Shown here: positions 1 to 64,000 of the stretch, one piece after another
Layout of the letters: every line of letters starts with the position of its first letter
How positions within the stretch are numbered: position 1 is the first letter of the stretch
Assembly: GCA_019915135.1 (NCBI GenBank)
Contig: JAHLMK010000011.1
Location: 1,550,001-1,614,000 of the forward strand
Direction of reading: 5' to 3'
Length of the DNA stretch: 64,000 bases
DNA from: Strobilurus pachycystidiatus
Taxonomy: Eukaryota > Basidiomycota > Agaricomycetes > Agaricales > Physalacriaceae
Notes under the pieces: model-generated
The model's input: the letters and a program-made list of their open reading frames with translations, nothing else
What the model was told of the DNA's origin: nothing
The model's database searches: none
Program-made: the position numbers and the translations under genes

Positions 1-120
1 AGACTCGGAGGAGGAAGACAGAGAACCGACTCACGAGTGAGGGCATCCGGCAGTGTCACCATGCTATCCTAATATGGCCTGCCAAAGTGCACAGCCGCAA
101 AATAAATCAGTGCATGGCAA

Positions 121-1050
121 GTTATGGATGGACGGTTCGACGCACCTTTGGGGCGCGCGCCATACTCCCGTTGTCGTTTGAGATGAGCGGGGCCGCGACG
201 GTGGAAGGCAGTGCGCGGGCGCTTAAGTAGACGCTATTGCTTGATGTAAGTGAGGGCTGCAGTAGCGAGAGAGCGTGAGGTAAGCGCCAACGGCGCGCTA
301 AGGTAAAGTAAGGAAGGTGAACAAAAGCAAAGGTACGGTTCAACGCACCTCAAAGTGGATGGCGTTCCCATTCGCCGCTGTCCAGACGATCTATCTAGTA
401 TACGCCGTTAGCCGCAGTTTGGCCCAGTAGTTGCGCGCAGATGTATTGCCTGGGGTCAGAGTTCCGCTGGCCCGGCGTCGTAGGGGGACTCCAACAGGCG
501 CGTCAGTGTCCGTTGTCCAATTTTGGTTGGGATTGGACGGCAAATGGGCACCAGTGGGCAAGTCGGCTTGCTCATGGTGGTGTCAGTGCAAGTGCCATCG
601 GAATTGTAACACCATCGCCTTGACTCTGGCTTGACTCGGCGCTCGTGTTCATGATTTTTCCGTGTTGTGTTGGCTCGGCGTCGTAGGGAGACTTCAGCGG
701 GCGCGTCAGTGTCCGTCTTGTGTGGTAAGAGGGGAATTCAGAGGGCAGGCGCTAAACGGCGCGCTAAAGAATGAGTAAGGAGAATGAGGGAAACGAAACG
801 TACGGTGCAACGCACCTGTGCTTCCGTCTGCGGTCTTTTTTGCAGACGCGCCGTGGTCCGCGCTGGCCGTTGCAGACAGCAATGGCTATTCTTCTGTGTC
901 GCAGTGCGCGGGCGCGTAAGTAGACGCCAGTTGTCAGGGCAATTGTGATGGAAGAAAGGCAAGCTTGTCAATAAAGCTTCCCATTGTGAAGTCCTACGCG
1001 TACCAATCAGACGTGACATGACAGTAAAAGGAAGATGCAACGCACCTGGT
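121..1050 (+). repeat. Diverged dispersed repeats around a CGCACCT core
   Basis: A motif of the form ACGGTKCAACGCACCT ends at 147, 350, 817 and 1047, in diverged copies on the same strand. Around the copies near 205-350 and 898-1050 a second block, GCAGTGCGCGGGCGC followed by TAAGTAGACGC, recurs. A third block with CGGCGCGCTAA recurs at 290-300 and 758-768. Read on the minus strand the core becomes AG|GTGCGTTG, which looks like a fungal 5' splice site, so these may be degenerate duplicated exon-intron units of a dead minus-strand gene. I see no convincing protein in the open frames here. Confidence 0.5.
472..716 (+). repeat. Pair of direct repeats, about 43 bp each
   Basis: Positions 472-514 and 674-716 share the order CCGGCGTCGTAGGG, GACT, CA, GGCGCGTCAGTGTCCGT with a few substitutions. 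The 202-bp spacing is close to the 203-bp spacing of the first two CGCACCT copies, so both may descend from one larger duplication. Confidence 0.6.
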
Positions 1051-2531
1051 AGAGACGGCCCCCGTTTGCCGCCGGCGCCGTGTGTTTGCGCTCGTTTGTG
1101 CTCGGATCTTGCGCGAACGAGTGTACTTGTTGTTGTCCCAAACGTCAGCGCCGTTGTTTCTGCGCCGTGCTGTCTTGTCGCCGTCCAGAGACAGCGCGGC
1201 CGCGTCTTGCACATTGTCCGTGTCCGCGTTGTCATGGCAGGCATGTAGTGTGCGCGCAGGACAATTGTCATCCATGTTGAATGAGGGCTTGACAGCGGAT
1301 GAGGGCTGGCTGGCTGAGCGGTGGCGGTAGGTGATACAGAGCGGATTGGCTTGCCAAACACAGCCAATGCTGTGCAGCCCGCATCTCTCCCATCCACCAC
1401 CACTTCCACAACCTCAAAGACGACCCCGCCGCCACATTTCGACGACAGAGGCGCCCCAGGTGCCGCTTCAGCTGACGCCGTCCCCACTTGGACTCCCGCA
1501 TCGTCCCATATCCCGGTGCTCGCCACTCAAAGCCCTAGGACGACGGAAACCGCCAGACCAAGGACGGATTCAGCTCTCAAAGTTGATGGGGCGTGGAAGT
1601 ACGGGACAGGGACAGGGTGCGCTCACAGATTGGGCCACTGCAGTGCACTGACTCTTCCACTAGGCCGGCTGCACATGTCAGGATGACTATCTCTTTTTTT
1701 CTGGGACTGGCCGCGGCCAACGCTGAAGCGCTGAGGGCCCCGACACATCATACTACCATCACAGCCTTGACTCCCTTGTATTTGTAGTTCGTATATTACA
1801 AAATACATTCCGTTTGTACCCATAGTCCTTCAATGACATCAGACATGGTCCAAATCGTGGTTTTAGACCAACCCTTGCGTCATAACTGACTAAGCGAACC
1901 CTCCTCTGCCACGCATACCATGTCCGACACTGGGCTCATCGTCCTCGCGCCTCCTGCTGGCGCTTCCTATGCCCCAATTCAGCATCCACCTAACCGGCAC
2001 ATGGCCCTTCCTCGTATTTGTGTCCGTGATGGCCATCCGCTGCTTCCCGATTCCATGCAACCCTACGTTAACAACATATATGTCTACCGCGTCGATACGG
2101 GCGTTGAATCCATGAGGAACTTCCGAGAGTTTGCCAAAAAGACCTTCAAGATTCCTCAGGGTCCGGATTCTGAAATGTATGATGAAGGTATGTGATCTGA
2201 CTGATCGGTACAATCCTGCCTGATTTCGTGTGCATCTCAGGCCTTATCGAGTTGAAACCGGGGGACGTGGTCTTTGCCAGAGACCAGGATTCAACGGACC
2301 CTCGCCATGATGTCTTACAAGTCGTGATTGCACACAAGTGCGTAAATTTGCTTCCATAGCAGGCGTTAAGAAACTCATACACGGTACAGAGACTTGTTCC
2401 CACCAAAGGTCATGGAACATCTACTAGCTTTGCGCGAGCGATGTCTAGGTCCCCGAGATGAGCGTACTGCAGGTCCTCGAGGCACTCTTCTTGAACGGGA
2501 CGATCGCTTTGTCCCCGTTCAAAATGCGCGC

Positions 2532-4344
2532 TGACACGCTTTATGCGCGCCTGAGCCTAGAAACCGAGAATTTTGCGATTTCTAGATAAGACTCGAAGCT
2601 GAAATGCACGATACATCTAACGAGAGACCATAAGATTGCCAGTGATAATACGGAGACCTCATTGGGGCAAGAATGAGCCTCCAGGAGAAATTCATCTTCG
2701 AATATCACCATCCAAAGTGCCCGCTTGATTTATCAAGTCAAAGAGGACTCGTCTAAGAAACGAACTCGAGTTCCAAGTAATTTGGACTCGACTTTGTCAG
2801 TATTGTTCATAGACGATTAGAGTTCGATTAGCTCACTTCCTGATGATAAGTAGAATGGGGTTAAGCTACAGAATGGTCTAGGTCAGCATAAATGGGGATG
2901 AAAGCCCAGTAATGTTATCACACGATACAACTATCCCCTTGGAATTCTAAGTCTAGAACCCACGATAGCACAAAATCGAGTAACAGCCGAGCTATTCGAA
3001 GAAGCCAATCAAGATAAAGATGATCAAGTGTTCTTCATGAATAATCCGCAGTACGCCAAGAGCGTTAAGAATCAAGAAGCCAAGCTTCTTCAGATCTCAG
3101 GTGATTAAATCTGACCTGAAATCAGTAGAGATTGGAACAAGCAGACAGATTGCGAACAACAAGTCAACGATCTATCATGGATCTTAGAGTGGATTCTTAA
3201 GCGAAATGAAGCTCTAGACTCAATCAGATAATCGAGACTGAATTGGTGACGCAATCTGAAGAATCCGAGTCGCAAAGAAGCATTCAGAACAATTAAGAGC
3301 CAAGAGAAGACGAACCCCATGTGATAGATTCGACCGATAGCACGCAAGGATGTTGCAATCCGAGCTTGAAATTAGTCAACGTGGATCAACTCTAGAGGGT
3401 TTGTCATGAGTAAACTGGCATAATAAGGAAATGGAAGCGCCTAGACTGGTGTCTACAGCGCGGAAATTAACTCCAAGTGGCTATTAGTTAGTAAGTTAAG
3501 ATTAGTGTACAGTAGGGACCCGTTTGTATAAAAAGAAGTGTCGATACAGTATAGTAGTTTTAGTTTAGTGACCCGCAGCCACGAGCCCACAAAGCTCTAC
3601 TGTAGTAATCTAACTCTGTACAAAATCGAATTCGATTTGCACGCACCCAAAGAAACTCGAATTCGAGTCAAACCTAAGAACAAAAGAACAAACCTAACGC
3701 ACTAAGAGCAAGGGTTTAGAACAAAAGTGAACTTAATCGAAGAGCAAAGTTCCTTGAATTCAACGTACTAGAGGCGGTGTTTTTGAGCATAGTATCTCCC
3801 TAGAGACACTACAGAGACTTTGCAGTCTGAGCCAGCCTTTCCCTAGAGAGGACCGTTCAGTCGCAAAAAGCGTTAACCAGCATAACCTCTTGAGAGTTCA
3901 AGTGCAATTCGAGCACGATTTGGTCTAAAACCCACGCAAACACTAAAACTCAAAGAATAAGCTCCTACCGAGGTTATAAGAAACATACCAAGTGTGGCAA
4001 TAGACTATTGTGTTCTTGATACAACCCCTCCAGCGCGAGGATTGAGAAAGTCGCATAGTTTAAGTTCAGTCAGAGGCTTGTGTATTGTTCCCTGAAAACC
4101 AGACGATTTGTCAATCGGTCAAAATCCCTACCACCCCCTTCAAACTCGCACTTTGTGCACACCTACGTTTCTGTTACGCAAGAACCTTGTTTTTCAAGTG
4201 TAGTGTTGTAGTAAATCAAGCTCGATTTTCTATTGCAAAAACCCAATATCCCAAAACCGCAGAAACCTTACTCTCATTCGGAGTATTAAGAGTTGTGTTG
4301 TTTGTTAGGTGTGATTCTACGCCTCGAAAATAACGTGCACATCA
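2532..4344. mobile_element. Solo LTR of a Ty3/Gypsy-like family (1,813 bp)
   Basis: The segment starts TGACACGC and ends GTGCACATCA. It is flanked by GCGC at 2528-2531 and 4345-4348, a perfect 4-bp target duplication. Its ends resemble those of the large retrotransposon at 17371-33765 (TGATACGC start, TTGCACATCA end). Both carry GAATTTTGCGATT shortly after the start. It is AT-richer than the interrupted gene and holds no coding frame of note. With no internal region left, it is best explained by LTR-LTR recombination. The orientation is taken as plus from the match to the large element. Confidence 0.85.
3527..3534 (+). promoter_or_regulatory. Candidate TATA box of the solo LTR
   Basis: TATAAAAA lies 995 bp into the LTR. 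The large retrotransposon's LTR has TATAAAA at 851 bp, a comparable position, consistent with the U3 promoter. Confidence 0.45.
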
Positions 4345-6981
4345 GCGCTGTGTCTCTTTTGGCTTACAGACTCAAACACCAAAATCGTTAGTTAACCCAG
4401 CTGTGGGCGGCAAATTCACCGGCGAACTGGATGACGGTCTGATCCTTCGACGGGACATTGTTGAGGTACATCGTTCGCACTATCATTGATGACACTGTAC
4501 TGATAGTTTCGTAGTTTTTCATCAAGTTGGGTGTCGAACTCATGGAACGCTACTGCCCGGACATGTTCGCAACACTGAAGGATCACGCTGACCTCAAGAA
4601 TCTTCCTCCCATTGGAATATCTGAGAACTGCTGCTTTGGCGGCTTTCAGATCAACATGGCAACGCCAGTCGCTCATGACAACCGTATGTAGTTATTTGAT
4701 TGGTTGACCTCTGAGTCTGATGTACCTAGGTGGCGGTCTGAAATCGCAAATGTCGGTTTTTGGAGATGACCACACAGATGATACCGACGCTGAGGCTGGG
4801 TTGTCAAGCTTCTGGGCTAGTCCGGATATACCCAAGACATATGAAGCTGGACGGTTCCATTGGCTGGAATTGGGGATGTATATGAAGCTAGATGGACCGA
4901 TTGGCGCTCTATTCTCTGGTCTTCGCCATCACGGAGGGACACCACCGCGCGCACCACCTGGCGAGATTCCTGATCCTAAATCTGTGCGATTTGCGGTCGT
5001 CCTGTACCCACCCGCTCGATATACGAATGGGAAAGCCATCTACAACCTCTGCGCTCAGAGTATTGAAGGCGGTGGTAATCCGAAGAAGGAACCGCTTCGG
5101 TTCAGACCGGAATATTCTGATATCAAGTATGTCTCATTGATTCATCAAATTCATTCGTATCTCAATGTTCTTCAGTCTGGAGAAGCCGGAGCAGCGATTA
5201 TGGACCAACGAGATGACATATGCCGCAGATGGACATGTCATCATGGACCAGGAGGCGCTCGTTAGATTCATGGGACGCGCTTTGTTACAGATGTCGTCCA
5301 GTCACCTACGCCAACTTCCAAAAGAGTGGAACGTCAAGATCGACACCGAACAGTTTTTGCGATCCATCTCATTCGAGAGGGTAGCCTCAGGAGTCCAATC
5401 GACTCAAGATGGCGGTAGTGACATAGCTGCAGATCGTATGGACATTGATGTTCCTGCCGTCGAGCGAGTGAGTCTAGGACCTTGGGCGAATGCACCTGAT
5501 GTTCATGCTCCGAAACCTGCACTACGTGAGTTCTTTTGTATGATGTGCACTTAATACTGACATACTCTACCAGATCGACTAGAAGTCGAGCAAAAGTATC
5601 AGGATCTGTGTCGTCGCAATGGAAGGTTCATTCCTTTTATCGCGCAGAAATATGCCTCGCCAGATACGGCTCATCAATCCGCCTCGACACAGCCGGCTTC
5701 TGCTGCGCCTGTCTCATCCAATCCTGCTGGAGGTCGACCTGATCGTATGTCTCATCAGTTGAAGAAGATACTCAACTTATTGACTTTCAATTGTAGAGCC
5801 GAAAAAAGGAACCAAGAAGCAAAGTACCAAACGCAAAGTTGCAACCGAGAAGAAGTCAGTAGCTACGCCAGGTATTCGTCGGGATCGCCATGTTACGACC
5901 CAACGTAAGTAGTGGACCGAGTACAATAGTGTAATTTGGAGCTTACTGTGAGACATAGGCGTATTGGCTGAGACGTCTAAGGCTGTGGCCAAGTCGACCA
6001 ATATGCTCTGGCGACAACAGCGTGGGCAGGAGGACGACAATGACGATTCGGACGTTGATATGGCAGTAACTTACGAAGTAACTGAACTTGTTGACCATAA
6101 GTTTATCGGTGTACGTTCCCACCTTCCATTCTATGTTTTCTTCACTCATTCACTTCAGACTGAATGTGTCTATCACGTCCAATGGGCTGATGGCTCATTG
6201 GATTGGCAACCAATTGAAAACTTGTACGCATCTTCGTATTTATAAAGGTTTTTTGCTGATACCTGGGCATGATAGACTTCCTGGATCCGACGAACTTGTC
6301 ACTGAATATAACCAGATGCACAGTCTGGTATATTCTGCAAATGGAAACGTCTATGAGCTGTCCGCAGCTGCGAGTGGCGAATTGGAACCACTGGGGCCCG
6401 ATACATTGCCAAACTCTGCTCCGTCGTCGTCTGTCGTTCCACAAGCAAGATTCATCTGTCAGACCAATACAGAATCGTCGGATACCATCCCATTCGCAGC
6501 ACATCCTTCTTCAGCACCGCGTCATCTCTCGCCGATACCTTTTCCTTCACTGAGCCATTCTTCATCGCCTGCACAAGTTCCATCATCTGCCCCCATCCCA
6601 TCACCTAGGCGTTCTTCATCGCCAATTCCCATTCCGTCACCGAGACGCACTGCATCACCGACGCAGCCCCCCTCAATCGATGTTCCTTCGTCCATCTACC
6701 TCACAACTCTTTCCATTTCAACTCTCGAGGAAGAAGAAGAAGACGAAGCCGATATTGAGAATCTTATCAATGAAAGCGATCCCTTGTATATGCCTCTGAA
6801 GTCTGTTGAATCGGGTATGTGACTACCAGTGATAACAGACACAACAGATACTAACGGTGAATATTAGAGATACCTTTCATTGTCAATATGACTCGCGATC
6901 ATGTTGTTCAAGTAGCTCTTGATCTGACTGCAGCTGAGCCGCATCTTCAAGCGCTACCGACCAACCATTACAGCAGAGCAT

Positions 6982-7006
6982 GGGGAAACCCAGTGGATAT
7001 AGCCAC
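6982..7006 (+). repeat. Left terminal inverted repeat of the KDZ element
   Basis: It begins GGGG and contains CCAGTGGATATAGCCAC. The reverse complement of 35612-35636 begins GGGG and contains CCAGTGGTTATAGCCAC: 22 of 25 positions match. The inner 14 bases (6993-7006) are themselves near-palindromic, GTGGNTATANCCAC. Confidence 0.7.
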
Positions 7007-7026
7007 AGAGCCAGTTTCCATATTGT

Positions 7027-7040
7027 GTGGATACAACCAC
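7027..7040. promoter_or_regulatory. Palindromic subterminal box 2
   Basis: GTGGATACAACCAC is a second copy of the GTGGNTATANCCAC box, 34 bp inside the first. It is a probable transposase-binding site. Confidence 0.55.
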
Positions 7041-7072
7041 ACCTTTCCAATACCCCCAAGGCCTGATTCTCT

Positions 7073-7086
7073 GTGGATATAACCAC
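7073..7086. promoter_or_regulatory. Palindromic subterminal box 3
   Basis: GTGGATATAACCAC is a third copy at the left end, 46 bp after the second. Its TAA (7080-7082) provides the stop codon of the frame coming in from the TET-like gene. Confidence 0.55.
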
Positions 7087-7283
7087 TGGAGACCCACTAC
7101 CTGCATCTGGGAGGCTTGCAAAGCCCAACACGGCTGAACGTAGGGTCCCGGTCATTCTCTCGAAGGGTCAACTCAGGGTTTCATGCCAAAAATAGCAGCC
7201 ATTAATTAAAATACTGCCCGAAGTAGCGTAAAGTCCGAAAGTAGTCTAGATGCGTCCGAAAAGTAGTGTAAATGTCTGCAGTC

Positions 7284-10200
7284 TCATTCGTCCAAAGTCG
7301 GGTCATCGTCGTTCGCGGCAAGCTGGCGTGCCTCTGCCAGGCCCTCCTCTCCCTCCAACCCATCCTCTGATTCCTCCTCCTCGGCCACATCCACCATCTC
7401 GATACGATCGGGGATCTTCCGCTGGCGCGCTTTGTACGGTTTCGACCATATGCGCTGGAAGTGGTCTGCGAGCCGCTGGTAGACCCCCGATTGTCGATGA
7501 GCATATGCCCTGACTCCTCCCGCAGCAGCCACTGATAAGCCAGTCCATCCCGTTGCCCTCTCTAACCACTGCTGAGCTTCCGCCTCCAATGACGCCAATG
7601 TCCGCCGCTTCTCCTCTGCGATCAATTTTACCTCCTGCGTCCAACTCCTTGCCCGCGCGCGGCTCTTTAACCACTCCACCCTCACTGAATCGTGGAGCTC
7701 ATCCTTGCCGAAGCTGCCCAGCGCGCTCTCCATCAACCATATCCATGAAATCAGATGACTTCCACTCCCGTATTGGACCTCGCTCTCGTTCACCCCCGTT
7801 TTCTTCTTCTTTTGCGCCGGCACGTCGGTGTCGAAAACGCCACTGTCGAGCGAAGCAATGTCCTTGTCCTCGAGTACTCGCAAGGTTGCCATCCAGGCCC
7901 CATTTCCCCGAAGTTGAACCAGCGCGGCGCGGGCTGCTCGGTATTTTATGACGGCCATGTCGGACTTTGCCTCGAGACGGGTAAGGATGGCCATGGTTCT
8001 TCCTGTTCGTCGCTGACCACGGATATGCCTCTTTCGAAAGCTGCGAACGCTTCTCCGCGTGCGCTGCATGGACCGAATTGTCTCGAGAGCGTCGTGACAC
8101 TGAGCCTCGCGAAGCTTGTCCTCCTTGGCCAATACTCCTCCCAGACACCCCACTGCGCGACCATTCGGGGTCAGCGCCGACGGGAGCAGCAACGTCTCCG
8201 TTTCCACGTCTCCTTCTCGTGTTCCCGACAACTCTCTTAATTGGGCTGCTGCGCCCGGCATATACACCGCCTGAAGCTCTCGGAACTGGCGGATCTGGTT
8301 CTGGAGGAGGATCCGCTTGTCTTGGATCTCTTTGATGGTTCCCGGATACTCTCTGTCTTCGCTTCCGAGGAGGTATGTGACACGGCGCCTAGAATGTTGA
8401 AATTAGTCAAACGATGAATTGAAACAAGAATTTACGCACTGAAGGTCTTCGATCAACAAGCCAAGGCTGATACAGACGGAGGGAGATGTCTCGTGGAGAG
8501 GAACATCCGTCGCTGCCTCTTTACGTTCCTCTTCGGCCATGATCTGCTTGACGCTGCTCTCGGTCGCATCTGACCACATGCATTAGTGAAAGACTTCGAT
8601 CGCATGATTAATAGAGAACTCACGACGAGTTGGAAGGAAATACGGGTTGGTTAACGAGTGATTGCCTTCCCACTCCTCCACTTGCTTGATCCATTGAGCC
8701 TCGCACCCTTCCGGTAAAGCTTGAGTGAACTCGTCATGGGCGCCGACGTGTTGAGCCATTCCAACTACCGCGATCGATTCCTTTCGATGCAAAGACTTCC
8801 CTAAATTAAGGATGAGATTGAGACCAGTCAACGAGTAAGCTGCGTACCAAGATCCACTAGCTTATCCCAATTATGAGTTCCAAGCTGTCGATCCAGGGTG
8901 TCGTGCCTGCTACCCGGTAACATCTCCTTGGTCGACGGCGCTGCGTTATTCAGTTTGGGCCAGGTACGCTCTATTCCTTCCCCGCAAGTACGGCCCACCC
9001 CATCCTGCACGTTCATGCTGAACATCACCTGGCAACCGATTTTGTGTCCCTTGCAGTGACATTTCGGAATACCCCATGCTATAGCGATTTTGTCTGGCAA
9101 GTGCAGACACTCCGGCATGGCGCGCATGCGTTCGATGAAATGAATGGACCACTGGCAGACGATGTCGTAAGAAAAGAAAATTTGTCGTAACTTCGTGGAG
9201 CGCAGGGCCGAGAGCGCGATATAATCCATATTACAGTATCTGTTTGCCGTGTCAGTCAATTCTTGCAACGTAGAGCAAACATTGCCGTACCTCTCTCCGC
9301 GCTGTAGATCCCCGATGCCATTAGGGAGAACCATCTCATGCCGCGCGCAGATAGCCATCCCCACACCAGTTGAGCGTAAACCGGTCGCATTTTTCGATTC
9401 GGCATGGGCGAGAGTCTTGAACCCAGCGCAAGAGCTAATCTGGACCATACGAATCAGAACAAATGCCAGAGCGGCAATGATAACTTGACTTACATCCTTT
9501 TGCTTCGGATATTTACTGATGTGTTCAAGGTACGGCTTGTTCTCGACGAAGTATGCCCAACCCGTATGCAGTCCAGGGTCCAGCGTACTTGGTCTGCGAA
9601 GATTCTTCAAGCGAAAATTCGCATCTATGGCGACGATGATGCGATACAAATACCTTGAATGATTTGCATCAGAAAAATATAACCACAAGAAAGCCGTAAT
9701 TGACTCACTGTTCGTCGGGAGATAAAGACTCCCAGTTTGGAGGCAGATTGACGCCCGGTCTCGGGCAGGCTAGGCAACGAAGAGCAAGCTCGCCTGGCTG
9801 AGTCGTTGCGCGCCCATTCTCGACATTGCCGCGGCCGGCGCGTTTCAACAATTTGATGTGACCGAATTGGCGGACTACGCGAAAGAGCGCTGTATAGCGC
9901 GGCTATAAACCCAATGTCAATGCAAGAATTAGCTTTCTCGAGGAGGTGACACGAACCTTGGGTAACTGGGTGCGAGTATTGTCGGTCAATTTCTCTAGCG
10001 CCTGATAATACTCGAAGACGCTGAGCTTCCCGGACGAAGCCAGCATCTCATAGAATTCAAGTCCTCGGAGCGTACAACCGGTCTTGGGATGGCGGGTGGT
10101 CGCGGGCCACACCTCTGTACGAAGCATTTGAATGCGAGTAGGGGTGCGCTGTGTGCAGCCACAGAAATCAGCAGACACCTTGTGGACACCGTTGTCATGA

Positions 10201-10937
10201 ACGAGAGTGAAATCATGCGGCGCCGGCTGAGGGTTCACGCAGAAGTTTATGTCGTCGTGTCCGAATAGGACGCGTAAACCGAGCTTTTGGAGAGTAACTG
10301 GATCGTAGGAGACGCCGTTCCATTTCTAAAATAGAAGGGATGTGAGAGAGGAAAACAAGGAAGAAGAGACGCGTACCTCTATTCGATGAAGAGGATTTCG
10401 TTGATGAGTCCGCAACAGACAGCTCCAACACTCCGTAAAAGTCCCCCAGCAGTCCTCACAGCGATACACCGCCTCGCCCGGAACTATCTCCCGCAGACCG
10501 TCATAGCAGGTATGGCACGGTAGAGACGCCGGTACCTCGCTGGATGGGGTGCGACTCCCAAGACCTTCCAGGCGCGTCATTTCCTCCAAGCTCTCCTGTG
10601 GTCTCCCGTCACCGACCCAACAGAGCATATTTTGGTCCTTTAAAATTATCAGATGGGGTGGGGGGAATGGGGCAAATAAGGATACCGAGTTCGCGTAACG
10701 ACGCGTTTTGCAGATGGTAGGCTCCGGGGGATAGAAGCGATTTGTCCATACCAGCGCTTCGCCGGACGGCCCTTCGCCTCGGGCACATGAGCTTGCAGCG
10801 GAAGATATAATGCGCCTGCCGTCCTTGGAGAGATTTACGGTGCGCCCTTGGACGACGTTGAGGTCATTGTCATCCTCGCTGTCGTCGGCACGAACTGCTT
10901 TGAGAGGACGCTTCTTGCCTCCTGATTTTCTGAGCAT
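7284..10937 (-). CDS. KDZ transposase with CxC2-like cysteine cluster
   Basis: A transposase of the Kyakuja-Dileera-Zisupton group, encoded in about nine exons. The ATG at 10935-10937 opens a basic, acidic-patch N-terminus. Then comes a cysteine cluster (CHTC, CEDC and CWSC pairs, about 10410-10530) continued by HDNGVHKVSADFCGC, the CxC2 pattern that precedes KDZ catalytic domains. The RNase H-like core has VAIDANFRLK (first Asp at 9623-9625), the GWAYF segment, SCAGFKTLAHAESK, SYDIVCQW (second Asp at 9164-9166) and GEGIERTW (probable catalytic Glu), then the NAAPSTKEM and PGSRHDTLD signatures. The long C-terminal part (7284-8390) is charged and helical, with AARAALVQLRGNGAW and an acidic tail, as in full-length family members. 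I saw no internal stop or frameshift apart from introns, so it may be active. It lies 200 bp inside the left inverted repeat and reads towards it. Confidence 0.88.
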
Positions 10938-11097
10938 GATCGCGAGAGCGGGGGACCAAAGGAGCGAAGCTGGGCCATGGGCGTGTCAACGAACCAGGCT
11001 CTTACGTCTTGGAATCGGACTCGGGCATTCGGGGCATCGGCTATCGACCATAAGATAAAATATATTTGAAAACAAAATCAGAACAATCTCGGTAACA

Positions 11098-11816
11098 CTA
11101 CTGATAAGGACGGCTGGATTGGAGAAATCCGTCGAGAAGCATCAGAAAAGCACGGTGCTCGTACGACCCTTGAGGGATGTCAGGCAGAGCGTATGATAAC
11201 AGCCAGGGTATATGCGTAGCATCATCAATTCCTAGAATACACCCCATGAGTTTGAAAAATCAGGCGCCTGGTGGGAATGGACTTACCGGCTGCGAGGATG
11301 CGCAGAGATAGCGCGTCGGTACATCCCATCTGTACAAAGGCTGGTATCCATTCCAACCGACCGCAGTTCTCCAAGAAGCGATACATTTCAGCATCAACGG
11401 GACATTCTTCTGGGAGCAATGAAATCGTCAATGGGAAGCTGCTCCTTTGAGCGTCAAGTACGCACCTTGATTCTTGGCCTGTGATTTACCCTTGTCTTTT
11501 TCCATTCCTTCAACCGGTGCGTCGAGCTCGCACAGAAGCTCATCCTCTGACAACGGTAAGCAATCACCTTTGCTGGAGTAACATAGTACTGACCGGCAAA
11601 GGTTATCTCGGAAAGAACCAAGTAACCATGTCGCTGGATATACCCTCGAAGAGAGCCACGCGCCTTGAGAATATCCTCCGCGGAAGGGGGCGGTTTGACT
11701 TGAGGACAGTCGTACCGCTTGGTGTCGCGGGCAGCGCAATCCATGCTCATCCACCTTTGCTTGATGAGTCGGCTTCCGTGTAGCTCGACGTCAATCTTGA
11801 GATGGCTAGTGTACAT
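11098..11816 (-). CDS. KDZ-element accessory protein with compact helical C-terminus
   Basis: A three- or four-exon gene of about 200 residues just upstream of the transposase and on the same strand. The start is ATG 11814-11816 (MYTSHLKIDVELHG) and the stop is at 11098-11100. Introns at about 11553-11600, 11405-11465 and 11235-11285 have GT and AG ends and keep one frame open. The N-terminal part holds SLRGYIQRHGYLVLSE; the C-terminal part reads MYRFLENCGRLEWIPAF and later LSYALPDIPQG. The WIPAF...GCTDALSLRILAAG stretch has the feel of a small helical interaction fold such as SAM, but I cannot assign it. The function is unknown; the position suggests a passenger of the transposon. Confidence 0.55.
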
Positions 11817-11986
11817 GGTGGCCCAAGCGAAAGTAGAGGCTGCTTAGTCAGATCGATTTGAGTTTGATAACCGATGATGGCATAATATATTTTCAATATC
11901 AAAACCTCCGAAATGAACTCTCGGAACGGAACACAAGGGCGGAGCAGCAAACGATGCAGTGCACAAAATACACAATCGCAGTAATA

Positions 11987-12338
11987 CTACCCTGCCTCCA
12001 CAGCCACCATCTTCAAGTGGCAAACACATTTGCAAGGTCCTCCGCCGGTGCATATCACATCGTACGAGCATACTATCTGGCTCCAGAGGTCGTCGGGAAT
12101 GACGGGCTCCGCAAACAGACTGGCGAATACGATCAGTAAAGTACCTGGACAAGAAAAGACTAAGCTTACCGTTCTCCCCTTACATAGTCGATGGACTTTA
12201 TGCTCTTGAGGCGAAAGTTTCCGTCAACGGCAATAAGGACGTTTTGTCTGCGGTGATAGTTGGCAAGGCTATCAAAGAGAGAGAGCGTTAGACTTACGGC
12301 GGATCGGCCTTGATGTCTTCAGACTTGCTGACGGTCAT
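11987..12338 (-). CDS. Short spliced frame with KDZ-like VDGNFRLK motif
   Basis: ATG 12336-12338 begins MTVSKSEDIKADPP. Two short introns (near 12270-12296 and 12144-12168) join it to NVLIAVDGNFRLKSIKS and then to a cysteine-rich end with SYDVICTGGGPCKC. VDGNFRLK and SYDVIC echo the two Asp motifs of the KDZ core (IDANFRLK and SYDIVC in the neighbouring transposase) but stand only about 55 residues apart, too close for a working core. It could be an internally deleted KDZ relic or a separate small gene. The exon model is mine and the second intron is very short. Confidence 0.35.
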
Positions 12339-12536
12339 GGTGGTGGGTGTTGGTAAGACCTTCCTAGGCCTTCCTTCGTCGAACGGCTGGCCTTGTTTGG
12401 CTTCGCCCTCGACTCGAGGCAGAGACGAACTGTCCGTTAGGCTTGATTACGCTCCTTTATCCCCGCTATCACCTCCAACCCTATCAGTACGCTGTGCCTC
12501 TCTCTCCTAAGATCACTGATCCGATATGTTTCCAGA

Positions 12537-12996
12537 ATGGCCTTTGTGTTCACGCGCGATCAAGCCAAGTACATGCTCGAATACCTCGTCACGTTTCATG
12601 TGAACCATGACGATCCCGAGCGCGACTCGCATTACAGCGAGTGGATCATGTCCGACTTCACCTACCGATTCCCCGAGACGGCGGGGCTTTGCAATATCGT
12701 GAACGAGGTATGGTCCCATCTCAATGCCAAAGACTTACTAATTTTATCTCTTTCAGTGTGGATTGTCGTTCTTGCACCTGCATTATGACCCGGTTCGCGA
12801 GGAGAAAGAGCTCCAATACGACGATGATCTGGGTATGGCAACATACCGGATGGGGACGCTCACGCTGCATGATCCGATGGATCCTTGGATTGGCTGGGGG
12901 GAGGATTGGAAAAATGGGGTCCCGTCTCGTGGAGGATGGCCATTCACGCCGCGCAGGCAACGCGGCTGGAAGCATTTGCATAATAGTTGGAATTGA
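12537..12996 (+). CDS. Hypothetical protein, only plus-strand gene of the KDZ element
   Basis: Two exons joined by an intron of about 50 bp (GTATGGTCCC to TTTCAG, near 12708-12756) give about 137 residues. It starts MAFVFTRDQAKYMLEYLV and ends RGWKHLHNSWN, with a Trp-rich segment (DPWIGWGEDWKNG). The frame may extend upstream: a splice acceptor (TTTCCAG) lies directly before this ATG, and open sequence precedes it back to about 12368 with no clear start. No family is recognised. It is divergent from its neighbours. Confidence 0.5.
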
Positions 12997-13165
12997 TCTC
13001 ACACATTATGTACAAGATGAATTGAATTGTCTTGAATCAATTAAAAGCTAGTAAAGTTAAAATGATAAAAAGGTAGGCATACAACGACAAGATACAAGCG
13101 ACGAAATATAGATAAAATGGAAGCGATAGATACGACGGATAAATAAGACGAGTGGATATATGTAC

Positions 13166-14014
13166 TCAAAACTCGGGTCCCCAGACAGGACTATTGGGAC
13201 GAAGGGCTCGGGCAGCCTTGACAATCCCTCGGGGACGTTGCGAGCCAGTAGCCCGTGCTCCGGCAATGTACGCGGCCACGGTAGCGGTGAAGGCCGGGTC
13301 CTCCACCTCCTTTTCCTCATCGTCCGGGCCAACAGCAGTGGTGGCTTCGCTCTCGTACGCGTGCTCCAGATCCAGGTCGGACAGCTCTCCATCAGAAGGA
13401 TCGGAGGTGGAGGTGAATCGAAGGGGAGAGGATTCCGGTGATGGGCAGCCGGACGACGCGTCGTTGTCGTCCAGGTCAAAAGCAGCGGGCGGGGTGCCGA
13501 CGGGAGACGCGACAGCAACAGGAGGAGCGGGTCGTCTCAGTGGACGGGGACGGGGACGTGGACAGACAGGCGTGAAGGGACGCGCATGCCGATCAACCGC
13601 AACCCAGAGGCCAGCCGGCGTCTTCTTGAGGGATTGCATGCGTGAGGCCCAGGTCATGCCTAACCGAAGTCGCTTTGGAAGGTTTAAGGACGCGTTTCAC
13701 GAAAGAGACTGGCAATGGACATACCCTTTTGCGGACCAGCATGCGCGCCTCATAATCGGCTTGGGTCTCGTCGATTAGGCGAGGCTGGCGAAATTCAATC
13801 TCATACGCGAGCTCAAAGCGCGTCTTGAAGTCGGCGACCTCGCGGCCACACAAGATACGGCGCCTGAGCTCGCGGGACCAGTCGAGGAAAAATATCCTTT
13901 CCTCGCCGCTGAAACCCTACGCGATGATAATGAGCATGGAAGGAAACAGACGCGGATTGGCAACGGGCATACCGTGGGCAAGGGAGGCGGCGCGAAAATA
14001 CTTTGTCTTGACAT
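13166..14014 (-). CDS. KDZ-element accessory protein, Pro-rich and acidic C-terminal half
   Basis: Three exons. ATG 14012-14014 gives MSRQSIFAPPPLPT. An intron near 13920-13972 leads to an exon with EERIFFLDWSRELRRRILCG and FKTRFELAYEIEFRQPRL, and one near 13655-13722 to MTWASRMQSLKKTPAGLW. The C-terminal half is a proline/arginine stretch followed by Ser/Asp-rich low complexity, ending VWGPEF at the stop 13166-13168. The N-terminal half looks helical and folded, the rest disordered. No known family is recognised. Confidence 0.55.
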
Positions 14015-14356
14015 GGTTACGGACGCGCTGAGGGTAGGTGATGAGATGGGGAGGATAGTGAAGAAATTAAGGTTTCACACCTTTTGTAGACGGGTGCTGG
14101 CCGCCTCTAGACTCCGACCCACCGAGCAGAACTCAGCTGTCAGGCAGGAGCGGCAGACCGGTCGACAACGCGACGGACCCGTGGCAGGCCAGAGGCTTCG
14201 CGCGATTCCTGGCGCACGATTACGTAGTAATGAGGCGCAGGCAGAACAAGCGGGCATACGGAACGGCACTGTCGAATATATAGAACAGTCACGGCCTACA
14301 AGTAGAGATACGCAGGTCTGTAGACAATGGACGCATGTGGGAAGGAAGCCGGCCGT

Positions 14357-15037
14357 CTAATCCAGCTTTTGGAAAAGGAGTTTGCTGCGACGTTTGAAGG
14401 TCAGGAGTTTGTCGTGCTGCGCGATGTTATGGATGTCTTGAAGGTAGTCGTGCATGAGCTGAAAACGCTTGCGTATTGCCTCGGCATCCTTCCAGTACTG
14501 GTGGCTGACCCCGACCTCGCCGTAGAGCTGATCGGTGAGATCCGCCGCCTGTTGCCTTTTCGTGGAATACAACGTCTCGAGCTCCATGAGATACTGCAAG
14601 CCTGGTAAATGGCCGCGCTGTTCGTATTCCCTGACGGCGTCTCCACAGAAAGCGACCAGGGAATTGGCGGTATCGCTTCGTAATTCTCCGTCCATGAGCC
14701 GGAGGCGTCGAAGGAGGCGCTTGCAGAGGCCCTCGTCAAAATATCTGCAAGAGAACATTAATACCCACAAGCAGAGACGGCGACTCGCTATATACGCACT
14801 TTGTATCCGCCGCAGCTTGAATGGATTGTTTGCGCCGTTGAGTTCCCTTCTCAGCGGCTTTGTCGTCGTACCGTCGCCTCATGGCGGCCAGCTGGGTGTC
14901 GCGATTTCTGCAGCGTTGTGAGATAAGATTCGGCAATATTGTGGGATGAGCACATACTTATGGTGCCAACGTAGACGCTTGGCGCGCTCTGCCTCGCGCT
15001 TGAGCTCGGGAGTCTCATACAGTTTCTTGCGTCCCAT
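14357..15037 (-). CDS. Transposon-associated basic/coiled-coil protein
   Basis: Three exons. The start ATG 15035-15037 gives MGRKKLYETPELKREAERAK, a basic N-terminus of a kind common in basidiomycete transposon-linked proteins (xRKxLYxTxExKxxAxRAK). A middle exon supplies RRRYDDKAAEKGTQRRKQ, and the last exon (14357-14750) encodes a long helical, leucine-rich region (FDEGLCKRLLRRLRLMDGEL; HDYLQDIHNIAQHDKLLTF). The stop is at 14357-14359. The basic start and coiled coil suggest a DNA- or chromatin-bound protein, but this is inference. Confidence 0.55.
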
Positions 15038-16353
15038 GGCGTCGTCGGTGTCCTGGCAAGAGAAAAGAGCGTGAGAACAGAGCCGCGTAAGCAGAGAGGA
15101 AGTGTACTGACTTGGAAAGGGAATGGCAGTGGTTAGTAGAAGTGCGGGTGGTGGGCGTGTTGGGTGAGCGAACGAAAGCAGCAACTTTCTAAGGGTATTG
15201 CCTTAGCATCTGAGATCATTGGACTTCTATTGGACCGAAATACATTGTCCCGCTAAAAAAAATATTCTCACTGTGGACTATTATTGAAGGGATTAAAACA
15301 TGAATTGTTGTTATTTTTGAGAAGCTACAAGTGGTGAGGAAGCCTATAGCTACGTGAAATGGCGATCGCGGGATAAGAAACGTTCATTGGACCCGATTGG
15401 ACTTATATTGGACTTATATTGGACCTTTATACCGGTCTCGCGCACTATTGAGAAATCAGAGAAACCGTCGGTCAGAATTGTAAAGGACATACTAAAAGTG
15501 AGTTTCATCAATGTCCGAGGAAAATACGAGGAGATGCGATGAATTGTATAGCAAAATGCGGCGCCAGCGTTGACTGGACTTCTATTGGACCGAAATGAGA
15601 ACGCCCGAGCGGCCCAAGTCAGAAATCTGGGGCAAGTCCCAGTAGAAAGAGTCACATCCAGGGAGTGATTTCGACGCTATCCGAAGGCGATGAAACCAAT
15701 ATTGAAGGATAGGCAAGCGAAGTGGTCGGAACCCTACAGATAGACTATGCTAGCTGGCGTCTTGAGCATTGCGTAGAGTGTTGAATTCGCTCGGAGTGCG
15801 AATAAGAGACGAGTGTGGTAGTGCCAGGCCATTGCCAAGACGGCAGAGTGACCGAGCACCCAGCACAGAGTGGTTGAGTCGCGTCGGAGGAGTGCACAAA
15901 AGAGCCGATGTCACTTTGATGTGACTAGCCCGTGATATTGAGATTGCGTAGCTGATCGCGCCCCTGGCTTAATTAACGGGTTCGATCCGACTACTGGTGG
16001 TAACAGCTTTGGCCCAGAAAGTTTGTCTGTACTCGCGGCCCACTCACGGAGTGGTCTTGAGGCTCAGTGGTGTCATGACCACTGCGTAGTGGGCCGCCAT
16101 AATTTCACCGCATGCTTTTTCGTTCTCGCAACTAATTTTCCATCAACGATTCCGAGCCGCGCAATTAATGCCGCCGTGGTGCCATTGTTCTCTATGTCTT
16201 TTGTCCTATCCTAAGTTCCATGCTTTCTGTTTTTTCTTATAAATTATTTCTTTGCCAAGTGTAACATACAGATAAAATATTACGGTAAATGATACATAAA
16301 TGTTCGCAAGAGAGAGGAGACACTAGAGCAATGCTACAAGACAAGATACAGAC
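15038..16353. other. Spacer inside the KDZ element with TTGGAC direct repeats
   Basis: No credible gene. A 22-bp direct repeat, GGACTTCTATTGGACCGAAAT, occurs at about 15220-15240 and 15575-15595. Between the copies ATTGGACTTATATTGGAC-type repeats occur near 15395-15425. The 375-bp block could be a small insertion or a control region upstream of the gene at 15037. Confidence 0.45.
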
Positions 16354-17147
16354 TTAAATAATACTGCACAAGACCCACTCGATATCGGCGACCGCAAATT
16401 CCCATTCCCCGCGGCTCAGCACGTCTTCTCCGCACGCCTCGCCCCACCACGCCAGGAAGGCGAGAACCGAAAGGTACCCATTGATCCCGCTCGTACGTAA
16501 CTTGCCCCAGTCTTGCCCAGCAGGATCGGGACGATGGATGTCACGGAACGGGACATCGCGAGCGGAGACCTGGCGCCATGCCGGTTGTATACTGGCCCAC
16601 CACGGCCAGAACTGGTCCGCCAGCGAGCGGGAAGGGAGGTGAGGACGATAGTCCTCGCGTCGAGCATTTTTGATCCAGTCCTGGATGGAGGGAGGGCGGA
16701 TGCGATTGGCGGGGATAGGCTTCCCTGAGCTGAATTGAAGCGCTTCTTCAGTCTTGACGTACGTCGAGAGAAGCCCCAACCACACGCCGCCAAGCGAGAA
16801 CGACTTCAGGTAGGCGCAGCCGTCTACAAGATACTCGGGATGTGCGGAGTTTGGTGCTGGTGAAGAGTCCGCGTCCGAAGACATAGACTGCGCGGGAGGA
16901 GCATGTGGGGGTGGACACGGAGAGGGAATGTTCAGGTTGGCGAATGGGTGCGGGGAATCGTTCGGCCCACAAGTCGGGACGAATGACAGCACTTCTGCAT
17001 TAGAAGCATCCATCAGAGCAGGGTCGATGTACGAGTTGGTGACATCTGTCAGAACAGCCCGAAGAGCAGCTGGGGCAGCGTCCTTGGAAGTAGGAACACT
17101 GCCGCGAGTGCGCGTGGAAGGTCCAGATGGCGCCGGGAGGTTTTCAA

Positions 17148-17179
<32 letters not shown>

Positions 17180-17370
17180 GCAGCGGCGGAGTCAACAGCA
17201 GGGGTTGTGGGAGAGGACTTCTTGCGCGGGTTCGTCGCCTTCGATGAGCGTTTACGTTTGGTGCGTTTCGTGGCGTCTTCGGATGGAGAAGGCGTGGTGG
17301 TCGGTTTGGAAACAGAGTCCGGGGACAAAGATTCAGCCGGTGGAACTGATGCCGGCTGCTGATGCCACGG
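16354..17370 (-). pseudogene. 3' part of large KDZ-element accessory gene, cut off by retrotransposon insertion
   Basis: This is the C-terminal portion of the gene whose 5' part lies at 33766-35086. It starts mid-exon (WHQQPASVPPAES), passes a Ser/Thr/Pro- and Lys-rich region with a ten-residue Asp run, and ends in a folded, Trp-rich region (FWPWWASIQPAWRQ, INGYLSVLAFLAWWGEA) with the stop at 16354-16356. Proteins of this plan, with a basic N-terminus and a W-rich C-terminal domain, form a large repeated family in Agaricomycetes; I know no function. The reading frame is intact on both sides of the insertion, so the break is recent. Confidence 0.75.
17148..17180. repeat. GTC trinucleotide microsatellite
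   Basis: About ten perfect CGT/GTC units encode a poly-aspartate run on the minus strand of the interrupted accessory gene. Confidence 0.85.
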
Positions 17371-19038
17371 TGATACGCAGGGTACTATTCCAGTACTAGA
17401 AACGGGGAATTTTGCGATTCCTGAACAGCCCAAAGACCTTAGGAACCTCCAGTCAAGTACTTAGGATAGAGCACGCAGGAGTTACTGCCTTGACGCGGGC
17501 AAGCCTCCAGGACAAGGTCCAGGCGCCTTAACAAGTCCTTTAGGACAGGCGCGATCGAAACCTTCGATCACCTTCATCCGAATACCCTTATCCGCGCGTT
17601 GGATCCCTTTCAAGATCCCGTACCTTTGCGTGTACCTTGTACTACAGACGATGTGCTATAACCATTCGCACCCAAGGAGGGTCCGAGGTCTCCAGGCGGT
17701 TCAGTTCGAGCGACCCAAGACCTGCGCACCTCAACCCAAAGACCTGGAAGGTCCCGAAATAGTTCAAGGACATCACAACCCTTTTGGGGAAACAATCTTC
17801 GGAGCTGTCAAGGACTCCGAACCGACGCCTTCCGCTATGCCGATCGATCATGATCCACGATCAAGGACCACCCCGAAAGCAGGGTGTATTACCACTTTAA
17901 GAAAGCACTCCCCTGTAGTGTCTGCGCTCGAAAGGACGTTCTTAACGATCTCCATCCAACCTATCCACAAGAAAGCAGGTGTCCGTAGGACCTTGCAACA
18001 TAAAGATACCTAAGGATCGAAGTCCTTATCGGACCTTGATCTCCTGGGCACAAGGATTGTACCATACCGCCAAGGTGGCGTATATGGCTAAAGGACCAAG
18101 CGGCCTGTCCGCAGTTGTTTCGACCAGGGATAGCCAATAAGAATCCAGTACTTGTATGACTCGAAAGTCCGATGTATCCGATCCTAGAATAGATGCTTAC
18201 TCAGCAGGAACCCACCAGTAGTATAAAAGGGCCCAAAGGACCCATATTTCGGGAGCTTAGAGCCCCCTCCAGTAGCCGCTAGTCAGACGCAGCCGTTGTA
18301 GTGAATCTATCTCGAGTTTCGACTCATTTCTGCAAAGTACCCAAAGACCCCAAAGACCTTTCCAAGATTTAAAGACATCAGGTGTTGCCAAACTCCTTGA
18401 AAGACTCGAAAGAACCTTATTCCGACGTACCAAGTCAAGTACCAACGAATCTACTTGGTGTTAGAACCTTGTATTCGCAAGAAGGCCGGTTTGCAAGTGG
18501 TTCTGCCCTGCACTCACGCTCTTTCGTGAAGTACTTCCCTTTGAGGGATAAGTCGAGTTTGAACGAGTGTTGTCAACGTCTGAGACACCTTTCGGAACCT
18601 TTGGTCCCGGTGCAAGACACTAGAAGTTTGGTTTAAGTGCAAGAAGGAGTCCTTATCGTTAGCAGTCCAGTGGCGTAAAACCTGCGGTAGCGGCCTGACG
18701 ATTCCAAGACAAAGTCCTTGTACACCAGAGCACTTGATAGGTAGAAGCTACATTGCCTCGCGCTGTTTAAGGTCTTCATACGTCAAGAGGTTCGGCCTAC
18801 GACTTCAAGGTTTTCTTGTGTCATTTCGATCAGAATCCCTACACCCCCAAAAACAACTCGTAGTTTAACTACAGCATTCGGAATACATCTCTATTTCTCC
18901 ATTACCCAAAAGCACCTTGTTCTCTCGAACCTTTGTGCACCCCATCTCCCTTACAAGGAGTGTTAGTTGTGATAAGGATTGATAGTGTGGTTAGACGATA
19001 GCTTCTTTTTCAGAGGTCTATTCCGAACTTGCACATCA
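17371..19038 (+). repeat. 5' LTR of the large retrotransposon
   Basis: It starts TGATACGCAGGG, ends CTTGCACATCA and measures 1,668 bp. Short AAGGACCTT-like words recur throughout. It contains a TATA box at 18222. Confidence 0.95.
18222..18228 (+). promoter_or_regulatory. LTR TATA box
   Basis: TATAAAA followed by GGGCCC lies mid-LTR; the twin is at 32949-32955 in the 3' LTR. Genomic RNA probably starts 25-35 bp downstream. Confidence 0.55.
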
Positions 19039-19043
19039 TATTT

Positions 19044-19061
19044 TGGAGCCCACCGCGAGGG
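19044..19061 (+). other. Candidate primer-binding site, tRNA-Cys-like
   Basis: TGGAGCCCACCGCGAGG begins 5 bp after the LTR. Its complement reads as a tRNA 3' end with CCA, a U discriminator base and a GTGGGC acceptor strand. A U discriminator points to tRNA-Cys, but I cannot compare it with this genome's tRNAs. Confidence 0.5.
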
Positions 19062-19616
19062 GGTGTAAATTTTGATTTCGAAAAAGACTTCTAAGTCGAC
19101 CTTGAGATCGGAATCTCCATAAAACAAAAGACACTGGCTGCAAGGAACTCTGGTCGTTACACCAACAGCCAGAACCGCGCAAATCCACAACCCCCAAAAG
19201 GAGACCCAGTTATTGCCGGATCTTCAAATCCAGCAACCTCTGGTATCACTAGTCGCCTAAGAAGCAATCGCCCAATCGCCGGCTCACTTTACAACGGTTT
19301 ACCTAGTGAAGTAGCTCAAGCACAGCGACGCTTTGCAGACCCGACTACTTCCAAGAACCAAAAGAAGAAACGTACGCAAGTACCACCTTCAACACCTACT
19401 GCCTCTAGGATCAGATCTTCTTCAGATCCTGAATCACCTTCGAGAACTCCAACCAGTACCCGAAGACATTCGGACTCTAGAACTTCGCCTAGTCCCGCAT
19501 TTGTGACACCTTTCGGAAGTCCTTTGACTGACCTTGAAGACCCCGAAAGTCCAGAACCTATTACCCCCTTCATTGACTTTAACACGTCTACCCAAAACAC
19601 GATACCAGTTCCAGTA

Positions 19617-20975
19617 ATGGCAGTACGAGCAATTGTACCTTCCGAGGAACTTAGTGCTGAAGCTAAGAAAGAGATCCAAGGCAAGAAGATTCCGATACCA
19701 TTCTCAAGGGATGCTCCCAAATTCAAGGGACACTCCGGCGATGATGTGAGGGAGTTCTTCACGATGTGCAACTGGATCTTTGACCAGACAGGAATCGCCG
19801 AACAAGGTACTAAGTTGGAAGTAGCCGCGCTATACGCCGGCCACGAACAACGCCTAAGGTGGCACAAAAACCCAGACTACTTGAAAGGTGTCTGGGCGGA
19901 CTTCCAAGAATCAGTTCTCTCCTCATACTCAAAGGGAAAGAACGATCCTACGTACGTCCCGGCCGACCTAAAGGATGCCTTGGACCCGTACCTGGCTAGG
20001 CCCATAGCCAACAAGCAAAAGTGGGAAAGCTTTCAGCGCGAAGTGCTCCATATCATGGGACATCTTATCACGTCGGGAGAACTTACCAATAAGGGTGCTA
20101 TAGAAGATATCAAGTCCTCTATCACAGAGGGAGTTTGGCATAATGTCCTTGGGGACCTCAGGCGCGATGCGAAAGCTAATGCAACAGCCGGGACAACCCC
20201 CACCTATGACTTCACGTTGTCAGAGGTCGAGGCAGCAATCTCCAACTACTTCTTGACCGATAAATGGATGAGCAAGAGTGCGAAGGATAGTCCTTATAAC
20301 AGAGAACTTATTCCCGCCTCTACCACCCGAATCAAGACAGAGGAGTTGGATGAATACCTGAATAGGGTAGCTAGCCTTCAGGATATTATCCAGAAAGGAG
20401 AAAAGGAACGCGAAGAGGCTCGCAAGGCCGATCAGAAGATGATGGCAGAACTTCTCCATACCTTACAGCGTGGAGGTCCGCAAGGACTCCGCACACAAGG
20501 TTTTGTACAAGAAGCCTCGCCGGTTTATCTACAAACACCTGCTCAAGGTGTCTCAGTCCCGACCAACTTACCGAACGGACTCTACAAAGCTCCTCCGGGC
20601 GCGTTCCCAGGAAACAAGTTCGTAGTTAACGATGGAAGGTGCTACTTCTGTCGCGAGCTAGGACACATTGTAGCAAATTGTCCGACAAAGGAAATGTGCG
20701 AAAGCAATGGTCATATCTACAAGCCTGGCGGTACCAACATATATCATGTAACGAATGGAACTACTAGTCAACCTATTCAAAGGGTTAGTCCCAAGCAGCC
20801 TCTCAGCCCTTGGGAACAAGTTCAGAAGTTTCAACAAGAAAATGCACCTAAGGTATCGGCGTTCCAATCTCAAGAAGATGAGTTCGCACCTGAGGTCGCG
20901 ATGTATGTTCAAACCCCAACCCAAGAAGAAGAGTTTGCCCCCGACGCCTATCAGGGTTTCGGCAGGGCTCGATGA
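19617..20975 (+). CDS. gag: Gag capsid/nucleocapsid protein
   Basis: A structural protein that packages the retrotransposon RNA. The first in-frame ATG is 19617 (MAVRAIVPSEEL), but the frame is open back to about 19093, so a longer product is possible. The capsid-like region holds FSRDAPKFKGHSGDDVREFF and DFQESVLSSYSKG. A charged coiled-coil region lies near 20345-20450. A CCHC zinc knuckle (C-YF-C-RELG-H-IVAN-C) at 20641-20682 is the nucleic-acid-binding part. The stop TGA 20973-20975 overlaps the next ATG as ATGA. A GGGTTTC heptamer at 20954-20960 sits five codons before the stop. Confidence 0.88.
   Translation: MAVRAIVPSEELSAEAKKEIQGKKIPIPFSRDAPKFKGHSGDDVREFFTMCNWIFDQTGIAEQGTKLEVAALYAGHEQRLRWHKNPDYLKGVWADFQESVLSSYSKGKNDPTYVPADLKDALDPYLARPIANKQKWESFQREVLHIMGHLITSGELTNKGAIEDIKSSITEGVWHNVLGDLRRDAKANATAGTTPTYDFTLSEVEAAISNYFLTDKWMSKSAKDSPYNRELIPASTTRIKTEELDEYLNRVASLQDIIQKGEKEREEARKADQKMMAELLHTLQRGGPQGLRTQGFVQEASPVYLQTPAQGVSVPTNLPNGLYKAPPGAFPGNKFVVNDGRCYFCRELGHIVANCPTKEMCESNGHIYKPGGTNIYHVTNGTTSQPIQRVSPKQPLSPWEQVQKFQQENAPKVSAFQSQEDEFAPEVAMYVQTPTQEEEFAPDAYQGFGRAR
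20954..20960 (+). promoter_or_regulatory. Predicted -1 frameshift site, gag to protease
   Basis: G GGT TTC fits the X XXY YYZ slippery pattern and is in register with the gag codons (GGT 20955-20957, TTC 20958-20960). After a -1 slip the protease frame continues open. The ATGA overlap at 20972-20975 offers reinitiation as an alternative route. Confidence 0.5.
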
Positions 20976-22144
20976 AGGAAGGAGTGCAGTTAGCACATAC
21001 TCCTCCGGAGAGCCAGTTCACTGTAGAAACTCGTCAAACTCGTCAGAGTACAAAAGCACCTAGTGCACCTTTGGATTCAACTCCACAAAAGAAGGTAACC
21101 TCATGGCCTAAGGACCGGGTGTCCGTGGTCATTCCAAAAGCAGCACCGCCTAAGGTATCATTCTCCAAGCCGGAAGTCACTCAAGAAGTAGAACCTGTTG
21201 ACCAGGAACTTCTTGACGAAGTCCTGGCGATGGAAGAACCAGACCCGGTGCCGCAACCAAAAGCAGATTCAACTCTGCCAGAAAAGAACCAACCAAAGGT
21301 TCAACCTAAGGAACCTAAGGTCAAGAGTTTCCAACGTCGTAGCCTGGCAGAAGAACTCTTGCACAAGAATCCCAGTTGGCGTGAAGCCTGGAAATTCTTG
21401 TTACCCGAAGCCCTACTAGCTACCAACCCCCCTTGGCAGCAGAGCATTTCGGACTTCATCAGGAAACGCAACACGCCGGTGGCTGTATTCAAAACGGAAG
21501 TAGTGGCCGAAACGGTCCAGGATCACTTCCAACCCGAGCTATATTCAGTCAACTTTCATGAACAAGGTGATTTACCTATTGGTGGGATTGTAGTCCACGA
21601 TGCGGTAGAACAGTTTGTAAACCTTTCCGGAGGTCACTATACTGGTCCCTTTCAAATGATAAGTGGCAATATGGCGCCGGAAAATGCAGATCTACGAACC
21701 TTTTGGCCCTTGATCAACAAGAATGGCAAAAAGGAGAGTTTAGTGGATGGTGGATCGCAGATCGCCTCCATTTCGCTCAAGGCAGCTTTGGAATTAGGAA
21801 TAGCCTACGATCCCACTTTCACCATTACGATGGAAAGTGCGGACAAGGGACGAACCAGTACCTTGGGATTGGCTCGTAACATACCTTTTGACTTTGAAGG
21901 TATTGTCTATTACCTTCAGCTGCATGTGTTGCAGGATCCCGCCTATGAGGTCCTACTGGGACGACCTTTCGAGATCGTTTCAAACCTGGTCATCACCAAC
22001 CTTCCCAACGGGAACGCAATCGGAACCCTTACGGATAACACCAATGGGAAGAAGTTATCGCTACCTTCTTACCGTCGAGGACAAATCCCAAGACATATGA
22101 TTCCAGGGGGACAGACGGGTTTTCACGGGAACCTAAGGACGTAG
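20960..22144 (+). CDS. pro: Retropepsin-like aspartic protease domain (Pro)
   Basis: It cleaves the polyprotein. The frame is -1 relative to gag; the first ATG is 20972, but entry by frameshift at 20954-20960 is favoured. The first 220 residues are Lys/Pro/Glu-rich linker. The protease fold follows with the active-site Asp at 21746-21748 in LVDGGSQIASIS and the second signature VLLGRPFEI near 21955. The active-site triplet is D-G-G rather than the usual D-S-G or D-T-G, a deviation worth noting in a frame that is otherwise intact. It ends at TAG 22142-22144, with a second slippery heptamer seven codons earlier. Confidence 0.8.
   Translation, partial: RQGSMKEGVQLAHTPPESQFTVETRQTRQSTKAPSAPLDSTPQKKVTSWPKDRVSVVIPKAAPPKVSFSKPEVTQEVEPVDQELLDEVLAMEEPDPVPQPKADSTLPEKNQPKVQPKEPKVKSFQRRSLAEELLHKNPSWREAWKFLLPEALLATNPPWQQSISDFIRKRNTPVAVFKTEVVAETVQDHFQPELYSVNFHEQGDLPIGGIVVHDAVEQFVNLSGGHYTGPFQMISGNMAPENADLRTFWPLINKNGKKESLVDGGSQIASISLKAALELGIAYDPTFTITMESADKGRTSTLGLARNIPFDFEGIVYYLQLHVLQDPAYEVLLGRPFEIVSNLVITNLPNGNAIGTLTDNTNGKKLSLPSYRRGQIPRHMIPGGQTGFHGNLRT
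22117..22123 (+). promoter_or_regulatory. Predicted -1 frameshift site, protease to pol
   Basis: G GGT TTT fits X XXY YYZ and is in register with the protease codons (GGT 22118-22120, TTT 22121-22123). A -1 slip moves directly into the pol frame, which is open from here (TCA CGG GAA...). No in-frame ATG opens pol nearby. Confidence 0.6.
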
Positions 22145-25100
22145 GAAATTCCTATGAAGAAGCCGTGTTGATCCTTGAAAGGTCACCAGAAGGAAACATC
22201 GAAGTAAAGCAAAGTTGGATACCTGGTGATAACAGGGAGACCTTCGGGGAAGGGGACTTAACGTCCTTATACATGAAGAAGTCACCCAATAGGGTTCATC
22301 AGGCAGCCAAAAGGCTAAGGAAGCAACACGCCTTCATGCATGCATCGATGCACCAAGCATCGACACATATGACAGTCCCAGAACATATGGTGACACCTAC
22401 GGGACTATTAAAGGTCCCAACCAAGACTCAAGGCTTTCGCAAGGTATTCAATATCAACCAGATTGCGGAAGACCAAGAAGAACTTAAGTCCTACGCTACT
22501 GCGACTTTGAATCTCTTCTATGGGGTACCAAAGGAGCTAGAACAAGTCTTTACGGGCTTGTCGGTAACCTTACCAAAGGATTACATGGCGGAGGCCCAAC
22601 AGGAGTTCCTAAGGTTGGAAAGTCAGATCCCTAAGAGGGGTGTATTCGTAGGAAAGAAGTACAAACCAGTAGCCTTGAAAACCAAAGCTCACCTTGGAAC
22701 CTTACCGGAAGAATTCAGGATCAAGCGCCACATTCATGGAGACCCACTAGCTGGGATGCCGGAATTAGTACCTGATCCACCACCCTTCGTACCCACAGGT
22801 AGGTATACTGCCGAAAGGAGGGAACAGATACAAGCCGACCACGTCGGGGACTTCCTGACGGATGCAGAAAGACGGATTATAGACTCCATCTTCTGTAAAC
22901 AGAACGAAGGCTTTGCCTGGGAAGAATCTGAGAAAGGACACTTCAAACCAGAGTTCTTTCCACCAGTGGATATCCCGGTAATACCGCACACACCTTGGGT
23001 GTTGAGGAATATACCAATTCCACCAGGAATCTATGACGAAGTCTGTAAGATTATCAAGCACAAACTAGACTCGGGCGTGTATGAGCCTTCGAACTCCTCA
23101 TACCGCTCCAGGTGGTTCTGTGTTGTTAAGAAGGATGGAAAGAAACTTCGCCTAGTGCACAGTCTGGAACCACTCAATGCGGTGACCATTGCGCACTCAG
23201 GGTTACCTCCAGCCACGGAGGAACTAGCGGAGTCCTTTGCAGGACGAAGTTGTGGAGGGACCTTGGATCTGTTCGTTGGATATGACGAACGGCTCCTTGC
23301 CACCGCGTCTCGCGATATGACAACCTTCTCGACACCTTACGGAGCGTTAAGGTTAAAGACCTTACCAATGGGCTGGACTAATTCAGTACCTATCTTTCAT
23401 GACGATGTTACAACGATTCTCAAGGATGAAATACCAGCCTTTACCAGACCTTATATCGACGATGTGCCCGTCCGCGGACCCGCTACGCGATATGAACAAG
23501 CTGATGGCACCTACGAAACGCTTCCAGGTCATCCTGAAGTAAGGCGTTTCGTTTGGGAACACCTTGTGAACATGAACAGGATCATACAGCGAATGAAACA
23601 TGCCGGAGGGACCTTTTCTGGTCACAAGGCTATCATTTGTGCAGAAGAGATTGTGGTAGTGGGACATGTCTGTACCTACGAAGGTAGAAAGCCAGCTGAA
23701 GATCGCGTTAAGGTGATCTCGGATTGGCCCCCTTGTAAAGCGCTCACGGAAGTCCGTTCGTTCTTAGGAACAGCTGGAATCTTCAGAGCATTTGTAAAGG
23801 ACTACTCTAAGAAGGCGTTACCTTTGACCAGGTTAACCAAAGACATTACTAAGTTCAGATGGACAGACGAGGAGCAGGAAAGTATGGATACCTTAAAGGA
23901 AGCCATACGAACTTGTCCGATGCTGAAACCACTGAATTATGAATGGTCCACGCCAATCACACTGTCGGTAGACACCTCTTACCAGGCAGTAGGTTTCTAT
24001 CTGTCCCAGGTAGATCCCAAGGACCCTAAGAAACGATATTTTGCGAAGTTTATGTCTCTGACCTTGAACGAAAGAGAGGCAAGGTACTCGCAAGCCAAGC
24101 GAGAACTATTCGGGCTCTTCAGAGCTCTGTCCGCGTGCAAGTACTACCTTCTAGGGTGTAGGAAACTAGAAATTGAAGTAGATGCAAAATACATCAAAGG
24201 CATGTTATCAAACGTGGACTCCTTAGCGAACGCAAACCTGCAAAGGTGGGCTGAGGAGATCTTGATGTACCACTTCACGCTTGTACACGTACCAGGAAAG
24301 GTCCATGGCCCGGATGGCTTGAGTCGCCGTCCAGCTTCAGAGCATGATGTAGTAGTACCCAGACCTCATATAAACATAGAGGATGACGAAGTCAATACCT
24401 TTGAGTACCAGGAGCCCAAGGGTCTGCCTATAGAAAAGCAACCTTTGGACTTTGACACTTTCCGGAATGACATCGACAGTAGGGGAGGCTACTTCCAAGA
24501 AATAGTGCGGAGTCCTTTACCAGACCATATAAAGGTTTCTAAAGCGGTAAGGACTTCGGGACTAGTCAATGTTAAGGATATCGAAGGTTGGATGCATATC
24601 ACGGAGTTCCCGGAGCTCAATAAGAGCAAAAGGGAGCGTTTGTGGGAGACCTATTTGCCCAAACTTCAACCTTACTTACAATCGGAAGATGTACTTGAGG
24701 ACGAAGACTTGGAGAAATGGAGCAAAGACTTCTTTGTCCAGCATGAAAGGTTATACCGAAACCATTCGGACTCCCACCCCCGTCGAGTGCTACTTCCAAA
24801 TGAACGAATCCCGGTTTGTAAAGCTCTACACGACCGGGCAGGACATAAAGGACAATATTCCGTGTTACAACTCATCATGAAGCGATTCTGGTGGCCAGGT
24901 ATGGAGGTCGACATACGATGGTATGTAAGGACTTGCGTACTATGCCAGAAACGCCAGAAACGTAACATAAAGGTTGCACCAACAATTACTTCGACTCCAG
25001 GTATCTACGAAAGGGCTTATATAGACACCTTCCGGATGCCTAAGGCAGGAGAGGAATCTATTCGAAAGAAACGACCTTCAAAATGGGCCGGCTTCAATGC

Positions 25101-26010
25101 TGTGACCGTCGCAAGGTGTGGATTAACAAGTTGGCCAGAGGCAAGGGCTCTCAAGGAAGAGACCGCCGAGTCGCTGGGAGAATGGATCTTCGAGGACATT
25201 CTATGCAGGTGGGGTTGTATCAAGGAAATTGTAACCGACAATGGGCCAGCAATCAAGAAGGCTTTAGTACATATTGAACAGAAATATGGTATTACAGGTA
25301 TCTTGATCACGGCGTACAATAAGCAAGCCAACGGAAAGGTTGAACGAGGACACTGGGATATCCGTCAATCTCTCTTCAAGGTATGCAGGGGTAAACCCGA
25401 GCAATGGCCAGAGTTCCTACATGAGGTCCTTTGGGCAGAGCGCATTACCATAAAGAGGAGTCTAGGTACTTCAGCGTTCCAGGCAGTAACCGGTTGTGAA
25501 CCAATCATGCCAATGGACCTGGAGGAATTGACTTGGCTGGTCGAAGCACCAGGCCGACTGGTCTCCCATTCGGACCTTATTGCCTTCCGAGCTAGGCAGC
25601 TCATCAAGCACAAAGAAGATACTGTCAAGCTAAGGTCAAAGGTCCTTCTAAATAAACAGAAGGCCGCAGCGAAGTTCCTAGAGGATTTCCAGAACAGTAT
25701 CCCTCGCTACAAATTCAAAACTGGTGAACTAGTACTAGTAAGAAACACTAGGATCGAATCAGAAATGAATGCGAAGTTCAAGGAAAGGTTTATGGGACCT
25801 TACGCGGTAGTAACAAGGACCTCGGCAGGAAACTATGTGGTCTGCGAGTTGGACGGGACGATCTACAAAGACAAGATAGCTCAGTTCCGTGTAATACCTT
25901 TTGTATCGCGACGAGATCCTATAGACCTTGGGAAACAGTTTTTTGATCGGCTACACTTCATAAGTAAACCGATCACGAAGACCTTAGATGTCCTTGCTAA
26001 AACTACGTGA
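22123..26010 (+). CDS. pol: Pol: reverse transcriptase, RNase H and integrase
   Basis: It copies element RNA into DNA and integrates it. Order: linker; reverse transcriptase with KKDGKKLRLVHSLEPLN, LPMGWTNS and the catalytic YIDD at 23452-23463; RNase H of the Ty3/Gypsy tether type (SVDTSYQAVGFYL, later VHGPDGLSRRP); integrase with an HHCC zinc site (HDRAGHKG ... CVLCQKR, about 24828-24960) and a D,D-E core (Asp in AYIDTFR near 25024, Asp in VTDNGP near 25235, Glu in NGKVERGH at 25342-25344); then a GPY/F-like module (FMGPYAVV). The RT-RNaseH-IN order puts it in the Ty3/Gypsy (Metaviridae) class. No stop or frameshift is seen in 1,290 codons. The stop is TGA 26008-26010. Confidence 0.95.
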   Translation, partial: SREPKDVGNSYEEAVLILERSPEGNIEVKQSWIPGDNRETFGEGDLTSLYMKKSPNRVHQAAKRLRKQHAFMHASMHQASTHMTVPEHMVTPTGLLKVPTKTQGFRKVFNINQIAEDQEELKSYATATLNLFYGVPKELEQVFTGLSVTLPKDYMAEAQQEFLRLESQIPKRGVFVGKKYKPVALKTKAHLGTLPEEFRIKRHIHGDPLAGMPELVPDPPPFVPTGRYTAERREQIQADHVGDFLTDAERRIIDSIFCKQNEGFAWEESEKGHFKPEFFPPVDIPVIPHTPWVLRNIPIPPGIYDEVCKIIKHKLDSGVYEPSNSSYRSRWFCVVKKDGKKLRLVHSLEPLNAVTIAHSGLPPATEELAESFAGRSCGGTLDLFVGYDERLLATASRDMTTFSTPYGALRLKTLPMGWTNSVPIFHDDVTTILKDEIPAFTRPYIDDVPVRGPATRYEQADGTYETLPGHPEVRRFVWEHLVNMNRIIQRMKHAGGTFSGHKAIICAEEIVVVGHVCTYEGRKPAEDRVKVISDWPPCKALTEVRSFLGTAGIFRAFVKDYSKKALPLTRLTKDITKFRWTDEEQESMDTLKEAIRTCPMLKPLNYEWSTPITLSVDTSYQAVGFYLSQVDPKDPKKRYFAKFMSLTLNEREARYSQAKRELFGLFRALSACKYYLLGCRKLEIEVDAKYIKGMLSNVDSLANANLQRWAEEILMYHFTLVHVPGKVHGPDGLSRRPASEHDVVVPRPHINIEDDEVNTFEYQEPKGLPIEKQPLDFDTFRNDIDSRGGYFQEIVRSPLPDHIKVSKAVRTSGLVNVKDIEGWMHITEFPELNKSKRERLWETYLPKLQPYLQSEDVLEDEDLEKWSKDFFVQHERLYRNHSDSHPRRVLLPNERIPVCKALHDRAGHKGQYSVLQLIMKRFWWPGMEVDIRWYVRTCVLCQKRQKRNIKVAPTITSTPGIYERAYIDTFRMPKAGEESIRKKRPSKWAGFNAVTVARCGLTSWPEARALKEETAESLGEWIFEDILCRWGCIKEIVTDNGPAIKKALVHIEQKYGITGILITAYNKQANGKVERGHWDIRQSLFKVCRGKPEQWPEFLHEVLWAERITIKRSLGTSAFQAVTGCEPIMPMDLEELTWLVEAPGRLVSHSDLIAFRARQLIKHKEDTVKLRSKVLLNKQKAAAKFLEDFQNSIPRYKFKTGELVLVRNTRIESEMNAKFKERFMGPYAVVTRTSAGNYVVCELDGTIYKDKIAQFRVIPFVSRRDPIDLGKQFFDRLHFISKPITKTLDVLAKTT

Positions 26011-26342
26011 CCTTGAGTACCCAGAAATGAACCAAAGGTTCTAAGAAAGCCAAGGTACCATACCAGATGACGGGGACGTCATCAGAAAAGTAAAGAGAGA
26101 ATAGAGGGACACCGGTCCATTTATTCAAAGACTATAAAATTTTTATTTAAGACTTATTCTGTGCCCAGCTGGCTACAATAGTAGCTAAGGTAGCTGTGAA
26201 CTAAGAACAGAATAAGGAAACAAGACAAGGCACGAGGCATCAGGGAAGTGGCGGGGTGCGAACCAAGAAAGCTTAAAGGTGATGAAGCCGTAAAGTGATG
26301 TGGTAAGCGCAAAAAGGAAGCACCACACACCGAACCACCACC

Positions 26343-28466
26343 ATGACAATGCCCACAAGCTCGCCCCAAGATACCGAGCGCAAGGAGGACGCGAAGGTAA
26401 GCAACCAACGCGATCAGCGCCAGGGCGGCAGACGAACTTACTTACCAAAAGGAGCAGTCGCCGCCGCCGCCGCCAACGTCGCCACAAGGACATCAGGAGC
26501 CTCCCGCAGCTCAGGAGGAAGGGGAAAAAGAGGCGCTAGCGCAGGAACAGGTGAGTGACGGGCAACGACGCGTAAAAATGCGAGAACGCTCACCCCGACC
26601 ACTTTCTCGCGCTAGCCCCCACCCATCGCCTGTGAAGCTAGGCCCGACCACGTCAAAATGACCCGTCCCCTGTTTAACTACAGCGGCTTCCTCACCAACA
26701 TGACCGCACCACCGGAGCTGGACGCAGGGATCAGTCTGCGCCTGGCCGAGTCTTTGTGTGCCAAACCGCCGTCAACGCGGGACATCCTGAACGAGGCCGG
26801 CTACAAGGGGTATCTCCGTAACGGAGTCTTCTGGTTGACCTTCCAGGACGCGCTCGAATCGACCCCAGCGGGCAAGGCCACTCCGCTGGAACGCGTCGAG
26901 ATGGCGCTGAGCGCCGCGTGGCGCGACAACACGTCCTACCGGAGGCAGGTCCGCCCGGTTCATGAAATCACCTTCCTAGACAACGACCGCATCGCCCCCG
27001 AGCTCGCGATCCGGCTTTCAGAAGACGACGCCCAGCGTTGTTTTCTGGAGCTGGATCACCTCTGGAACTTTGTGCACGACCAGGACCGGGCTAATTTATT
27101 CTGGGGCGCGCTGCTCGTAGAAATGCGAAGACAGCGCGACGGGACCGCCATCCAAGGAACGTTCTACAAAACCATGGACAACCTGATCGAGAGCGCGATA
27201 ACCAAGCTCGGGATTACCAACTACGAACGCGATGGGACGCCCAGCCTCGACAGCAAGGTCGAGGACGAGGATACGCCGCGCCCCACGATGCAGGAGATCG
27301 CGAAGGAAGAGTCGCCCAGTCCTCGCGACTCGCGAACGCCGTCCCCGGCGCCCTCCTCGCACCATGAACCCACGCCCAAGCCCGAGGCAGAACCCCCCAA
27401 GCGCAAGCCGTACGTCGCGGCGAGCAAAGGAGGTCCCAAGTCGACCACCAAGTACGTCCGCCGCACCCTCGCGCCGCTAACGTTTGCTGACGCTCCGACA
27501 AGGCCGAAGGCCGTCGCAATAAAAGTGGAACCCAAGGACAAGGACGTCGCCCCCGCTAGGAAAACCTCAGTCGCGCGCGCCACTACTGGTGGAAGCCAGA
27601 AGCGCAAGTTCGTCGAGGAGGAACCGGAGGAGGTGGACGAGCTGGAAGAAGACGCCGAAGCCAGCGCCGAGGAGGAGGACGACTTCGTCCTCGACGTGCG
27701 CGACAAAACCAACCCGCGCATCCCCCTCCACCGCGACGACGGGGTCTGCGTCCCCTGCATCAAGCAGCGGTTGACGTGCACTTACTTCCGGATCCACGCC
27801 ACGCCCGCGGAGAAGAATAACAGCTTCACCTGCGACCAGTGCAAGGAGAAGGACGGGCAGCACGGTCCGTGCTGGGTCGCGTGGAGGCGAGGACAGGTCC
27901 CCGAGCCGTGGAAGGAGGTCGCGTTGAAGGTCCGCGCCCAGTTGCAGGCTGTGGCAAGGAACAAGCCCGACTCTCAGATCCGGGCCCGGCGCCACCAGGA
28001 CTACTCCGACGCCGCGCAAGCTATCGCCAAGGAAGCGGACCAGCGGTGGAAGGAGGAGAAGCAGCGGAAGAAGGACGAGCCCGCGGCGAAACGTCGTCGC
28101 GTCGAGAGCGCCGCCGGGAAGAAGGGCAAGGCCAAGAAGGAAGAGACGTCGGACGAAGAGGGAACCGGCGACTCCGACGTCGAGGAAATCCAAGCGCCCC
28201 GCACCCGCCTCCAGAAGGGAAAGGTCAGCACCGCCCCGCCGCCCGCCTCGACCAAGTCCTCGAAGGGAGCCGCCACGTCAATCAGCGCGGTCCAACGCCA
28301 GGACAAAGGCGAAGGAGCCAGCCGTCAAGGTGCGACGTCCTCCGCCTCCACCAGCCGCGTCGACCCCGCCGAGGACGTGGACAAGGTCCTGGCGCTGTAC
28401 TTCTCCCTGAGTGAGAAGAGCCGGAGAAAATTCAGGAAGATCGCCGAGATAGCGGTAGGACGTTAG
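26343..28466 (+). CDS. Extra gene 1 of the retrotransposon: Zn-cluster-like, GC-rich protein
   Basis: Sense-strand gene after pol. The long exon runs from 26616 (ATG at 26658) to TAG 28464-28466. Two upstream exons, 26343-26396 (MTMPTSSPQDTERKEDAK) and 26452-26550, join it in phase through introns with GTAAGC and GTGAGT donors. About 667 residues in all. Residues after MTRPLFNYSGF look globular and helical; a Ser/Pro/Lys-rich linker follows. Then comes a cysteine motif CVPCIKQRLTC, a spacer and CDQCKEKDGQHGPC, resembling the paired zinc knuckles of basidiomycete transposon proteins. The end is highly charged with a coiled-coil stretch. GC content is clearly higher than in pol, which suggests a separate origin. 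The function is unknown; nucleic-acid binding is likely. Confidence 0.65.
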
Positions 28467-28854
28467 TAGCGTCCCGCCGCTATGTTTTTCTTTATATGTA
28501 CATGCAAGCTAGTCACAGTGCCGAAATGGACACTTTCATATACGCATCCCCCCGCCCCCGTTGTAATGTACGCAAAAATTACAACTTCTTGTACCTAAAG
28601 CACCGTGTGAAAACATTAAGGAAGCAAGAACGAGGGACCTTAGTTGGAACCTTTAAGTCAAGGGGAGGGCCCAGGACCCTCCCTGGAATCTCAAAGGTAG
28701 CAAAGGTCAGAGGATGGGAACCTTAGACGATAGAAAGGTCCACAAGGAACTGCGTTGCAAGTAAAGTAATACAGACAAAGCAATGTGACTATAAGGAACA
28801 TTCGTAAGGAAGAAAAGAAAAGAGACCTTTAGGTCAAAAGAAGTCAACTAAGGA
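28467..28854. other. Spacer between convergent extra genes 1 and 3
   Basis: No gene is seen. It holds the 3' ends of the plus-strand and minus-strand genes and several AAGGACCTT-like words that also occur in the LTR. Confidence 0.5.
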
Positions 28855-29991
28855 CTAAGCAAAACGACTCCAATCAGGAGGGACCGCGAGGTTCGCAAGG
28901 CGCGCATAGAAAGGTCCTGCGTGGCTAAGGTCGATTGCTAACATACTAGCAGCAAGGAGTTCGTAGTCTACTTCGGTGGCCTCCGACCAGTCGATGAGCC
29001 AGAGTAGTGGATCGATGATAGGCAGCGACTGGTTGGGGCGCTGGAAACACAGAAGTTACAAACGGACCTCAAACTACGAAGTTGTTCACGGACCCGATTG
29101 GCGGGAAGGTCAATCTCAGGGATCAACCGACGCATATTGGGAGGTCTATCCAACGCGTAGACGTCGTCCCAGCCATAAAGAGCAGAGTTCTGACGCTGGA
29201 ACTCTGGCCACCACTTCATAACCGTGACAAGGTCGGCAGGAAGGTCCCCATACTGGACAGGAAGGACCTTCAGGTCGTCAGACCCGATGTAAAGCGAGCG
29301 AAGGAGTGTGGAAAAGCCGGAGTAACCACCAAAGTGGGCCTCGACCTACTCATAAGGTCAGCGCCGACCACAAGACATGAAAGGAAGAAACCAGGTTTAA
29401 CTCACCATGAAAGGTCCGATGAACTCTTGGGTAAACCAAGGGTGACTCGCAAGGATGTCCATGTTCAGGTTCCCCAGGTGGAAGCGGGCGCCTTCACCGT
29501 CAAAGGTATTGCCTTCGGCGAACCAAGCTTTGCAAAGTTCGACGGCGGTGTAGTACAAAGGAAAGAAGTGCGCCTTGAAACCGTGAGGAATGGCCCCGTT
29601 CTGGAAGTGAAAAGCGGGTTCCCAGATATAACGAAAGCGGGCCTAAGTACCATCCGTTAAACGAGAAAGGTGTCGAGACAAAATCAACTGGACTGACCAG
29701 AACGTGCAAAAGATAGCGCAAGGTTGGGACGTCTAGAGGTTCGTCGCGCCCAAAGGCATGAACCGGAGGCTTGAGCTGGGGAAGGAGGCGAGTGTCGTCC
29801 TCCGTAGCTAAGGTCCCATCCGGATGACGGACTACCGCAACGAAGTAGCGTGTATAGTTATACATCTCCATGGCGCAGCTCAGTGCAAGGTCCGCTGTGA
29901 CTAAGTCATGTTGAAAGGAGGTCAACGGCGAGCGAAGTCGAACGCCTTGAATGCGCGTATCTGCAAAGGAAGGCAGGACGGGTGCGGGCAT
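28855..29991 (-). CDS. Extra gene 3 of the retrotransposon: antisense, intron-containing, unknown
   Basis: ATG 29989-29991 gives MPAPVLPSFADTRIQGVRL. Four introns with GT and AG ends leave one open frame: exons contain YNYTRYFVAVVRHPDG, then AHFFPLYYTAVELCKAWFAE, then EAHFGGYSGFSTLLRSLYIG and VMKWWPEFQRQNSALYGWDD, and finally PIIDPLLWLIDWSEATEVDY, ending at TAG 28855-28857. About 290 residues, rich in aromatic residues, probably one globular domain, with no signal peptide. I recognise no family. The introns are legible only on the minus strand, so sense genomic RNA would carry them through reverse transcription unspliced. Confidence 0.62.
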
Positions 29992-30110
29992 GATCAAAGA
30001 TGAGATTCCTGTCCCCAGGACCGACTTAAAAGAGGACCCCTCGTCAGTCTAAGGTCCGAACGAACCGATAAAATGCAAAGTTTAGGCGCCACCTATCTAA
30101 AGGTAGGTAC

Positions 30111-30143
30111 GATCGGCGATAGCCGATCGAACTAAGTTCGATC
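30111..30143. other. Two overlapping perfect hairpins between the antisense genes
   Basis: 30111-30128 forms a 7-bp stem (GATCGGC/GCCGATC) with loop GATA. 30125-30143 is a 19-bp perfect palindrome around one base (GATCGAACT-A-AGTTCGATC). They share the GATC at 30125-30128, so the two folds compete. A weaker outer stem pairs GGTAGG (about 30102) with CCTACC (about 30149). The location is the gap between antisense genes 2 and 3; a terminator, a promoter operator or an RNA signal of the element are all possible. Confidence 0.5.
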
Positions 30144-30364
30144 TTAGGCCTACCAGGAGGCGGTCAGGAAACTTTGAGGGTTCAAATCGAAAGGAGTTGG
30201 ATTATGCACCAACTGGGCCTAGAGTAGTCTAAGGAAACAAAGTGACTACCGCTCCTACAAGTAGAGAAGAAATCCGAAACCAGTATAAAGACGAAGTAGA
30301 GAAAAACTATGAGTAGTACTGGTTAAGACTTGGCGAAAGCTAAGCTAAAGAAGGACCTTGTAGT

Positions 30365-31899
30365 CTACTGAGCCTGGTCAATCGCGTCTAAGGCCGAGAT
30401 ATAAAGGTCGCGAGTCGACTGCAAGACTTGGATACGACCCCGAATCTCGTTGAAGGTCGAGATAATGTCGTGCCGGTACTGGCGTTCCAAAATGACCAAG
30501 TTGGGCGAGATGTTGGGATCGTCAAGACCAGACAACCTTGACATACGCTTGTGGACTTGGGCCAAGGCAGCAGACAGACCATTGATGTACTGGTTCGCTA
30601 AGGGGAAGTAACCAGGAATCAACAAGGCAAACCAAGAAGCGAGGAAGAAGCACCTTACCGCCTTCAAGTTGTTTAAGAACGACGGGTTCGACTCCAAAGG
30701 TCGAAGGCCGGGCCGCCTTTACGACACGGCGAGCGTTCTCATCGTTAAGCTTACGCTTAGGAGGAGCTTCTTGACCATTGATCGCGCCCAAGGTTTGAAG
30801 GGCTTTCTGGTAAACACGGGCGTTAATGTCCATACCGGGAAGAGCTGCGAAAGGAAGGTAACGGACGGAAGATGACTATTAAAGAAGTCATAAGAACGTC
30901 CGGGACAAACATAGGATTCAAAGGAACGTACCGCTTCGGCTTCCTTTGACAAGGAATTGGCGAGTTGGAGCTGGCGAAAGGCTTCAATAAAGGAAGATGA
31001 GACTGGCAAAGAAATTGAGCGCACAGTATCACCGACGACGACAACGGAGTCCTCACCGTCGCTCTCGCCAGCTGCCACATCGTCAGCCCAATTAAAGTAC
31101 TCCGGACGAAAGAAGCGCGCACAAGAGTCGGGATCCATCGCGACGTCGCCGTCTCCCGTCTCGGCTCGTTTCTCCATGGCCTCGGTAACGACCTCGGGCG
31201 ATTTCTTCGTCTTCTAAGCGAAGACATCCAGAGGTTACAGTAGGAAACCGACGAGTAACAAACGGACATACCTTGCCTTTCTCAAGCTTGTCCGGCTTGA
31301 AATAAGCGTTATCCGGATGCATAGGGTGACCCGGGGACAGGCCAGGGAAGTGGGCGTTAGACGCCTTCTTGCAGCTGCTCACCAAAGGTTGGAGGATATG
31401 AGCGATGTGGTGCGTCGGCGTCTGAGGGTGAATCCCCAGCAGGTGTACCAGCATCCCTACATAGAGGCGAAGGTTGAAAAAGAACACCGCCATGTCCGTC
31501 GACACCTTGGAACCATTCGGAAAGGTGCGAAGGTCATGGGCGACGGCCTAAAGAAAACAAGGACAGGATGAAGTCAGGATCAGGAAAAGAACACAGCGAA
31601 GGAGTACACACAAGGACTCTCTCCATGATCTTGTCAACATAGCCGGTGATCTCCAGTGCCACGTCGGGATTCGAACACGCCTTCTTGAGGTCCAGACGAT
31701 GGACCTTGGGAATGATGAGCGTAAGATGCATGCCGAGGTACATAAGGAAGTCGGGTGTGTTGGCTGGAGGGTCGTAGTCGAGCGCATAAGCAACGAGACC
31801 GGCGCCAAGGTCGCGCGTAGTGATCAGGTCCTTCGCGGACGGAACGTGCGGCGTTGTGGGAAGCAGTTTTGCGATGGGGGTCCAAGTTTTGGGAGCCAT
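30365..31899 (-). CDS. Extra gene 2 of the retrotransposon: antisense, intron-containing, C-terminal coiled coil
   Basis: ATG 31897-31899 gives MAPKTWTPIAKLLPTTPHVP. About five introns with GT and AG ends join exons containing DFLMYLGMHLTLIIPKVHRL; DMAVFFFNLRLYVGMLVHLL; DPDSCARFFRPEYFNWADDV; INARVYQKALQTLGAINGQE; and NQYINGLSAALAQVHKRM through to a helical end, ISALDAIDQAQ, with TAG at 30365-30367. About 460 residues. The last exon is predicted coiled coil. A TATA box lies 47 bp upstream. The family is unknown. With gene 3 it forms a same-strand pair at the 3' end of the element, the place where env-like or accessory genes sit in retroviruses, but in the opposite orientation. Confidence 0.65.
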
Positions 31900-31945
31900 G
31901 ATAGGATAAAGGCAGGAATGAAAGGTCTGAGGACAAGTCCCAGAA

Positions 31946-31954
31946 CCTTTTATA
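31946..31954 (-). promoter_or_regulatory. TATA box for antisense gene 2
   Basis: TATAAAAGG on the minus strand, about 47 bp before the ATG at 31899 and about 145 bp inside the 3' LTR. It indicates a dedicated antisense promoter. Confidence 0.5.
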
Positions 31955-32088
31955 ACGGAACGAAGTTAGGCAAAAGAGGGTCCATCGGGCGATAGAAACC
32001 AAAAGGGGACTTCGTCACGGCGGCCTGGTACCCAGGATAAAGGTTTTGAACCACCAAGGACTATGTCGCGGACGACATTTCATAAGTC

Positions 32089-32097
32089 AAGGGGAGA
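32089..32097 (+). other. Polypurine tract
   Basis: AAGGGGAGA abuts the 3' LTR directly and is the expected plus-strand DNA priming site. Confidence 0.7.
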
Positions 32098-33765
32098 TGA
32101 TACGCAGGGTACTATTCCAGTACTAGAAACGGGGAATTTTGCGATTCCTGAACAGCCCAAAGACCTTAGGAACCTCCAGTCAAGTACTTAGGATAGAGCA
32201 CGCAGGAGTTACTGCCTTGACGCGGGCAAGCCTCCAGGACAAGGTCCAGGCGCCTTAACAAGTCCTTTAGGACAGGCGCGATCGAAACCTTCGATCACCT
32301 TCATCCGAATACCCTTATCCGCGCGTTGGATCCCTTTCAAGATCCCGTACCTTTGCGTGTACCTTGTACTACAGACGATGTGCTATAACCATTCGCACCC
32401 AAGGAGGGTCCGAGGTCTCCAGGCGGTTCAGTTCGAGCGACCCAAGACCTGCGCACCTCAACCCAAAGACCTGGAAGGTCCCGAAATAGTTCAAGGACAT
32501 CACAACCCTTTTGGGGAAACAATCTTCGGAGCTGTCAAGGACTCCGAACCGACGCCTTCCGCTATGCCGATCGATCATGATCCACGATCAAGGACCACCC
32601 CGAAAGCAGGGTGTATTACCACTTTAAGAAAGCACTCCCCTGTAGTGTCTGCGCTCGAAAGGACGTTCTTAACGATCTCCATCCAACCTATCCACAAGAA
32701 AGCAGGTGTCCGTAGGACCTTGCAACATAAAGATACCTAAGGATCGAAGTCCTTATCGGACCTTGATCTCCTGGGCACAAGGATTGTACCATACCGCCAA
32801 GGTGGCGTATATGGCTAAAGGACCAAGCGGCCTGTCCGCAGTTGTTTCGACCAGGGATAGCCAATAAGAATCCAGTACTTGTATGACTCGAAAGTCCGAT
32901 GTATCCGATCCTAGAATAGATGCTTACTCAGCAGGAACCCACCAGTAGTATAAAAGGGCCCAAAGGACCCATATTTCGGGAGCTTAGAGCCCCCTCCAGT
33001 AGCCGCTAGTCAGACGCAGCCGTTGTAGTGAATCTATCTCGAGTTTCGACTCATTTCTGCAAAGTACCCAAAGACCCCAAAGACCTTTCCAAGATTTAAA
33101 GACATCAGGTGTTGCCAAACTCCTTGAAAGACTCGAAAGAACCTTATTCCGACGTACCAAGTCAAGTACCAACGAATCTACTTGGTGTTAGAACCTTGTA
33201 TTCGCAAGAAGGCCGGTTTGCAAGTGGTTCTGCCCTGCACTCACGCTCTTTCGTGAAGTACTTCCCTTTGAGGGATAAGTCGAGTTTGAACGAGTGTTGT
33301 CAACGTCTGAGACACCTTTCGGAACCTTTGGTCCCGGTGCAAGACACTAGAAGTTTGGTTTAAGTGCAAGAAGGAGTCCTTATCGTTAGCAGTCCAGTGG
33401 CGTAAAACCTGCGGTAGCGGCCTGACGATTCCAAGACAAAGTCCTTGTACACCAGAGCACTTGATAGGTAGAAGCTACATTGCCTCGCGCTGTTTAAGGT
33501 CTTCATACGTCAAGAGGTTCGGCCTACGACTTCAAGGTTTTCTTGTGTCATTTCGATCAGAATCCCTACACCCCCAAAAACAACTCGTAGTTTAACTACA
33601 GCATTCGGAATACATCTCTATTTCTCCATTACCCAAAAGCACCTTGTTCTCTCGAACCTTTGTGCACCCCATCTCCCTTACAAGGAGTGTTAGTTGTGAT
33701 AAGGATTGATAGTGTGGTTAGACGATAGCTTCTTTTTCAGAGGTCTATTCCGAACTTGCACATCA
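32098..33765 (+). repeat. 3' LTR of the large retrotransposon
   Basis: Same length as the 5' LTR with no difference seen. It is followed by ACGG (33766-33769), the target duplication. Confidence 0.95.
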
Positions 33766-35086
33766 ACGGGTTTGGCTGTCGCACAAACCAGGGGAGCGTG
33801 TTGGGCATATCTAAGTCAGGCAAGGAGCGCGCGCGTTGTTGGTCGTAAGCTGGGTGATTTATTAGAGAACATATGAAGCAAATAAGACAGAAATAAGACT
33901 TACAAAAGCACGACATGCCAAATTCACCTATGGCAGCCTCGTACGTCTTGAACCGACGCTTGCCGACGTCACCATCTGCTTCGTGGAAGCTCTTCGGGGC
34001 TGGGGCGGAATTTGTACCGACGTTGATCCTATGTAAATAAATTAATCAGACCAATGAAAGTGCCATGCGAGAAACAACGTACGTGATGACATTTACTTGC
34101 CCACCTTTTCGGGGTTCGGGACCGCACCACGAAAAGGCGATGTTTCCTCCCAGGACCGTAGACAAGCCTTCCAGGAGGGGCTGAAGCGTACCAGCGAGCG
34201 AGTCTAGGGCGCTAAATAAAGGCTCGTGTCAGTGTCAATGTCAGATTTCGGAAGCGAAGACATTACGCTTGCGTTTCCTCGGGTGATAACAATTGAAGTT
34301 GTTCCTGAGCTGTCGCTTTGGCAGCAGCGACGTCGAGGGCATCCTGTTTGGCGCGTTGCTTCCAGAGTGTTTGTTCGGAGGCCGGAAGTTGTTCCCAGAC
34401 TTCACTCGCGTAGCTAGCGACCTCGTTGATTCGGCCCCTCCGCGCGTCCTTGCCCGTTTCGACGAACTCTTCATCAAACTCTTTCTTGATCGATGGGAAA
34501 CCTTCCTTCATCCACAGCTGCATCGCAGTACGAGCGCGTTTACGTGTAATGTCGAATCCGGCAACTTTGCAGAGAATGGCAGCGATGGGATCCTTGCCAA
34601 CTTGAGCTTTCGACATTTTGGCGACGGGAGTAGCCTTGGACCAACGCGTCTCGTAATAGTTCCGTATACCCTGATAGAAAAGACGCGTCAGACAAGCCTG
34701 TAAATACGGAAATGACGCACTGTAGAGAGCCTATCCAACAGTGCACGCTTCCGATCGCGTTCCGACGAAGAAAGTTCTGAGTCAGAAGGAGATGTCGGCA
34801 GGATGGCAGGAGGCTCCTGATCCATGGGGAGATCCCAAGGGAATTTGACACACATTGCGTTGAAGATGGTGTCCGCGTATTCTGTCGCTTGAGACTTGCC
34901 CTTGCGACGCGCCGCGATGTAGCCGTCCATGCCGTCTTCGAGCATTGATTTGCGACCGCCCTTGGCCCATCCGCGACGAAAGGGTTGAACGGTATTGGGA
35001 TCAAAAGCAGGGGTGGGAGTGAGCCTGGAAAAAGTTTAAGCGACGCGTGGAAAGAGCCGGAAAATCACGTACTCGGGGGCCGACAT
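33766..35086 (-). pseudogene. 5' part of large KDZ-element accessory gene, cut off by retrotransposon insertion
   Basis: Starts at ATG 35084-35086 (MSAPE, then an intron). Exons encode a basic region (FRRGWAKGGRKSMLEDGMDG), AMCVKFPWDLPMDQEPP, an HMG-box-like helical stretch (EVASYASEVWEQLPASEQTL) and ALDSLAGTLQPLLEGLSTVL, with introns near 34715, 34240, 34060 and 33870. The last exon ends LPWFVRQPNP exactly at the ACGG target site. The frame continues in phase at 17370 on the other side of the retrotransposon (WHQQPASV). The whole gene would encode roughly 750-800 residues. The HMG-like reading and proposed role in DNA or chromatin binding are inference. Confidence 0.72.
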
Positions 35087-35578
35087 GATGGAGTACTGTT
35101 AAACGCGTCGAGGAGAATCCAGCGATGGTGGCGGGTTGGTAGAGAGTGTAAACAATCAGCACAAAGTCAATATAACAGCAAACAATGGCGGGCACGAATG
35201 AGGGAAACGCGCACCCTCCCAAAGGAGTTGTTTGGTCCACTCCGCGTTGCCAAGCTGACGATTGGCGAGAGATTTTGAATGTCCTGTGTCCTGGTACCGA
35301 TACCGTAGTGATACCATCCACTGCGGCGCTTGATTCGTTGACACAGTCATCCACAAGTGTGATATAAGAATACCCGAGCCCAACAAGCAAAGCTAGCCGC
35401 CCGCCCGCCAAATTTTTCGCCCCGCGGGGCGGAATTTCCCGAAATATTATGCGTGTTTGCCGAGTTGCCGGGCGCCATTCGCAAAACTGATCTTTTGACC
35501 GACAATGGCAGAGGGTATTATCCACTACAACTCATAAGCTAGGGTTCAATGGCTCTGCCAGTAAACCCTAGCCCACCA
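35087..35578. other. Upstream region of the interrupted gene, with a GC palindrome
   Basis: No convincing gene. A perfect 14-bp palindrome, CGCCCCGCGGGGCG, lies at 35419-35432 between AT-rich arms (AAATTTTT and GGAATTTCC). Confidence 0.5.
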
Positions 35579-35592
35579 GTGGTTATAACCAG
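35579..35592. promoter_or_regulatory. Palindromic subterminal box, right end
   Basis: GTGGTTATAACCAG is the inner right-end copy of the KDZ-element box, 33 bp from the terminal copy. The left end shows a similar spacing of 34 bp. Confidence 0.55.
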
Positions 35593-35611
35593 AAATCTGG
35601 CAACGGTGCCC

Positions 35612-35636
35612 GTGGCTATAACCACTGGATTACCCC
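35612..35636 (-). repeat. Right terminal inverted repeat of the KDZ element
   Basis: It contains GTGGCTATAACCACTGG and ends CCCC, the inverted partner of 6982-7006. Confidence 0.7.
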
Positions 35637-35715
35637 TAATTTTACCACTTGGCCTGTACCGACGGCTTTCCAGACCGCATCTCATTTTGGCTTCCTGAAT
35701 AAAATTCAACGAGAA

Positions 35716-37555
35716 ATGGTCCTACGCCCACAGGAACTTGCCACGCTGCAGCAAATTATTCTGTCATGCAGCCATCTGGCCGCCGTTCAGAGTGATACCA
35801 TCGTTCAGCAGGTGCAACTTCTCCTCCAGCGGCGCCTTGTCCTTCAAAGTCGGGCCTCGTTGCATACCTGGGTTGATAGCGTGGCAGGATGTCTTCAGAC
35901 ACCTGATGGGGAATCAACGTGGTTGACGCGGTTACACCAACATGTTCATACGTGCATCACGACCTGTCGCGGCTCCACAGTCTTTCGTGCGTCAACATAT
36001 CTTGAAGACTTTGGCGACGAGCAATGTTGTTACACCCCTCCAATCACCTACGACTCGTCTCTGATTGGGGTAGCGCAGGCAGTTCATGACGCTATGATCG
36101 AGATTCTGCAGACGTGGCTCAAGTGGCGAGATGACGATGTGGCGGTGGCTCGCGAGGCATTCCTCAAGATCATCATGACTTATGTTCCTCCGCATCATCT
36201 TTCTACCTTCTTCCTTCTGCCAGCCGTTTGGCAAGCGTATCACAACCCTTTGCAATTTCTACAGCGCAAATATTGGCCCCATTTATCCAAACCGCGACTC
36301 CAACAATTTGAGAACGAGTTTAGACAACTCGCTCTCATATCAGACACACATCCGGAATTCAGCTTCTGGTCTTCCAGCCTTGATCATCTTGGCGACATTG
36401 CCGAGACGTGCATTCATGGAATGTCCTCGTCAGCCAAACAATCTACGGCACCTACCATTGTCTTACCAACATCATCATCATCATCTACGGATCCTGTGCC
36501 CTCACCAGCTGTACCGGAGATACAGCCTCCTCCCACAACGGTCCAACCCGCAATCGGGGGTACTACTGGTCACTTTTTCCAAGATCCCGTTCTTCATTTC
36601 CTTCGGGAGACTGCGTCGTATCTTGACAATGCAGAAGTAACGGCTAAGGACAGTGGCTTGCTTCAGAAGATCAAAAAGTATCCGGACGCTCGCCTTCCTT
36701 TTCGAGAGCGTGCACCAGGTCGCCAACGTATACTGCGCAATATCACTTCCTCACTCGACAACGCCACAATTGTCCGCAGTCTCCTTCTCCTCCGCGGGAT
36801 TACCTTTGGTACAGAGAAATCTGAAGACCACTCGGGTATCTTTCACTCCTACGCGGACTGGCAAATCTATCGCGGTAACGGAGGAGATACCGACGAAAAC
36901 CTATTTTGCGACAAGTTTGCATTTGGACGAACCAAGGGCCCTCACACCCGCAATGCTCTTCCACTATGTGAGGCGGTTGGTCCTATTACTGCTTTTTTGA
37001 CAAGCACCACCGTCAAACCGTCCTTTTCGAACACTATCAAATTCCTGAACAAAGGCAAGGCGTCGAGCAAATTTCAGCTTCCAGTATTTGGCGCTCTCAC
37101 CACAATGCTTTTTGTTGAAGATTTGGTATATGCCGGTTTCGTCACAATGCCCACCATCGAGGAATTTGCCGACACGGTGGCTCAAGTGGAAATGGGGGCA
37201 ACTGATGCATTACATCGGTTACACCTAGTCTTTGACGATGCAACCAAGTCGGATGTCGCAGCGGCGTTCATTTCACTATATGCGTATGTATTTTCTCTTC
37301 TTTCTGCAAAAAACCTCTCATTCGTCGTTATACAGGTATATCGACACCGCTTTAAGTATACAAGAAAAGCAACGGATGAACTTTGACCTTTTCATGCTCG
37401 AGCATGCGCTCTGCAAGTTAGTACGCCTGGCTAACTGGCATGACTATGTGACACAGAAAACTTGTTGGAAGAAACCAAGTACGAAGAGTGGTGCGACACG
37501 GACCAAAAAGAAGGGTACACGGAGTACAAAGACGCGCAAGTCGACAAAGAAATGA
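35716..37555 (+). CDS. Uncharacterised 590-residue protein with basic tail
   Basis: ATG 35716, one intron (37284-37335), stop TGA 37553-37555. The first 230 residues are alpha-helical and Trp/His-rich (FFLLPAVWQAYHNPLQFLQR). A Ser/Pro linker lies near residue 245-285. A second globular part follows (SLLLLRGITFGTEKSEDHSG, FAFGRTKGPHTRNALPLCE). It ends in a Lys/Thr/Arg-rich tail (ATRTKKKGTRSTKTRKSTKK) suited to nucleic acids or nuclear import. I know no family. The start is 80 bp outside the right KDZ terminus, so its promoter is either very short or lies partly in the transposon. Confidence 0.7.
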
Positions 37556-37677
37556 TGCATAATTGTATAGTTTTAAACGGTATTAAGAAAATTGTCCATA
37601 TTTTCGAAGGACTTTGTTAATGCAATGGTGAAAGGAACTCGTCCGGATAGGTAGTCCTCTGGACTTCGAGCAAACGC

Positions 37678-38794
37678 TCAAAGTACCGGTGAGCCTCCTT
37701 CCCGAGGCAAAGCCCTGGTGGCCTCATATATGCGCTCCATCAGGCTCTTTCGGTTCGCAAAGGTCCCAGGTGTTCGACCAGCCCAGCGTATAACATCAGC
37801 AACGGTAATCAATAAGACACGGGTGTCAAATTGGACGGTAGTAGATGAACGCCTGGGCTGGTCTATGTTAAGTCGCAGTCCGGCACATACTGAGCGAACG
37901 ACGCGGTAGAGGAGATACTGCTGGAAGGCACCACCAATCTTGTTCTCCGCAATACGTCCTGTACGAATGATAGGGATCCAAGCCACGAATGTAGGGAATG
38001 TCTGGTTGAAGTAGTCTTCAACGAGACTCGTTGTCGTGGCCGCAGAAGTTGTTGAGGATCTTCCAGTATTAATGGAAGAGGGCATAGGGAGTTCAGCGCT
38101 GTGAGATACTGTAATTGTCAATGCTGTTTGTGCCAATCAGTACACTTTTTTGTAGAACAATTTGGAACATACATCGAAATAGCGGCTCCAAGATTGTCTT
38201 CATCCGCGTCTCCACAAACTCTGGAATGACAGGCACTGGTGAAAGCATAGGTGCCTGTTCGCTAGAACTTGAACTACTGCCTTGTTCGAGTATTTCGGCG
38301 TTGGAAGATGAGCCCGACGGAGGAAGGGGTTCGTTGCTTGAGGACTGTTCGGAAGTACTGGTTCCAGACCAATTTATGATCTCTTGGGAAAGCTGGGCGA
38401 CTATGTAGGCATTATAAGGCCAGAGCATGACTCTTGGAAATTGTAACATACCTCTTGCATGCATTTCATCTTCTGAAATATCAGGTAGAATAGGGACTTC
38501 GACGCCCTGGGGTACCACAACGAAAGGATTGTCACTGGTCATAGTGGTCGTGGATGTTGATAATGTAGGGTGTGGTTCGCTGATATCCAATCCTGCGGAA
38601 GTCTGCTCTGTGGGTAGTGGAATAGGATCCTCCCGACCTGGTCCGCTGCGGGAACGTGATCCACGTTGGCCTCTACCGCGTCGTCGTTGGCCTGGACGGC
38701 GTGGTTGTGGTGGCGATGGAGACTCCTGATATGGGCTAATGCCATTCTCTCTGAGATCAACCCGCGGGCAAAGATTATGAGCCGACGTTTGCAT
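37678..38794 (-). CDS. Uncharacterised Ser/Pro-rich protein
   Basis: ATG near 38794 gives MQTSAHNLCPRVDLRENGI. An Arg/Gly/Pro-rich N-terminus (RRPGQRRRGRGQRGSRSRSG) may bind nucleic acid. After a first intron (GTATGTTACA to CTACATAG, near 38404-38453) and a Ser-rich stretch comes a second intron near 38104-38176, and a folded end (EDYFNQTFPTFVAWIPI; QQYLLYRVVRSVCAGLRL), with TGA at 37678-37680. About 330 residues. No family is recognised. It is convergent with the preceding gene, 122 bp apart. Confidence 0.58.
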
Positions 38795-38955
38795 GATTGT
38801 ATGAAGTTAAGAGGCGAACAAAGCGACACAAACAAATATACATATCATAAGCTACGTAGTTGAATACGGTAACGAACATCTACCTGTTGAGAGATATGAT
38901 ATCTAGCTTATGCAGTTGAGTGTTCTGTATACTTAAGTACGGTTTTTCTACGTAG

Positions 38956-41900
38956 TTAAAGCGCCGTAAAGTCCTGGCCAGCAAGGAGGGCCGTATGGAT
39001 AACAACCTCAAGAACGCCCTCATGACCATTTCGTGGTTGATACTCGTCCTCATGCAACCACGCCGTCGTAAAGGCAGACATAGGTATCTTCACCTCATAG
39101 GCACACACGCCCAACGCAAATGTCTCCGACATTGCCACACTTGTTGAGGCTTCGTGATGGAATTTCATCTGCGTCTCATCAGTCTGACGCCTCATGTATG
39201 TGTTTCGGAATACTTACATCTATTTTTCTACGCACAGGTAAAACATTGAGACCAGTTGTAGCCTCGCAGAACGTTCGTGGTCGAAAATATGGATCACCAT
39301 CATGACTCTCGATGTTCGGTTGGTCGGCGGGGAGTAGAGCAAGATATTGGGGATGTTTGACATGGCCTTGAACCTTTGTTAGATAGTCAGAGAACCGCGC
39401 CTTCCAGAGGATTTCGTTCGCGCTTAGTTCTGACTGACCCGAGGCCGATACCCATGAGAGTACGGCCAGCACATCCTCTCCAGTCACGCGTAGAGATGGA
39501 GTGAGGTTGATCAGTAATCTCTCAGGCGTCGAACCAAAAACCTAGAATGAAGATTAATGGGTTTCAGGGAATGATGAACTTGGTGTGTACCTGAGAAAGT
39601 CGCTTGTCATCTGTGAGGACGACGGCAAAGCCTTTTGTGAAAGCACGGATAGAGAAGTGATCCAAGTAAGATCCTGTGAAGCTGATAGGTATTCCCAGAG
39701 TTTGATGAAGTATGATGCCCTTGCGTTGATCAAGCAGATCTTCCGATGATAAACGAGCAATATCGTCAACCTATAGAATATATGAGATCGTCTTGACAAG
39801 CATTTTTAAATGGCAAACTTACTGAGAGGCCCGATGTACCTGCAATAAGGGCTTGTACACGATTGTACTTTGGATGAGACATATTTCGATAGGGTCCAGA
39901 GGATGTGACGTCGGGTGGAAGATCGTCAAGACCCGCCAGACCAGGAACGATAGTCGTCACCCAGCCAACATTGTCAATGATGGCGTCGGGACCACGTAAC
40001 AGTGCATAGATGAGAAGAGGAGAGAGACCGGGGGGTAGGATTGAACATCTGATAAGGAACATGGCGGCAAAGAGGCCAAAAGCCTCTAACTTCGCACTAC
40101 GAAGAGTTGAAGGTCGAAGACCATTTTCAAGATTGATGACTTTGGCCTGAGACCGACCGTCGGTTTCATACCAATCAACGTCACCAAGCATGAGCTCAGA
40201 CGTCGCTGTATACAACTGGCGCCTTGGACCATCCAATATACCCCGACCTCTGTATTTTGATAAGTAAAACCAATAGTCAAACAAAATGTAGAGTACGTAC
40301 AGTCGAACGTGCTCATCATAGTAGAGAGCATGACTGCGCACAAAGGGTCTCTCCAGCGATGGCTGAATTTTCACAGTATTGGAAATAGTAGCACTATCTG
40401 TGATACGTCCGCCCAATATCCGTAGCTGCAGATATGCTAGAAATGACGCAGCTACAATATCGGTAGACGGTGGCGACGCATCATCCGCTGGCTGAATAGT
40501 AATTGGATGGTTGCGTAGATCAACAATATCTGGCCTTGCTAAAGCTTTGACCTCTAAAAAGAAGGCACGAGCAGAACTGGGTGTTGGCGACAGCTACAAA
40601 TATTGGTGTGAGATGTTTCCATTCATATAGTGGCCACAAACATACATTAATAGGCGGAACAGCAGGTGGACCCGTAGGTGGATCGGTCATCATGACATTT
40701 TCTGAGTCTGATTCGACTCGCGGAATGACTCGTCGCCGTCTTTGTGGAGGACTGGCAGGTGGTGATTGGGTCTATAGTCAGGGTTAACATTGGGAACAAG
40801 AGTGACGATATTGAGAGGAATACCAGATCAATGGTTTCAGAGTGTCGTCAACGAAGAGAATTGCGTGTTGAGGCTGCTTCTGAGGCTTGGCGTGATGTTG
40901 TTGGTTGACTTGGGCCCGTAGAAACATCGCAGTGCAATGGCGCCTCGGAGAGAATGTTCTCAACGACTGGCGGGTGAGACAGTGAGCCAGGCTCAGATTG
41001 CTCGATATCGCGCTTTGTGATATGAGAAAAAATAATTATCATGATTGGAAGTGAGTCACATACATCAACTTCATCGTCTGACGCATTGTCAAAAAGAGGT
41101 GTCAAAGACGCCGTGGGAGACGCTAAGCGGGGTGACGGAGGAGGTGGAGATTGTTCCGAGGCTGACGGGACCGTAGTTGATGGTGTACCGGGTTTTGACG
41201 GGCGACGAGAACGATTGTTGGTTCTCAGCAGATGACCGTTGGCGTCGTAACCAAGAGGAGAGGCCCACGTGCCCTCTGGGCAGATCCCATTTCCGATACA
41301 CATCTTGTCATCGAGGATATTTTCTGGGAGGGGAGTGGAGGTACTTGCCATACCAGTCATCTGCCGAAGGCTGATACACGGATGGCCTTCGTAGACAAGC
41401 CAATTTTCACGTAGAGCTATATATTTGGTTATGATGAAGCAAAAATCAAAGTAACAAAGATGCGTACCGAGGAATAAAATGGGTCCAGCAGCTAAAGAGG
41501 GTGCATCCCCTTCGTGGGCAAGGGTATAGAGCTCATTGATTGGATATCCTGCGGGATTATCGGTGATCGCATGATAGGTGTAGTGTCGACGGTTTTGGGA
41601 TGTTTTCCCGGGCTTGAGAATGACAAGAGCCGACCGACCATCACGAGGGTTAGAGGGAGGTGGGATGGTGTAACCACGTTCTTCAAAGATATCTCGCGAC
41701 TCAAAGATAAGACGAGTCTGATGCATACTTGGTTCGTCCGTCGTGTCAAAATCAATACCATGGACTAGGCCAAACTCTTGGGACCGAGTGTATAGATCAT
41801 AGAGATTGCCAGTGGCGATGGTGATGCCATCGTCCACATCAAGACCCACATCGAGACCAAGTTGAGCATCTGCTAGAGTTGGACGCTTTGCCTGTACAAT

Positions 41901-42873
41901 AGGTATGAGCTTACATCATCCAGAATATGAGAAGAGGAAGAGACGAACCACCGGGAATCCAATGAGCATGACCGTGATACGGACATTCTGTGGAAGAGTC
42001 TGCTTGCCTCCGGCTTTTGTTTTAACCGTGATTGGGTTCGGATGTGAGGTTGTCTGAGAGGTAGCGGACGTAGCTTTGCTCTTACCCTTACGCGACTTGG
42101 TAGTCTTGGGCTGAGACTGCACAAAGAAAGGGTGCCGAGAGGTTGCTTGAGTCGAATTAGCGGCGTTACCGGATGTCGTAAATGTTGTTCCACGATTGCC
42201 GAGGGCTGCAGTTTCTGCTGCTCGACGTTCATTTGCCTGTGAGCTATGTAGCATACGGCGATAATTGACATCGGAGGGAGTTGTGCTCTCGACAGGGTGT
42301 CGGACAGTAGGCTGCCAACTCTGCGTGATAGGTCGCGTAGCAGATGACTGAGACGAGGTGGAAGTAGACGTTGGGTTAGAAGAGGCAGGTGGCGGGGGCG
42401 CTCTTGTCCTGAAACAGTGTGTCAAAGACAAGGTATGAAGAGTAAGCAATCAACGTACAAAGGGGTGATGCGCTTGTGCGCTTTATATTGCGCCCCACAA
42501 TGTGGTCGAGCACAGAGGGTTTTGCCATCCTGAGGTGTATTTCCAGTGGGCTAGGGAATCAATCAGCCAGACGATGTCGGACAAGATCTGTATATATACC
42601 GCCATGTAACCAAGACATCCGGTTCGGCGGAGACCTCCTTTGGGTGGAAGTGCAGGTTTCACAGGCTTGGGCTTGCGCTTATGACGGGAGCGGGCATGTT
42701 GACAAAGGAGACAGCGATGCTGGAATTCATCAAGAAGTGCGCCACATATAATCAACAAGGCATACCGTTGTTGGATCGTCAACATACTCGTTGCACTCAT
42801 TTCCTTCAGCGTCGCCCTCTTCAAGACACGCCTCACATGTCTCTTCATCATCTGGTGACGGTGGCGGGTCCAT
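38956..42873 (-). CDS. Zinc-finger protein with C-terminal HECT-like E3 ubiquitin ligase domain
   Basis: A large multi-exon gene; HECT ligases pass ubiquitin through a cysteine thioester. ATG 42871-42873 (MDPPPSPDDEETCEACLEE). The N-terminus has Cys/His pairs (CEACL, CNEY, HRCLLCQHARSRHKR, LCARPHCGAQYKAHK), a likely zinc-binding module. Long Ser/Thr/Pro-rich linkers and a folded middle part (ENWLVYEGHPCISLRQMTGM) follow. The C-terminal third matches HECT layout: FGLFAAMFLIRCSILPPGLS and PLLIYALLRG in the N-lobe, then FTKGFAVVL, STPERLLINL, and FCEATTGLNVLP. The final lobe has VCAYEVKIP, where Cys stands seven residues before Pro as in the canonical TCFNxLxLP. The stop is at 38956-38958. Exon boundaries in the middle are not fully resolved, and it may be two genes. 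No frameshift was found. Confidence 0.6.
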
Positions 42874-42995
42874 GTTGTCGTAGAGAGAAGAGGGACGCAC
42901 AGAGATTGTGCAAAGTCGGGTCGGGGACAACGTGGGACAAGCAGTGAATGAAAATTGCATGATCAAATTCATGGATGAGGGAATGTGAATGCGCA

Positions 42996-43346
42996 TCACT
43001 GGGTCAAAGCTGAGAAATGCATATTCACTGGGTCAAAGCTTAGGAGAGGGGAGATCCACTTTCAGGGGCTTCATACCAGCCGCAGTGAGTGTGAGACCCA
43101 CAGCCAGTGAGTGAGAGACGCGGTAGCAGTGAGTGTACACAGTGAATTTATAAAAGTAGATTTTCACTAACCATTCACTGTGTCAGACTGAGATTTTGAC
43201 TCACGGTCTATTATCCAGAGCACAGAGCGACTCACTGCGCCAAATCAAAACTTGCGATCGACTCACTGAGCACTTTCGAAGTTCTCGATCCACTCACTGA
43301 TCAAAACCATCATTTCGGCTCATTCACTGCCGCTCACTGGGTCAAA
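42996..43346. repeat. Cluster of TCACTG/CAGTGA repeats in both orientations
   Basis: TCACTGGGTCAAA occurs at 42996, 43025 and 43334. Between them lie CAGTGAGTG copies in reverse orientation (about 43082-43150) and forward ACTCACTG copies (43220-43310). The arrangement resembles a transposon subterminal region. It marks the end of the block of unusual genes at 35716-42873. Confidence 0.6.
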
Positions 43347-43393
43347 TCAAGCCGTTTTTATTTTTGTCCAATCGAATACACCATGCCTGGAGC

Positions 43394-43503
43394 AACGCAA
43401 ACCTGGCGAGGTTAGTACGGCATATTATTACTGGCGAGTAACGCAAACCTGGCGAGGTTAGTACAGCACGCTACTGGCGAGGAACGCACATAGCCTGGCG
43501 AAA
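43394..43503 (+). repeat. Tandem repeat, period about 46 bp
   Basis: AACGCAAACCTGGCGAGG, then TTAGTAC and TACTGGCGAG, begins at 43394 and again at 43440. A shortened third copy starts at 43483. Confidence 0.75.
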
Positions 43504-43836
43504 GATTGAAGTGCTGTCTGTATGAGCGATTCCCGAGTCTGCGCTACCTCATCCGGGCGCATCCAGCGCAAATCTAACTCAAGTCGTTCGATCTTCGTTG
43601 CAGCCCTTTCATGCTCATTCTGACTGATTTCTATGTGATATGAACTCTTCCCATTCCCCCGCACTGCTGTAGACCGCCCGCCTGTCGTTCCCGACGCCCT
43701 TTTGACGGGACTTCCTTTTACGGCAAGATATGTCATTGTGAACTTGTCATATAAGAGCTTCCCCGTAATTTCCTGCGTCTCAGCAAGGATCAGCATCACT
43801 ATTTTCGTGGATGCTATCTTCAGTGCAGGGCCATAT
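43458..43836 (-). pseudogene. Possible gene remnant
   Basis: An open frame of about 120 codons on the minus strand looks protein-like (LAETQEITGKLLYDKFTMTY; ATKIERLELDLRWMRPDEVA) but has no clear start and runs into the tandem repeat at its 3' end. No family is recognised. Confidence 0.3.
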
Positions 43837-44040
43837 CGAGGGAGCCAAGTCCTTTGGCCGACACTTGACTGGGAGCTACCTTCTTCCTGTACGTGGTCCC
43901 ATCAGTTGGCGCTATAGTTGCACCAGGTATCAACGACTCAAGAGGTCCGACCCAGAAGTTGGGTCTCTATCCGAGCAACAACACTTACATGATTTCTAAC
44001 GAAGCGTGATATATTAATTCTGATATACTTCAAAACCTAA

Positions 44041-44851
44041 GAGCCTGTTCGGCACCCGGATCCCACTGGGATCCGCTGCCGGATCCGCCGTAGGGCTGTG
44101 CTGGGATCCATCTCGGTGTCCGGTCCGACTACGTGCGGAGAACCTCCCTCCTCTTCAACTTGCTTTGCACAATGTCCAGCCCTCCTGGCTGTCAAGTAGA
44201 GCAAAGTATATGTATCTATTGGTATATGAAATAATTTAAGACCGTTCAAGGATTGAAATTGAGCAGATCTGAGCTACAAATAGCCCGAAGAACTACCAAG
44301 TATTTGGGAGTAAATATTCACCCTGTAGATGTGTGTTTATCTTTCAAGCTATGAGATTGGTTTGTTATAGCATTGTGATTTGTCTGTAGGTACGTAGGAT
44401 GCTGTGTCTAGTGCCTGGCAAGTTGTAACGGGGCAGAATGCCAGTCATATCAATTCACCAGATTACCGTTATACGCTGCCTTAGAAGACAGTATTGCCCA
44501 AAACGGGGGTTGCTTAATAATGGCATGGGGCTATATCATACTGCTTGAGCCACCCACAATGCCTTTTGTCATGCCAGTAGAGTTGCAAAGACACAAGGCT
44601 CTTGCATCGGTTGTATCACGCAATATGATGATATAGCTGACACAGGCCACCCTCGGATAGATCCAAAAAGCAAGAAATTACCATCACACATTCAATCTAC
44701 AGCTCGTTAGATGCAGTACTACTACACGGACTGCTTGGAACATGTTTTCTCGATGGGAGGTTCTCCGCACGTAGTCGGACCGGACACCGAGATGGATCCC
44801 ACGGCGGATCCGGCAGCGGATCCCAGTGGGATCCGGGTGCCGAACAGGCTC
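44041..44851. mobile_element. Harbinger-like MITE, 811 bp
   Basis: Terminal inverted repeats start GAGCCTGTTCGGCACCCGG. The first 51 bp (44041-44091) match the reverse complement of the other end perfectly. After an 11-bp insertion on the left side the match continues for about 46 bp (44103-44148 against 44755-44800). TAA flanks both sides (44038-44040, 44852-44854), the 3-bp duplication typical of PIF/Harbinger elements. There is no transposase inside, so it is non-autonomous. The ends also contain GGATCCCACTGGGATCC, an internal palindrome. Confidence 0.85.
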
Positions 44852-44854
44852 TAA

Positions 44855-45510
44855 AGATACACCCCCATGATTCCACCTTTGGTTTTATTCTACCTTTTTG
44901 TTCGACCCTCTCTTGACGCCTCTGGCTTGTGGAGAGTTCTACCGCGGCGCTCCCTGGAGTGACCGTGAGCTCGGCTCTCTGCGCGGTCTTTGGTATGAGT
45001 GTGACTTGCTTCGGCGAGTTGCACGCCCGGCGTTCAGAGTTGGACCCATGCCGGTGTCCTGATCCTGATCCTGATCCAATAAGGACACCCGTAAGGGGAC
45101 GCCAGATTCGTTCTTTTCTACGCATGAGTGTCCGGATGAAGTGAGTTAGTTTCACGCTGACCTCTGGCCTTTAGTCTGACGGTTTTCAGCCCTTCAAGAG
45201 TATTGATATATTCAGGAGAGTCGGTTCATAAGGGATCTCATTCGCTAACCTCTCCGTTGCGGTTATCATCTGGCTCCAGTCTGGTGTGGCCTGGGCGCTC
45301 GGCTTCCGTTTCGACTATCCCAAAACGACGAAAGTGGGCCTCCCTGTGTTCGGCCTTGCTGACTTCACCCTACTTTCTGCTGACCCATAAACAATACAAG
45401 AATCAGTCAGCTTGCAAATGCAATGATTCAGCAGGAATCATCCGCGCGATGCTGTATAATTGGGTTTGTATTCCTGGTCCACCAGATACCCAGATCCCAA
45501 CTCTCCATTC
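44855..45510. other. Spacer before the first chromosomal gene
   Basis: No gene is supported. It includes the promoter region of the gene at 45511 and a short GATCCTGATCC repeat near 45060. Confidence 0.4.
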
Positions 45511-46847
<1,337 letters not shown>

Positions 46848-47332
46848 ATAGCCCATTGGAGCGGATTAGATACCTGGGAAGCACAATGGAACGCAGTGAC
46901 CGCCTCCGACTCGTCTTTGTTCATACACCTTTTAGTCTTCAATTGACCGAGTTGAATAACAAGAAAATCTGGAAGACGGCGGTGAGAGAAAACAATCTCC
47001 GAGGAGACTGACACCGTAAACGACAACAACGCTACGCACGTAGAAAACGGGATGTAGGTTGTATCGTCGACAGGGAACAAAATATGTTGAGTGTGCAAGG
47101 GAGTGTAAGGTACGCCCAACGTCCGTGAGCATGATATAGTAGTGTGCATAGATAATTATCAAGGATGGAAGCAATGGATGATACATGTAGTAGCTATGAT
47201 ATGAGTAAAAATGCGTCGTAGTAGTGTAGCGGTATATCAAGTGTGGGAATACAACCAATGGGACAACAGCAGTGCGTGAGTATGACAAAAAGAGGATGAC
47301 GGTGATGATGAGGCGCCCCAAGTCCGTAGGGG
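46848..47332. other. Spacer between convergent genes
   Basis: AT-rich 3' flanking DNA between the oxidoreductase and the hydrolase; no gene seen. Confidence 0.45.
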
Positions 47333-48661
47333 TCATGACGATAAGAAAGTTTGCATCTCATCGAGCACCAGCTCGGGATGGCTGATCGTAAGGTCGTGTC
47401 CACCGTCGGGAACGGTAACGAGGTGGTGCTCTGCGCCCTTGGGGAGAAGCGCGGCGATTTGTGACGCATGTTTATAGGCAACGACTGTGTCCTTCGTCCC
47501 ATGTATTATGAGCACTTTACGTCCGTTGAACGAAGGTGACGCGAAGGTGGCCCGGAGACCGCGAATGGGGCCATGTCGTAAAGAAGAGCCAATAGCAGCG
47601 TTGAAACCTGGTAGATGCGCAGACTGGATTCGAACGATTTCTTGAAGCGGGTCGGAGGATGGGGGAGAACCGTCCGTGAGAGTTTGTATGAATTTCTGAA
47701 TGAGAGTCAGCTAGAAGGGATAAAGGCAAAAGAGGAACGCACTCGGACAGGTGCACTAGACGTAACGGTTTGCAAGATTGGAGCAGACATGAACCTCAAG
47801 GTCTTTGGCAGGTCACTAGTCTAGTTCACGCTCGTCAATAAATGTCATGTATGACCTCGTTGGGAACATACCTCCATGAGACCGGTTGAAGATATAAGAA
47901 CGACTCTGTCATCGACTAGCTGGGGAAAGTCGGCCATGAAGGCGCTTGCGACGGCCCCACCCTATGCGTTTGTCAGCCTACCCTTGAAAAGACATGGTGG
48001 TGGCAGCGTACCATGGAAACACCAGCGACAATGGCCTTCTCCCATCCAATGTGTTGGACAAGTAATGCGAGTTGAGTTGAGAAGAGCCGGGCATCGTAGG
48101 TCGTATCTGGAGCATCCGAGTAGCCGCGCCCGTACAAGTCTGCTGCTAATGAGTACAGAACAACGTGTTTTCGGAATGGCGCACCATATAAGAGCACACG
48201 ATATCCCTGGTTGGCCAGCTCCGGCGCTATATCTTTCCATATGAGAGATGGGATTGACAGGCCGTGGATGAGGATAATCTGACGCCGGACATCAGTCATA
48301 CAATCGCCCACTCTACACGACCACGCACCGTCTTGCCCGATTCGGGTCCCAGAAGCCAGTAGCGCACCTGTTATAAGGGAAATTTAGAATTAGGGAAGGA
48401 CTACCGCATCGCTGCAAATCACGCCACACGCACCCTTCCATACGGAAAATCAACATAGGCCCCGCCAGGGTAATAATCCTCCGGGTATATCTCCCACGAT
48501 TTGCATGTCTTCGGAAGGCTTGCGAGAGATGGATAGAGATAGAGTGGCGATGGCGGGCTGGGGAACGCCGCGAGGAGGTAGATGCTGAGCAGGAGCGGCG
48601 GGACGACGAGTAAGGTGTATGCGAGACAGTGGAACGGGTGCCGCGGCATCGTCGCCTTCAC
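47333..48661 (-). CDS. Membrane-anchored alpha/beta hydrolase
   Basis: A serine hydrolase of unknown substrate. The start at 48661 (MKATMPRHPF) leads into a hydrophobic segment (CLAYTLLVVPPLLLSIYLLA), a signal anchor that places the catalytic part in the lumen or outside. Seven introns or so. The fold shows IILIHGLSIPSLIWKDIA (oxyanion HG), DLYGRGYSDAPD, the nucleophile elbow GVSMGG (Ser), IIHGTKDTVV (acid Asp) and DGGHDLTISHPE (His), the full catalytic triad. The stop is at 47333-47335. Similar proteins include epoxide-hydrolase-like and lipase-like enzymes; I cannot choose between them. Confidence 0.85.
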
Positions 48662-49565
48662 TCCTCGATGACGGCTAGGCGCTTAGGAGGCAGTTTGGTC
48701 GTGATAGTGGCGTATGAACGAGCCAGCTTGGGAGATGGTGGGTGCACGGTATCAAGTCACAAAAACGCGTGATGAAAATTATTCAAATCAAGAATTTGCT
48801 GCCGCTCGGTAAACCGGTAACTGCCGAGGCTCCATGGTCTCGCTCTTTGTTCCATGCTCCATCCAGGATCCATCCGAATTACGGGTCTTGGCATTTTCAG
48901 ACTTGCACAGTGATTTATCTCTGTTATTCTGTGTCTTAGACAGGGGTCCGTGCGCACCTTGTCCGACCTCGTTCACACGTCGAATGATTGCCATCGATGC
49001 CGACATCCCCATTCCCCCAAACTTCCCAGTGACCTACGTATGACCGCTAGCGTCACGGTTCAGCGTACGGTCTGTACTTATCTGAATGCAACGCTTCAAC
49101 GTGCCCCCATCACAGGAATCTGTACAATCGTATCACGAAGTAATGGCAGTCCAGAGGAGAAGGGATGTGAGACGTGACCCTCAAATGTTACTTGGCTGAT
49201 TTTTCATCACTTTCAGGCATCGTTTATAGCTCACTAGCCTCATTGCTGGACACGATCCAGAGTCAAATCAAATTTACGGCCCCATGCATATTGGTATCAC
49301 TCCGCGAATGCGATGTATATCTGACCGCTGGGTTCATTTCGTCAGCGCACATTTTACGATAAAGCTTGGACATGGGTTTACTGGATTCCAATTTCTTTCG
49401 GGCACGCACGCTACCCATAAATCAGCATCCATGTCAGGAATCACTCGGCAACCATTATGAGTATCTTACGGTATTTAAGTTAGCAGAGGCTGCCGAAAAG
49501 CAAAGAGTTGACGACAAGAACCATGATCACCAGAGGAAACATGTGAATCTTAGCCTCCGTCCGAC
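48662..49565. other. Intergenic region
   Basis: No supported gene; it holds the promoter of the hydrolase and the 3' flank of the SET gene. Confidence 0.45.
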
Positions 49566-51062
49566 TCAGACTCTATCAAATCTCCCAAGCTTCCTCCTCG
49601 GCATCATTCCCGCTTGCACATGGACTGGATTCCGCACCGGGTTCATGTAGATGTTCTTCATCTGAATGGTATGATCGCTATCTTCCCCAAACTCGTCTCT
49701 CCGATTCTCATATGCGATTCTTGCCCAATCCCTTGTCGCCTCCCAATCAGAAAACATCGCGCAAAACCCGGCAGCTTCTCCTGCAAAGTCGTCTATGTCC
49801 ATATAAAACTTCTCCGCCCGAAAAAGTTCAATCGCACGAGAGAAAAGACGGAGTGTCACTTGCGGGTTTGGGTTCAAGATAGTGGGAATGGTGTTCCAGA
49901 TGTCGAGAAGCTCCCTTCGACGCTCGTCGCTCCTCTCGATGATGTCGGGGACCGAGGTGCACAGCTCACAGCTGCAGTCGAAGCCGCGGTCACGGAGGAG
50001 TCTCGCACGCCGTTCATCGCGTGTGCTACCATAGTTGTTCCGCCCCATGATGTACGACACTAAAATCTCGTCTCCTTCCCCGATGTCTGTCAAAACAATG
50101 ATCCTCTGTCGCCCGGATTTGGCGTGCCAGTTGTAGCGTGCGTTGGGGAGACATGAGTGGTTGAATTGGCTTGCGACATTGCATAAACCACCGCCGGAAA
50201 AGGCGTTGGTAGCATATATCCCGTCGAGAACATCGCGATCAGGGAACGAATTTCGCATGGAAAGGACTGTGAGGAGACAAGAGGGTTTCAGTCGTGATAC
50301 ACCTTGGATAAGTTGGAATAGCATCGGACCATCGTCCTCAGCGGGGAAGTTGAGAATCGGTTTCTCGGCGAGAATCAGTTCGCCGCGATGTAGAGGCTTC
50401 GTGGAAAATATGCCTTTACCGCGATCAGGCCGAGAGTCACAAATTACGAAAGGAAAAGATGGATTTTCGAGAGGGTGGGATTGTTCATCGGCCGGTTGCC
50501 CGCTGGCGGGAGGTGGATTGGACGCTACCGCGTGCAAGCGTGCAGTAACCTCTGCAATATCTGCCTGGTCACCACCGGCTTCCAGATAGGTTGTAACATC
50601 TGACATCGTATGGGTCAGCAATTTGCGCGGAAATGTCATTAATGTAAGCTTCACCATGCTGAGCATCTTTGGCGTTTCCACGAGACGCGTGCGCAAGCGC
50701 GCGCCGATAGAGAGCTTTTCTACGATGAACGGGATCTGGAGACGATGAAAATACGCTGCTTGCATCCGCGATTGCTTCGGTCCATCTGTAAAGTCATGGA
50801 ATCAAGATCCTTGGACTCACGCCTTCGATCGTGATCAGCGCACCTCTCAAGTTTTAGATATGCAAAAGATCGATTCAGCACGTAGACGAGGTTCTGCGGA
50901 TCCAAGCGGGCGGCATGGGTGTAGAGCGCCACGGATGTGCTGAAATCCTTATACTTAAACGCTTCGTTTCCCTGTGAGGGTTCGGCGAGCTGGACCAAAG
51001 AATTGAACTGTACGGACCTTCTCCTTGATGAGTTGGAGAGTATGGGGCCTGGTCGCAGTCAT
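49566..51062 (-). CDS. TPR-SET domain protein, probable lysine methyltransferase
   Basis: ATG 51060-51062 gives MTATRPHTLQLIKEK. Four exons. The second supplies a TPR (GNEAFKYKDFSTSVALYTHA, LNRSFAYLKLER), the third its continuation (WTEAIADASSVFSSSPDPVH, YRRALAHASRGNAKDAQH), and the last the SET region. A 55-bp intron (GTGAAGCTTA to GATGTCAG, about 50607-50661) links the third and last exons in frame. SET features: DRGKGIFSTKPLHRGELILA, QFNHSCLPNARYNW (cofactor-binding NHS), EILVSYI, and a post-SET CSCELC. About 430 residues. It resembles SMYD-type fungal proteins but I see no MYND finger. The substrate, histone or other, is unknown. Confidence 0.87.
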
Positions 51063-51340
51063 GGTGGTGGTTAGAGACGAAGGATGTTGTGCGCTTAACT
51101 GAGTTCCATATAAGCGCCGGCTCGTGGGGAGCCTCATGGGCGAAGAGGCGGCAAATCGCGTAAGCTGTGGCGTGTGTCTTTACCCCGCCTCCGCATCGCG
51201 TCTTCAATTTCAAGTTGTTTACTTGTCAGCGGGTCGCTAATCAGGGACCTGAAGTTCAGAAGAACCGTCATTGTCTGACTAGGAACATTTTCATGCATGC
51301 TAGGCAGCGAACCATTTATTGATGTGATTAGTGATCTACG

Positions 51341-52683
<1,343 letters not shown>

Positions 52684-54408
52684 CTGAGGAGAAGTTGTCG
52701 TATGTAGATCAATGGAGAGACAACAGCGGGGCAGGAAACCTCTTGTATCTTGTATCCAGAGTACAGCGCTGAATCAGTGAGTGAGTCAGCCTATTGATAT
52801 GCTGAGTACTTGTCAGCCAGTTCGGACAGGTTAAACGAAAATGTGGAATCTGGGCCTGCCCACTGGCAGTTGATTGGATTCGAGAATGCGTAGACTGACC
52901 TCTCGCTGACAGTGAAGAACCGTGGATGTCCGTGATTTCCGGTCATTATCGAGACGTTACTTAGCAAGCGTAGGCCGGGCGGACAGAGGCAACCGTTCAT
53001 GAGGTGGCTGTCTAGGCTTACGCCCTTATCTCAAAATCAATCACACCTTTAACCCGAACCACCGAAGGATATGCTAGATCCACGGTCTTTCCCTTCGGGA
53101 ACACCGGCAAGGACAATCTTGCGTACCGCTGCTCGCTGTAAGTGAACACGCTTCGCGGTCCTTGGGTTTACTCAGCGAAAGATCATTTCAATCCCAACAT
53201 CCTCGATCCCGTTCTTCCCATACGCCGAAGCGATTATCGCCGATGAACCGTTCTTGGGTTGACGCTAAAGGAGATGAGGGACTGAAGCAAAGAAACATTG
53301 TCGCTTTTGTGTGATCTCCTGTGCACTCAACGTGATTCAGAAATCCTTCGAGACTTGCGTCGACCAACACGACTGTAGCATGGACGCAAACATCAGGCTT
53401 CAATGATTCGTGCTGGCTGGCCACCTACTCCGGATGTTCGTTCCGGCCAGAGTGGTGATGCGAAATAAGAGGGAGGAAGACGAGGAAGGAAGCTGAAGGT
53501 CTGGATGCGAGGCGATGTAACACACCAAGTTCGAAGTCCTAGAGCGAAGTGAAGGGATGAGACTCTTGATCGGATGAATACGGGGAAGAGAAGGATAACG
53601 AGGATGCAGGGTAGTGTTAATCCGCTGACTTCCATGTATGTAGCAGGCAGCGACATGAGGTGTCATGGCGCCACCTGCGCCACATGATTTTGATGATCCT
53701 GGAGGCGGAAAATGAAACAGACGCGAGCCAGTTGAGATAGCCAATTCCTAAAAAGCTTGAACTAGTGTCTTCCAGGTATGTAAGCGAAAAAAAAGGATCA
53801 AAGCAGAGATAGTCGAGATAAGTGACTGATCTTAAGGGCGGGAGCCCGAGCTGGCCTTAGTTCAAAGTTAAGCAGAATCGTTTGAGCCTAGCACCTAATG
53901 AGCCAATGGATTCATCATCCCAGTCTGGCCCACGTACCTTTCCACAGCGAGCAGCTCGAAAAGTAGTCCTTGTGAGGCACGTCAATTTGTAAGACGCAGA
54001 AAACGAATCCGAAAGGAGGCAGACGCTGGAAACACCGTATCCGATAGCCGCACTAATGGTTTCTTCGAGTGGACCGGACTCGTGAGGGACCTTGACACAT
54101 GAACGTCGGAGCCCAGGTCCGATTCATAGCCTGGACTAGCAGCCTAACAACGGTCGGTTTGGCGAGTTAAGGCTCTGCAGCAATGAACTTGGCAAGCCCG
54201 GCGACATTTCGTCGCATAAGGCAAAAGTAACTTATGAATAGAACGCATTTGGAAGTCAGAATGGAAGTAAGCAACCTCCCAACGGAAGAGGTTCCGACCT
54301 TCTTAAGAACTTGCGAGTAGTGACCACATCCCGTGGAAACAGCGACTACTTTCCAGGTCCAAATGTTGTACAAATTTCATTGATGAGTAGTGCCTCTTTC
54401 TAATCGAT
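52684..54408. other. Intergenic region with a faint 5S rRNA-like stretch
   Basis: No supported gene. At about 53850-53895 the sequence TTCAAAGTTAAGCAGA and GCCTAGCACC resemble the internal promoter region of 5S rRNA, but the flanks do not fold as 5S. Confidence 0.3.
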
Positions 54409-55168
54409 CTAAGCGAAAGCCTTGGAGACAACACCGTAGAATTGCTTGCCCTGGGCAGTGGCAATTTCCAGCTCGAGGGCAGAGGGCTGGCGCGCGCCAG
54501 TTGGTCCGGCCAAGGTTCCAGCACCCCAGGGAGAACCTGCAGAAGTTGTCAGACGAAGGATGACGCAGATAGAGAAACCGTAATTTACCACCGTGAGCTT
54601 CGTCCAGGTTGGTGAGCTGACCAAAGGTTTGGGAGTATCCGAGAGGGACGTAGACGATGCCGTGGTGCGCAAAGGTAGACATGGAAGCAATGGCGGTCGA
54701 CTCCTGGCCGCCTCCGAGACCGGCAGTGGAGATGAAGACACCGGCGTACTTGCCGGCGAGACCGCCACTAGCCCAGAGCTTGCCAGTGGTGTCCCAGAAC
54801 GCTTTCCACTGTCCGGGGAAATTGCCGTAACGCGTCGGGATACCAATGAGGAAAGCGTCAAAGGTGCCGAGGGTGGCAGCGTCGATGATGGGGTAGTCAG
54901 GCTTGGGGGGCGCGTGCATGGCGGTGAGCACGGACTCGGGAAGGGTTTCGGGGATCCTGTCAGCGGTTAGCGCGATGGCGGAGGAGGCAAGGCTGAACGA
55001 CGTACTGGTAGATCGTGGCAGCACCGCCGGCAGCTTCGATGCCCTTCTTTTCAGCCTCGGCCACTAAGAAAATAGATCAGTCGTCGGCGACAACAGCGAG
55101 CAGAGGCACGTACAGGCGGCAATGTGGCCGTACATGGAGTAGATGACGATAGCGACTTTGGGGGCCAT
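54409..55168 (-). CDS. NAD(P)H:quinone oxidoreductase, flavodoxin-like (WrbA/Pst2 type)
   Basis: An FMN enzyme that reduces quinones by two electrons, protecting against redox cycling. ATG 55166-55168 ([18 protein letters not shown]) gives the phosphate-binding loop. Short exons follow across introns near 55065-55113 and 54957-55005 ([18 protein letters not shown], then [10 protein letters not shown]). The core has [38 protein letters not shown] and [14 protein letters not shown]; the last exon gives [20 protein letters not shown] and ends VVSKAFA. All expected WrbA-family blocks are present, at a normal length of about 200 residues. Confidence 0.94.
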
Positions 55169-57678
55169 GGCGGGAGATGGGTGGTGGTGGTGGAAGGAAG
55201 AGGTCGATCTGATATCGCCTGCTGGTCGCGACCGCCTTATATGCCACCGTGGCGTGAATCTCTTGCCTTATCGAGCCCATCGACAAACAGGAACAGGCGT
55301 TTGTGAGACGCGGTGGGCGAAAGAATCCCGAAGGGGAGAGATTCGCCTCTGATTGCTGACTCAGCGGCATCATTTTTGCAAATGTCTATCGGGGACTTTG
55401 TGGGTCCTCGCTTTTCGAGATGTTTCTTCCCATGGTACCCAACGATAACCGATTTTCGCGTCTCTCCCCAGTTCATTTGCTGCATCAGCGAGGCGTTCAG
55501 TCAGCAAGTTTTCTGTCAGCGAGTTTCCTGTCAGCAAGTCACTCAAGCCACCGTCAGCATCATTTGTATTGTTCTTTCTATTCTGAGCGGCGTCGAGAAT
55601 TTCTCGTGGCAGCTGGCTCGCCATGTTGGGAGTGGATACCGAGATATGCCGTCCTTGGGCTCAATTTACGGGCGTTCAATTTGAGAACCTCTTCACTCCT
55701 AGCATGCAAGGACTCTCGAAACGTCGTGGAAGGTTAGCAATTATAGCAAATGCGCCACTTCCCTTTCGATCAACCGATCATCGTATTTGCGAATAGAAAT
55801 CGGCATGATCCGAAATGCGAACAAGGCCCAAGGAACCGGTGTATCAGAGCCGGTTCCGAACACCTCAGTAAAGATGTCAAGGCAATGGTGGTGCCCGGTG
55901 GAGATGCGGCAAAAGTTGTGGATGTGTAGGTGTGACCGTGGCTGCTTTTGTATAGTGTCCATGGTTTGTGGCATACCGTCTATGTACCAGAATTTGTACT
56001 ACATTTTGAGATACTACGCTACGCACTCGGCGGCACTCCTTGTGATATGTTGTTCGGCGTGTCAAGCGCAACTGCTCTCATGTGGAGACGCATCCCATCA
56101 GAAATGAGAGCATGTTCTCTGGGGGCGTGGAGAAGTTTGAGATCACATTTTACCGCCACATGGTAGTGTAACTCCTCCATCCTTTCCGCAAACGACTCGA
56201 CATCCTGCCGACGTGTTTGCAGCAAGTCAACTAGCTTTCTGCGCTTCATACGGCCAATGGGGTATGGTGATCTGTATGAACAACCTAGCCATGGGTAGTA
56301 GGGATTTCCATGGGCGTCGTATACGCCCGTCAGACGAAATGAGTTAAGACGGGGCAGAAGATATCGATGAGACAGAATCGTCACTTTGGCGATCAAGCTT
56401 CAAGTGTAAGGCACTCGGTGTAGTCGGAGTTCAGGAACATATATCAAGAGCATTGAGATTGGATGTTATCCAAAGGGTCGTCACTGAAGAACAGTTACCT
56501 GAGGCACGACGCGTCAAACTCACCGCGACGAAGCGCAGAGAAGTGATGGTTTGCGCCTAGTTAGAGGAGAGTTTCATTTACATAAGATAGCTGAGGAATC
56601 GATGCCAGTCCATTGGAATATACAGCCACCGCATCTACCGATCATGAAATGATGTTAGAGGCGAACGCCACATATGATAGGTCTAGAACCACGCGGTAGA
56701 TTGAGATTTGGTGCGCTGGAGAATGCACCTCCACGGCCCGTAGAAGCCGTTTTGAGCACATTGACCCCATGATTATCGATTATCACTGAGGCGGCCATCA
56801 CATACTCGAGCACGAGTTTTAGTCACTAGCTGCCAGTGATCACCAGAACCAATGCATATCACAGTCCCATCTACCAAAAACGATGATTGTCCGTTCACAA
56901 AGTTCGACAGAGATAGATTGGAGATAGCCATAGGATCCGGACGATAAGATGGGGACAGTTCCTCGTCCTATTCGACAGACTCATGACTTGAATATCACAC
57001 ACAGGCAAGAGGAAATCAAATCTCCTGATCAGATCAGCAAGACAAGAAATTGAACCAGCGATCGGAAGAACGACATGAGAGGCCCAGCATCGTGCCAAGA
57101 GAACATGAGGTCGAAGTCTGGCTCGGAGTGGCGGTAGGCGATCTGAAAGCAGAGGAAAACGAATGATGCCGGAGAATGATATAGGTGGGTAGGTAGGCAG
57201 ACGACGGCGGGGAATATATCGCGCGTGGCTGAAACTGATCCGGGGCGGTGGTCAGCGCCAGGCAACGGAGAGCTTCGTGGTGGTGGCCCGCAATTTACCA
57301 TGACGCGACCACGTGGCGCACCTTCCCCTTGATTTGGTCCGTTGGTTGTAGTAACGTACCGACGGACCAGACGCGTGTGCGCTGAGGCGACAGCATTGGA
57401 GGCTAAGAACCCTAGCTATAAGTCGAGTATTCCAACAAAAAACTTCTCTGGCCGAATGCGCCAGAGTCCAGAATATGATACAGGGTGAAATGTCTGGTGT
57501 ACAAGCAAAATGAGTATCTATGTCTATGGTGCGTGCAAAGATTAAATAAGGGGCGTCAGAGAAGGAACAAGATGTATGTAAGGTAGATGGTTGTTTCTAG
57601 CAAAGCAGTAATGCGAGACGGAAGAAGATCGAATTGTACAGTCGGTATCAGATCAAGTAAATGGGCCAGATGATTGGT
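55169..57678. other. Long intergenic region
   Basis: 2.5 kb without a gene I can support. Short open frames on both strands lack splice-consistent structure. A CAGCAAGTTTTCTGTCAGCGAGTTTCC-like short repeat (GTTTYCTGTCAGC) occurs at about 55500-55545. Confidence 0.4.
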
Positions 57679-58376
57679 TCAGTCGTCCCAACTGCGCGAG
57701 AGGGAGCCGACGGCCAAGCTAAGATCGTGGACCGCTCTCTACACGGAATGTCAGATACGTACACGAGCGTGGCAATGGACTCGCCTTGGTGTCCTCATCT
57801 GATGCATGCAGCGGGGCATCAAGATCCTCGATGTTGACCATTCGTGCAGATAGAGCCATACTGGGTGTCCGCGGAGCACGCTCAACGGATCGATATGAGC
57901 GCGAACTGGAGCGCGAGCCGGCACGGAGGGAGTCGATGTCGGGAAAGTGGTGTTCTGGGTAAGCGTGCGCGATCGACCTGCCGTCGACAGGATCGTAGTA
58001 ATCGCCACTGGAGGAGTCGCCATAGCCGGAGTGGGATGGGCCGCCGAGGACATTGACGTTCACCATTCGTCTGCGAGGAAGAAGAAAACGCAATGAGGAT
58101 AGAGCGGAAGCATGATCCCACACGTAACACACCCTTCCTTTGCACGCACTATCGTCCCGAGCCGGCCTTGGTATTTGGCATAGTCCAACGCAGTCGTCGG
58201 AAGTCTGTTTACGTGCAAGATGTCGATAGAGCAACAGGGAACGCGAAGATAAACACGCACGGAGACTCTTCCTCCAGCGTCGGCGGTATGAGTCGCGAAT
58301 TCTCGTCAATCTCCTCGCGCGCACTGTCCTCGGGGCTGCCCGCACAGCACAGGAAGGATCGACAAGCAAGCATCAT
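57679..58376 (-). CDS. LAMTOR1/Meh1-like late endosomal/lysosomal adaptor
   Basis: Probable lipid-anchored scaffold of the Ragulator/EGO complex that tethers Rag GTPases for TORC1 signalling at the vacuole or lysosome. ATG 58374-58376 (MMLACRSFLCCAGS) has N-terminal cysteines suited to palmitoylation. Then NSRLIPPTLEEES and, after an intron, ALDYAKYQGRLGTIVRAKEG, matching the R-LL and helix-1 pattern of LAMTOR1. Next is GRMVNVNVLGGPSHSGYGDS. A last intron of 46 bp leads to SLAVGSLSRSWDD with the stop at 57679-57681. The middle is Ser/Tyr-rich and disordered. About 180 residues. The call rests on the N-terminal pattern, so it is moderate. Confidence 0.6.
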
Positions 58377-59274
58377 GACCGCATGAAAAAAGTGGCTCGA
58401 CGGAAAACAATTTGCAAATTGCCATTCTGGGCGGGACCTGCCATTAGATAATATGACCGGTGCCTGCCGCGTGGCGGACAACTCGACCGCCAACCAAATG
58501 TCAAACCTCGCATTCTCTATCGTATCTGGTCAACGGTACATTGTCTCGAATACGGCCGAATCGTCTCGACCTCGTTAGGCACACTCAAGTCGCCAAACGA
58601 AGTCTCACGGCTGCCATTCATTTGTTGGCAATAGTGAGCCCTGCTTCCGTCAGACATCCGTTCACGTCTATTTCTTCAACTCGCGTTCATGTATTGCAGC
58701 GCTCTCAGGAAAGACCACTCAATTGCATCCACTTCTTGCTCAATATCAGCAGCTCATCATGCCTTTGCCGTGGAAATGCGGCTCTCGTAGGAGGTTCTGG
58801 GAACTGAGATAATGTATGTACACACGTTTGCTACTTTCTCTACCAAATTGGATCTCACATTCCAAAGAACCCCGAACCGCTATTCAGTAACTTCCGCCTA
58901 TCATCAGTCTCACGGCCGCACTGGAATATCTCGGAATCGCGGGAACTTGCATTGTTTGCCCAATAACAGTCTGAGCTGGTGAATTGGAGCAGCTGTGACC
59001 CTTTACACTTCCTTTATCTTGACTACTTCGGGAAGGTCGCATGCTACGAGGACAATGGACAAGCCATGACCCTGCACGTGGGGAGGTGGGTCACAATGGA
59101 GGCGTCTACTACTTTGATCGTCCACACCGATCAATGATTCGGCTGGCCTGTATAAAGAGGCGCCTCGTTATGGTGCTGTGCCCAGCTCTTCCCCGTCGCA
59201 AGAGTCGAGCCTACCTGTCTCCATCCATTCACTCATCTGCGCGATGGTTGCACAGTACGTGATATCTCTAATCT
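58377..59274. other. Divergent intergenic region
   Basis: It separates the LAMTOR-like gene (-) and the F-box gene (+) and so holds both promoters. No gene is supported. Confidence 0.45.
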
Positions 59275-60756
59275 ATGTATAGCCCGTTCTCACAATGTTC
59301 ACCAAGATCGACTTGTGTTCTCTGCGAAGGCCTATTCACGTCATACGGCGCTCACGCCCACATGCACAAACTCCCACTCACTTGCATGACTAATGCCGCC
59401 GTTCAACCGTCTCTCGAACCTACAGACGGTGCAGTAGTGTCTAAGAGGGATTTGAAGGAGTTAATCGCGACACGCGTCCGGCAGCACCGCTCCAATTCCG
59501 TCAGCATCACATCCGTTCTCTTTCCCTCACCTTCACCCATATCACGTCTGCCGACCACGATCTTGACGGCTATTTTCAAATGGGCGGCCATCAACGATGA
59601 CCTACAACTCACTACCTTACGCCTCAGCCTCGTATCCCGTGGGTGGCGCACAATCTCTCAGCGCTTACCCGAACTATGGACTCGTGTCTCTACTGGCATG
59701 AATGTCGACGTTGTCTGGTGGTACCTTCATCTGTCGAAGGACACCCCCTTGGACGTTTACATCAGGTTTCAAAACCGCTCAAACACCAACTGCGCTTTCC
59801 TCCTTTTCAAGGAGGCATATCGTTGGTCCACTGCCTCTGTTCGGTGTTCAGCATCCGAACTGGCACTCTTCGATTTGAACCTTCCGATTCTTGGTGCCTT
59901 GACATTGAACATTGCCGCCAATTCCACGACAAAGCGCTCCCGACTTCGCGCCTTTCTCCAAGCGCCACGCCTTCACACTGTCGCTCCACGGGGTCGGTGC
60001 GCCTCCATATCCCAAGTGCGGTGGTACGCCCTCCAGACGATTGTTCTTCGGGACTTTTCCGATGCCGATCTGTATAACTCCCTGCGCTCCTCGAACAATC
60101 TCAAGGAGCTGGTCATCGACCAGGGTTGCTTATTCGCCACGCCATTTGGCGGAGGTGCCTCCATCCCACTCACTGCGACAACCTTGACGATCAAGAGCAT
60201 CCCGAGGCTGATGCACACATTCGTCGATTCTTTCAGATTTCCGCACCTCACTGTCTTGGCCATCTCCCTGTCTGACACCGAGGTCCACGATATCGAAGCT
60301 GTGGGCTGGTTCATCCCTTCCTTCATCGCCGCCCTCCGTACCAGTCAATGCAGCCTCAAATCGCTTGCATTGCACAACATCCCATGCCTTACGGACGAAA
60401 ACCTCCTCGCCATATTTTCCTACACGGCCAAGTTGCGCACGTTGATTCTCCAAGAAGGACGAGGCACAAGGGTGGTAACTGAAGCACTTCTGCGTAATAT
60501 GACGGCCAATTCGGGGTGCTCCCTACTGCCGAAGTTGAAGAGACTTGAGCTGGTTTGGGGGCATCGCGATGCGCAATGGCTGGAGGGGATGATCATGGAC
60601 ATGATCGAATCCAGGGCGACCAACGTTGATATGAAAACAGGGCGATGCATGCGCTCCGTGGTTCTGGGAAAACGCTTCGGCGCGGAGCTCAACACGGACA
60701 CTGTGAACCGGATGAACAGACTGAGAGACAGTGGCATGACCGTTCGTTTGTGGTAA
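59275..60756 (+). CDS. F-box protein with leucine-rich repeat-like C-terminus
   Basis: Probable substrate receptor of an SCF ubiquitin ligase. The single long exon starts with ATG 59275; an in-frame ATG at 59386 (MTNAAVQPSLE) is a plausible alternative. A coiled segment (RDLKELIATRVRQHRSN) precedes the F-box-like motif ISRLPTTILTAIFKWAAIND with LVSRGWRTISQRLPELWTRV. The rest has irregular leucine-rich strands (LPILGALTLNIAAN, LKSLALHNIPCLTDENLLAI, LPKLKRLELVWGH), as in the large agaricomycete F-box families. About 490 residues, ending MTVRLW. It is convergent with the next gene, 50 bp apart. Confidence 0.82.
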   Translation: MYSPFSQCSPRSTCVLCEGLFTSYGAHAHMHKLPLTCMTNAAVQPSLEPTDGAVVSKRDLKELIATRVRQHRSNSVSITSVLFPSPSPISRLPTTILTAIFKWAAINDDLQLTTLRLSLVSRGWRTISQRLPELWTRVSTGMNVDVVWWYLHLSKDTPLDVYIRFQNRSNTNCAFLLFKEAYRWSTASVRCSASELALFDLNLPILGALTLNIAANSTTKRSRLRAFLQAPRLHTVAPRGRCASISQVRWYALQTIVLRDFSDADLYNSLRSSNNLKELVIDQGCLFATPFGGGASIPLTATTLTIKSIPRLMHTFVDSFRFPHLTVLAISLSDTEVHDIEAVGWFIPSFIAALRTSQCSLKSLALHNIPCLTDENLLAIFSYTAKLRTLILQEGRGTRVVTEALLRNMTANSGCSLLPKLKRLELVWGHRDAQWLEGMIMDMIESRATNVDMKTGRCMRSVVLGKRFGAELNTDTVNRMNRLRDSGMTVRLW

Positions 60757-60805
60757 TTTCTTTGTATACGCCGTATTGAAAATCAATGTACAGTAAGTAT
60801 GTAGT

Positions 60806-63800
60806 TTACATTTGAACGTCGTTTCTACACAATCCACAAGCCGTGACCACTTTTGTATCGACAGATACTCCGACAGTCCTAGCTAACTCTTGCATCCGCG
60901 CTAACGCACACTCCCAGCATTCTCTGAAACGGAATGAGTGCTCATTACGAGCGATAACACGGTGATAACGTACCTATGGTTCAGAACATAAACCCTCTTC
61001 CTCAAGGACGCTGCCAGTACAACGATAGCGTCTACGGGACCATCCATTGCGCCGCATCTCACGATGCACGACCTCATGCGTTCCAACACAGACCCGGACT
61101 TCGTCAACGGCCTTAATCGCTTGTTGTGCTCTTCCATCATATCCCGCAGAATCTTTTGACGTTGAGAATCATCCTTCGATGCAGCAAAGTTTAGCTCGGC
61201 CAAAATGCTAGATGCGCCTGACTCGACGGTATCAGTGTTTGGTCCCGATGGCAGAACCTGCTTGATGAGATCTGTAGCCGTCGGCGAGCAGCGTGTCGAG
61301 CGACCCCATGCGGACTTGTGCTCGCACGGGGAGCCTTGGCATACGTCGGGACGCCAAAATGATTCTATAACGCGACCTAGAAGCTCGACGCGTATGAGAG
61401 CTGCTAGGGCTCCACGAGGAGCATAGAAGTCTGAGTCGTCAGACGGGGAGGATACGGAAAGGAGAGGGAATCCGTCGGTTTGCCGTTTGCTCAGAACAAA
61501 GGTCACAGTCATGTCGTTTGCTAGTGGATCCTGAGACGAGGAATCCACCAACACAACATCAGAATTTGTTATTGAATGGATTGGCGGTAGAAGTGACACG
61601 AAGTCGGGTCTAAAGTTCGGCATGCAGATGGCAAAGAACTTGCCTGGCGCGGTTGGGCGATATATTATCCTCAATGCCTCATTTTGATGAAGAAGCGAGA
61701 CACCGTCCATACCAATAGTCTCATGCAACCACCCTCCGTTGACGAATAAGACGCGATCAGGTTCGTCCGCCTCTACGTTGCCATCGACGTCCAGACCTCG
61801 ATAATCCTCTCTGTCAGATGCCCAAGGCATTGCCGCAATGTACCCCAGCCCAAAAGGCCCTGGCAACTTTGGGACAGCGGGAGGAAAATCATCATCGACA
61901 GTACTGAGCATGACAATGAAACGGAGGAGCTGCACGTCCGATAGCTCTTCTCCGACGCGCACGTACAGTTCATTCGCGAGCTCGAGTACGACTGGACCCA
62001 TTCGTCGGTTCGACTCCTCCGCCCATGGGAACAAGGAAAAGTTCGAGTCTACCCTCGAGAGAGCACCTTCCAGCCATTCCTCGGCAGAAGTCAATGCGGG
62101 CTCCCAGGTCCGCTGCAGGGCATCGCATTGCTGTGGACGGGACGAGATGAGGCGGAAGTATTGGTGTCGGAATGATTCTAGATTATGTGGGAGCTGGGAT
62201 GCAATGAGGGCACATTCGCCGCATGTGCAATTGTTGGGGTCGAGTTCTAGGAGAACATTCGGGATGATTGGTTTGGTAGACGAGGAGGCAAGGAGAGGTA
62301 GGTTGAGGATGTCTGGAGCATCTTGGCAAAGACCCATTGGGTTAACCAAGAAATCGCGTACATCTCTAAAGGCAGGCGGGTGGTAGACGTCTATCCAGTA
62401 CTGCGCGTCGTCCCATTTGAGCGCGTCGACAAAGATGACCAGCATTCCCCGTTCCCTAGGTGACAAGTCTGCAAATACAGGGATCCAAGGGACGGTAGCG
62501 TAGCTCTCGCGCCAATGCAGTAGTGAGCGGGCAATGATGAACTGCTCAGCATACCACAAGATATCCATATGCAGCCGACGAGACAGATGCTTGGCTACAT
62601 GTGTCGCAGTCAAAATCTCAGAGGCGCTTGGGATACACTGTGATGCAGAGAATTCATTGAATAACAGGACACGGACAAAGCTTTTGTGGGCCCAGCCGTG
62701 TGTTGGATAGACCGAACAGAAGCGGGAATGGACCCAGTCCTCCGTAGGATCGTCCTCCCACGAAGTCTCGTAAGGTGCGCTGGCAAGGCCGCCATGGATG
62801 TCGAAAGCGAAGTCATCCTCGTCTAACCACTCTTCGTCTGAGGTCCATGGGGATAGCTGGTCGCAATCTAGTCGGGTACTGGAACATGAAGTTGGCGGGT
62901 CTGCGTTCCAGAAAGCGCCCTGATCTATATCCTCAGCAGAATACACCTTTTTTCCTAATCCAAAGTTGCAGGACGCCCATTGGATAAGGAGAATGGTCAG
63001 CTTGGTTTGAGGGATGATGACCTTGCTGGGAAGAGAATGAAGGAGAAGGGCGGGGTTCCGACGCACGTCGTACTCATACTGCAACTCCTCCGGAAGCTCG
63101 TAGCCCCATAGTTCTGAACGCGGTAGAGATTTGTCTTCGTCCTCAGCAGTGTAGTCGCGCCCTTGGAAAGGATTCCTATCTGATCAATATCAGTTGCAGT
63201 CTTGCAGATGAAATCAAAGCCCGTATATAATCAGTAATTACCTGGAGGTAGCGGAAGCTTCCTCTTGATCATCTTTTGCAAGCTGACGAGTACTCGGTTC
63301 ACAGAGTCGAGTTGAGCCAGCTCGGTTTCCAGATCGCTGCTTCCTGCCTCGGAGCCGTTCAGTCGTTTCAATGCATCGCCGAGTGCTGTAGAAAGAAGTT
63401 TTGCGATGGAATCTTCGGACAACCGATGCCCGATGATCCATAGTAAGAGCGTTATGATCCTTGCGCGGGTGCCAGCGTCTCCTAACAGCGCCATTCGTTT
63501 GAAATGCTCGTTCTGGCCTTTGAAAATCAGCGTAAGTTAGCATCTATTCGAATACAGCATGTCTGTACCTACCGAGTTTGCGAAAGATACCGGTGTTAAA
63601 CGTAGAACGCAGCTCAGTGTACCAATCAACGTCAGCGAGGATGCCTGTTGGCGGCCGCATGTGATCGAGAGCCGGATGGAGGGAGAGTGCGCGATAGACG
63701 AGCAAGTGTGCAGCTTTGGCCTTTTCTTTCTCAGCAGTACGCTCATTCTTGATCTGAGTGATAAGCTGGAAGACTTCGTGAATCATGGCAGCAACATCGA

Positions 63801-63816
63801 CGGAGATGGTCGCCAT
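60806..63816 (-). CDS. Large uncharacterised protein with C-terminal CxxC pairs
   Basis: ATG 63814-63816 gives MATISVDVAAMIHEVFQLIT. Introns near 63515-63570, 63180-63242 and 60926-60975 join four exons into about 920 residues. The N-terminus is helical (EKEKAKAAHLLVYRALSLHP). The middle is Trp/acidic (DEEWLDEDDFAFDIHGGLAS; YWIDVYHPPAFRDVRDFLVN) with CTCGEC at about 62220. A predicted beta-rich region follows, then HNKRLRPLTKSGSVLERMRS. The last exon adds ECWECALARMQ and CGLC, two CxxC pairs that could bind zinc, before the stop 60806-60808. I do not recognise the family. The first line of the last exon is missed unless the 50-bp intron is spliced. Confidence 0.7.
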
Positions 63817-64000
63817 AGTTGTGGAAGAGAGGATAGAGACGCACTACATCCGTGATGCTGATCACGATGCTAATCAATGGCACGGGATGCGAGGCGGAGA
63901 GGCGGAGAAGAATAGATCAGATATGGATTGTGATGTGGCGGAGGCCCGTCGCCTCGGGCTACGGGTCCGCTTGGCGTATTGGTAGCAGGTGCCCGAACTT

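Follow-up and report, generated by a model that had tools for sequence, protein, structure and literature searches.

Positions 17371–33765 of the window, the 64,000-nucleotide stretch of contig JAHLMK010000011.1 of Strobilurus pachycystidiatus analyzed here, are a complete Ty3/gypsy-type LTR element of 16 kb with three genes downstream of pol, two of which (designated A and B) lie on the minus strand and are modeled with seven introns between them. We consider it probable, if well short of certain, that A and B are protein genes belonging to the Ty3/gypsy element itself, encoded antisense, and that their products are likely accessory factors acting in trans.

Architecture of the Element and Its Sense Genes

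The element is bounded by two LTRs of 1668 bp with TG..CA ends (17371–19038 and 32098–33765, plus strand), which show no differences over their whole length, and is flanked by the 4-bp target site duplication ACGG (17367–17370 and 33766–33769); equal 4-bp duplications were also present at 12 of 14 further LTR pairs of element copies. The primer binding site (PBS; 19044–19061, plus strand) starts five bases downstream of the 5' LTR, and its 18 nt are perfectly complementary to a tRNA 3' end, made up of the final 15 bases encoded by a tRNA gene followed by CCA. Such a tRNA end occurred in three of the four loci excised from 14 pattern matches; ARAGORN called these three loci "Stop," "???," and not at all, respectively, and we read the tRNA as a tRNA-Lys with an intron. 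No RNA genes were found in the window with ARAGORN and Rfam. The 3' polypurine tract (PPT; 32084–32097, plus strand, AAGTCAAGGGGAGA) abuts the 3' LTR. Paired LTRs with TG..CA ends, short duplications, a PBS after the 5' LTR, a PPT before the 3' LTR, and the order reverse transcriptase (RT)–RNase H then integrase along pol are all as in Ty3/gypsy elements, with a weak match for the protease. The components listed in a preliminary description of this DNA (LTRs, PBS, gag-pro-pol, PPT, and ACGG duplication) were thereby all confirmed, and the element is a recent insertion of a multicopy Ty3/gypsy-type retrotransposon.

The gag (19095–20975, first ATG at 19617), protease (20894–22144), and pol (22039–26010) frames of the plus strand are three different reading frames, and each overlap contains a slippery heptamer correctly positioned for a −1 shift: G GGU UUC (20954–20960) within the gag frame for the passage from gag to pro, and G GGU UUU (22117–22123) within the pro frame for that from pro to pol. 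Both heptamers are unchanged in all eight other copies examined, and a locus of a second element family described below (L088) has two identical slippery sites with the frames arranged as in the first family. Stem-loops 3' of the slippery sites were not significant (z −0.99 and −0.75). The zinc knuckle of Gag stays below the Pfam cut-off, and the aspartyl protease match in Pfam is weak (E 0.017). Pol comprises RT, RNase H, and integrase: its best match among PDB sequences is the Ty3 Gag-Pol (E 1.2e-37), with a further match to the PFV integrase (E 2.2e-8), and in Pfam the RNase H and integrase zinc-binding domains were matched; up to E 1, the general Pfam models for RT and for the integrase core gave no match.

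The third extra gene, ORF3 (26658–28466), is an intronless sense gene of 602 codons from its first ATG, without a match in Pfam. It has relatives at two loci, with identities of 36% and 34%, and shares with them six cysteines in the order C-X2-C-X6-C-Xn-C-X2-C-X9-C, an arrangement that we take to resemble the fungal Zn2Cys6 cluster; the Pfam model Zn_clus reached E 0.39 in one of these relatives, and the cysteine region of ORF3, predicted structurally without an alignment, had a mean pLDDT of 43.5, too low to be of use. An envelope protein was considered for ORF3 and rejected, as a hydropathy scan gave a best 19-residue value of 0.49 and no membrane-like stretch. Between two loci of the second family, L034 and L035, DNA identity is 96.5% over the interval that begins directly 3' of ORF3 and runs to the end of the compared stretch, A and B included, whereas their ORF3 proteins are only 33% identical. 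Within the first family, ORF3 types with approximately 95% and approximately 85% identity to the ORF3 of the window occur, and the A/B region is 95–100% identical among 32 near full-length copies. Since the ORF3 types diverge where the A/B block is nearly identical, ORF3 and the antisense block have separate histories, and by these comparisons ORF3 appears to be exchanged as a unit.

Antisense Genes A and B in Two Element Families

Gene A (28855–29991, minus strand) is modeled with four exons (29991–29698, 29642–29406, 29345–29094, and 29040–28855) encoding 322 aa, separated by three GT-AG introns of 55, 60, and 53 nt (29697–29643, 29405–29346, and 29093–29041). Gene B (30365–31899, minus strand) is modeled with five exons (31899–31612, 31547–31272, 31213–30932, 30875–30659, and 30597–30365) encoding 431 aa, separated by four introns of 64, 58, 56, and 61 nt (31611–31548, 31271–31214, 30931–30876, and 30658–30598). 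The plan of three additional genes after pol, two of them antisense and with introns, had been recognized in the preliminary description, which also placed the ends of both antisense genes exactly; its estimate of four to five introns per gene was too high, the numbers being three in A and four in B.

A TATA-like sequence, TTATAAAAGG (31946–31955, minus strand), lies upstream of B, with its TATAAA about 55 nt before the ATG. The TATAAA precedes the B start codon in 30 of 30 copies, at 55 nt in 29 and at 50 nt in one, and in the second-family locus L034 a TATAAAA precedes both A and B; in the first family, no TATA-like word is present within 290 nt of the ATG of A. A and B are thus likely, judged from these motifs, to use their own minus-strand promoters. 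No homologs of A or B were found in Pfam, PHROGs, or the PDB sequences, where PDB matches stayed at chance level (E 0.3 or worse), and the spliced genes gave no Pfam match at E up to 5. Viral and prokaryote contig collections scanned with B contained no relatives of it, and hhalign comparisons of A with B, A with ORF3, B with Gag, and A with Gag detected no distant kinship. Gene B has one hydropathic stretch (1.74) and may therefore include a membrane segment.

The genome (51.8 Mb in 61 contigs) holds 11 hydrophobin matches, against none in 14 control genomes, which identifies the host as fungal; at least 174 KDZ matches, with 150 of 249 candidates scored, together with the shortness of the introns, are suggestive of a mushroom-forming basidiomycete. 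In this genome, DNA matches to the A/B region number at least 42, with at least 32 near full length and at least 10 partial, as counted from the 40 of 99 candidates that were scored. Many further copies with the extra genes thus exist in this genome, which the preliminary description had made a test of its proposal. Our reading covered the 30 best-scoring of these 32 copies, the one in the window included, a choice that favors intact copies. Gene A is open with correct splice sites in all 30, and gene B is intact in 29, the exception (L030) carrying a 28-nt deletion in exon 3 that destroys the frame. All GT-AG introns are retained (90/90 in A and 120/120 in B), and all nine exons are of constant length apart from B exon 3 in L030; the first introns of A and of B vary in length between copies. 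That antisense introns outlive reverse transcription, as had been proposed, fits the retention of 210 of 210 introns in the 30 copies next to sense genes that are intronless.

The distribution of variable sites over codon positions 1, 2, and 3 is 33/13/62 in A (chi-square p 5e-8) and 20/9/70 in B (chi-square p 1e-14), with per-site diversities of 0.014/0.005/0.045 and 0.006/0.001/0.024, respectively. Over the 435 pairs formed by the 30 copies, pN/pS of A is 0.149; for B, with L030 dropped, the remaining 29 copies form 406 pairs and the ratio is 0.088, values that speak for purifying selection and against the neutral evolution named in the preliminary description as a possible refutation. When the A and B exons were read in all six frames, internal stops were absent from the modeled frame alone, the other five containing some on average; one plus-strand frame, whose wobble positions coincide with those of the modeled frame, gave ratios of 0.175 and 0.119, yet it holds 15–21 stops on average.

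A second family was identified through ORF3 matches at 36–42% identity, from which three loci (L034, L035, and L036) were picked. Matches to A and B are antisense in all three, with the start of B missing in L036. In L034, in which both genes were modeled, ORF3, A, and B have the order and strands of the first family, and the proteins of A and B are 49% and 63% identical to those of the first family. All three intron positions of A and all four of B are conserved there, including their phase, and B has one further intron at a site that is coding sequence in the first family. Comparing the families gives dN 0.29 and dS 1.45 in B; in A, pS is saturated at 0.78. Among the sense proteins, identity is 68% over a part of Gag, 74% in Pro, and 69% over the start of Pol, which indicates that ORF3 and A evolve faster. 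A genome search with A exon 3, with 60 of 60 candidates scored, returned 59 matches, of which 39 belong to the first family, 19 are 55–58% identical, and one is decayed; 58 of them are stop-free, and no more distant third group is among them. The same placement of A and B in two families at 49–63% identity argues for a long residence in the element. The preliminary description had called A and B functional passengers; "passengers" understates their position, since conservation across two families indicates that they belong to the element as accessory genes.

An Internal Polypurine Tract and Elements Lacking A and B

Between ORF3 and A, at 28655–28667 of the plus strand, the core of the 3' PPT (AAGTCAAGGGGAG, 13 nt) recurs unchanged, its one additional occurrence in the window. 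The internal tract had no part in the preliminary description. It was found in 33 of 33 first-family loci examined (the 30 copies and three deletion forms). In the second family, the sequence is AAGTCAAGAGGAG at both tracts in each of the two loci where both ends are present, and L036 has the internal copy only, so that the copies change in concert between the families as far as these two of three second-family loci show. The internal tract lies within an invariant run of 15 nt, one of the two longest in a variable spacer (the other being 28577–28591), and similarity stops no more than a few bases from it. As similarity ends so near the tract, it looks like a retained second start of plus-strand synthesis or else the relic of a former 3' end. 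A second plus-strand start is also found in lentiviruses and Ty1.

The three deletion forms (L037–L039), on three contigs, share one junction: approximately 28909–31806 is missing in all three, and with it A and B except for fragments of their ends. The C3 copy has two LTRs and equal target duplications, read at that copy, and stop-free Pol frames adjoin the other two. An element without A and B has therefore moved, and its mobility did not require A and B in cis; they can, from what these copies suggest, be supplied in trans or be dispensable.

Origin and Role of the Antisense Genes

In the reading preferred here, a genome-length RNA from LTR to LTR would yield Gag, Pro, and Pol through two −1 shifts, and ORF3 would be expressed, probably via a separate message. 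A and B would most likely be transcribed from promoters inside the element on the minus strand, by polymerase II of the host, and their transcripts spliced, and the introns, unrecognized on the sense RNA, would be recopied in each round of retrotransposition; the antisense orientation would explain their survival, as the sense genes have no introns, the antisense genes have seven, and none has been lost in the copies examined. The products would then act in trans, controlling expression of the element, its RNA, or its integration. Promoters, splicing, trans action, and regulatory role are what we infer; A and B are probably regulatory accessory proteins, a role argued by analogy with what has been proposed for the Retand/Grande antisense proteins of plants and for HBZ of HTLV, as neither has homologs in Pfam, PHROGs, or PDB.

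That A and B are instead captured host genes, carried as cargo that serves the host or hitch-hikes, is unlikely in our assessment. Their multi-intron structure resembles that of ordinary nuclear genes, they are dissimilar to known retroelement proteins, and elements without them have moved; a host origin of this kind sits poorly, however, with the 59 matches of A exon 3, which by identity form two multicopy groups and one decayed sequence without a lone diverged paralog, and with a place conserved in two families at 49–63% identity. We judge it quite unlikely that the main effect of the antisense transcripts is exerted by the RNA itself, pairing with the sense RNA and damping the element with coding as a secondary matter: over their full length, A and B are antisense to sequence in the 3' portion of the genomic RNA, and the TATA sequences point to minus-strand transcription, but a pure RNA role requires neither open frames nor the observed pattern of substitutions across codon positions.

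The position of the block between the internal and the 3' PPT could mark an old junction, which raises the question of a separate mobile element that once inserted into the LTR element and is foreign and neutral. We regard this as very unlikely, given that no inverted repeats of at least 25 nt are present in 15500–36000, that Pfam gives no transposase match, and that the block is common to two families and under strong purifying selection; an old fusion is possible as the origin of the block, and a neutral insert it is not. GT-AG pairs are easily spotted in any sequence, and the introns and frames might on that account be a wishful reading of noncoding DNA, an explanation we find barely credible when a family at 49–63% protein identity has introns at all seven of these positions and the frames are kept in 30/30 (A) and 29/30 (B) copies. 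The reading of A and B as antisense protein genes of the element itself is the one that we retain.

HBZ of HTLV-1 is a spliced antisense gene, a single one that is driven from the 3' LTR. It resembles A and B in lying antisense near the 3' end, in its independence of the sense transcript, and in an action in trans, proposed here for A and B; it is one gene as against two, and the likeness drawn here is one of description. Unlike in retroviruses and errantiviruses, no env was seen in the element. HBZ and related antisense retroviral genes are mentioned in the available text of PMC11963269, according to which the plant Retand lineage (with Grande and RIRE2) is marked by antisense genes in the interval from pol to the 3' LTR, 97% of clusters encode TRP28 (PF04195), and the Grande antisense gene gives a nuclear protein and, by the title of a paper cited there, has its own promoter. 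Retand elements share with the element described here the Ty3/gypsy order, a long region between pol and the 3' LTR, conserved antisense genes, and defective relatives that also move (PMC11963269). They differ in that their hosts are plants and not a fungus and that TRP28 (PF04195) is absent from A and B (Pfam, spliced genes and pieces), and in the element here the two antisense genes are unrelated to each other, contain seven introns in total, and are accompanied by ORF3 on the sense strand and by a second, internal copy of the PPT; the word "intron" is nowhere in the available text of PMC11963269. Extra ORFs of plant elements have been classed by place and orientation, the reverse one included (PMC6317226, in the part available).

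Extra genes after pol are likewise present in LTR retrotransposons of bdelloid rotifers, where enzymatic types of ORF3 (GDSL and DEDDy) occur and evolution within genomes is reported not to depart significantly from neutrality, in contrast to the selection on A and B; the accessible text of PMC5408684, on which this rests, does not contain the word "intron." Fungal Ty3/gypsy elements agree with ours in LTRs, gag-pol, and superfamily (PMC3248453, PMC3411680, and PMC4905642), and "antisense" occurs zero times in the portions of these three papers at hand; the portion of PMC3248453 mentions complex transposons, with domains added by multiple insertions, and leaves antisense genes unmentioned. The statement in the preliminary description that it knew of no described fungal element with this plan holds for the fungal literature searched, in which none was found in a limited search that is not proof of absence, but the plan itself is known from plant LTR elements.

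Antisense genes downstream of pol are thus already known from plants, and A and B match no family searched. Taken together, the comparison suggests separate origins of antisense accessory genes in fungi, in plants, and in deltaretroviruses. A more far-reaching version, which we put forward tentatively and as rather doubtful, is that a fungal lineage independently evolved an antisense two-gene module that has its own promoters and introns and, placed between two working PPTs, is also synthesized as a separate plus-strand DNA segment, that the proteins of this module would control the element in trans, and that copies having lost it would persist by borrowing its products. Retroelements usually lose introns through passage via spliced RNA, and the seven introns that have outlasted divergence to 49–63% identity offer a clear experiment of nature on whether the survival of introns depends on the strand. 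Insertions with and without the module, side by side in this genome, provide a setting in which to ask what purpose the antisense genes serve.

Reading frames and the exchange of ORF3

The gag, pro and pol genes of the Ty3/gypsy-type element lie in three reading frames connected by two -1 slippery heptamers (window 20954-20960 and 22117-22123), both of which are the same in family 1 (the window element and its close copies) and family 2 (its diverged relatives in the same genome), where they lie at positions 701 and 1867 of locus L088. Two -1 shifts in succession also occur in some retroviruses.

ORF3 is exchanged as a whole unit. The family-2 loci L034 (ORF3 at 115-1992) and L035 (53-1915) share 96.5% of their DNA sequence downstream of ORF3, whereas their ORF3 proteins are just 33% identical; for the family-1 copy at G000:C7:1380213, Pol identity to the window element rounds to 100% and that of ORF3 is 85%.

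Polypurine tracts, spacer and gene B

An internal second polypurine tract (PPT; window 28655-28667) has its counterpart in the 3' PPT (32084-32096), and comparison of the window with L034 and L035 revealed that the two sequences vary together between families. The otherwise variable spacer between ORF3 and antisense gene A contains a second invariant run of 15 nt, AATTACAACTTCTTG (window 28577-28591). Gene B of L034 carries an additional 56-nt intron (4581-4636, minus strand) at a place that is coding in family 1, representing either intron gain or exonisation.

Genomic surroundings and target sites

The element may have inserted within a host gene, as a minus-strand ORF of 430 codons spans the reconstructed empty site (window 16354-17370 joined to 33770 onward) and is open throughout. 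A KDZ transposase match in two pieces is also found on the minus strand (window 8870-9646; C11:1558870-1559646). On contig 3, two tandem copies seem to have one LTR in common (G000:C3:1168947-1170616), given that a reversed primer binding site sequence immediately adjoins its outer side.

Target duplications were compared for 15 LTR pairs, comprising the window element (17367-17370) and L040-L067, and matched in 13. All 13 contain a central CG, with G as the next base in 11, indicating an integration site preference centred on CpG.
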